From Candidatus Borkfalkia excrementavium (GTDB taxonomy: Bacteria; Bacillota; Clostridia; Christensenellales; Borkfalkiaceae), in NCBI GenBank assembly GCA_019115945.1, contig DXCO01000039.1:1-32736 (forward strand): a stretch of 32,736 bases of DNA, given 5' to 3'. The translations under genes were made by a program, and so were the position numbers. Positions 1 to 32,736 of the stretch are shown in pieces. The notes under the pieces were generated by a model that saw only the letters and a program-made list of their open reading frames with translations, was not told the origin of the DNA and searched no databases. Numbering within the stretch: position 1 is the first letter of the stretch; the number at the start of each line of letters is the position of its first letter.

Positions 1-28
1 TTCATATTATTATTGAGAGGTGAGAAGA

Positions 29-820
29 ATGAAACCGATTACTGTAAGACGGATCGTCCTTGCCGCCGCGTCCTTCGTGTTGGCGCTGCTGTCCCTTTTA
101 AGCCTGTGCTTTGTCGTAGGCAAAGCGGATCTCGGTTTGGGCGGTGCAGGCGGTAGCGCCGTGAGCGATCTGTTTTCGGACAGCGGATTTCATCTGCTGG
201 GGGGAAACAGCAACGTTATCCTTAGTTTCGGGGCGACCTATGCCGATGAACTCAGGTGGCTGGAGATTCTATGTCAGATCCTCAACATTCTGATTTTGGC
301 CGCGTCGATCTTGATGATCGCGGGCTCGGTTCTTTGGTTTTTCTTTAAAGAGAAGGAAAAACTCCTCAAAGTGATCGCGGTCCTTGCGCCGGTCGTCGGG
401 CTCTTGTATCTGATTGAAGGCGTCCTGTTTTCTGTATATCTGAACTGGTATTTGAATTTGGGCAGTGTAAAGATCGTAACGGTCGCATACGTACCGCTGA
501 TCCTGATCGCCGTATTCGATGCGGCTTTCTGGGTGCTCAGGGCAAAAATCAAACGTCCCGTAACGGCGGAAGAGGTTGCGGCGGAAAGTTCCGACGGTTT
601 CGCGGTATACGAGGCGACGGAAGAAGATTCGTACAAGGAAACCAAGCAGGAAAAAGCGGCAGTGAAGGCCAAGGCGCCCGCATACGTTTCCAAATATGCG
701 CCCGACCGTTTCGAGGTCGCATCGCTCCAGTACCTGCGCGAGTTGAAAGCGCTGACGGACGAGGGCGTCCTGACGGAACAGGAGTTTACCGAAGAGAAAA
801 AAAGATTTTTCAATCGCTGA
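29..820 (+). CDS. Membrane protein with C-terminal SHOCT-like domain
   Basis: This is an integral membrane protein of unknown function, 263 residues from ATG 29. An in-frame GTG lies at 20, but the AGGTGA ribosome site at 18-23 favours the ATG. A hydrophobic segment near residues 8-30 is followed by a small Gly/Ser-rich outer loop. Three further hydrophobic stretches lie between about 85 and 175. A charged cytoplasmic linker rich in Glu and Lys follows. The last 35 residues (SLQYLRELKALTDEGVLTEQEF and on) have the SHOCT pattern of a short amphipathic helix, a Leu-x-x-Gly turn and a second helix. SHOCT tails are known as oligomerisation or membrane-protein accessory modules. No enzymatic motif is visible. 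The gene converges on the CDF gene across a shared terminator. Confidence 0.75.
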   Translation: MKPITVRRIVLAAASFVLALLSLLSLCFVVGKADLGLGGAGGSAVSDLFSDSGFHLLGGNSNVILSFGATYADELRWLEILCQILNILILAASILMIAGSVLWFFFKEKEKLLKVIAVLAPVVGLLYLIEGVLFSVYLNWYLNLGSVKIVTVAYVPLILIAVFDAAFWVLRAKIKRPVTAEEVAAESSDGFAVYEATEEDSYKETKQEKAAVKAKAPAYVSKYAPDRFEVASLQYLRELKALTDEGVLTEQEFTEEKKRFFNR

Positions 821-825
821 AACTT

Positions 826-871
826 TATAAAAAGAGCCGCGGCAATTTTTTGCCGCGGCTCTTTTGTTTTT
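826..871. terminator. Bidirectional intrinsic terminator
   Basis: A near-perfect inverted repeat (AAAAGAGCCGCGGCAA, a short T-rich loop, TTGCCGCGGCTCTTTT) is followed by a T-rich run. A-tracts on one arm and T-tracts on the other let it serve both the upstream plus-strand gene and the converging minus-strand CDF gene. Confidence 0.85.
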
Positions 872-961
872 ATGTTTTGGTCCGAAATTGCGCGGGCGTT
901 CTTTCCGAAACCGCCCGCTGCGCGCGGAAAAAGGTATACGGAAATTTACCTTACGGCAAGA

Positions 962-2131
962 TCAGTCGCTGTTCTGGCGTTCTACCGTGACCACCGTATC
1001 CAGATTTTCTCCCAATAGGGTAACGCCGTCGCGGATGCGCTCGGTGATTTCCGCTTCGCTCAAAGGCGAATCGAAGGGGATCGCAACGTCGAAAACGAGG
1101 TTGGAATGCGTCTCTCCGCCGACCAGACGAAAATCGTGCACGGAAAAGGAGGGATCGATGGCGCGCACGATGCGCTCCGCCTCTTGCCGGTAGCGGTTGA
1201 CTTTCGGGTCGTCGAGCACGAGCGGATCGATATGAACGGTCATAAAAATGCCCGTCCGTTCTTTGAAATCGCGCTCGATTTCGTCCGCAAGATCGTGCGC
1301 GGCCATAATGGGCATGTGCGCGTCCACCTCAACGTGCGCCGTGGCGTAGCGCTTGTCCTGTCCGTAGTCGTGCACGGTAAGATCGTGCAGGCCGACCACG
1401 CCTTCAAAGGACAAAATGCGCGCGCGGATCTCCTGCACCGTCTCTTTGTCGGGCGCTTTGCCGATCAGTTTGGAAACGGTGTTTTTGAAGATGGAAAACC
1501 CCGTAAAGGCGATAAAGAGCGCGACGGCGATGCCTGCATATCCGTCCAGTTCTGCGCCCGTTTCGTGGGAGATGATCTGGCACGCGAGCACCGCCAGCGT
1601 TGCGACCGCGTCGGACAGGCTGTCCGCAGCCGTCGCCTTCAACGCGTCGGAGGACAGTTTTTTCCCCAACGTGCGGTTAAAAAGGAACATCCACAACTTG
1701 ACGGCCGCAGAAACGGCGAGCACGATCACGATCAGCAGGGAAAAATCGCTCTTTTCCGCAGAAAACAATTTTTCTACCGACTGGATCAAAAGTTCTGCCG
1801 CCACCACGAGCACGAGCATGGCGATGGCGAGCGCAGACACGGACTCCGCGCGCCTGTGGCCGAAGGGGTGTTCTTTGTCTGCCGGCTTTCCGCTCATGCG
1901 AAAGCCGATAAAGGAAACAGCGTTGCTTCCGCAGTCGGTCAGGTTGTTCAACCCGTCCGCCGTTACCGAGATCGCGCCGAAGATCGCGCCGACGGCAATT
2001 TTTCCTGCGGCAAGCAGCGTGTTCAGCACGATGCCGACGATGCCGGAAATTTTTCCGCAGCGTTCGCGCGTCTTTGCCGCGCTCTCATTTTTGTTTTTAC
2101 GGATCAGAGATAAAGCGATCGGGCTGTTCAT
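962..2131 (-). CDS. Cation diffusion facilitator (CDF) metal transporter
   Basis: This is a divalent metal/proton antiporter of the cytoplasmic membrane, 389 residues. Six hydrophobic segments fill residues about 28-215. The family hallmark HPFGHRRAE lies at 88-96. Metal-site residues are visible as D59-x3-N63 (followed by D66) in TM2 and D170-x3-D174 in TM5. YiiP-type zinc exporters have HxxxD in TM5, so DxxxD points to another specificity such as manganese, but this is inference. The C-terminal half is the cytoplasmic ferredoxin-like CDF dimer domain (HVEVD, VHIDP), followed by an extra stretch of about 90 residues that looks like a second, related domain (SVHDFRLVGGETHSNLVFDV). The ATG at 2131 has a somewhat distant AAGGATGG. 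The gene appears monocistronic. Confidence 0.9.
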   Translation of the reverse strand: MNSPIALSLIRKNKNESAAKTRERCGKISGIVGIVLNTLLAAGKIAVGAIFGAISVTADGLNNLTDCGSNAVSFIGFRMSGKPADKEHPFGHRRAESVSALAIAMLVLVVAAELLIQSVEKLFSAEKSDFSLLIVIVLAVSAAVKLWMFLFNRTLGKKLSSDALKATAADSLSDAVATLAVLACQIISHETGAELDGYAGIAVALFIAFTGFSIFKNTVSKLIGKAPDKETVQEIRARILSFEGVVGLHDLTVHDYGQDKRYATAHVEVDAHMPIMAAHDLADEIERDFKERTGIFMTVHIDPLVLDDPKVNRYRQEAERIVRAIDPSFSVHDFRLVGGETHSNLVFDVAIPFDSPLSEAEITERIRDGVTLLGENLDTVVTVERQNSD

Positions 2132-2313
2132 CCGTATCGTAAACCATCCTTATATGTTTTTTGTTTCCCGTCCGGCAAAAGACGGATGCAGAACGGCGCA
2201 GGGGAGGCCCCGCCTTCCGAACGAAAAAGGGGATCCGTATTTTTCGGCAAGACCTTTCTGTGTCATTTTGAGAAAGACGGGGAGTTTTACCCGGTTTATA
2301 CTGATTTTTCTGT

Positions 2314-2745
2314 TTACAGCAATGTTTTCAGTTTGGAAATATCCGTGACCCACTCGTGGCGGCTGCGCTCTGCGTGCTCTCGGTTCGCCTGGCCGAGCGC
2401 GGCGTGGTATTCGCTCTGCGTCGCGCCGTTCACCTTCATGAAGTGCGCCTGCGCCTCTTTCTCTCTGCCCATAAGGGAGGTGCGCCCGATATGGATCACT
2501 TCGTGGCACGCGGGGCAGACGGCGATCACGTCTTCCAGTTTCTGAATATGTTTGTTATCGTCGTAACTCCAGATCTCGTGCGCTTCCAGCCTGCCCGCAG
2601 CCCCGCAGATGCAGCATCTGCCGCCCGCCCGCGCGTATGCGGCGCGGCGTATCCGATCCCATACTTCCTTGGGCAGAGCGCTCCGCAAGTTGGTATACCA
2701 GCATCCGTCGGGCACGAGCCCGAACCTGAGTTTATATTCTTTCAT
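2314..2745 (-). CDS. HNH-type nuclease-like protein
   Basis: This small HNH-fold protein has about 143 residues from ATG 2745; another ATG is at 2751 and a TTG at 2781. A zinc-knuckle CxxC pair (CCICGAAGRLEAHEIW) is followed by LEDVIAVCPACHEVIH. This is the CxxC...H...CxxCHxxIH layout of HNH nucleases such as the McrA/phage type. The N-terminus (KLRFGLVPDGCWYTNLRSALPKEVWDRIR) matches a widespread stand-alone bacterial HNH family of unknown role. The C-terminal third is a helical tail. The neighbours give no restriction or phage context. No Shine-Dalgarno site precedes either ATG, and a good promoter lies immediately upstream, so the mRNA may be leaderless. The substrate is unknown. Confidence 0.8.
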   Translation of the reverse strand: MKEYKLRFGLVPDGCWYTNLRSALPKEVWDRIRRAAYARAGGRCCICGAAGRLEAHEIWSYDDNKHIQKLEDVIAVCPACHEVIHIGRTSLMGREKEAQAHFMKVNGATQSEYHAALGQANREHAERSRHEWVTDISKLKTLL

Positions 2746-2752
2746 GGGCATT

Positions 2753-2781
2753 ATTTTAGCACAAAAGCGCCCGCCGCGCAA
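2753..2781 (-). promoter_or_regulatory. Extended -10 promoter abutting the HNH start
   Basis: On the minus strand TTGCGC (2781-2776), a 17-nt spacer and TGC-TAAAAT (-10 at 2758-2753) form a good sigma-A promoter. The expected transcription start at about 2747-2745 coincides with the ATG at 2745. Confidence 0.6.
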
Positions 2782-2822
2782 CTTTCGTAAGAAAAAGTAT
2801 GCAAAATATTGTGGCTGACCCC

Positions 2823-2851
2823 TTGAAAAGCGGCATATTATGTGTTATAAT
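2823..2851 (+). promoter_or_regulatory. Promoter of the HEPN-CBS gene
   Basis: TTGAAA, a 17-nt spacer and TATAAT with a TGT extension form a near-consensus sigma-A promoter. The expected start near 2858 falls on the AAGGAGGA ribosome site at 2858-2865, giving a leader of only about 19 nt. Two out-of-frame ATGs at 2867 and 2870 open a tiny ORF that ends at 2887, overlapping the true start. Confidence 0.75.
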
Positions 2852-2876
2852 GCGATCAAGGAGGAAATGATGTACC

Positions 2877-3611
2877 ATGGAATATGAAAATGCGGCAAGA
2901 TTTTTGAAAAGTTACAACCATATAGAGAATCAATTGAAAATTCTCTATAACGCGCGTCCGACGCAGAATTTTACCGATCTGGTCAAGCGCTGCACCGACC
3001 TGAATATCACGGTGCGGCGATACGAAAACGAACTGATCGATTACGGCAAACTGCGCAACGCCATCGTGCACCGCGCGGATGACGAAGAACTGTTTATCGC
3101 AAATCCCTGCGACAACGTCGTGGAGAATATCGCCTTTATCGAAAAGCAACTTTGCAATCCGCCCCGCCTGATCGACGCCATGAAGATCAGGAAGATTGCC
3201 ACCGTGTTTGCAGACAAGCCGCTGCTTACCGCCGCGGAGGCGTTTGCGGAGACGTGGCAGAAGACCCTGCTGGTATACGATCACGGCAAAATGGCGGGTG
3301 TCCTGAACGCGTACGCGCTGTATGCGGAGATCGCCGTCCGCGCGAAAAGGGGCGAAAACGTGACGGAATTTCTGGAAAACACTCTCTGCGGCGAGATCCT
3401 CGATCCCGAAGAATTTGAAAATTACCGCATCATGAGCGCCGCGGCGACCGTCTATGACGTCTTTACCGCTTTCGAAGAAAAAAAGGGCCTTTTAGCCGTC
3501 ATCATCACACAAAACGGCATTCTCGGGGAAAAGGCGATCAATATGGTGACGCCTGCCGATTTTCCGCGGATCAACCGGTTTTTAGAGGCGTATAACGTCA
3601 AGAGTTTTTGA
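2877..3611 (+). CDS. HEPN-like domain fused to a CBS pair
   Basis: This 244-residue soluble protein has no close family I can name. The N-terminal 95 residues are all-helical and contain KLRNAIVHR, with R60 and H65 in the RxxxxH spacing and the following Asn (RN) typical of HEPN ribonucleases and their inactive relatives. From about residue 103 onward there are two CBS-like repeats. The first contains PLLTAAEAFAETWQKTLLVYDHGKMAGVLN and the second YRIMSAAATVYDVFTAF followed by LLAVIITQNGILGEKAINMVTPAD. CBS pairs usually bind adenine nucleotides, so a nucleotide-controlled RNase or RNA-binding regulator is possible, but that is inference. The start uses AAGGAGGA with an 11-nt gap. The gene is followed 50 bp later by the promoter of a large putative RNA. 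Confidence 0.7.
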   Translation: MEYENAARFLKSYNHIENQLKILYNARPTQNFTDLVKRCTDLNITVRRYENELIDYGKLRNAIVHRADDEELFIANPCDNVVENIAFIEKQLCNPPRLIDAMKIRKIATVFADKPLLTAAEAFAETWQKTLLVYDHGKMAGVLNAYALYAEIAVRAKRGENVTEFLENTLCGEILDPEEFENYRIMSAAATVYDVFTAFEEKKGLLAVIITQNGILGEKAINMVTPADFPRINRFLEAYNVKSF

Positions 3612-3660
3612 GTGGCTGAAAAAAACTCTCAAAAAATTAAAAAAATTTTCAAAAAAGGTA

Positions 3661-3688
3661 TTGACAAATCAAAATTCGGTGGTATAAT
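3661..3688 (+). promoter_or_regulatory. Consensus promoter of the putative large RNA
   Basis: A perfect TTGACA (3661-3666) and a perfect TATAAT (3683-3688) are separated by 16 nt, among the best promoter matches in the window. No open reading frame with a usable start follows for more than 600 nt. Confidence 0.8.
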
Positions 3689-3694
3689 AGGGGT

Positions 3695-4318
3695 ACGAAA
3701 TAAGAGAGCCGAAGTCGGGAACAAGCCCGAACGGGGGCGCTCGGCCGAAAGGAAGGGAGGTTTTTTCTGTAAGCGGAACGGATCGGAAACTCCGGAGCAA
3801 ATTCTCGAGGACTTTATCCCGTAAAGATAAAGGGCGCGAAGGGGCGGACGAAAAGGACTGCAAGCGGATAAAAACGAACGGAAAATTCGGGTGCGCGTTC
3901 CGGCAAGGGTGAATTCCGCGGATTCATCTGCAGACGCCTATCTTCGTACGGGATGGCGGAAGATGCGGAATTGACCGAACGAAGTTCTTTTACGGCAGTG
4001 GGTTTATATCTGCATGCTCCGAAAGCAGTGCGCTTTCGGCCGAAAATTCAGGCGCGTAAGGAAAATAAAAGCACTTGTTCCGAAAAAGCGCGCATATTTG
4101 AGGCTTTGAGCGGATAAAAGGGGAAAATGACGATCCGTTAAAGGGAAAGCAAAATTTTTTCAAGGGGCGTTCTTTAACCGACAAGACGTCGCAAAAAGGG
4201 TTAAAAAGAGTAAGTCGCGTTCCAAAGAAAAAACTTTTCGGAATAAGCGGTTTGAAATGAGTATAAATGCCACAAAACGGGGCGGCGCGCGAAAGGCGCG
4301 CCGCCTTTTGTTTCTTTT
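3695..4318 (+). ncRNA. Putative large structured non-coding RNA, about 620 nt
   Basis: This stretch lies between a consensus promoter and a strong intrinsic terminator and has no credible coding frame on either strand. Local stems read directly from the sequence include 3715-3719/3726-3730 (enclosed by 3708-3712/3741-3745), 3812-3818/3826-3832, 3910-3914/3922-3926, 3935-3942/3952-3958, 3977-3980/3984-3987, 4019-4025/4033-4039, 4173-4179/4199-4205 and 4220-4226/4234-4242. The motif GCGGATAAAA occurs twice (3864-3873 and 4110-4119). A GGAAGGGAGG stretch at 3751-3760 looks like a ribosome site, but no start codon follows it. I looked for the signatures of RNase P RNA (GAGGAAAGTCC), tmRNA and SRP RNA and did not find them. 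The length suits OLE- or ROOL-class giant RNAs, but I cannot assign a class. Confidence 0.6.
4272..4318. terminator. Strong terminator, possibly bidirectional
   Basis: GGCGGCGCGC, loop GAAAG and GCGCGCCGCC form a GC-rich stem extended by ACAAAA/TTTTGT, followed by TTTCTTTT on the plus strand. It ends the putative RNA. On the minus strand a GTTTTGT follows the stem, so it may also end the converging flavodoxin transcript. Confidence 0.85.
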
Positions 4319-4376
4319 ATAAATCGTCGTGTGCAAATTCGCCGCGCGTATGCGGCATGCCGGGCAAGGGCGTGCC

Positions 4377-4907
4377 TTAAAGGCTTTTCGCCGCGTCAAT
4401 CACGGCTTTCGCCGTGCTTTCGTCGTAAAAATCGACCGCTTTGCCGTACGTTGCCAAAAGTTGTGCGTCCTCGGGGGAAGGGTCTTTTTTGCGCTTCAGG
4501 TACTGCATGAGCATCGCCATCATCGTGCGGTGCCCGAATTTCAGTTTGCCGTAATCGATCCCGCCGCGCAGGCAGAACACGGGCGCATCTTTTGCGGCGG
4601 CGCACTTCTTTTCAAACAGCATGCGCGCTTCGTCGCGCGTTTTTTGTTTTGCGGGATCGGCCAGCCCGCATACAAACAGCACAAGGCGGGGCGCTTTCGC
4701 TTTTGCGATCTTTTTTGCCGTCCGTTTCCATCCGCAGATGCTCCCCGCGTATACGCCTCCGCCGAAAACGACCGTTTTGCCCGCAAGATCTGCGGTGCGC
4801 ACCTCTTTTGCCGAAAGGGCGGGGCAGCCGAGCGCCGCCGCGATCGCGCGCGCGTATTTTTCCGTATTGCCGTAGTGAGATCCGTAAATCACGATGAAAG
4901 CGTGCAT
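4377..4907 (-). CDS. Flavodoxin-domain protein, HemG-like
   Basis: This FMN-binding flavodoxin-fold protein has 176 residues from ATG 4907, which has GGAGAAAG upstream; a longer frame to 5024 runs through the promoter and is not credible. The phosphate-binding loop IYGSHYGNTEKYA (residues 7-19) opens the domain. VVFGGGVYAGSICGW and LVLFVCGLADP follow as the expected core strands. The C-terminal part, GGIDYGKLKFGHRTMMAMLMQYLK, resembles the flavodoxin-type protoporphyrinogen oxidase (HemG) family, where a matching Gly-Gly-x-Asp-Tyr segment is common. No haem genes are in the window, so a general electron-transfer role is equally possible. The gene is monocistronic, with a good promoter and a 5' hairpin. 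Confidence 0.8.
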   Translation of the reverse strand: MHAFIVIYGSHYGNTEKYARAIAAALGCPALSAKEVRTADLAGKTVVFGGGVYAGSICGWKRTAKKIAKAKAPRLVLFVCGLADPAKQKTRDEARMLFEKKCAAAKDAPVFCLRGGIDYGKLKFGHRTMMAMLMQYLKRKKDPSPEDAQLLATYGKAVDFYDESTAKAVIDAAKSL

Positions 4908-4921
4908 TTTTCTTTCTCCGC

Positions 4922-4943
4922 GTCCGCAAAGCGGACTTTTTTT
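4922..4943. terminator. Leader hairpin of the flavodoxin gene; terminator-like on the plus strand
   Basis: GTCCGC-AAA-GCGGAC followed by seven T residues is a textbook terminator on the plus strand, although no plus-strand gene precedes it. On the minus strand it forms the 5' end of the flavodoxin leader, a few bases after the predicted transcription start, and could protect the mRNA. Confidence 0.5.
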
Positions 4944-4946
4944 ATG

Positions 4947-4975
4947 ATTATACCATATGTATTGCCCGCTGTAAA
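4947..4975 (-). promoter_or_regulatory. Promoter of the flavodoxin gene
   Basis: On the minus strand TTTACA (4975-4970), 17 nt and TATAAT (4952-4947). The predicted transcription start is near 4940. Confidence 0.75.
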
Positions 4976-5047
4976 GGGGACAAGTCGTCATAAATTTGTA
5001 ATAAATTTTTGTTCTGTCGGCCAACGGCCGCGCCGTTCGGCAAACGC

Positions 5048-5076
5048 TTGCCTTTCTGCGGAGGATAGGTTATAAT
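5048..5076 (+). promoter_or_regulatory. Promoter of the ABC exporter pair
   Basis: TTGCCT, a 17-nt spacer and TATAAT. The transcript would start near 5083 and meet the GGGAGG ribosome site at 5095-5100. Confidence 0.7.
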
Positions 5077-5105
5077 GAAAGCGATTCAAACGATGGGAGG
5101 ATTCT

Positions 5106-6032
5106 ATGACGGAGAACATCCTCGAGGCAGAGGGGCTTATAAAGTCGTACGCGGAAGTACAGGCGGTCAAGGGGATCTCCTTTTCCGTTGCCCGCGGCAG
5201 CCTGTTTTCCTTTTTGGGAGAAAACGGGGCGGGAAAAAGCACGACGATCAACATCATCTGCGGGATCTTGCGGCAGGATGCGGGAAAAGTCGTTTTCGAG
5301 GGAAAAGACCTCGATGTTTTTGCGGCGGCGCTGCGCCCGAAAATCGGCGTGGTCTTTCAGTACAGCATACTCGACGATTTGCTGACCGTGCAAGACAATT
5401 TGACCGTCCGCGCCTCTTTTTATCGCTTGAAAGGGCGGGAATGGAATGCCCGCCTGGAGGAACTTTGCAAACTTTTCGACCTCAAAGGCCTGCTCGGCAG
5501 ACAATTCGGAAAGTTGTCGGGAGGAGAACGCCGCAGGGTGGATATTGCGCGCGCATTGATCAACAGGCCGTCCATGCTGATCTTAGACGAGCCGACCACG
5601 GGGCTGGATCCGCAGACCCGCCGCGACGTCTGGCAGGTGTTGGGAGATCTTCGCCGCGAAGAGGGTACGACCGTTTTTCTTACGACGCACTATATGGAAG
5701 AAGCGGACGGGTCCGATCTCGTCGTGATCCTCGATCAGGGAAGCATTGCCGCACGGGGAACTCCGGCGGAATTGAAAAACAAATATACGCACGGCGTTTT
5801 GAAATTATACGGCGAGACGGCGTTTCTGACCGAAAGACTCAGATCTTTGGGCGTTTGTTTTAGCGAAGACGCGGGCGCGGTGCGCATCGCCGACGACCGG
5901 CCGGGGCTGGTGCAGGAACTTTTGCGGCAAGAAACGGAACTTTTCCGGGATTTCGAATATACAAAGGGAACGATGGACGACGTGTTTCTTGCCGTTACGG
6001 GCAAAACGCTGCAGGGAGGAAATATCGCATGA
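5106..6032 (+). CDS. ABC transporter ATP-binding protein (DrrA/CcmA type)
   Basis: This is the cytoplasmic ATPase subunit of an ABC-2-type exporter, 308 residues. Walker A GENGAGKST is at 38-46, the Q-loop VVFQYS at 82-87, the signature LSGGERRRVD at 137-146, Walker B LILDEPTTGLDP at 158-169 and the switch His in LTTH at 192-195. All catalytic residues are intact. The C-terminal 90 residues form the extra domain typical of DrrA-like exporters (drug, lipid or peptide export). ATG 5106 has GGGAGG five bases upstream. The stop overlaps the permease start by 4 nt (ATGA), so the two are translationally coupled. The substrate cannot be told from sequence. Confidence 0.93.
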   Translation: MTENILEAEGLIKSYAEVQAVKGISFSVARGSLFSFLGENGAGKSTTINIICGILRQDAGKVVFEGKDLDVFAAALRPKIGVVFQYSILDDLLTVQDNLTVRASFYRLKGREWNARLEELCKLFDLKGLLGRQFGKLSGGERRRVDIARALINRPSMLILDEPTTGLDPQTRRDVWQVLGDLRREEGTTVFLTTHYMEEADGSDLVVILDQGSIAARGTPAELKNKYTHGVLKLYGETAFLTERLRSLGVCFSEDAGAVRIADDRPGLVQELLRQETELFRDFEYTKGTMDDVFLAVTGKTLQGGNIA

Positions 6033-6949
6033 ACGCGCTCCTTTGTATGACGGCCCGGAACCTGAAAATATTTTTGAAGGACAAAGCAAACATATTTTTC
6101 TCTCTGCTCGCGCCGCTGATCGTTCTCGCTCTCTATGTATTGTTTCTCGGGCGCGTGCAGGCGGACGGCATCAACGAATCGCTTGCCGCGGCGGGCGTTA
6201 CGGGCGCGGAACAGTCCGTTCAGGCGTTCTGTGATGCGTGGATGCTTGTCGGCACGCTGGCAAGTTCCTGCATTACGGTGCCATTGTGTGCGTGCGGACT
6301 GATCGTGCAGGATAAAAAGCGCGGGATCGTAAAAGATTTTGCCGCGTCTGCCGTTTCCGGTTGGGTCGCGCCCCTGTCTTATTTTTTCTCCGTGATTGCG
6401 GCGGGGTTGGTCCTGTGTTTCGCCGTTTTTCTCCTGGGTCTCGGGTGGCTCGCGCTTTCCGGAAGTTGGTATCTGACCGTTGCAGACGTATTCGGCGCAA
6501 TCGGCGTTCTCATCCTTTCGGTCGTCTGCTCTTCGGCGCTCTGCGTATTTATCGCCGGATTTCTGCGTTCGGAAGGGGCTTTTATGGGGCTGAACGTAAT
6601 TTTCGGCACGGTTGTCGGGTTTCTGATCGGCGCGTATATGCCCGTCTCCATGTTTCCTGCCGGAATCCGATATTTTACCGCACTCATTCCGGGCAGTTAT
6701 TCTGCCGGACTTTTCCGCAACCTTCTTATGGGCGGCGCGCTGGACAGTCTGGCGGAAATTGCGCCTGCAGAAGCGGTCGACAGTCTGGCGGAACAATTTT
6801 CATTTAACATCGATTTTTTCGGCAGAGATGTTGTTCCTCCCGTTATGGCTTTGGTGCTTGCGGGAATGGCTCTGCTCTTTATCGCGGTCATGGTGCTTTT
6901 CGGCTTTGTTTTTCCGGAGCAAAGGAAAAAACCAAAGAAAAATTTGTAA
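6029..6949 (+). CDS. ABC-2 family transporter permease
   Basis: This is the membrane subunit partnering the preceding ATPase, 306 residues. The N-terminal helix (about residues 22-40, FSLLAPLIVLALYVLFLG) is followed by an extracytoplasmic loop of about 40 residues. Five further hydrophobic segments between about 70 and 300 give the six-helix ABC-2 topology. The segment ITVPLCACGLIVQDKKRGIVKDF matches the conserved cytoplasmic coupling region, where a basic stretch follows the second helix. GLNVIFGTVVGFLIGAYMPVSMFPAG is the usual ABC-2 signature region. The basic C-terminus ends in QRKKPKKNL. A stem (TCGGGC/GCCCGA, about 6963-6988) follows without a T-run, so termination there is uncertain. 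Confidence 0.9.
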   Translation: MNALLCMTARNLKIFLKDKANIFFSLLAPLIVLALYVLFLGRVQADGINESLAAAGVTGAEQSVQAFCDAWMLVGTLASSCITVPLCACGLIVQDKKRGIVKDFAASAVSGWVAPLSYFFSVIAAGLVLCFAVFLLGLGWLALSGSWYLTVADVFGAIGVLILSVVCSSALCVFIAGFLRSEGAFMGLNVIFGTVVGFLIGAYMPVSMFPAGIRYFTALIPGSYSAGLFRNLLMGGALDSLAEIAPAEAVDSLAEQFSFNIDFFGRDVVPPVMALVLAGMALLFIAVMVLFGFVFPEQRKKPKKNL

Positions 6950-7038
6950 ATCATATGCCTTTCGGGCGGGTATAAAGTCTGCCCGATCGAGTAAAATAAA
7001 TGAGCGGCCCCGTTCGGCGGGGCGGAGGAATGGTTAAA

Positions 7039-7968
7039 ATGGTCTATAAAAATATTGCGGAACTGATCGGTAAAACGCCCCTTCTGGAACTTTGCGGCTA
7101 TGAAAAAAAATACGGCCTGAAGGCGAAACTTTACGCGAAACTCGAATATTTCAACCCCACGGGCAGCGTGAAGGACCGCGCCGCGCTCGCGATGCTCGAA
7201 GAGGCGGAAAAGAGCGGCGTTTTGAATGTAGATACGCTCGTGATCGAGCCCACGAGCGGAAACACGGGCATCGGCCTTGCAGCTATGTGCGCGGTAAAGG
7301 GGTACCGGCTTATCCTCACCATGCCCGAAACGATGAGCGTCGAACGCAGAAAAATGCTCGCCGCCTTCGGCGCCGAGATCGTTTTGACCGACGGCAAAAA
7401 GGGCATGCGCGGCGCGATCGAAAAGGCGGAAGAACTGCATGCGCAAAATCAAAACAGCATCATTGCGGGGCAGTTCGAAAACCCCGCCAACCCCGCCGCG
7501 CATTACGTGTCGACAGGCCCCGAGATCTGGCAGGACACCGAAGGCAGGGCGGATATTTTTGTCGCGGGCGTGGGCACGGGCGGAACGCTCGGCGGCACCG
7601 TAAAGTATCTGAAGGAAAAGAATCCTTCACTTTACGCCGTCGCCGTCGAGCCGTCGGGCTCTCCCGTGCTTTCGGGCGGCCAGGCCGGCCCCCACGGATT
7701 GCAGGGGATCGGGGCAGGGTTCGTGCCGAAAATTTTGGACGTGTCGCTGATCGACGAAATTGTCAAAGTAAACGAGGAAGACGCCTTTGCCGCAGGCAGG
7801 GAGATCGCAAAAACGGACGGCATTTTTGCAGGGATCTCCGCGGGCGCCGCGGTGCACGCGGCCGCCCTGCTCGCACGCCGCGCCGAAAACGAGGGAAAGG
7901 TCATCGTCGTCGTCATCCCCGATACGGGCGCGCGGTATCTTTCGACGGATCTGTTTCGGGCAGACTGA
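7039..7968 (+). CDS. cysK: Cysteine synthase (O-acetylserine sulfhydrylase)
   Basis: This PLP enzyme makes L-cysteine from O-acetylserine and sulfide. It has 309 residues from ATG 7039, which has GGAGGA nine bases upstream; an ATG at 7030 touches that site, and one at 7000 lies before it. The PLP lysine is K45 in NPTGSVKDRAAL. The substrate loop EPTSGNTGIGLA and the PLP-phosphate loop GVGTGGTLGGT are intact. The segment NPANPAAHYVSTGPEIW is diagnostic for the OASS family, and the length is standard. cysE, which supplies O-acetylserine, lies about 2.6 kb downstream in this window but not in the same operon. A stable GCCCCG/CGGGGC hairpin (7004-7023) sits just before the ribosome site. Confidence 0.95.
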   Translation: MVYKNIAELIGKTPLLELCGYEKKYGLKAKLYAKLEYFNPTGSVKDRAALAMLEEAEKSGVLNVDTLVIEPTSGNTGIGLAAMCAVKGYRLILTMPETMSVERRKMLAAFGAEIVLTDGKKGMRGAIEKAEELHAQNQNSIIAGQFENPANPAAHYVSTGPEIWQDTEGRADIFVAGVGTGGTLGGTVKYLKEKNPSLYAVAVEPSGSPVLSGGQAGPHGLQGIGAGFVPKILDVSLIDEIVKVNEEDAFAAGREIAKTDGIFAGISAGAAVHAAALLARRAENEGKVIVVVIPDTGARYLSTDLFRAD

Positions 7969-7969
7969 G

Positions 7970-8644
7970 GTGGCTGGAGAGCGGAAGGGGGATCGTTTGT
8001 CCCCCGAGAACGGAAAAAAGCGCGCGGCAAGGGGCAGTACCCGCGCGGAAAAACGCGAGCGGCGCGCCGCCCAATCGCTCGCCCGCTTCGAACGCGCGGC
8101 GGAAATTTTCCGCCTTCGCGGATTTTCGGAGAAGGACTGCACCGTCGGTCTGAAAAACGTCACCCTTCGCTCGCTTGCCGCGGTTTTGCCGCTGTTGGCG
8201 CTGTTTGTCTGTCTGTTCGTTTTTCTGCCGGCAAGGCATTTTTTGACCTTGCCGGGGGCGGCGGCTTTTTTCCCCTCCTGTATTCTGTCCGTACCCGTTC
8301 ACGAGGCGTTGCACGCGCTCGTTTGGGCGTGCGTTTCCCGTTTTCGCGGCGGCATTTCTTTCGGCAGAGAGGGCGGTTTTTTTTACTGCGCGTGTTCGCG
8401 CCCGCTCCCGCGCCGGAAATACCTTGCAGGTACGCTGGCGCCCTTCCTCCTTCTCGCTCTCGCGCCCGCCGTTGTTTCCTTTTTTACGGGCCGGATCATG
8501 CTGTTCGCTTTTTCCGTGTTTAACCTGATCTCCGCTTCGGCGGATTGGTACGTGTTTTTGCGCGCCTTATCCGTGCGGGGCGTTTATCTCGATCATCCGA
8601 CGCGGTGCGGATTTCATGCGTTTACTTCAAATTGTAATAATTAG
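7970..8644 (+). CDS. DUF3267-like membrane protein with HExxH motif
   Basis: This putative membrane metalloprotease-like protein has about 224 residues if started at GTG 7970, one base after the cysK stop. TTG 7997, preceded by GAAGGGGG, is an alternative. A very basic N-terminal region of about 60 residues precedes four hydrophobic segments. The sequence VPVHEALHALVWA carries HEALH, an HExxH zinc-site pattern inside a membrane segment. YLAGTLAPFLLLALAPAVV and NLISASADWYVFLRAL follow, in the order seen in DUF3267 (predicted zincins with a distal Asp). Coupling to cysK suggests co-transcription, not a shared pathway. The start and exact function are uncertain. Confidence 0.7.
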   Translation: MAGERKGDRLSPENGKKRAARGSTRAEKRERRAAQSLARFERAAEIFRLRGFSEKDCTVGLKNVTLRSLAAVLPLLALFVCLFVFLPARHFLTLPGAAAFFPSCILSVPVHEALHALVWACVSRFRGGISFGREGGFFYCACSRPLPRRKYLAGTLAPFLLLALAPAVVSFFTGRIMLFAFSVFNLISASADWYVFLRALSVRGVYLDHPTRCGFHAFTSNCNN

Positions 8645-8668
8645 TTTTTGTATGCTTACTTAATCTTT

Positions 8669-8702
8669 GAACGGCGCATAAAAATATTTCTTTGCGCCGT
8701 TC
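8669..8702 (+). other. Hairpin after the DUF3267-like gene
   Basis: GAACGGCGCA and TGCGCCGTTC pair perfectly across an A/T-rich 14-nt loop. No T-run follows, so it is more likely a 3' stabiliser than a terminator. Confidence 0.5.
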
Positions 8703-8733
8703 CACGGGAAACACAAAATTCATCATAAAACGA

Positions 8734-8767
8734 CAAAATCCCCGAAAAACTTTCGGGGATTTTGCTT
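8734..8767. terminator. Bidirectional terminator between convergent genes
   Basis: CAAAATCCCCGAAA-AAC-TTTCGGGGATTTTG is a 14-bp perfect stem whose A and T ends suit both directions. It separates the DUF3267-like gene from the converging DeoR gene. Confidence 0.85.
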
Positions 8768-8859
8768 GCGCAATAAATTTAAACGGAAGAGGAGATGCGA
8801 AAATAAAAAACCGCCTCTTTGCGCGTGCGGCAAAAAGGCGGGAAAGGACAGAGGTAAAA

Positions 8860-9618
8860 TCAGATAACGACGATGTTTTTGCGTTCGAACTGTTCTTTAA
8901 CGTCCGCGGGGAAATTATCGTCGGCGATGAGCACGTCGATATCGTCGGGCGTGGCGAAGGTGTAGGGCATGATCTTGCCGATCTTTGAGGTGTCGAGCAT
9001 CATATACACCATCTTTGCGCGGTCGAGAATGAATTTGAGCAGATCCGATTCCACCTGCGAGATGCAGGAAAAGCCCTGTTCGAAAGAGAATGCAGAGGCG
9101 GAAATGATGGCCAGTTCAAAATTCGTGTTTTCCAGAAAAACCCGGGTATAGGGGGATGCGGTGGAGAGGTTTTCTTTGATGAGCGAGCCGCCCACGAGCA
9201 CGACTTCCGGTTGCTTTTTGTGCGCGAGTTCCTCCGCCACGGCGATGCCGTTCGTAAAGATATGGCAAGGCTGGTCGGGCAGTTCTTTGGCAAGGTACAG
9301 CGCGGTGGTCCCGCCGTCGAGGAAAATGCTCGCCCCCTCGTCGATCAGGGAGACCGCCTTTTTCGCGATCACTTTTTTTGCGTCGGTATTGATGGTGGAC
9401 TTCTGCGCGTACGCCTCGCCCGAACGCTTTTGCACTTCAAGCACGGACATCGCCCCGCCCCGCACGCGGATCACCTTGTTTTCGTTTTCCAGTTCCACCA
9501 GGTCGCGCCGCAAAGTCATGTCCGAAACGTCGGGAAACAGCCTGCCCAATTCTTCCAGCGTCATCTTCCCGTTCTTTTCGATCAAAAGCGCGATCTCGTC
9601 TATTCTCGTCCTTTTCAT
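8860..9618 (-). CDS. DeoR-family transcriptional regulator
   Basis: This 252-residue repressor has an N-terminal winged helix-turn-helix (about residues 3-57; MTLEELGRLFPDVSDMTLRRDLVELENENKV) and a C-terminal DeoR sensor domain of the sugar-phosphate-isomerase fold. FLDGGTT and VVLVGGSL are the expected phosphosugar-contacting loops, and the YMMLDTSKIGKIMPYTFA segment is typical of the family, so it probably senses a phosphorylated sugar. No sugar-catabolism genes are adjacent, which leaves the regulon unknown. GGAGGGTGA precedes the ATG. Its promoter is back to back with that of the next gene, so autoregulation or control of that neighbour is possible. Confidence 0.9.
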   Translation of the reverse strand: MKRTRIDEIALLIEKNGKMTLEELGRLFPDVSDMTLRRDLVELENENKVIRVRGGAMSVLEVQKRSGEAYAQKSTINTDAKKVIAKKAVSLIDEGASIFLDGGTTALYLAKELPDQPCHIFTNGIAVAEELAHKKQPEVVLVGGSLIKENLSTASPYTRVFLENTNFELAIISASAFSFEQGFSCISQVESDLLKFILDRAKMVYMMLDTSKIGKIMPYTFATPDDIDVLIADDNFPADVKEQFERKNIVVI

Positions 9619-9654
9619 CTTTGTTCACCCTCCGTTTCACATTTTATCGCCGTA

Positions 9655-9683
9655 ATTATAACATATTGATCAGTTTTTAGCAA
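9655..9683 (-). promoter_or_regulatory. Promoter of the DeoR gene
   Basis: On the minus strand TTGCTA (9683-9678), 17 nt and TATAAT (9660-9655). A run of A8T7 (about 9722-9737) lies between this and the divergent promoter and may be intrinsically bent. Confidence 0.7.
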
Positions 9684-9752
9684 GAAAATTCACAAAAGAT
9701 GTTTGAAATTTTCACGCGAATAAAAAAAATTTTTTTACGGCCCCGTAAAGCA

Positions 9753-9780
9753 TTGAATTTTCCCCGAAATATAGTATAAT
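9753..9780 (+). promoter_or_regulatory. Promoter of the 9810 gene
   Basis: TTGAAT, a 16-nt spacer and TATAAT, giving a start near 9787 and a short leader with only a weak ribosome site. Confidence 0.65.
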
Positions 9781-9809
9781 ATGTATAAACCACCGAACGG
9801 AAACGAAAA

Positions 9810-10439
9810 ATGAGCGAACAATTTATTCAGGACTTAAACGAATATTTCAGCAAAAAGTACGCGGATTTCGATCTGATCTGTACGTCGCCCTCTTACGAGT
9901 CGGTCACGATCTCTATGCTTTTGCAGAACCGCAACCGCATCGAGGAAGGGGAACACATGACCAACGAGATGCGCAAGATCGCCTATCAGCCGAATGCGGA
10001 GCAGGTGCTCAAAGAGGTCAAGGAGCGTTATGTGGACAACAACTTTACCTTTTCTTTCCGCATCGCCCCTGTGAAACAGCGCCTGAAAGCGCTGTTCGGC
10101 TCGAAGAGCGTTTCCGGCAAACGGATCGCCGCGCTCATTTCCCGCTACGGAGAGGACCCGTCGGGCATGGCGGAAAAACTCGGCGTGTCGGAAGAGATCT
10201 GGCGCAATGTTCTGAAAAGCAATTACATTCCCGAAAAGGTCCTGATTTACAGGCTCACGCTCGCTTTGGGAATGTCTTTGGACGATAACCTTGAACTGAT
10301 GGAGGTCTGCGGCGTTTCGTACGATTTCGCCGACGCGCGCGACGTGATCGTGCGGTATCTTGTGGATTACAGAATTTTCAATCCCGAAATGATCGCGGCG
10401 GCATTCGATGAATTCCGCATCCGCAGGCTGTTCGGCTGA
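9810..10439 (+). CDS. Helical protein with XRE-like C-terminal domain, unknown function
   Basis: I do not recognise a named family for this 209-residue protein. The N-terminal half is charged and helical. From about residue 105 (KRIAALISRYGEDPSGMAEKLGVSEEIWRNVLKSN and on) it resembles the small helical domain found at the end of several Firmicutes proteins, in which a helix-turn-helix-like segment is followed by a Leu-rich helical pair (KVLIYRLTLALGMSLDDNLELMEVCGVSYDF) and a closing YFI/RYLV-type segment. That domain recalls phage-repressor folds but often lacks evidence of DNA binding. The ribosome site is weak (GGAAACG). The gene has its own promoter, divergent from DeoR, and ends about 96 nt before cysE, which may be co-transcribed. 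Confidence 0.75.
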   Translation: MSEQFIQDLNEYFSKKYADFDLICTSPSYESVTISMLLQNRNRIEEGEHMTNEMRKIAYQPNAEQVLKEVKERYVDNNFTFSFRIAPVKQRLKALFGSKSVSGKRIAALISRYGEDPSGMAEKLGVSEEIWRNVLKSNYIPEKVLIYRLTLALGMSLDDNLELMEVCGVSYDFADARDVIVRYLVDYRIFNPEMIAAAFDEFRIRRLFG

Positions 10440-10491
10440 CCGGCCGTCCGGAACAATCGGGCGGCGGGTTTCATAGAATGGAAGTGCCGCA

Positions 10492-10525
10492 CCGACAGTG
10501 CCGTCAAGGCATAATCCGCGGTCGG
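10492..10525 (+). promoter_or_regulatory. Leader hairpin adjoining the cysE ribosome site
   Basis: CCGAC (10492-10496) pairs with GTCGG (10521-10525), enclosing the inner stem TGCC/GGCA (10499-10502/10508-10511). The Shine-Dalgarno GGAGGAGG begins inside or right after the outer arm, so the fold could modulate initiation. No T-box or riboswitch consensus was seen. Confidence 0.35.
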
Positions 10526-10535
10526 AGGAGGAAAC

Positions 10536-11279
10536 ATGTTCAAAAGGCTCAGGGCGGACATCAATGCGGCCAAGCGCAACGACCCCGCCGCCCGCAATAA
10601 ATTTGAAATCTGGCTGACCTATTCGGGGGTGCATGCCCTTTCCTGGCATCGCTTCGCGAACAGGCTTTACAGGATGCACCTGAAACTGCTTGCGAGGATC
10701 GTCTCGCAGATGGCGAAATTCTTTACGGGCATCGAGATCCATCCCGCCGCAAAAATAGAGGGGGGCGTCTTCATCGACCACGGCATGGGCGTCGTCATCG
10801 GCGAAACGGCGGAGGTCAAAAGCGGCGTCGTCATTTATCAGGGCGTCACGCTCGGCGGTACGGGCAAAGAAAAGGGAAAGCGCCATCCCACCATCGAAAA
10901 GGACGTCATCATCTCCGCGGGCGCGAAAGTGCTCGGCGGGTTCACGGTGGGCGAAGGCGCCAAGATCGGCGCGGGCGCGGTCGTTCTCAAAGAGGTGCCG
11001 CCGCACGCTACCGTCGTGGGCGTACCCGCGCGCGTCGTGCGCATAAAGGGTGAAAAACCCGACCTTTCGCAGGAAAAACTCGACCCGAACGCGGAGGAGA
11101 TCCGCGCGCTCAAATGCCGCATACATAAACTGGAAGCCGCGCTGGAAAAACTTACCGGCGAAAAGATAGAATGCACGCAGGAAGAACTTTTCCCGCTCCC
11201 CGTACAGGCCGGGGAAGGATCGGAGCAGGAGCCCGAACCGGCGGCGGAAGAAGCGCAGGAAGAAGAAAAGACCGAATAA
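10536..11279 (+). CDS. cysE: Serine O-acetyltransferase
   Basis: This enzyme acetylates L-serine with acetyl-CoA to O-acetylserine, the substrate of CysK. It has 247 residues. An N-terminal helical part (1-65) is followed by left-handed beta-helix hexapeptide repeats (IEIHPAAKIEGGVFIDHGMGVVIGETAEV, then GVTLGGTGKEKGKRHPTI). The catalytic His of IDHGMGVVIGE and the acetyl-CoA-binding loop KRHPTIEKDV are intact. The short N-terminus is the EpsC/Bacillus type. A tail of about 70 residues beyond VPARVVRIKG contains a coiled-coil-like segment (EEIRALKCRIHKLEAALEKL) and ends in an acidic Glu/Pro/Ala-rich stretch. This is unusual for the family, and such tails can alter CysK complex formation. GGAGGAGG precedes the ATG. 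Confidence 0.93.
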   Translation: MFKRLRADINAAKRNDPAARNKFEIWLTYSGVHALSWHRFANRLYRMHLKLLARIVSQMAKFFTGIEIHPAAKIEGGVFIDHGMGVVIGETAEVKSGVVIYQGVTLGGTGKEKGKRHPTIEKDVIISAGAKVLGGFTVGEGAKIGAGAVVLKEVPPHATVVGVPARVVRIKGEKPDLSQEKLDPNAEEIRALKCRIHKLEAALEKLTGEKIECTQEELFPLPVQAGEGSEQEPEPAAEEAQEEEKTE

Positions 11280-11340
11280 AAGCAAATAACGGGCCTTCGG
11301 ATACGTTTCCGGGGCCCCGTACATAGAGAAGAGGCAAAAA

Positions 11341-13185
11341 ATGATCACATCCAAACAACTGAGAGACAAGTGGCTCTCTTTTTACGAGGGCAAAGGACAC
11401 GTAAACATCGGGGCGGTTTCCCTGATCGGCGACGGCACGACGGGCGTCATGTTCAACGTCGCGGGGATGCAGCCGCTCATGCCCTATCTGTTGGGCAAGC
11501 CCCATCCCGCGGGCAAGCGCCTTTGCAACGTGCAGGGCTGCGTGCGCACCGTCGACATCGATTCCGTCGGAGATTCTACCCACTTTACCTTCTTCGAAAT
11601 GATGGGCAACTGGTCGTTGGGCGATTATTTTAAAAAGGAAAAGACCGCCTGGACCTTCGAACTTCTGACGAAAGAGTTCGGGCTGGACAAGGATAAAATC
11701 TGCTCCACGGTGTTTGCAGGCAACGAATCCGCCCCGCGCGACGACGAAACGGCGGAATTGCTCGTTTCCCTCGGCATCAAAAGGGAAAACATTTTTTATC
11801 TGGACAAGTCCAACAACTGGTGGGAACTGGAGGGCACGGTCGGCACGCCCTGCGGCCCGGACAACGAGTGGTTTTATCCGCTGACGGACGAAGAGTGCGG
11901 CAGAAAGCCCTGCGATATCAACTGCCCCTGCGGGCGGTACGTCGAGATCGGCAACGACGTTTACATGCAGTATAAAAAGACGGAAACCGGCTACGTTCCC
12001 CTCGAAAACAAGAACGTGGATACGGGGTTCGGGCTCGACCGCATGCTCGCGTTCCTGAACGGGTTGACGGACGGATATAAGACGGATCTTTTCAGCGGCG
12101 CGATCGCGCATCTTGAAAAAGTTTCCGGAAAAAGATACGACGACGGCGGAGATGCCCGCAAGGCGATGCGCATCATCGCCGACCATACCCGTACGGCGGT
12201 CATGCTCATCGGCGACGTGAACGGGATCCTCCCTTCCAACACGGGGGCGGGGTATATCCTGCGCAGGCTCATGCGCCGCGCCATCCGCTATTGCAAGGCG
12301 CTGGAGATCGACAGCGCGGAACTTCTGAACGTGGCAAAGATCTTTATCGAAGACGTTTACGGCGAAGCATATCCGCTGCTTCCTCAAAAGGAAGAATACA
12401 TTCTTTCCGAGATCGCGCGCGAGACGGAGAGGTTCGAGGCGACGCTGGAAAAGGGGATGAAGGAATTCGAAAAGACGGTCGCCGGCATCGAGCGCAAGAA
12501 CGAATTCATGGCGAAACAGGATCCCGCATACGTCAAAGAGACGGCGATCGGCGGCAAACAGGCCTTCCGCCTGTACGATACGTACGGGTTCCCGCTCGAA
12601 CTGACGGAAGAACTGGCGGCGGAGCGCGGGTATACCGTCGACGCGGCGGGCTTTGAACTCGCGTTCAAGGAGCATCAGGAAAAGAGCCACGCCGTGGCGG
12701 AGGGCCAGTTCAAAGGCGGCCTTTCGGATACGTCCGTCGCGACGACCCGCCTGCATACCGCGACGCACCTTCTCAACGCTGCGCTCAAACAGGTGCTCTC
12801 GCCCGACGTCAATCAGAAAGGAAGCAACATCACGCCCGAACGGCTGCGTTTCGATTTCAATTTCTCCCGTCCCATGACGGAGGAAGAGATCAGGGCGGTG
12901 GAAGATCTGGTCAACGAGAAGATCGGCGAAGATATTCCCGTCGTGTTCGAAGAGATGCCTTACGACCGCGCCCGGGAAGAAGGGATCGTCGGCGTGTTCG
13001 ACAACAAATACGGAGACGTCGTCAAAACGTACAGCATCGGCACTTTTTCCCGCGAAATGTGCGGCGGCCCGCACGCGGAGCGGACGGGCGAACTGGGGCA
13101 TTTCAGGATCGTCAAGGAGCAATCCTCCTCGAGCGGCGTGCGCCGCATAAAGGCGGTGCTCGAAGATGCGGGCACAAAAAACTGA
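11341..13185 (+). CDS. alaS: Alanyl-tRNA synthetase, short form
   Basis: This charges tRNA-Ala with alanine. The 614 residues cover the class II aminoacylation core (HFTFFEMMGNWSLGDYFKKE as motif 2 region; NVDTGFGLDRM as motif 3 region), the tRNA-recognition helical domain (IADHTRTAVMLIGDVNGILPSNTGAGYILRRLMRRAIRY) and the editing domain with its zinc residues HTATH and CGGPHAER. It stops at FRIVKEQSSSSGVRRIKAVL. The usual 870-880-residue enzyme continues with a DHHA1/C-Ala domain, which is absent. The frame ends cleanly with no remnant downstream, so this is a natural short form like those of candidate-phyla bacteria and some Clostridia. AGAGAAGAGGC gives a modest ribosome site. No T-box leader was found. 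Confidence 0.93.
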   Translation: MITSKQLRDKWLSFYEGKGHVNIGAVSLIGDGTTGVMFNVAGMQPLMPYLLGKPHPAGKRLCNVQGCVRTVDIDSVGDSTHFTFFEMMGNWSLGDYFKKEKTAWTFELLTKEFGLDKDKICSTVFAGNESAPRDDETAELLVSLGIKRENIFYLDKSNNWWELEGTVGTPCGPDNEWFYPLTDEECGRKPCDINCPCGRYVEIGNDVYMQYKKTETGYVPLENKNVDTGFGLDRMLAFLNGLTDGYKTDLFSGAIAHLEKVSGKRYDDGGDARKAMRIIADHTRTAVMLIGDVNGILPSNTGAGYILRRLMRRAIRYCKALEIDSAELLNVAKIFIEDVYGEAYPLLPQKEEYILSEIARETERFEATLEKGMKEFEKTVAGIERKNEFMAKQDPAYVKETAIGGKQAFRLYDTYGFPLELTEELAAERGYTVDAAGFELAFKEHQEKSHAVAEGQFKGGLSDTSVATTRLHTATHLLNAALKQVLSPDVNQKGSNITPERLRFDFNFSRPMTEEEIRAVEDLVNEKIGEDIPVVFEEMPYDRAREEGIVGVFDNKYGDVVKTYSIGTFSREMCGGPHAERTGELGHFRIVKEQSSSSGVRRIKAVLEDAGTKN

Positions 13186-13261
13186 CCGGCATTCGGTAAA
13201 AACACGAAAATCATAGTAAAAAAATAATATCAGCGGGCGGCTGCCCGCGGGGGACAAAATT

Positions 13262-13690
13262 ATGCAGAAAGTAAACTTTACGCTCAAAGGGATCCGCGGA
13301 GACGAAATGCGTTTCAATCTGAACAACATCCGTATTCCGAGGGACACCAAACTCGATCTGAAACCCGCCTTTTCCCGTCAGGTGCGCACGGCCACGGAAA
13401 ACGAAAAGATCTTTTTCGTATCGCTGTCCATATCCATCGAAAGCACGGCGGACATGCCCAAGCCCTTCAATCTTGTCGCCAAGATCACGGGCGTTTTCGA
13501 GGCGGACGCAACCACGGACGAAGAGAAAAAAGCCTTCACCATAGAGGCGACGAACGTGCTCTATCCCTATCTGAGGAGTGCGGTCACCTCCCTTACGGCG
13601 GCGGCGTTTACCGCGCCTTTGGTCCTTCCCGTCGTCAACGGCGGCATTTTCCCCGAGGACAGGGAAGAGAACGGCGGCTACGTCAGTTGA
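13262..13690 (+). CDS. SecB-like protein-export chaperone
   Basis: This 142-residue protein fits the SecB fold. Beta-rich N-terminal strands (MQKVNFTLKGIRGDEMRFNL, FFVSLSISIES, LVAKITGVFEA) are followed by the family-typical segment LYPYLRSAVTSLTAAAFTAPLVLPVVNGG. That segment corresponds to the ILFPYLR...LTSRGTFPQLNLAPVNF stretch of E. coli SecB that forms the tetramer and client groove. SecB holds preproteins unfolded for SecA. True SecB is largely proteobacterial, but SecB-like proteins occur in Clostridia, some as toxin-antitoxin chaperones. No toxin or antitoxin gene is adjacent here. A CGGGC/GCCCG hairpin (about 13233-13249) precedes the GGGGGAC ribosome site. Confidence 0.75.
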   Translation: MQKVNFTLKGIRGDEMRFNLNNIRIPRDTKLDLKPAFSRQVRTATENEKIFFVSLSISIESTADMPKPFNLVAKITGVFEADATTDEEKKAFTIEATNVLYPYLRSAVTSLTAAAFTAPLVLPVVNGGIFPEDREENGGYVS

Positions 13691-13734
13691 CGTGCGTGAA
13701 ATCTTTGTGAAATGCCCGAAGTGTTGTAAACTAT

Positions 13735-13764
13735 TTGACAAACCGGTAAAAAATTTGGTAAAAT
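13735..13764 (+). promoter_or_regulatory. Promoter of fabZ
   Basis: A perfect TTGACA (13735-13740), an 18-nt spacer and TAAAAT (13759-13764). The spacer and -10 lie inside a direct repeat, GGTAAAAAATTT followed by GGTAAAATTT (13745-13766), which could be a repressor site. It does not match the FapR palindrome. Confidence 0.65.
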
Positions 13765-13798
13765 TTATTCAATATCGATTTGCCTTTCGAGGTGACGC

Positions 13799-14236
13799 AT
13801 GAACAGGGAACAGATCAAAGAATTTTTACCGCACAGAGAGCCGATGCTCCTTTTGGACGAAGTGGAAGTGAACGAAAAGGGAGAAGCGGTCGGCAGATAT
13901 ACCGTCAGGGGAGACGAATTCTTTTTGCAGGGGCATTTCCCCGGCAATCCCATCGTGCCCGGCGTCATTCAGTGCGAAATGATCGCCCAGACGGCCGTGG
14001 CCCTTCTTCCCGACAGCAAGGGAAAAACGCCCCTGTACACGGGGCTGAACAACGTGAAATTCAAAAATCCGCTCCTGCCCGGAGACACCGCCGAGATGAC
14101 GGTGTCCGTCACGGCGCGGCGCGGGATTTTCTGCTTTGCGAAAGGGGCGCTGCGTTCAGGCGGAAAACTTTGCACGAGCGCGGAATTTTCTTTCGCAATG
14201 CTTCCGAAAACGGAGGACGGGGCAGAAAAGGGCTGA
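13799..14236 (+). CDS. fabZ: 3-hydroxyacyl-ACP dehydratase
   Basis: This dehydrates 3-hydroxyacyl-ACP to trans-2-enoyl-ACP in type II fatty-acid synthesis. It has 145 residues with a single hot-dog fold. The family opening LPHREPMLLLDEV is at 10-22. The catalytic His46 lies in GHFPGNPIVPGV, with Glu60 on the following helix (IQCEMIAQ). FKNPLLPGD is the usual late motif. There is no FabA-type isomerase signature. ATG 13799 follows GAGGTGA. The gene has its own promoter and terminator, so it is transcribed apart from the fab operon that starts 165 nt later, whereas in many Clostridia fabZ sits between accB and accC. Confidence 0.95.
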   Translation: MNREQIKEFLPHREPMLLLDEVEVNEKGEAVGRYTVRGDEFFLQGHFPGNPIVPGVIQCEMIAQTAVALLPDSKGKTPLYTGLNNVKFKNPLLPGDTAEMTVSVTARRGIFCFAKGALRSGGKLCTSAEFSFAMLPKTEDGAEKG

Positions 14237-14257
14237 TGGAGTGTTGACAAATTGCCG

Positions 14258-14289
14258 AATACGTCCGCAAAAACGCGGGCGTATTTTGT
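14258..14289 (+). terminator. Terminator after fabZ
   Basis: AATACG-x-CCGC pairs with GCGG-x-CGTATT across an A-rich loop, followed by TTGTT. A second stem, CGGCCG/CGGCCG with a T6 loop, lies at about 14295-14312. Confidence 0.65.
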
Positions 14290-14349
14290 TGAAACGGCCG
14301 GTTTTTTCGGCCGCAGACCGCCCGATTTCGCAACAAACGGAAAAAAGGC

Positions 14350-14378
14350 TTGACGAAAAGGGCGCAAGTATTTATAAT
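14350..14378 (+). promoter_or_regulatory. Promoter of the fab operon
   Basis: TTGACG (14350-14355), 17 nt and TATAAT (14373-14378), with a start expected near 14385 and GAAGG ahead of the fabH ATG. No FapR-like operator was recognised. Confidence 0.75.
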
Positions 14379-14400
14379 GATTCATTAGAAGGTTACGCGT

Positions 14401-15363
14401 ATGTCATTTTATATTGCGGGCACGGGAAGCGCGCTTCCCGAAAAAGTTGTTTCCAACGACGATCTTGCCCAATTTCTCGATACATCCGACGAGTGGATCT
14501 ATACCCGTACGGGCATCAAACGCCGCCATGTGCTGACGGACGAACGGCTTGCGGATCTTGCAATCTTGTCAGCAAAGCGTGCGCTGGAAGACGCGCAGGT
14601 CTCGGCGGATGAGGTCGGGCTGATCCTCTGCGCCACCATGCGCGGCGATACGTTCACGCCGTCGTTGGCGTGCGCGATCGGCGAAGCGATCGGTTCGCAC
14701 GCGCCCGCGTTCGATCTGAATGCCGCATGCGTCGGCGCGCTCTACTGTATGGAGGTTGCGGACGCCTTTATTTCGACGGGCAGGGCGGATACCGTGCTGA
14801 TCGTCGGCGCGGAGGCGATGAGCAAACTTGTCGACTGGGAAGACAGGGCAAGTTGCGTCCTGTTCGGAGACGGCTCGGGCGCGATGGTCCTGAAAAAGGG
14901 AACGGGCAGGCTTTCCGCGATCCTTTCCACCGATCCGGATACGCATACCATCCGTATGCCGAATATAGAGGGGATCAACAGCCCTTACAACAAAAACCCG
15001 CAGGAAAAACTTGCCATGCACATGGACGGCGGCGAAGTGTATAAATTTGCCGTGAACGCCATGGGCCACTGCATCGAAGAGGTCTGCCGCCGCGCAAATC
15101 TTACGCCCGCGGAGATTGATTGGTATCTGCCGCACCAGGCGAATGCGCGCATCATCGAGGCGAGCCGCAAAAAGTTCAAGATCGACAAGAGCAAAGTTCT
15201 TCTGAATATTTCCGAGTACGGCAATATGAGCGCGACGTCCGTCGTCGTCCTTTTGGACGAATACGCCAGAAAGGGAACGTTCAAGAAGGGAGACAGACTT
15301 CTGTTCGTCGCTTTCGGCGGCGGGCTTACGAGCGGCGCCGTGATCGTCGAATGGAACAAATAA
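14401..15363 (+). CDS. fabH: 3-oxoacyl-ACP synthase III
   Basis: This initiates fatty-acid synthesis by condensing acyl-CoA (acetyl or branched) with malonyl-ACP. It has 320 residues in the thiolase fold. The catalytic triad is visible as Cys110 in DLNAACVGALY, the His of LPHQANARII (near 246) and the Asn of SEYGNMSATS (near 276). The N-terminal LPEKVVSNDDLAQFLDTSDEWIYTRTGI is the family signature, including the CoA-binding Trp32. The closing FVAFGGGLTSGAVIVEW is intact. It is the first gene of the operon. Whether it prefers acetyl- or branched-chain primers cannot be read from the sequence. Confidence 0.96.
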   Translation: MSFYIAGTGSALPEKVVSNDDLAQFLDTSDEWIYTRTGIKRRHVLTDERLADLAILSAKRALEDAQVSADEVGLILCATMRGDTFTPSLACAIGEAIGSHAPAFDLNAACVGALYCMEVADAFISTGRADTVLIVGAEAMSKLVDWEDRASCVLFGDGSGAMVLKKGTGRLSAILSTDPDTHTIRMPNIEGINSPYNKNPQEKLAMHMDGGEVYKFAVNAMGHCIEEVCRRANLTPAEIDWYLPHQANARIIEASRKKFKIDKSKVLLNISEYGNMSATSVVVLLDEYARKGTFKKGDRLLFVAFGGGLTSGAVIVEWNK

Positions 15364-15417
15364 TATCGAACACACTGAATAGAGATATATAAAAAATTGA
15401 AAAGGAGAAACAAAATT

Positions 15418-15645
15418 ATGGAAACATTGGAAAAATTGAAGGAAATTCTCAGCGAGTGCAAGGGCGAAGACCTCGATATCACGCCCGAAACCACATTTGA
15501 CGAACTCGATTTCGACTCCCTCGACAAAGTGGATATCGTCATGCAGATCGAAGAGGCGTACGACATCTCTTTGGGCGACAACATGCAGCTTTCCACCGTG
15601 GGCGAACTCGTCGCGAAGATCGACGAAGCGGTCGCGAATAAGTAA
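15418..15645 (+). CDS. acpP: Acyl carrier protein
   Basis: This small acidic carrier holds growing acyl chains on 4'-phosphopantetheine. It has 75 residues from ATG 15418, which has AAAGGAG about ten bases upstream; a TTG at 15397 lies before the ribosome site and is discarded. Ser34 in ELDFDSLDKVDIVMQIEE is the attachment serine. The four-helix layout and acidic helix 2 are typical. The E. coli DSLD motif is conserved exactly. It sits between fabH and fabK, as in many Clostridia and Streptococcus fab operons. Confidence 0.96.
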   Translation: METLEKLKEILSECKGEDLDITPETTFDELDFDSLDKVDIVMQIEEAYDISLGDNMQLSTVGELVAKIDEAVANK

Positions 15646-15666
15646 TCGAAAGTTTCGGGCATAAGT

Positions 15667-16608
15667 ATGCAGACGAAACTGACGAAACTGCTCGGTATCG
15701 AGCACCCGATCATTCAGGGCGGAATGGCGTGGATCGCGGACGCTTCCCTGGCGAGCGCTGTATCCAACGCGGGCGGTCTTGGCATCATTTCCGCCATGAA
15801 CGCCGACGCCGATTGGGTCAGAAACGAAATAAAAAAATGCCGCACGCTGACGGATAAGCCGTTCGGCGTGAATATCATGCTCATGAGCCCTCATGTCGAA
15901 GAGGTCGCCAAGATGGTCGCCGAAGAAAAGGTTCCCGTCGTCACGACGGGTGCGGGCAATCCGTCGCGCTTCGTCAAGGCGTGGAAAGAGGCGGGGATCG
16001 TCATCATCCCCGTCGTGGCGAGCACGGCGCTTGCAAAAATGGTCGAGCGCGCGGGCGTGGACGCTGTGATCGCCGAGGGCGGCGAGAGCGGCGGACACGT
16101 GGGCGATCTTACCACGATGGCGCTCGTGCCGCAGGTCGTCGACGCCGTCAAGATCCCCGTCATCGCGGCGGGCGGCATCGGAGACGGCAGAGGCGTCGTC
16201 GCCGCGTTCGCGTTGGGCGCCTGCGGCGTACAGATGGGCACGCGCTTTCTCGTTGCGGACGAATGCACCGTATCTGAAGAATACAAAAAGAAGGTGCTTG
16301 CCGCAAAGGATATTTCGACCATGGTCACGGGCAGACGGCTCGGCCATCCCGTCCGCGCCATCAAAAACGCATACATGAACAATTACGCCAAATTGGAGGC
16401 GGATTCCAATGTACCCGACGAAACGCTGGAGCAGTTCGGCGTGGGTTCGCTTCGAAAGGCGGCCAAAGAGGGCAATGCGGACGAGGGCTGCTTCCTTGCG
16501 GGGCAGATCGCCGGCATGGTCAGCAAACGCCAGAGCGCAAAGGAGATCGTCGGCGAAGTCATGGCGCAGGCGGATAAGATGATGGAGGGCGTGCAGTGGG
16601 ACGTGTAG
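15667..16608 (+). CDS. fabK: Enoyl-ACP reductase II (FMN)
   Basis: This reduces trans-2-enoyl-ACP in the last step of each elongation cycle. It has 313 residues and is an FMN TIM-barrel enzyme related to nitronate monooxygenase. IIQGGMAWIADASLASAVSNAGGLGII opens the barrel. AEGGESGGHVGD carries the catalytic His and phosphate-binding glycines, followed by VIAAGGIGDGRGV and GVQMGTRFL. Family context (fabH-acpP-fabK-fabD) makes FabK far more likely than nitronate monooxygenase. FabK is triclosan-tolerant, unlike FabI, which is absent from the window. The ribosome site is weak, so translation may be coupled to acpP 21 nt upstream. It ends in TAG. Confidence 0.94.
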   Translation: MQTKLTKLLGIEHPIIQGGMAWIADASLASAVSNAGGLGIISAMNADADWVRNEIKKCRTLTDKPFGVNIMLMSPHVEEVAKMVAEEKVPVVTTGAGNPSRFVKAWKEAGIVIIPVVASTALAKMVERAGVDAVIAEGGESGGHVGDLTTMALVPQVVDAVKIPVIAAGGIGDGRGVVAAFALGACGVQMGTRFLVADECTVSEEYKKKVLAAKDISTMVTGRRLGHPVRAIKNAYMNNYAKLEADSNVPDETLEQFGVGSLRKAAKEGNADEGCFLAGQIAGMVSKRQSAKEIVGEVMAQADKMMEGVQWDV

Positions 16609-17432
16609 CCTTCCTATTTGCCGGTCAGGGCGCGCAGGTGCCCGGCATGGCGGGAGACGTCGCACATCTCCCCAAGGTAAAAAAACTGTTCGATCTTGCC
16701 GACGGCATCCGCCCCGGCATTGTCGATAAAATGCTTTCGGGCACGCAGGAAGAGTTGAACAGAACGCTCCTGACGCAGCCGACGATGTTTTTGGCAGACC
16801 TCGCCTACGCATACGCGAAGGAAGAGGAGTTTGGCGCGCCCGAGTGCGTATGCGGGTTCTCCGTGGGCGAAGTGCCCGCGCTCTGTTTTGCGGGAGCATT
16901 GTCCGAAAAAGACGCCTTTTCCGCGATCGTAAAACGCGCGGAACTGATGGAGGCGTACACACAGCGCGTACAGGGCTGCATGATCGCCGTGGTCAAACTG
17001 CCGCGCGATCAGGTCGAAGCGCTGTGCGACGGCGTTTCTTCCCACCCCGCGAACTATAACGGCGCGTTGCAGACGGTCGTGGCCTGCCGCGCGAGCGCGG
17101 AGCAGGAATTTACGGAAAAAGTCAAGGCCGCGGGCGGCAGAGCGATGAAACTTCGCGTATCGGGCATGTTCCATTGCCCCGAACTTGCGCCCGAAGCGGA
17201 AGAATTTGAAAAATATCTGCGCACGCTCGAATTCGGCAGCCCGCGTATGGACGTATACGCCAACCTGACCGCAAAGCCGTACGAAGGAGATTTTGCATCG
17301 ACGCTCGCAATGCAGATGCGTTCGCCCGTCCGCTTTACGGAGACGGTCGCGGCGATGAAAACGCGCGGGATCGACACCTTTGTCGAAGTCGGGCCGGGCA
17401 AAGTCCTGACGGGGCTGGTACAGAGAGGATAA
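16596..17432 (+). CDS. fabD: Malonyl-CoA:ACP transacylase
   Basis: This transfers malonyl from CoA to ACP. It has 278 residues from GTG 16596, overlapping fabK by 13 nt, which implies translational coupling. The oxyanion loop FAGQGAQVPGM opens the protein. The catalytic Ser89 lies in CGFSVGEVPAL, where the usual GHSLGE is changed to GFS. The catalytic His is in MFHCPEL (near 189), and KRAELM stands where RG-x-x-M is common. FVEVGPGKVLTGL closes the fold. At 278 residues it is about 30 shorter than E. coli FabD, mainly through loops. All catalytic residues remain. Confidence 0.93.
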   Translation: MGRVAFLFAGQGAQVPGMAGDVAHLPKVKKLFDLADGIRPGIVDKMLSGTQEELNRTLLTQPTMFLADLAYAYAKEEEFGAPECVCGFSVGEVPALCFAGALSEKDAFSAIVKRAELMEAYTQRVQGCMIAVVKLPRDQVEALCDGVSSHPANYNGALQTVVACRASAEQEFTEKVKAAGGRAMKLRVSGMFHCPELAPEAEEFEKYLRTLEFGSPRMDVYANLTAKPYEGDFASTLAMQMRSPVRFTETVAAMKTRGIDTFVEVGPGKVLTGLVQRG

Positions 17433-17738
17433 CCGATTCGCGAAAAAGGGTTAAGCGAATAAAACTTTTTCGCGGAATTGAGGACTGCCCCGGGTACGCG
17501 GCAAAACCGCTGACCGCCGGAGTTTTCCTCTCCGTGCAATATTTCAGTGCATGTTTATTGTTGAATTTGCGCGGCTTCACCTTTTCTGCAAAAGCAAAAG
17601 TATTTGCAAATGAGGGTGCGCTGACGCAAAAGCGCCCCAAGTTGCCGCAACGGGTTATCCGCTTTTGCATAAATATCCGCATGCGGCCGCTTCACAAAAT
17701 CGGCAGGTTGCCGGGATTTTCGTGAATAAGGAGTTTTT
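17433..17738 (+). other. 306-nt structured gap between fabD and fabG
   Basis: No gene is visible. There are three stem systems. The first is TTCGCGAAAAAG/CTTTTTCGCGGAA (17437-17448/17465-17477). The second is a nested pair, outer TGCAAAAGC/GCTTTTGCA (17587-17595/17661-17669) and inner GGGTGCGCT/AGCGCCCC (17614-17622/17631-17638). The third, at 17692-17725, abuts the fabG ribosome site. None has a terminator T-run and no strong promoter was found. Other junctions in the operon are 5 to about 130 nt, so this insert is exceptional and may be a regulatory RNA element or a small repeat insertion. Confidence 0.5.
17692..17725 (+). promoter_or_regulatory. SD-adjoining hairpin before fabG
   Basis: TCAC-AAAATC-GGCA, loop GGT, TGCC-(GG)-GATTTT-(C)-GTGA forms a long stem ending two bases before the AAGGAG ribosome site at 17728. 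Its apex and base resemble the hairpin before fabF. Confidence 0.5.
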
Positions 17739-18476
17739 ATGGATAAAAGAGTCGCCCTGATTACGGGCGCGGGGAGAGGCATCGGAGCAAAGATCGCGCT
17801 TGCCCTCGCCGCAGACAATACGGATATTGCAGTCGTGGATTACGGCGAAGAATCCGCCGCGAAAGAGACGCTTGACGCGCTTGCGGCGGCGGGCGTCACG
17901 GCGCGCTATTACCGCTGCGACGTTTCCGATTTTTCCGCGACGAAAGAGGTCGTGGACCAGATTCTGAAAGATTTCGGCAGGATCGATATACTCGTCAACA
18001 ACGCGGGCATCACCGCGGATAAACTGATCATGCGCATGGACGAGGCGGATTGGGACAGAGTGCTGTCCATCAATCTGAAGGGCTGTTTCAATATGATCAA
18101 GCACGTTACCCCGTTTATGATGCGCAAGCGGTTCGGCAGGATCGTATCCGTCAGTTCCGTCGTGGGGCTGATGGGCAATGCGGGGCAGGCGAATTACGCC
18201 GCTTCCAAAGCGGGCATCGTGGGGCTGACGAAATCCGTCGCCAAAGAATTCGGTTCCCGCAACATTACGGCAAACGCCGTCGCGCCCGGGTTCATCCGCA
18301 CCGCCATGACGGATGCGCTCACGGAAGAACAGAAAAAAGAAATGTATAAACTTATTCCGCTCGGCTCTCTCGGCGAGACGGACGACGTCGCAAACGCGGT
18401 CAGGTTTCTCGTTTCCGATGCGGCCCGCTATATCACGGGCGTCGTTCTCAAAGTGGACGGCGGGATGTATATATAA
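17739..18476 (+). CDS. fabG: 3-oxoacyl-ACP reductase
   Basis: This NADPH-dependent reductase converts 3-oxoacyl-ACP to 3-hydroxyacyl-ACP. It has 245 residues in the short-chain dehydrogenase fold. The cofactor loop TGAGRGIG is at 9-16, CDVSD and NNAG (NNAGITADKLIMRM) follow, and the catalytic Ser-Tyr-Lys is in SVSSVVGLMGNAGQANYAASKAG (near 139, 152 and 156). NAVAPGFIRTAMTDAL is the FabG substrate loop and the end, GVVLKVDGGMYI, is canonical. AAGGAG precedes the ATG by five bases. Position between fabD and fabF confirms the assignment over generic SDR enzymes. Confidence 0.96.
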   Translation: MDKRVALITGAGRGIGAKIALALAADNTDIAVVDYGEESAAKETLDALAAAGVTARYYRCDVSDFSATKEVVDQILKDFGRIDILVNNAGITADKLIMRMDEADWDRVLSINLKGCFNMIKHVTPFMMRKRFGRIVSVSSVVGLMGNAGQANYAASKAGIVGLTKSVAKEFGSRNITANAVAPGFIRTAMTDALTEEQKKEMYKLIPLGSLGETDDVANAVRFLVSDAARYITGVVLKVDGGMYI

Positions 18477-18546
18477 GCAGACCGGACGAAATTTCCGAAC
18501 GGGATGAAAGGCGGCCGCAGGGCGCTGTTTCAAGGCGTCTGAAGAT

Positions 18547-18585
18547 CACGGAAAACAGGGAACGGCGGTTGCCGTCTCTTCCGTG
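18547..18585 (+). promoter_or_regulatory. SD-adjoining hairpin before fabF
   Basis: The outer stem CACGGAA/TTCCGTG (18547-18553/18579-18585) and inner stem ACGGC/GCCGT (18562-18566/18571-18575) sit just before the AGAGGAG ribosome site. From the GGCGGTTGCC apex through the start codon the sequence resembles the fabG leader. Confidence 0.5.
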
Positions 18586-18602
18586 AAAAAAGAGGAGTTT
18601 TT

Positions 18603-19835
18603 ATGAATAGAAGAGTTGTTGTAACGGGGCTCGGTGCGGTAACGCCGCTCGGGAACGACGTGAAAACCACTTGGGAAAATATGGTCCGGGGCGTCAACGG
18701 GATCGATACGGTCACGAAATTCGACGCTTCCGAATATAAATGCACTTTTGCGGGCGAGGTGCGCGGATTCGATCCCGTGCTGTATATGCCCAAGGGCGAA
18801 GTGCGCAAAAGCGATCTGTATACCCAATACGCGCTCGCCGCGGCGGCGCAGGCGTACGATGACAGCGGTTTTACGATCGACACGATCGCGCCCGAAAGAT
18901 TCGGCGTTTATATCGGTTCGGGGATCGGCGGCATACAGACGCTGATCACCGAGCACGAAAAATTTATGGAGAAGGGCCCCGGCAGGGTCTCTCCCTTCTT
19001 CGTTCCCATGATGATCTCCAATATGGCGTCGGGTACGGTCGCCGTCAAATACAACGCGCAGGGGCCGAACGTCGGCATCGTGACCGCCTGTGCGACCTCT
19101 ACCAACAGCATCGGCGAGGCGTTCCGCGCGATCAAACACGGTTATGCGGACGCCATGCTCGCGGGCGGCAGCGAAGCGGCGATCACGCCCATGTGTTTTG
19201 CGGGATTTATCAGTTGTCAGGCCCTTTCGCAGGCTGCGGATAAAGACCGCGCGTCCATTCCTTTCGACAAAGAGCGCAGCGGTTTTGTCATGGGCGAAGG
19301 CGGAGCGGTCATGATGCTGGAAGAATACGAACACGCGAAAGCGCGCGGGGCAAAGATCTATGCGGAGATCGTCGGCTACGGCTGCACGAACGACGCATAT
19401 CATATGACCGCGCCCAATCCCGAAGCGATCGCGTCTTCCCGCGCCGTCGAACTTGCGGCGAAGGAAGGACAGGTCGACGTATCGAAGGGCGTGTACGTCA
19501 ATGCGCACGGCACGGGAACCCCCCTGAACGATAAGACGGAAACGCTCGCGCTCAAGCGCGCATTCGGGCAGGACGCTTATAAACTGCACGTCTCTTCCAC
19601 CAAGTCCATGACGGGGCATATGCTGGGAGCCGCGGGCGGCGTCGAGGCGATCGCGTCCGTTCTCGCCCTGTGCGACGGCGTGATCCCGCCCACCATCAAT
19701 TACAAGGTCAAAGACGAGGAATGCGACCTCGACATCACCCCCAATCAGGCGCGCGAGGCGGACGTCGCGTTTGCGCTGTCCACGTCGCTCGGGTTCGGGG
19801 GGCATAACGGCTGTCTCGCATTCCGAAAAATATAA
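18603..19835 (+). CDS. fabF: 3-oxoacyl-ACP synthase II
   Basis: This is the elongating condensing enzyme, joining malonyl-ACP to the acyl chain. It has 410 residues. The Cys-His-His triad is in VTACATSTNSIGEA (Cys near 163), VNAHGTGTPLNDKTET and KSMTGHMLGAAGG. The opening RRVVVTGLGAVTPLGND and closing STSLGFGGHNGCLAFRK are standard for FabF, not FabB. The length is normal for the family. It is the last gene before a terminator-like hairpin. AGAGGAG lies six bases upstream of the ATG. Confidence 0.96.
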   Translation: MNRRVVVTGLGAVTPLGNDVKTTWENMVRGVNGIDTVTKFDASEYKCTFAGEVRGFDPVLYMPKGEVRKSDLYTQYALAAAAQAYDDSGFTIDTIAPERFGVYIGSGIGGIQTLITEHEKFMEKGPGRVSPFFVPMMISNMASGTVAVKYNAQGPNVGIVTACATSTNSIGEAFRAIKHGYADAMLAGGSEAAITPMCFAGFISCQALSQAADKDRASIPFDKERSGFVMGEGGAVMMLEEYEHAKARGAKIYAEIVGYGCTNDAYHMTAPNPEAIASSRAVELAAKEGQVDVSKGVYVNAHGTGTPLNDKTETLALKRAFGQDAYKLHVSSTKSMTGHMLGAAGGVEAIASVLALCDGVIPPTINYKVKDEECDLDITPNQAREADVAFALSTSLGFGGHNGCLAFRKI

Positions 19836-19846
19836 CGGCAAAAACG

Positions 19847-19887
19847 GCGCGTTTGTTATGATAGATCGTAATAAACGTGCTTTTTTG
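19847..19887 (+). terminator. Terminator or attenuator between fabF and accB
   Basis: GCGCGTTTGTTA (19847-19858) pairs with TAATAAACGTGC (19869-19880) in a 12-bp stem containing two G-U pairs, followed by six T. It could end the fab transcript or attenuate read-through into acc. TGTTATGAT within the left arm also resembles an extended -10 (no good -35). Confidence 0.7.
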
Positions 19888-19915
19888 AACGGACGGTCTC
19901 AAAAAGGAGAACGAA

Positions 19916-20362
19916 ATGGAAAAGAAAAAAATTACTGAACTGATAGAAATTTTCAAAGAGAGCGGCCTTTCGTCGATGGAGTTTTCCGAAACGGCGGGGG
20001 ATAAAAGTTTTTCGCTGAAACTGGAAAACGGAGCGGGGCAGCCGATCGCATATTCCCCGCTACCCGTCAGGGAAGCCGTCGCGGAGGCGCCCATTCCCGC
20101 GCCCGAGGACGTGAAGGACTACAACAAATACCGCGATATCCGCTCGCCCATGGTCGGGATTTTTTATGCCGCGCCCAGCCCCGAAGCGGAACCCTTCGTA
20201 AAAGTGGGGCAGAAAGTGAAAAAGGGGGATACCCTCTGCATCATCGAGGCGATGAAACTGATGAACGACGTCGTTGCCGAGGAGAGCGGAGAGATCGTCG
20301 AAATCTGCGCGGAAAACGGCGCCCTGGTCGAGTTCGGTCAGGTACTCTTCAAAATATTCTGA
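19916..20362 (+). CDS. accB: Biotin carboxyl carrier protein of acetyl-CoA carboxylase
   Basis: This carries carboxybiotin between AccC and the AccA-AccD carboxyltransferase. It has 148 residues. The N-terminal helical domain ([23 protein letters not shown]) is followed by a Pro/Ala-rich linker (about 43-66) and the biotinyl domain from 72. Lys114 in [11 protein letters not shown] is the biotin site, and the thumb region [14 protein letters not shown] is present. AAAAAGGAG precedes the ATG by about seven bases. It opens the acc segment directly after a terminator-like stem. Confidence 0.96.
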
Positions 20363-20389
20363 CCGTGATCGGGGGAGCATAGGCACCCC

Positions 20390-20407
20390 GCGCCGCGTTT
20401 GCGGCGC
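20390..20407 (+). other. Intercistronic hairpin before accC
   Basis: GCGCCGC-GTTT-GCGGCGC is a perfect 7-bp GC stem in the 70-nt accB-accC gap, without a T-run. A comparable stem (GGCGCG/CGCGCC) lies before accD at about 21816-21836. Confidence 0.5.
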
Positions 20408-20432
20408 AACAGCGGCAAAGGACAGGTAAAAA

Positions 20433-21779
20433 ATGTTCAGCAAAATCCTGATCGCAAACCGCGGAGAGATCGCGGTGCGCATTATCCGCGCCTGCAACGA
20501 AATGGGCATCGAGACGGTGGCCGTCTATTCCGAGGCGGACGCCGAAGCCCTGCACGTGAGCCTTGCGGATGAAAGTTACTGCATAGGACCCGCCCTGTTG
20601 AAGGACAGTTACCTCAACATGACCGCCATCATAGACGTGGCGATCGCGACGGGCTGTCAGGCGATCCACCCCGGATACGGGCTTTTGAGCGAAAATCCGA
20701 GGTTTGCGGAACTGTGCGAAAAGTGCAACATAAAATTTATCGGCCCTCATTTTTCCGTCATTGCGAAAATGGGGGATAAAGACGAGGCCCGGCGCACCAT
20801 GAAGGCGGCGGGCGTGCCCGTCGTTCCCGGGCTTGACGAGATCACGGACGTGGCGGAAGCGAAAAAGTTTGCGTCCGAAATCGGGTATCCCGTCATCATA
20901 AAGGCGAGCGCGGGCGGCGGCGGAAAGGGGATCCGGATCGTCTATAAAGAAGAGGACTTTGAAAGCGCCCTCGAAACGGCCTCGGCCGAGGCAAAAAATG
21001 CCTTCGGCAACGGCAAATGCTATCTTGAAAAATACCTTACCGACGTCAAACACGTAGAAATGCAGATCGTTGCGGACGAACAGGGGAACGTCGTCTGCCT
21101 CGGCGAGCGCGACTGCTCCATGCAGCGCAGGAATCAGAAACTTATCGAAGAGAGCCCGTGCGTCGTTCTCCCGCCCGAAGTGCGCGAGGAGATGATGCGC
21201 TGTGCGGTCCTCGCCGCAAAGGCGGTCAAATACACAAATCTGGGCACCATCGAATTTTTGTTGGATAAGAACAATAAATTCTATTTCATGGAAATGAATA
21301 CCCGTCTGCAGGTGGAGCACCCCGTCACCGAATACGTCACGGGGATCGACGTCGTAAAGTGGCAGATCCGCATCGCCGCGGGGTTGGAATTCAATTTTAA
21401 GCAAGAGGATATCCGCATGCGCGGCTGCGCGATCGAATGCCGCATCAATTCGGAAGACGCGCGCAGCAATTTCCGCCCCAGTTGCGGCAGGATCACCCTT
21501 CTGCACATTCCGGGCGGGCCGTGGGTCCGGTTCGATACCGCCATCTACCAGGATTATATGATCCCTCCCTATTACGACAGCATGATCGGCAAACTGATCG
21601 TGTACGCGCACGACAGGACGGAGGCGATCCGCAAAATGCAGGCGGCGCTGTGCGAACTGGTCATCGAGGGCGTGCAGACGAATGCGGAACTTTCCAGCGA
21701 TATTCTCGCGCAGCCCGAGTTCAAAGACGGTACTTACTGTACGAATTTTTTGGATAAATTCTTAAAAAATTACAAATAA
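20433..21779 (+). CDS. accC: Biotin carboxylase subunit of acetyl-CoA carboxylase
   Basis: This carboxylates the biotin of AccB with bicarbonate and ATP. It has 448 residues in the ATP-grasp fold. The opening FSKILIANRGEIAVRIIRAC and IHPGYGLLSENP are family signatures. The glycine-rich ATP lid SAGGGGKGIRIV lies near residues 160-171, followed by ERDCSMQRRNQKLIEESP and the catalytic region EMNTRLQVEHPVTE. The C-terminal domain contains ARSNFRPSCGRI. The length is standard, and it is free-standing, not fused to BCCP. AGGACAGGT supplies the ribosome site. Confidence 0.96.
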   Translation: MFSKILIANRGEIAVRIIRACNEMGIETVAVYSEADAEALHVSLADESYCIGPALLKDSYLNMTAIIDVAIATGCQAIHPGYGLLSENPRFAELCEKCNIKFIGPHFSVIAKMGDKDEARRTMKAAGVPVVPGLDEITDVAEAKKFASEIGYPVIIKASAGGGGKGIRIVYKEEDFESALETASAEAKNAFGNGKCYLEKYLTDVKHVEMQIVADEQGNVVCLGERDCSMQRRNQKLIEESPCVVLPPEVREEMMRCAVLAAKAVKYTNLGTIEFLLDKNNKFYFMEMNTRLQVEHPVTEYVTGIDVVKWQIRIAAGLEFNFKQEDIRMRGCAIECRINSEDARSNFRPSCGRITLLHIPGGPWVRFDTAIYQDYMIPPYYDSMIGKLIVYAHDRTEAIRKMQAALCELVIEGVQTNAELSSDILAQPEFKDGTYCTNFLDKFLKNYK

Positions 21780-21894
21780 TCGGTTGTCGGCGGGGGTTAT
21801 TGAAAGGCCGCATCCGGCGCGTTTGTTTGCGCGCCGATGTGCCCGTATGCCCGCCGCGTATGCGAAGGTCGTTATGTTTACGGAGTAAACGGAA

Positions 21895-22788
21895 ATGAAA
21901 TTCGATTTCAGAAAATTCTTTTTCAAAAAGCCGAAAAACGAACTGGAAGGTTCGGAAAACGGCGTTCGGACGCCCGAAAGTCAGTTTCAGGATGCGTCCA
22001 TACCCGAAAAACTTGCCGAAAAGTGCGAAAAGTGCGGGCAGATCGTCCTGTCGGACGAATTTGCCGCAAATTTCGGGGTTTGCCCCAAGTGCGGGCATTA
22101 TCGCAAACTGGACGCCCGCGCCCGCATTTCCATGTGCGCGGATGCGGATACCTTTGAAGAACTTTTTGCGGAAGAGGAGGGGGGGAATCCCCTGAATTTT
22201 CCGGGTTATGACGAAAAATTGCAGAGTCTTAGGGAAAAAACGGGAGAAAAAGAGGGCGTCGTCTGCGGCATTGCAAAGATCGGCGGTGTCCGCTGCGCTC
22301 TGTTTTCCATGGATTACCGCTTTATGATGGGCAGCATGGGGCATACCGTCGGAGAAAAGATCGCAAAGACTTTTGAATACGCCACGGAGCATGCCCTTCC
22401 CGTCGTCGGGTTTGTTCTGAGCGGCGGCGCGCGCATGCACGAGGGGATCATTTCCCTCATGCAGATGGCAAAAACTTCCGCAGCGGTCGCAAAGCACGGC
22501 GAAGCGGGGCTTTTGTATATTTCCGTTCTCACCGATCCCACAACGGGCGGCGTTTCCGCCTCTTTTGCGTTTGAAGCGGATATCATTATGGCGGAAAAGG
22601 GCGCGCTGATCGGCTTTGCCGGACCGCGCGTCATCGAACAGACCATCCGCCAGACCCTGCCCGAGGGATTCCAGCGTGCGGAATTCATACAGGAAAAGGG
22701 CTTTGCCGACCTGATCGTGGAAAGGAAGGAAATGAAAGACAAACTTGCCCTTCTGTTGAAAATGCACTGCGCGGAGGTGTTGGCATGA
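21895..22788 (+). CDS. accD: Acetyl-CoA carboxylase carboxyltransferase beta subunit
   Basis: With AccA this transfers the carboxyl group from biotin to acetyl-CoA. It has 297 residues. The zinc ribbon is Cys44, Cys47, Cys63 and Cys66 (CEKCGQIVLSDEFAANFGVCPKCGHY), a hallmark of bacterial AccD. The crotonase-like core follows with FVLSGGARMHEGIISLMQMAKT and TDPTTGGVSASFAFEADI. GFAGPRVIEQTIRQTLPEGFQRAEFI is the usual late motif. GGAG lies about nine bases before ATG 21895. It overlaps accA by ATGA, so the two subunits of the heterotetramer are translationally coupled. Confidence 0.96.
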   Translation: MKFDFRKFFFKKPKNELEGSENGVRTPESQFQDASIPEKLAEKCEKCGQIVLSDEFAANFGVCPKCGHYRKLDARARISMCADADTFEELFAEEEGGNPLNFPGYDEKLQSLREKTGEKEGVVCGIAKIGGVRCALFSMDYRFMMGSMGHTVGEKIAKTFEYATEHALPVVGFVLSGGARMHEGIISLMQMAKTSAAVAKHGEAGLLYISVLTDPTTGGVSASFAFEADIIMAEKGALIGFAGPRVIEQTIRQTLPEGFQRAEFIQEKGFADLIVERKEMKDKLALLLKMHCAEVLA

Positions 22789-23549
22789 ACGCTTACGAGA
22801 TCGTTTTGAAAAGCCGCGAAAAGGGCAGGCCGACCGCCCTGAAATATATCGGATCGATCGTTGAAAATTTTATCGAACTGCACGGAGACAGGCGCTTTGC
22901 CGACGATAAGGCAATCGTTGCGGGCATCGGCACGATTTCAGGCATGCCCGTTACAGTCATCGGCATCGAAAAGGGGAGCGACACGCACGATAAGATCGCG
23001 CACAATTTCGGCTGCGCGCATCCGGAAGGTTACAGAAAGGCGGTCCGCCTGATGAAAGAGGCGGAAAAATTTCATCGCCCCGTACTCTGTTTTGTCGATA
23101 CGTCGGGCGCATACTGCGGCATCGGCGCGGAAGAGCGCGGCCAGAGCGAGGCGATCGCCATGAGCATACTCGACATGATCCGCCTGAAAACGCCTACGCT
23201 TACCGTCATCATCGGCGAGGGCGGCAGCGGCGGCGCGCTCGGGCTTTCCGCCGCGGACGAAGTCTGGATCACGGAGACCTCCACCTATTCGGTCATTTCT
23301 CCCGAAGGGTGCGCGTCTATCCTCTGGAAGGACAGTTCGAAGGTCGCCGAGGCTTCCGAGTGCCTGAAACTGACGGCGAACGATCTCCTTTCGCTGGGCG
23401 CGGCAGAGCGTGTGCTCGCCGAAGACGGTTTTTCCGATTCGTTTTTTGCGGGGCTGAAAGGGGAAATTTACGAATTTTTCAAAGAAAAGATGAAAATTCC
23501 GCCCGAACAACTGGCGGAAGAGAGATATCGCCGCTTCCGCAAATTCTGA
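22785..23549 (+). CDS. accA: Acetyl-CoA carboxylase carboxyltransferase alpha subunit
   Basis: This is the partner of AccD in the carboxyltransferase. It has 254 residues, compact compared with the roughly 315 of E. coli AccA, and lacks most of the N-terminal helical extension. The core motifs IENFIELHGDRRFADDKAIVAGIG-like opening, GCAHPEGYRKAVRLMKEAEKF, FVDTSGAYCGIGAEERGQSEAIA and IIGEGGSGGALGL are intact, as is STYSVISPEGCASILW. Short AccA forms are common in Firmicutes. It is the last acc gene. No terminator was seen before degV. Confidence 0.95.
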   Translation: MNAYEIVLKSREKGRPTALKYIGSIVENFIELHGDRRFADDKAIVAGIGTISGMPVTVIGIEKGSDTHDKIAHNFGCAHPEGYRKAVRLMKEAEKFHRPVLCFVDTSGAYCGIGAEERGQSEAIAMSILDMIRLKTPTLTVIIGEGGSGGALGLSAADEVWITETSTYSVISPEGCASILWKDSSKVAEASECLKLTANDLLSLGAAERVLAEDGFSDSFFAGLKGEIYEFFKEKMKIPPEQLAEERYRRFRKF

Positions 23550-23592
23550 AAACGGAAACCGGAAACATGAATGAGAAAACAGGAGGAGAGAT

Positions 23593-24402
23593 ATGATCGC
23601 TGTCGTGACCGATTCTTCGGTCGGCTACTCTTCGGCGGAAATCGCCGACAGGGGAATCGTGCGGGTGGTGCCGCTCAATTACGAGATCGGGGGAAAAACG
23701 TATGAAGAAAAGGCTTCGGACAAAAACGGGACCTTCCTTCCCGCCCTCGCCTCGTCTGTATGCAAAACGGCGCAGCCGACGCTGAACAATTTTATCAGAA
23801 CATTTTCTTCGCTCGTCGAAAAGGGGTGCGACGTCATCTGCATCGTGCTGAGCGCCTCTCTGTCAGGCACCTATTCGTCGGCAAAATTTGCCGCCTCTCA
23901 GGTGGGGGGCAAAATTTACGTGCTCGATTCGCGCACCATCGGCGACGCGATGCACCTTCTCGTGGACGAGGCCGTCAATCTTGTAAAGGCGGGCATCGGG
24001 TTTGACCGCGCCGTGGAGATGCTGGAAGAGTTAAAGAGCAAGATCGGCATCGTGTTTTCAGTGGAAACGCTCGAAAACATCGTGCGCGGCGGCAGGCTGA
24101 ACACGAACAAGGCAAAAACGAATCTGAATTTCCGCCCCGTGTTCGAATTGAAGGCAAAAATCCTTTTCAAGGGCAATTACCGCGGGCCGCGCGAACGGCT
24201 GGAAGAGATGATCTCTCTCATCCCCGAAGGCGTGCGGCGCATCATCGTGAGCCGCTGCGGAGAATCGACGGACGTGTCCGCGCTCACGGCCATGCTCAAA
24301 GAACGGTTTCCCGCCGTGTATATACACCAGCGCGTCGTCGGTCCTGTGCTGAGCATTCACGTCGGCGCGGGAGCATTCGGCGTTTCGTACGTGCTCCGCT
24401 GA
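23593..24402 (+). CDS. DegV family fatty-acid-binding protein
   Basis: DegV/FakB proteins bind a fatty acid and, with the FakA kinase, present it for phosphorylation into phospholipid synthesis. This one has 269 residues in the EDD fold. Family features are IAVVTDSSVGY at the N-terminus, KTAQPTLNNF, the ligand loop LSASLSGTYSSAKFAA, ENIVRGGRLN and the basic ligand-headgroup region. The end AGAFGVSYVLR is unusual beside the common GPGALGLFY. AGGAGGAG precedes the ATG. It lies 43 nt after accA and may be co-transcribed, which supports a FakB role. No fakA is in the window. Confidence 0.9.
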   Translation: MIAVVTDSSVGYSSAEIADRGIVRVVPLNYEIGGKTYEEKASDKNGTFLPALASSVCKTAQPTLNNFIRTFSSLVEKGCDVICIVLSASLSGTYSSAKFAASQVGGKIYVLDSRTIGDAMHLLVDEAVNLVKAGIGFDRAVEMLEELKSKIGIVFSVETLENIVRGGRLNTNKAKTNLNFRPVFELKAKILFKGNYRGPRERLEEMISLIPEGVRRIIVSRCGESTDVSALTAMLKERFPAVYIHQRVVGPVLSIHVGAGAFGVSYVLR

Positions 24403-24454
24403 AATTTCAGAAAAAGCAAAGAGCCCTGCCTTTACTAAAATTCCCTATCGGAAT

Positions 24455-24481
24455 TGCGGTAACGTACCGCCTTTTGTCTTG
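24455..24481 (+). terminator. Terminator after degV
   Basis: GCGGTA-ACG-TACCGC followed by CTTTTGTCTT. It marks the end of the lipid block. Confidence 0.65.
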
Positions 24482-24518
24482 AAAAGGCTAATTTCATATT
24501 TTTATTTTTTGGAATATA

Positions 24519-24549
24519 TTGTAAAAAAAAGAAAATACTGTGATATAAT
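24519..24549 (+). promoter_or_regulatory. Extended -10 promoter of the lipoprotein gene
   Basis: TTGTAA, a 19-nt spacer and TGA-TATAAT (24544-24549) in an AT-rich region. The leader to the ATG is about 115 nt. No known riboswitch was recognised in it. Confidence 0.6.
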
Positions 24550-24669
24550 TAAATTCAGTTAGTAGGAAACAGAGCCGGCAAATCGGCAGAGAAAAGTTGC
24601 TGAAGGGATTGTTTTATTTGTCGAAAGTGAAAAAAGAACGGTTTTGTTTCGTACAAGAAGAGGGGGAAG

Positions 24670-27270
24670 ATGAAAAAATTATTTTTGTTTCTTTTAATAA
24701 GTTTACCTCTGAGTATAGGAATATTTACGCTTGTCGGGTGCACTTCGGAAGGCGGAAAAACGAAGAATCCGCATGTCCATACATACGAAGGATATCAGAC
24801 AGACGAGAAAAGTCATTGGCAGACTTGTTCCTGCGGAGAACAAACAGAGAAAAAACCGCATACGTTTGCATGGAGTATAAGCGAAAAAGGTCATTGGCAG
24901 CGTTGTGAGGTCTGCGGATACGAAAAAGGACAGGAAGAACACTCTTTTGAATGGATTGTAAGTAAAAGCGGGCATCGGAAGCATTGCAAAGACTGTGGCT
25001 ACGAAGAAGAAATGCTTTCTCATACTTTGGTCTGGGAAAAAGATGCGGCCAATCACCGGATGGAGTGTGAAAAATGCGGCTATATCGGAGAGACAGAAGC
25101 GCATGAGACGACATGGAAAACGGACGCTTCCGGCCATTGGGTCGAGTGTGGAATATGCGGATATGTTTCAGAGCGTTGTAAAAATACAAACGTTCATTGG
25201 GATTTTGATGAAAATTATCACTGGACGGATTGTTCTGCTTGTGGACAGGAGGTCGTTGCCGAGCATATCTATGGCGAAGATTCGGTCTGTGAAGTCTGCG
25301 GGCACAGTCGGCTTATTATCTTTACGCCCTCTTCGGACGGATCGTCGTATTTGGTTTCCGAAAACAGAGAAGAAGCCGCACGAGTAGGAGAATATGATCT
25401 TGTTATTCCTGACCGTTTCAGCGGTAAACAGGTGACACAAATTAAGGCTTACGGTTTTGACGGGGCAAAAATCCGATCGGTCGTTTTTCCGGATGGATTG
25501 GAAATGATCGACAGCTATGCCTTTCGAAATTGTTCATTGCTGACCGAACTTTGCATTCCGGAGTCGGTTGAATTTATCTATAAAAATGCTTTTTCAGGAT
25601 GCAGTGGACTGAAAAGTCTTGTGGTGCCTTTCCTAGGAATGGAGGCGGAAGACGCCAAAAATTCTTTTTTGGGATATTGGTTCGGGGCGACTTCCGGGTG
25701 GGAGAACTCGGGCAATGTTCCGTCATCGTTACAGGAAGTGAGGCTTACGGGCGGAAGTTTTCTTGCCGATTACGCGTTTAGCAGTTGTAAGCTTTCTGAT
25801 CTTTGGTTGCCTGCGAGTATCAAAACGATCGGAAACAGTGCTCTGAATATTCCGATTGTCGGCTATAATTTGCATTATGCGGGCGATGCTGCGGCATGGT
25901 GCGGTATTAAGCTTGGGGATACACACGGAAGGCGCAATTTGTATTTTCAGGATGTTGCGGTAGAGAATCTTGTTTTATCCGACGGCATTACGGAAATACC
26001 GGCATATGCTTTTAACTGGTGTATGAATTTAAAGAGCGTGAGTATGCCGAGCTCCCTGAAATTTATAGGAAATGCCGCTTTTGAATATTGTGAAAATCTG
26101 ACAGATATAACGTTTTCCGAAAATTTGGAAAGTATCGGAGCGTATGCGTTTTCAGAAACGTCGGTAAAAGAAGTGCATTTGCCGGATTCGTTGGTATCGA
26201 CGGGGATTGATGTCTTTTCAAATTGTAAATCGATGTCGGTTCTTTCGATCGGAAGTTCCCTTACTAAAATCAATTCAGGTGCGTTTGAGGGCTCCATAGC
26301 TCTGAAAGAGGTCGTGATCCCCGATCAGGTTCAGTTAATTGGGATAAACGCTTTTTATGGAAGCGGTATTTCCAAACTGACCCTGGGTGACCAATTAAAA
26401 ACGATCGGTACATCAGCATTCGATGGATGCGTTGATTTGGAAGGAGAATTGGTGATTCCGGATTCGGTTCAATCAATAAGCAATAACGCTTTCTCCAGGT
26501 GCAGAAAATTGACAGGTTTGGTGATCGGTTCGGGAGTGAAAAATATAGAAAAAACTGCCTTTCACCATTGCGAAGGGTTAGAATCTATTTCAGTAAAAGA
26601 TGGAAATACGTTTTATGCAGGCGAAGGAAATTGTTTGGTCCATCTTGAAACGGGCCTGTTGTTGCAGGGATGTAATCAAAGCGTGATTCCCGACGGCGTG
26701 AAAGAAATCAATAAGGAAGCATTTTATAAATGTTTTAAAATCACACAGCTGATTATTCCCGCATCGGTTATAAAAATCGGAAATGATGCATTTTTTAACT
26801 GTTCTGGATTACAAAGTATTGTTGTCGAAGAAGGGAATACCGTTTATCGCAGTGAAACGAACTGCCTGATTGAACGGTCTACCGAAAAGATTATTTTAGG
26901 ATGTAATAAAAGTGTAATTCCGAATGGCGTGAAGGCGATCGGAGACCGTGCTTTTTGGGGGTGTTCGGGATTGACGGAAGTTGTTTTTCCGGCAAGTTTG
27001 GTATCGGTCGGAGATAATGCTTTTTATAATTGTTCCGGCCTTCGAGAACTTACGATTCCGTCAACACTGGGTTATATCGGCAGTTATGCGTTCAGAGGAT
27101 GCACCGGCTTGATGGGCGTGACGTTTGAAAACACGCAAGGCTGGGTAATCCGAGAGACCACAGGAAAAGAAACAAGTGTTTCGGAAGAATTGATTAATAC
27201 ACCGCAAAGAGCAAGAAATCGTCTAGTAAGCGAGTATGCGAGTTATTCTTGGATTCGGAGAGATTTTTGA
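24670..27270 (+). CDS. BspA-like leucine-rich lipoprotein with Cys/His repeats
   Basis: This is a predicted surface lipoprotein of 866 residues. The signal peptide ends in a lipobox, TLVGC, with Cys24 as the lipidated residue. Residues about 35-225 hold some six to seven repeats of roughly 27 residues built as H-W-x-x-C-x-x-C-G then H-x-x-x-W (for example GHWQRCEVCGYEKGQEEHSF), a zinc-ribbon-like array. From about 235 to 820 there are LRR_5 (BspA/TpLRR) repeats with the pattern I-x-x-x-A-F-x-x-C-x-x-L-x-x-x-x-I-P. Such proteins bind host or microbial surfaces in gut and oral bacteria. GC content is clearly lower than in neighbouring genes, suggesting transfer or different selection. GAGGGGGAAG precedes the ATG. 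Confidence 0.9.
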   Translation: MKKLFLFLLISLPLSIGIFTLVGCTSEGGKTKNPHVHTYEGYQTDEKSHWQTCSCGEQTEKKPHTFAWSISEKGHWQRCEVCGYEKGQEEHSFEWIVSKSGHRKHCKDCGYEEEMLSHTLVWEKDAANHRMECEKCGYIGETEAHETTWKTDASGHWVECGICGYVSERCKNTNVHWDFDENYHWTDCSACGQEVVAEHIYGEDSVCEVCGHSRLIIFTPSSDGSSYLVSENREEAARVGEYDLVIPDRFSGKQVTQIKAYGFDGAKIRSVVFPDGLEMIDSYAFRNCSLLTELCIPESVEFIYKNAFSGCSGLKSLVVPFLGMEAEDAKNSFLGYWFGATSGWENSGNVPSSLQEVRLTGGSFLADYAFSSCKLSDLWLPASIKTIGNSALNIPIVGYNLHYAGDAAAWCGIKLGDTHGRRNLYFQDVAVENLVLSDGITEIPAYAFNWCMNLKSVSMPSSLKFIGNAAFEYCENLTDITFSENLESIGAYAFSETSVKEVHLPDSLVSTGIDVFSNCKSMSVLSIGSSLTKINSGAFEGSIALKEVVIPDQVQLIGINAFYGSGISKLTLGDQLKTIGTSAFDGCVDLEGELVIPDSVQSISNNAFSRCRKLTGLVIGSGVKNIEKTAFHHCEGLESISVKDGNTFYAGEGNCLVHLETGLLLQGCNQSVIPDGVKEINKEAFYKCFKITQLIIPASVIKIGNDAFFNCSGLQSIVVEEGNTVYRSETNCLIERSTEKIILGCNKSVIPNGVKAIGDRAFWGCSGLTEVVFPASLVSVGDNAFYNCSGLRELTIPSTLGYIGSYAFRGCTGLMGVTFENTQGWVIRETTGKETSVSEELINTPQRARNRLVSEYASYSWIRRDF

Positions 27271-27391
27271 ATCAAAACAGCGTATAGGTGTTTCATATTG
27301 ATTAAGTACATTTTAAGCTGATCCAAAGAAAAACTAAGATTTCATAAATAGAAAAAATAGATAAATGAAGTAAATTTGTGTTTAATAATTA

Positions 27392-27430
27392 AAAAAACAG
27401 ATTAAGTTGTAAAATCTTAATCTGTTTTTT
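27392..27430 (+). terminator. Terminator of the lipoprotein gene
   Basis: AAAAAACAGATTAAG (27392-27406) pairs with CTTAATCTGTTTTTT (27416-27430), a 15-bp stem with built-in U-tract. Confidence 0.9.
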
Positions 27431-27438
27431 GTATAAGA

Positions 27439-27463
27439 AAACCCGCGGATAGTCCGCGGGTTT
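27439..27463. terminator. GC hairpin, terminator-like on the minus strand
   Basis: AAACCCGCGGA-TAG-TCCGCGGGTTT is a perfect 11-bp stem. On the minus strand it is followed by TTTTCTT, so it could end a minus-strand transcript coming through the pyrimidine tract. Confidence 0.55.
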
Positions 27464-27479
27464 AAGAGAGGCTTTGCCG

Positions 27480-27557
27480 ATGAACAAAAAACGAGCAAAA
27501 GAAAAGGAGATAAGAAAAAAGGCAAAAAGAGAAGAAAAAGCAAGGATAGAAAAGTAA
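27480..27557 (+). CDS. Possible 25-residue basic peptide
   Basis: ATG 27480 opens a short frame for a Lys/Arg/Glu-rich peptide (MNKKRAKEKEIRKKAKREEK and five more residues), with AGAGAGG eight bases upstream. It lies in a purine-rich tract, where such composition arises without coding, and on the opposite strand every frame reads as hydrophobic. It is recorded as a weak candidate only. Confidence 0.15.
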   Translation: MNKKRAKEKEIRKKAKREEKARIEK

Positions 27558-27727
27558 ACGGGAAAATAGAAATAAGGAACAAAAAAGAGGAGCAAAGGCA
27601 TAGGAGAAGAAAGTTAAGCACAGGAAAGGCCCGTTAACGGGCGGCAAGTAACAATCGCATGACTGCCAGGTCGTCATAAGCGCGACTTGCGCGCTGCTGG
27701 TAGTATTAGGGCTAACTGCCCGAAAAT

Positions 27728-27752
27728 GAAAAACCTCCGGCTTTGCCGGAGG
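27728..27752 (-). terminator. Hairpin terminator, minus strand
   Basis: CCTCCGG-CAAAG-CCGGAGG followed by TTTTTC on the minus strand. The AT-rich stretch from 27757 to 27830 holds no gene. Confidence 0.55.
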
Positions 27753-27861
27753 ATATTTATTCTTTAATCGCTTAAAAGTGCAAATCCTATTAAAATTTAA
27801 TTTTGATTTTTATTTTTTATAGGAAATGTGCTTTCTGCAGGGCTCTTTTGTATGGAGGGAT

Positions 27862-27887
27862 AGAAAAGCGCCGCAGATATGCGGCGC
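27862..27887 (-). terminator. Terminator of the FHA-ABC/SGNH/DUF4250 operon
   Basis: GCGCCGCA-TATC-TGCGGCGC followed by TTTTC on the minus strand, six bases after the DUF4250 stop codon. Confidence 0.8.
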
Positions 27888-27892
27888 CGCGG

Positions 27893-28075
27893 TCATAGGA
27901 ATCTGTTTTCCTCTTCGCTGTAAAAAAAGCCCGCCGCCCCCAGTTTTTCTTGCAGAAGATCTTTTTCAATGTTTAAATCTTCGCAAAGTCCGTCGAGGGA
28001 AGGGTAGCGATCACGCAGTTTCATATTGACAAAACTGAGCAGGATCATGGGATCCTGCGGGATGTGGGCGTCCAT
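27893..28075 (-). CDS. DUF4250 domain protein
   Basis: This is a 60-residue protein of unknown function, started at ATG 28075. The frame extends further upstream, but the family begins near here with a P-x-D-P-x-x-L-L-S-x-x-N pattern, matched by IPQDPMILLSFVNMKLRDRYPSLDGL. The second half, LCEDLNIEKDLLQEKLGAAGFFYSEEENRF, is predicted helical and matches DUF4250 as found across Clostridia and gut bacteria. It starts one base after the stop of the SGNH hydrolase and has no ribosome site of its own, so it probably depends on translational coupling. It is the last gene of the operon. Confidence 0.85.
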   Translation of the reverse strand: MDAHIPQDPMILLSFVNMKLRDRYPSLDGLCEDLNIEKDLLQEKLGAAGFFYSEEENRFL

Positions 28076-28076
28076 C

Positions 28077-28727
28077 TTAAAAGAGGGGGCGGTCAAATCC
28101 GATCTCGCGCAGGATCGCGCGCGCAATGATCATCGCGCCGATATAGAAGGGATGCACCCTGTCCCAGGAAAGGCCGATGCCCGAACGATGCTGCAAAAAT
28201 TTGTCGAACTCCGCCTGAATGTCCACGAAAGGCCTGTTGTTTTTCTTTGCGACGCGCCGCATGATCGCCGCGTATTCGTCGCACATTTTGCGCATGGCGT
28301 CCTCTTTGTTCGCCTCCATAAAGAAGGGGGAAAGGAAAATAAAGTCGCGCACGTTTTTGCTTTTTTGTGCCATTTGGTCGAGGTTTGCCTCATATTCGTC
28401 GGGCAAAATGTGCTTGTAGGGCTTTGCGGGGGCGTCGAACTGGCGCCAGATATCGTTGATCCCGATCATGCAGAAGACCACGTCCGGATCGAGCGCGGTA
28501 ATGTCTCTGTCCCAGCGTTCGAGCAACTGGCGCGAATTGTTTCCGCTCACGCCCATGTTGACAAGGTCGTACCTGTACTCGGGATAATATGCGGTGAGAA
28601 AAGTATTCACAAGCCGCACGTAGCCGTTGCCGAGGCCGTAATCCCCGTCGCCGAGCGCGTTCTCTCTGCCGGTGTCCGTTACCGAATCGCCTGCAAAAAT
28701 AATTCTGTCTCCGTCTTTGAAAAGCAT
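28077..28727 (-). CDS. SGNH/GDSL-family hydrolase
   Basis: This serine esterase-type hydrolase of 216 residues has no signal peptide, so it is probably cytoplasmic. All four blocks are present. Block I is FAGDSVTDTGR with nucleophile Ser15, block II is VNMGVSGNNSRQLLERW with the oxyanion Gly, block III is IGINDIWRQF with the Asn, and block V is DRVHPFYIGAMIIA with the catalytic Asp-x-x-His. It resembles the lysophospholipase L1/rhamnogalacturonan acetylesterase-like group, typically deacetylating sugars. AAGGAGAA precedes the ATG by about eight bases. It follows the ABC permease by 32 nt, with a TTGCGG/CCGCAA hairpin (28741-28757) between them. Confidence 0.9.
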   Translation of the reverse strand: MLFKDGDRIIFAGDSVTDTGRENALGDGDYGLGNGYVRLVNTFLTAYYPEYRYDLVNMGVSGNNSRQLLERWDRDITALDPDVVFCMIGINDIWRQFDAPAKPYKHILPDEYEANLDQMAQKSKNVRDFIFLSPFFMEANKEDAMRKMCDEYAAIMRRVAKKNNRPFVDIQAEFDKFLQHRSGIGLSWDRVHPFYIGAMIIARAILREIGFDRPLF

Positions 28728-28759
28728 TTTTTATTCTCCTTTGCGGGGTCGCCGCAATA

Positions 28760-29575
28760 TTATTGATCTTTTTGTCTGTAAGTCCTTTTCAGCCGCGCGA
28801 TCGTCAAAAACAGAAAAAGAAGCGCGATCGCCGCCAAAGCCGCGAGGGGGATCAAAGGATGATACCCGTAAAAATCCTTGTTGAAATATTCGGTCCACCC
28901 GTTCAGCCCGCACATGCGGCCGAAAACGGCGATGCCCCAGGCGGATGGCGTAATGTAACGAAGCCAGCCCGCCGCCCCGTCCAGCGTGATCACGCTGTCG
29001 GAAAACACTACCAGCATGATGATGATCAGAAGCACGGGCAGGATCGCGCTTTCCGATTTTTTCAGCAGGGCGGAAATATACAGCCCGACTGCCGTAACCG
29101 AAATGTCCGTGAGCGCCATGGCGAGAAAACAGAGCGCATACCCCGCCGCAGGATCCGAAAAGCGGAATCCCGTTAGGGGCAAACTGCCGAAAAACAGAAG
29201 CGCGCACTGCACGATGCCGATCGCGGACAGCACAATAAATTTAGACAGTGCGTATGCGGAAACGTCCAGCCCGCCGAACACCTCCCGCGAAAGGATCTCC
29301 CGCTCTTTGCAGATTTCACGGTAACTGTTCAAGATCCCCATCATGCCCGCCATTACGACGAGAACGAAAATGGTCGTGTTTGCCTGCGTCAGGCTGTGCA
29401 TTTCAAAAGCGTCCGCATTGCATACGATGGAGAGAATCAAGATCATGACGGGCGCTTCGAGGATAAGGGGCAGCAGCGTCGCTAAATTGGTGAAGATCTG
29501 CCTGAAATATCTTGCGGAGAGCACGCGGAAATGAGATAAATTGACCCTTGCTGAGCGGCGCTTAAACTTTTTCAT
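28760..29575 (-). CDS. ABC-2 type permease of the FHA-ABC system
   Basis: This membrane subunit of 271 residues starts inside the last codons of the ATPase frame (14-nt overlap). A basic N-terminus with VLSARYFRQIFTNLATLL matches the coupling region of ABCG/ABC-2 permeases. About six hydrophobic segments follow, including TTIFVLVVMAGMMGILNSYREICKEREILSREVFGGL. That helix plus E-x-x-x-x-R-E pattern is typical of eukaryote-like ABCG transporters. In Mycobacterium Rv1747 the FHA, ATPase and membrane parts are one chain, whereas here the membrane part is separate. The substrate is unknown. If the ATPase is truly broken, this permease may be orphaned. Confidence 0.88.
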   Translation of the reverse strand: MKKFKRRSARVNLSHFRVLSARYFRQIFTNLATLLPLILEAPVMILILSIVCNADAFEMHSLTQANTTIFVLVVMAGMMGILNSYREICKEREILSREVFGGLDVSAYALSKFIVLSAIGIVQCALLFFGSLPLTGFRFSDPAAGYALCFLAMALTDISVTAVGLYISALLKKSESAILPVLLIIIMLVVFSDSVITLDGAAGWLRYITPSAWGIAVFGRMCGLNGWTEYFNKDFYGYHPLIPLAALAAIALLFLFLTIARLKRTYRQKDQ

Positions 29576-31205
29576 CCGTGCCGCCCTCCTTTTGCGCTTC
29601 CGCGTTTTGCCCGCTTTCCGGAGCCGTTTTTTTGCGCGGCGCGCTCTTTTTCAGCGCTCCGACGCCCTGCGGCAGATCCTCGGGCGGCAATTCCCACGCC
29701 TTGCGCCGCACCCGCTTTTCCGCCGTTTCGGGGGGCGGGATGCAGCCTTTGCCGTATTCTTCCGTAAAATCGGCGTACAGTTTTTTATAATATTCGCCGG
29801 CGCGATATTTTTTTGCGAACGCTTCGCTCGTGGCCTCGTCGGATAAAGAGGCGAATATGCGCGAATAGGAACGCCTGTTGAACCAGCGGAACGCGCCGCT
29901 CGCCTCGCCGAAATAGCAGAGCCGTCCGCCCCTGCCGAGGAAGATGACCTTATCGCATTTGTCGAGGTTTTCCATCGCATGCGTCACGATGACGATCGTG
30001 CGTCCCTTGGCGGCCAATTCTTTCAGAAGTTCCATCATTTCCAAATCGAGGTCGGGCGAAAGTCCGCTCGTCGGCTCGTCGAGGAAGATGACCTTCGGGT
30101 CCGACAAAAGTTCCATGGCGATGGATACGCGCTTTTTCTATCCGCCGGACAGGGCGGAAACGCGCAGGCGTTCCTTGCCCGTCAGTTTAACGTCCGCGAT
30201 GGCTTCGCGCACCCGCTTGAGCGTCTCTTCTTTGGACAGGTCCGCGCGGATCCGAAGGCGCGCCGTATAAAACAGAGCCTTTTCAAGGGGCAGATCGTCG
30301 TGCAGGATATCCTTCTGCGGAACATATCCCACCACGCCCTTGTACGAGTTCATATTTTCGTAATAGTCGTTCGTGTCGTAATAAATTTTGCCGCCGGTCG
30401 CGGGGCGCATACCGTTGATGCAGTCGAGCAGGGTGGATTTTCCCGCGCCGCTGCCGCCTACGACCGCCACAAATTCTCCCGCCTCGATGCGGAAAGAAAC
30501 GCCCGTCACCAGCGAAATTTTTCCCCTCGCGTTTTTGTCCTGCACCAGTTTCGTCACGTCCGCGCAGTCGATCTGTATCCCGCCCGCCGCGGTGGAGCAG
30601 AGCAGCCTGTTTTTATAAAAGATGTACGCCGCCGAGGGGATGGAGATCCTGTCGTAATCGGAAAGTTTCTGCCGTTTGACTTTGCGGTTGTTCACGTAGG
30701 TCCCCGAAAGGCTGTGCGCATCTTCGATAAAGCAGTTCATGCCGTCGAACGCGATAAAAAAATGCTTTTCGGAAACGAGCGGGTTTTCCACCCGTATATC
30801 GCACTTTTCGCTTCGGCCCACGGTGGTGATCGTCTGCCTCGTAAGGTCGAAGTCCGATCCGTTTTTGCGTTTTTTGATCTGCTTGACGACGGAAATGCGT
30901 GCGATTTCCGCTTTCTCCTTTTCGCCCGTACGGCGGAGAATGAGGGTGCTGTCAAATTTTTCGATCGGCTTGCGGAATCGTTTTCCGTCTGCAAGCACGG
31001 CGCATTTTGCGTCCGCTTCCGACAAATCCTCCGCATACCAGACGGAATTTTTCTGCAAAAGCCGGATCTGAACGGACTGTACGTACTGCGATTTGATCAC
31101 AACGTCGCAGGAGCGGCCCGAACCGATAAAGACTTCCGTTTTTTCTTCGCTGTCGAAAAAACGGAACAGATCGCCCTCTTTGATTTTCAGTACAATATTC
31201 TTCAA
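29562..31205 (-). pseudogene. Double-FHA ABC transporter ATPase interrupted by in-frame TAG
   Basis: Read through, this is one 547-residue protein. An N-terminal degenerate FHA domain (about 20-85) is followed by a canonical FHA domain (about 125-185; VGRSEKCDI, SEKHF, SGTYVN). An ABCG-type ATPase comes next, with Walker A GGSGAGKST, VPQKDILHDDLPLEKALFYTA, then SALSGG-stop-KKRVSIAMEL, Walker B VIFLDEPTSGLSP and switch VTHAMEN. The stop at 30140-30138 replaces the Gln of LSGGQ and is one C-to-T change from CAG. The frame is otherwise open on both sides, so this is a recent nonsense mutation, a sequencing error or, less likely, read-through. TTG 31205 has GAGGAAG upstream. FHA domains bind phosphothreonine, so kinase control is likely for the intact form. 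Confidence 0.85.
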
Positions 31206-31238
31206 AACGGCTTCCTCGCATGTTTGTCCTGCGGGTGT

Positions 31239-31267
31239 ATTATATCACATCTATCCGCATTTCGCAA
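31239..31267 (-). promoter_or_regulatory. Promoter of the FHA-ABC operon
   Basis: On the minus strand TTGCGA (31267-31262), 17 nt and TGA-TATAAT (31244-31239), an extended -10 promoter. Confidence 0.75.
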
Positions 31268-31315
31268 TGCATGTTTTGCCGCCTTGCGGAAATTTTTACA
31301 TTTTACCCCAAACGG

Positions 31316-31343
31316 TTGACTTTTCCGCCGCCGCGGCTATAAT
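31316..31343 (+). promoter_or_regulatory. Promoter of the anion permease gene
   Basis: TTGACT (31316-31321), a 16-nt spacer and TATAAT (31338-31343), divergent from the FHA-ABC promoter about 50 bp away. Confidence 0.7.
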
Positions 31344-31376
31344 AATAGGTCGGAAAACACAGAGGCAGAGAGTTTT

Positions 31377-32537
31377 ATGGAAGATACGCAAAATCCGCAG
31401 ATGCGGGAAAAGGGAAGGGCGCTGCGCAAAGCGGCGCATTTTTTCAAAAGCAGCGCCGTTCTGATCGTCGCGCTCGTCGCGGCGGCGGTTACGTGCATTT
31501 TCGTGCCTTTCGACAGGCAGTATCTCGGTTATTTCGACTGGGGAACGCTCTCCTGCCTGTTTTGTACGCTTGCGGTCGTCGCCGCATTCAAAAACATTAA
31601 ATTTTTCGTCTGGCTTGCGGATAAGATCCTGCGCCGTTTCAAAAACGAGCGCAACGTCGTGCTCGCGCTCGTCTTTATCACCTATTTCGGCTCGATGGTC
31701 ATGGCCAACGATATGGCGCTCGTGACCTTTCTGCCTCTCGGATATTTCGCGCTCGATTCGTGCGGAAAACGGGAGCGGATCGCCTTCACGTTCGTCATGC
31801 AGAACATTGCCGCAAACTTGGGCGGCATGCTCACGCCGTTCGGGAATCCGCAGAATCTGTACCTGTATTCCTATTATTCAATGGGTGCGGGCGAATTTTT
31901 CCGCATCATGGCGCTGCCGTTCGCCGCGGCGTTCGTGCTGATCTTTGCCGTATGCCTGTTTGTAAAGCCCGCGCCGCTCGCGGTGGAGGGGCGCCCGAAA
32001 AACAGTCCTCCGGTATGGCGTTCCGCCGTGTACGGCGCGCTGTTCGTGCTGTCCGTTCTCATCGTGTTCCGCGTTTTTCCTTATTATTGGGGGCTGATCG
32101 CAGTTATTGCCGCCCTTGCCGTTTTGGATTTCCGTGCGCTTTTGCGTGTCGATTACGGGCTATTGCTCACGTTTTGCGCTTTTTTCGTCTTTTCCGGAAA
32201 CATGTCCCGCATCGGCGCCGTCAGCGAGTTTTTCGGGCGGCTGATGTCTCTCGATCCGCTCGCGTTCGGCGTGTTGTCCTGCCAGATCGTCTCCAACGTG
32301 CCTTCGGCGGTGCTCCTTTCAAAATTTACCGGAGATTACGCAAGCCTTCTCATCGCCGTAAACATCGGCGGGCTGGGCACGCCCATTTCGTCGCTGGCAA
32401 GTCTGATCACGCTCAACACCTATCGCCGTGTCTGTCCCAAGAAGACGAAAGGGTATATCGGCCTCTTTTCCGCGCTCAATTTTTCCTTCCTTGCCGTGCT
32501 GCTCGGCGTTGGATATCTCACCGTTTGGCTGATCTGA
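31377..32537 (+). CDS. ArsB/CitM-type anion permease
   Basis: This secondary transporter of 386 residues has about ten hydrophobic segments, in the ion-transporter superfamily with ArsB, NhaD and CitM. The two inverted repeat halves each carry a hairpin-type motif. The first has MVMANDMALVTFLPLGYFAL and then LGGMLTPFGNPQNLYLYS. The second has SCQIVSNVPSAVLLSKF and then NIGGLGTPISSLASLITL. The paired N-D/N-P and G-N-P-Q-N/G-T-P motifs are the hallmark substrate- and sodium-binding loops. Substrate could be arsenite, citrate or another anion. No ars or cit genes are nearby. The N-terminal 20 residues are basic and cytoplasmic. The ribosome site before ATG 31377 is weak (AGGCAGAGAG). Confidence 0.88.
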   Translation: MEDTQNPQMREKGRALRKAAHFFKSSAVLIVALVAAAVTCIFVPFDRQYLGYFDWGTLSCLFCTLAVVAAFKNIKFFVWLADKILRRFKNERNVVLALVFITYFGSMVMANDMALVTFLPLGYFALDSCGKRERIAFTFVMQNIAANLGGMLTPFGNPQNLYLYSYYSMGAGEFFRIMALPFAAAFVLIFAVCLFVKPAPLAVEGRPKNSPPVWRSAVYGALFVLSVLIVFRVFPYYWGLIAVIAALAVLDFRALLRVDYGLLLTFCAFFVFSGNMSRIGAVSEFFGRLMSLDPLAFGVLSCQIVSNVPSAVLLSKFTGDYASLLIAVNIGGLGTPISSLASLITLNTYRRVCPKKTKGYIGLFSALNFSFLAVLLGVGYLTVWLI

Positions 32538-32589
32538 GCGCAGCGCCGCATCAGTTGCGCTCGATAGTATCGTTTATTTTCAAAAATAA

Positions 32590-32622
32590 AAAGCCCTTCG
32601 CGTTAAAGCGAAGGGCTTTCGG
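32590..32622 (+). terminator. Terminator after the anion permease
   Basis: AAAGCCCTTCGC-GTTAAA-GCGAAGGGCTTT, a 12-bp perfect stem. It may act in both directions. Confidence 0.8.
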
Positions 32623-32636
32623 GTCTAAAAAGAAAC

Positions 32637-32655
32637 CCACCGGCTATGCCGGTGG
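32637..32655. other. GC hairpin near the window end
   Basis: CCACCGGC-TAT-GCCGGTGG is a perfect stem that on the minus strand is followed by GTTTCTTTTT, terminator-like. The remaining 80 nt to the window end hold no gene. On the minus strand they show AAAGCCTTTTCTC before the hairpin, similar to the layout at 27439-27480. Confidence 0.5.
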
Positions 32656-32736
32656 TGGCGAGGGGCAGAGAAAAGGCTTTAGCAGCAGCAAGCGTCAGTA
32701 TACAAAAAAACTCCGGTGTGCTAAACTGAATGTAAG

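Follow-up and report, generated by a model that had tools for sequence, protein, structure and literature searches.

A large structured RNA of the Christensenellales and its likely HEPN-CBS protein partner

What kind of molecule is encoded between positions 3661 and 4318 of this DNA, and with what does it work? The locus lies in a 32,736-nucleotide stretch of Candidatus Borkfalkia excrementavium (the window), and the first-pass annotation had read it as a large structured RNA with a promoter and terminator of its own. The perfect TTGACA/TATAAT pair that it claimed is present at 3661..3688 of the forward strand, within an extended -10 promoter of the sigma-A type that scores 12/12 matches (TTGACA, 16 nt, TATAAT, with TG ahead of the -10), and is common to relatives; in the window copy, tracts rich in A/T lie directly upstream. 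We counted the promoter over 47 loci, comprising 30 from a DNA search of the genus and 17 of 20 that were fetched later (4 from the own genus, g1; 9 from g10; 1 from g8; 3 from g98). TTGACA and TG are present in 47/47 and TATAAT at the 16-nt spacing in 44/47: the first set (L001 and L009-L037) has all three elements in 30/30, and the second has TTGACA and TG in 17/17 with an exact TATAAT in 14/17. Three loci were excluded from the promoter, ORF and distance counts, namely L097 (a second copy, no promoter found), L098 (a TTGACT variant) and L100 (a contig end).

Downstream of this promoter we place a large non-coding RNA at 3690..4305 (forward strand), its start inferred from the promoter and its 3' end set at the hairpin stem. 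With ends chosen by script, the RNA measures 575-822 nt in 47 homologues (median 667; the ends of L022 and L105 are uncertain). The strong GC terminator described by the first-pass annotation was recovered as a GC-rich, intrinsic-terminator-like hairpin, GGCGGCGCGC-GAAAG-GCGCGCCGCC, with a T-rich tail at 4279..4318 of the forward strand. A pattern search located a GC-rich hairpin downstream in 30/30 same-genus loci, that of L022 being of a different kind. Just past the terminator ends a gene for a flavodoxin-domain protein (4377-4907, reverse strand; Pfam match), a relative of which is the downstream neighbour only at some same-genus loci.

We evaluated the coding potential of the region by ORF comparison. 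Between promoter and hairpin the window copy has two forward ORFs of at least 30 aa, of 31 aa and 54 aa, neither with a partner at E < 1e-3 in other loci, and conserved ORFs were rejected as an explanation on this basis. A 70-aa GTG ORF that spans the promoter (3612-3824) had no Pfam match at E <= 0.001. When 314 ORFs from both strands were compared, 277 pairs were found at E < 1e-3; many of these, on either strand, can be traced to shared RNA sequence, and a few loci contain partners of two reverse-strand ORFs of the window copy. The earlier statement that no credible coding frame exists is upheld for about 615 nt, in which ORF comparison found no conserved protein frame on the forward strand. 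A repeated motif to which the same annotation drew attention was over-read: GCGGATAAAA does occur twice in the window RNA but in 0/46 other RNAs, and is therefore not a feature of the class.

The local stems that had been read in this region exist, and their real support is comparative, from RNAalifold energies and covariation. Single-sequence folding of the window RNA gave z = -1.31, with 1/20 shuffles equally good; it was discarded as structure evidence, and the case was therefore built on comparison. Thirty loci were oriented (L001, L009-L037), and 29 of the sequences were aligned over 871 columns (A1), revealing conserved islands with variable stretches between them. L022 was left out of A1 and of a second alignment, A2, because its 3' end and hairpin differ, and both L022 and L035 were omitted from the subclade folds.

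The diagnostic part of the class, on which models R1 and R2 are based, is a 3' core of six nested helices (4135..4252, forward strand) that includes a conserved AAGNGUAAGU block at 4206-4215. As written for L030, the helices are H1 ACGG:CCGU, H2 AAAAG:CUUUU, H3 UUUUCG:CGGAAA, H4 GAACCG:CGGUUC, H5 UUUGACC:AGUCAAA and H6 GAC:GUC, and H5 of the window copy is UUUAACC:GGUUAAA. In A2, a MAFFT alignment of 29 sequences that was not fitted to the model, 17/31 core pairs show compensatory change and 92.5% of cells pair, and 0/500 shuffles reach any of five measures. A3, which holds 52 homologues and leans towards the core model because it was fitted to it, shows compensatory change in 27/31 core pairs (0/500 shuffles); 95.1% of its cells pair, and a one-column shift of the partners lowers pairing to 57-59%.

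Upstream of the core lies a 5' and central domain (3701..4120, forward strand), a long rod with hairpins whose sequence is variable, with a conserved CUGCAGACG block at 3928-3936, and which covaries within subclades. Compensatory change affects 48/92 pairs in subclade A (10 sequences; shuffled mean 26.8, 0/300) and 37/73 pairs in subclade B (11 sequences; shuffled mean 18.8, 0/300), a test that favours these structures because they were predicted from the same alignments. In two subclades the RNAalifold energy falls under the average of 20 column shuffles, by 20 and 26 SD. A third, subclade C with 7 sequences, was also folded, and the covariation figures cover A and B. Within this domain, a hairpin CGAAAGC...GCUUUCG at 4020..4038 (forward strand) is supported by the alignment and the subclade folds, its arms co-varying in relatives (GAAAACGC/GCGUUUU, GGAAAUG/CAUUUCC). 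The consensus folds also contain a long-range helix that closes the 3' half, in which the 5' arm GUGG-GUUUAUAU (3998..4009, forward strand) pairs with 4261-4273; the arms read GUGGUUUUUAC x GUAAAAAUCAC in one subclade, GUUUAUAUA x UGUAUAAAC in another and GACGGAUAUUU x AAAUAUUCGUC in another genus. A longest-run pairing test gave a clear signal for this helix in many relatives; in the window copy, as in roughly half of the 47 RNAs, the signal did not exceed that of shuffled arms, so the helix rests on the subclade folds. Covarying stems among relatives, which had been named beforehand as a test of the RNA reading, are thus abundant in both the 3' core and the 5'/central domain. Comparative sequence analysis demonstrates a large conserved RNA structure at 3690..4305.

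How far does this RNA extend? NCBI taxonomy places Candidatus Borkfalkia in the Christensenellales. A DNA search of 40 genomes of the genus, its own included, gave matches in 35. Of 251 family genomes, 49 were positive for the core with model R1: 38 belong to the own genus, 9 to g10 and 1 to g8, and the last, from g11, is a weak match at E 1.6e-3. R2 recovered the same 49. The remaining two members of the genus, G019 (L027, 106.3 bits) and G035 (L159, 102.9 bits), also carry the core, which brings the 3' core to 40/40 sampled genus genomes. At order level the core was matched in 8/396 genomes, of which four belong to another family (f32, g98), and among 391 genomes at class level the own genome is the sole match. 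Searches over more than 40 genomes used stricter filters, under which only 9-14 candidates were scored per genome, and absences of the RNA are therefore soft. R2 matches in g11 are weak (E 6.4e-4 and 0.05), the g5 candidate scores E 0.95 at the right place and the g12 candidate has no match, so that membership of g11, g5 and g12 is tentative. A pattern search returned 13 matches in genome contigs; five fall in unrelated organisms and were put down to chance. One genome holds a second, more divergent copy of the core (L097; G037:C100:10144-10268; E 1.4e-5), for which no promoter was found in the upstream bases available.

Clustering of ORFs around the RNA identified one gene that lies directly upstream of it in several genera. 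In the window this gene occupies 2877..3611 of the forward strand and encodes a 244-aa protein that we designate HEPN-CBS on the basis of Pfam matches, an RNAIVH motif and a CBS fold; its tie to the RNA rests on linkage and co-occurrence. The earlier reading of the locus as a large structured RNA is supported; it overlooked this linked gene, from which function can best be guessed. By tblastn the gene is present in the fetched flank of 42/54 loci. It lies upstream on the same strand, 44-248 nt from the promoter, at 38/47 promoter-bearing loci, which cover g1, g10, g8 and f32/g98, and it also adjoins the RNA in G035, outside the 47. The nine loci without an adjoining gene are L018 (a contig end, with 173 bases available), L105 (3.5 kb available) and seven others with about 1 kb of flank available (L019, L020, L021, L024, L025, L027, L036). 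In four of these nine cases (G005, G017, G027 and G032) the HEPN-CBS gene shares contig and strand with the RNA and sits farther off, 4.5-5.8 kb ahead of the promoter; in G028, G036, G037 and G038 the RNA and the gene are on separate contigs. Both are likewise present on different contigs in the two g11 genomes (G049, G066). Two further neighbours were noted by eye. An HNH-like ORF (2314-2781, reverse strand; no Pfam match found) is divergent from the HEPN-CBS gene and stands beside it at many same-genus loci. At L150 and L151 (the g11 genomes G049 and G066), a gene resembling a CCA-adding tRNA nucleotidyltransferase directly follows the HEPN-CBS gene, hinting at a tie of the HEPN-CBS protein to tRNA metabolism.

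We then compared the distribution of protein and RNA. A protein profile gave matches in 54/241 family genomes. We set the cut for the close version of the protein at 270 bits or more, the next matches, at 249 bits and below, being a paralogue. The close version is found in 49/241 family genomes from six genera (36 in g1, 8 in g10, 2 in g11 and 1 each in g5, g8 and g12); G008 was counted although its gene is split into two pieces in the assembly. The RNA is detected by model in 46/49 of these genomes, and the other three show weaker marks. G066 has an R2 match at E 0.05, and its AAGAGTAAGT lies 625 nt downstream of a promoter and is followed by a hairpin. In G096 a promoter stands 63 nt behind the HEPN-CBS gene, with AAGTGTAAGTT ahead of a hairpin, and in G050 a promoter stands 51 nt behind the gene, with GAGTAAGG motifs, in a locus that is cut by the contig end. 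The candidate RNA of this last locus (L152) has a repeated block around AACAAAGAGTAAGGTAAAG, itself cut by the contig end.

Taken the other way, 46/49 RNA-positive family genomes are listed with the close protein, and G030, G033 and G248 have the gene adjoining the RNA. These counts omit G019, which was not in the protein search, and assume that the 241 protein-searched genomes lie within the 251 searched for RNA. Among the 192 sampled genomes that lack the close protein, the model found no RNA, these absences being soft. Five g10 genomes with the distant paralogue only have no RNA by model, and two of them searched with looser filters gave a best E of 2.7. In the other family, three of four f32 genomes have the HEPN-CBS gene adjoining the RNA, and the fourth (G538) is cut by a contig end. 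The signal comes mostly from one genus and one locus, and so amounts to fewer independent observations than genomes. With that reading of the counts, the partnership of the RNA with the HEPN-CBS protein is well supported. We consider it probable that the locus encodes a structured RNA, about 0.62 kb long and trans-acting, that has its own sigma-A promoter and terminator and whose partner is the HEPN-CBS protein, probably in a ribonucleoprotein (RNP). Action in trans is suggested because the RNA has its own promoter and because copies away from the gene keep both promoter and core.

The same facts could describe an independent housekeeping RNA, like 6S or OLE, for which the HEPN-CBS gene is a long-standing neighbour of no functional tie. 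A strong promoter of its own would suit such an RNA, as would the 9/47 loci whose fetched flank lacks the gene and the unlinked arrangement in g11. However, RNA and gene are both retained where they are unlinked or kilobases apart, and genomes without the close protein yielded no RNA by model, subject to the softness of those absences. We regard this explanation as unlikely, though it keeps some weight.

We next asked what the HEPN-CBS protein is. Searched alone against Pfam at E <= 0.001, the window protein matches nothing. At E <= 1, a set of 17 members matches CBS in 17/17 (best 8.9e-8; the window protein reaches 18 bits, the cut-off being 24) and HEPN_RiboL-PSP in 14/17 (best 3.5e-4; window protein 0.048, below the curated cut-off), and NCBIfam gave weak, scattered matches only. 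AlphaFold2 modelled the whole protein with a pLDDT of 88 in the best model and 62-74 in the other four, and the first 100 residues with 86. The whole model had 248 Foldseek matches at E <= 0.001, the best 50 of which are mostly CBS proteins. The N-terminal model had no match at E <= 0.001; among the 50 matches listed, the top TM-scores (0.45 and 0.44, E 6-8) belong to 5yep_B and 7ae9_D. The entry 7ae9 is titled as a HEPN toxin, and we take 5yep to be one also. The RNAIVH motif (RNxxxH) is invariant, R60, N61 and H65 being kept in 17/17 and in 16/16 rows, and it ends a helix at residues 50-63 of the predicted model. HEPN domains have been recognised by an Rx4-6H motif with a polar residue after the R, at the end of helix 3 (available excerpt of PMC3710099), and the N-terminal domain agrees with this in motif and in predicted helix position. 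Together, the weak Pfam scores, the motif and the helix layout predict an N-terminal domain that is HEPN-like, and structural modelling establishes a CBS pair with a CBS fold in the partner protein.

Most of the same genomes contain a distant HEPN-CBS paralogue, at G000:C12:80369-81088 in the own genome (L143) with counterparts at L144-L149, L160 and L161. At these nine loci a search of up to 900 nt downstream of the gene found no promoter of the RNA type, and R2 gave nothing better than E 0.7; an RNA of this class beside the paralogue was rejected on these grounds. The region downstream of the paralogue in L143-L145 resembles, by eye, a T-box leader, and has no Rfam match at gathering.

A HEPN-like protein gene adjoining a structured RNA also recalls type III-like toxin-antitoxin or defence pairs, in which the RNA would be a pure antitoxin against a toxic HEPN RNase, the role that RCd22 has towards AbiF. 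The precedent is close in some respects: according to the available excerpt of PMC12373285, AbiF is a HEPN-type protein bound directly by a neighbouring RNA that has a sigma-A promoter and a terminator, so that a HEPN-type gene beside a structured RNA with both signals is common to the two systems. RCd22, however, is described there as about 100-130 nt long, with two short repeated motifs, and upstream of its gene. The Borkfalkia RNA is about 620 nt long and downstream, and the abiF motif (RF03085) is absent from the Rfam results for the window and the relatives' loci; the protein is not Abi_2 by Pfam, that family being absent from the 14 listed for the 17 members at E <= 1. The same excerpt (PMC12373285) describes the antitoxin RNAs of type III systems as short arrays of repeats that precede the toxin gene. 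With ToxIN the Borkfalkia pair would share the notion that an RNase is bound and kept in check by an RNA, but it lacks a tandem-repeat antitoxin (no short repeat array in the window copy, and the RNA has its own promoter), has the opposite gene order and is inherited vertically.

A defence role has a further precedent in DS-11, found with DefensePredictor, in which CBS and HEPN share one polypeptide, as in the Borkfalkia protein, and mutation in either domain abolishes phage defence (available excerpt of PMC13092281). That excerpt mentions no RNA partner for DS-11, the Borkfalkia protein is genus-wide, and the two were compared by description. For three members, the best PADLOC match had E 0.0086. 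We found no match to the RNA in 50,697 phage records, and neither the RNA motif nor the protein in viral contigs by pattern and protein searches; plasmids hold four distant relatives of the protein (25-32% identity). A phage or plasmid origin was rejected on these results. The presence of the RNA in 40/40 sampled genus genomes points to physiology rather than to a mobile defence module, and we judge a toxin-antitoxin or defence pair improbable.

A cis-regulatory or 3'-UTR element of the HEPN-CBS gene would explain why the RNA follows that gene by 44-248 nt in the same orientation, but its own promoter at 47/47 loci where one was placed, and the promoter and core kept by displaced and unlinked copies, make this very doubtful.

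We also asked whether the RNA is already catalogued. The Rfam-wide search proposed in the first-pass annotation gave nothing at the gathering score in the window (release 15), and with permissive filters at E <= 10 the interval 3600-4400 gave noise only, with no credible match. The weak matches in the region were rejected, because their scores amount to a fraction of gathering and the majority overlap the terminator hairpin. Nothing reached gathering in 12 loci of relatives or in a second set of 12 (one repeated), and the covariance models for OLE, ROOL and GOLLD were not matched at the locus or in the tested relatives. The absence of RNase P, tmRNA and SRP signatures, noted earlier by inspection, was confirmed. 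No SRP model matched in the window. RNase P RNA (RF00010; in the own genome on G000:C40) lies elsewhere in 10/10 element-carrying genomes, in pieces in two of them; tmRNA (RF00023) is elsewhere and over the cut-off in 10/10; and 6S RNA (RF00013) is elsewhere in 10/10, six over the cut-off and four below. Size and structural richness aside, then, a divergent RNase P, tmRNA, 6S, OLE, ROOL or GOLLD RNA is scarcely credible, the first three having their own genes elsewhere in the 10 genomes searched and Rfam offering no believable match. The suggestion of a new or divergent class of large structured RNA is supported by the covariation and by the lack of a matching Rfam family; on this sequence evidence it is a class outside Rfam 15, in the order Christensenellales. 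A search of open-licence literature found no paper on noncoding or structured RNA in Borkfalkia, Christensenella or Christensenellales.

Bacterial RNAs of such size are few and mostly unexplained. The gene for OLE RNA is linked to a partner gene. OLE RNA is about 600 nt long, highly structured, found in Bacillota and works in an RNP (available excerpt of PMC12286853), and in size, structure and phylum the Borkfalkia RNA is alike. It differs in having no Rfam match, in a predicted partner that is a soluble HEPN-CBS protein where OLE has OapA and OapC, and in its host clade.

These data allow us to propose a mechanism for the trans-acting RNA and its partner. HEPN and CBS domains usually form homodimers. 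In the scheme that we infer, which extends to transcription, binding, RNase activity, the ligand and the role of the RNA as inhibitor, guide or scaffold, the RNA would be made from its own strong sigma-A type promoter, with the intrinsic terminator setting its end. The HEPN-CBS protein, as a homodimer, would bind it, most likely by way of the 3' core, where the AAGNGUAAGU block lies, and the HEPN RNase would be held or positioned by the RNA within the RNP. A nucleotide sensed by the CBS pair would then switch the HEPN domain, which may cut the RNA partner or other cellular RNAs. Anantharaman et al. 2013 noted HEPN-CBS fusions and predicted that they link the sensing of nucleotides to RNA stability (PMC3710099); the Borkfalkia protein has the same domain fusion, and the available excerpt of that paper describes no RNA gene with such fusions. 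The RNA matches no catalogued family and is co-inherited with the HEPN-CBS gene, and it may therefore be the RNA half of an RNA-protein switch. A new kind of housekeeping RNP, in which a structured RNA of 0.6 kb that is no antitoxin repeat controls or directs a CBS-regulated HEPN RNase, tying nucleotide state to RNA turnover in a branch of gut Clostridia, is a possibility that we put forward tentatively.

Here a large RNA has a concrete candidate partner, the gene for a predicted nucleotide-sensing RNase, retained through displacement and patchy presence. One suggestion traces the nuclease domain of Cas13 to HEPN-type AbiD/F proteins that have RNA partners (available excerpt of PMC12373285). 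If the proposal is true, a large-RNA, genus-wide case would show that HEPN-RNA pairing extends beyond defence, and a gut lineage seen here only through draft assemblies would gain an RNA regulator of its own. Elsewhere in the window, an ORF run at 13799-23549 resembles, by eye from its translations, a cluster for fatty-acid synthesis and acetyl-CoA carboxylase, and positions 24670-27270 encode an 866-aa predicted surface protein that by eye is leucine-rich-repeat-like.
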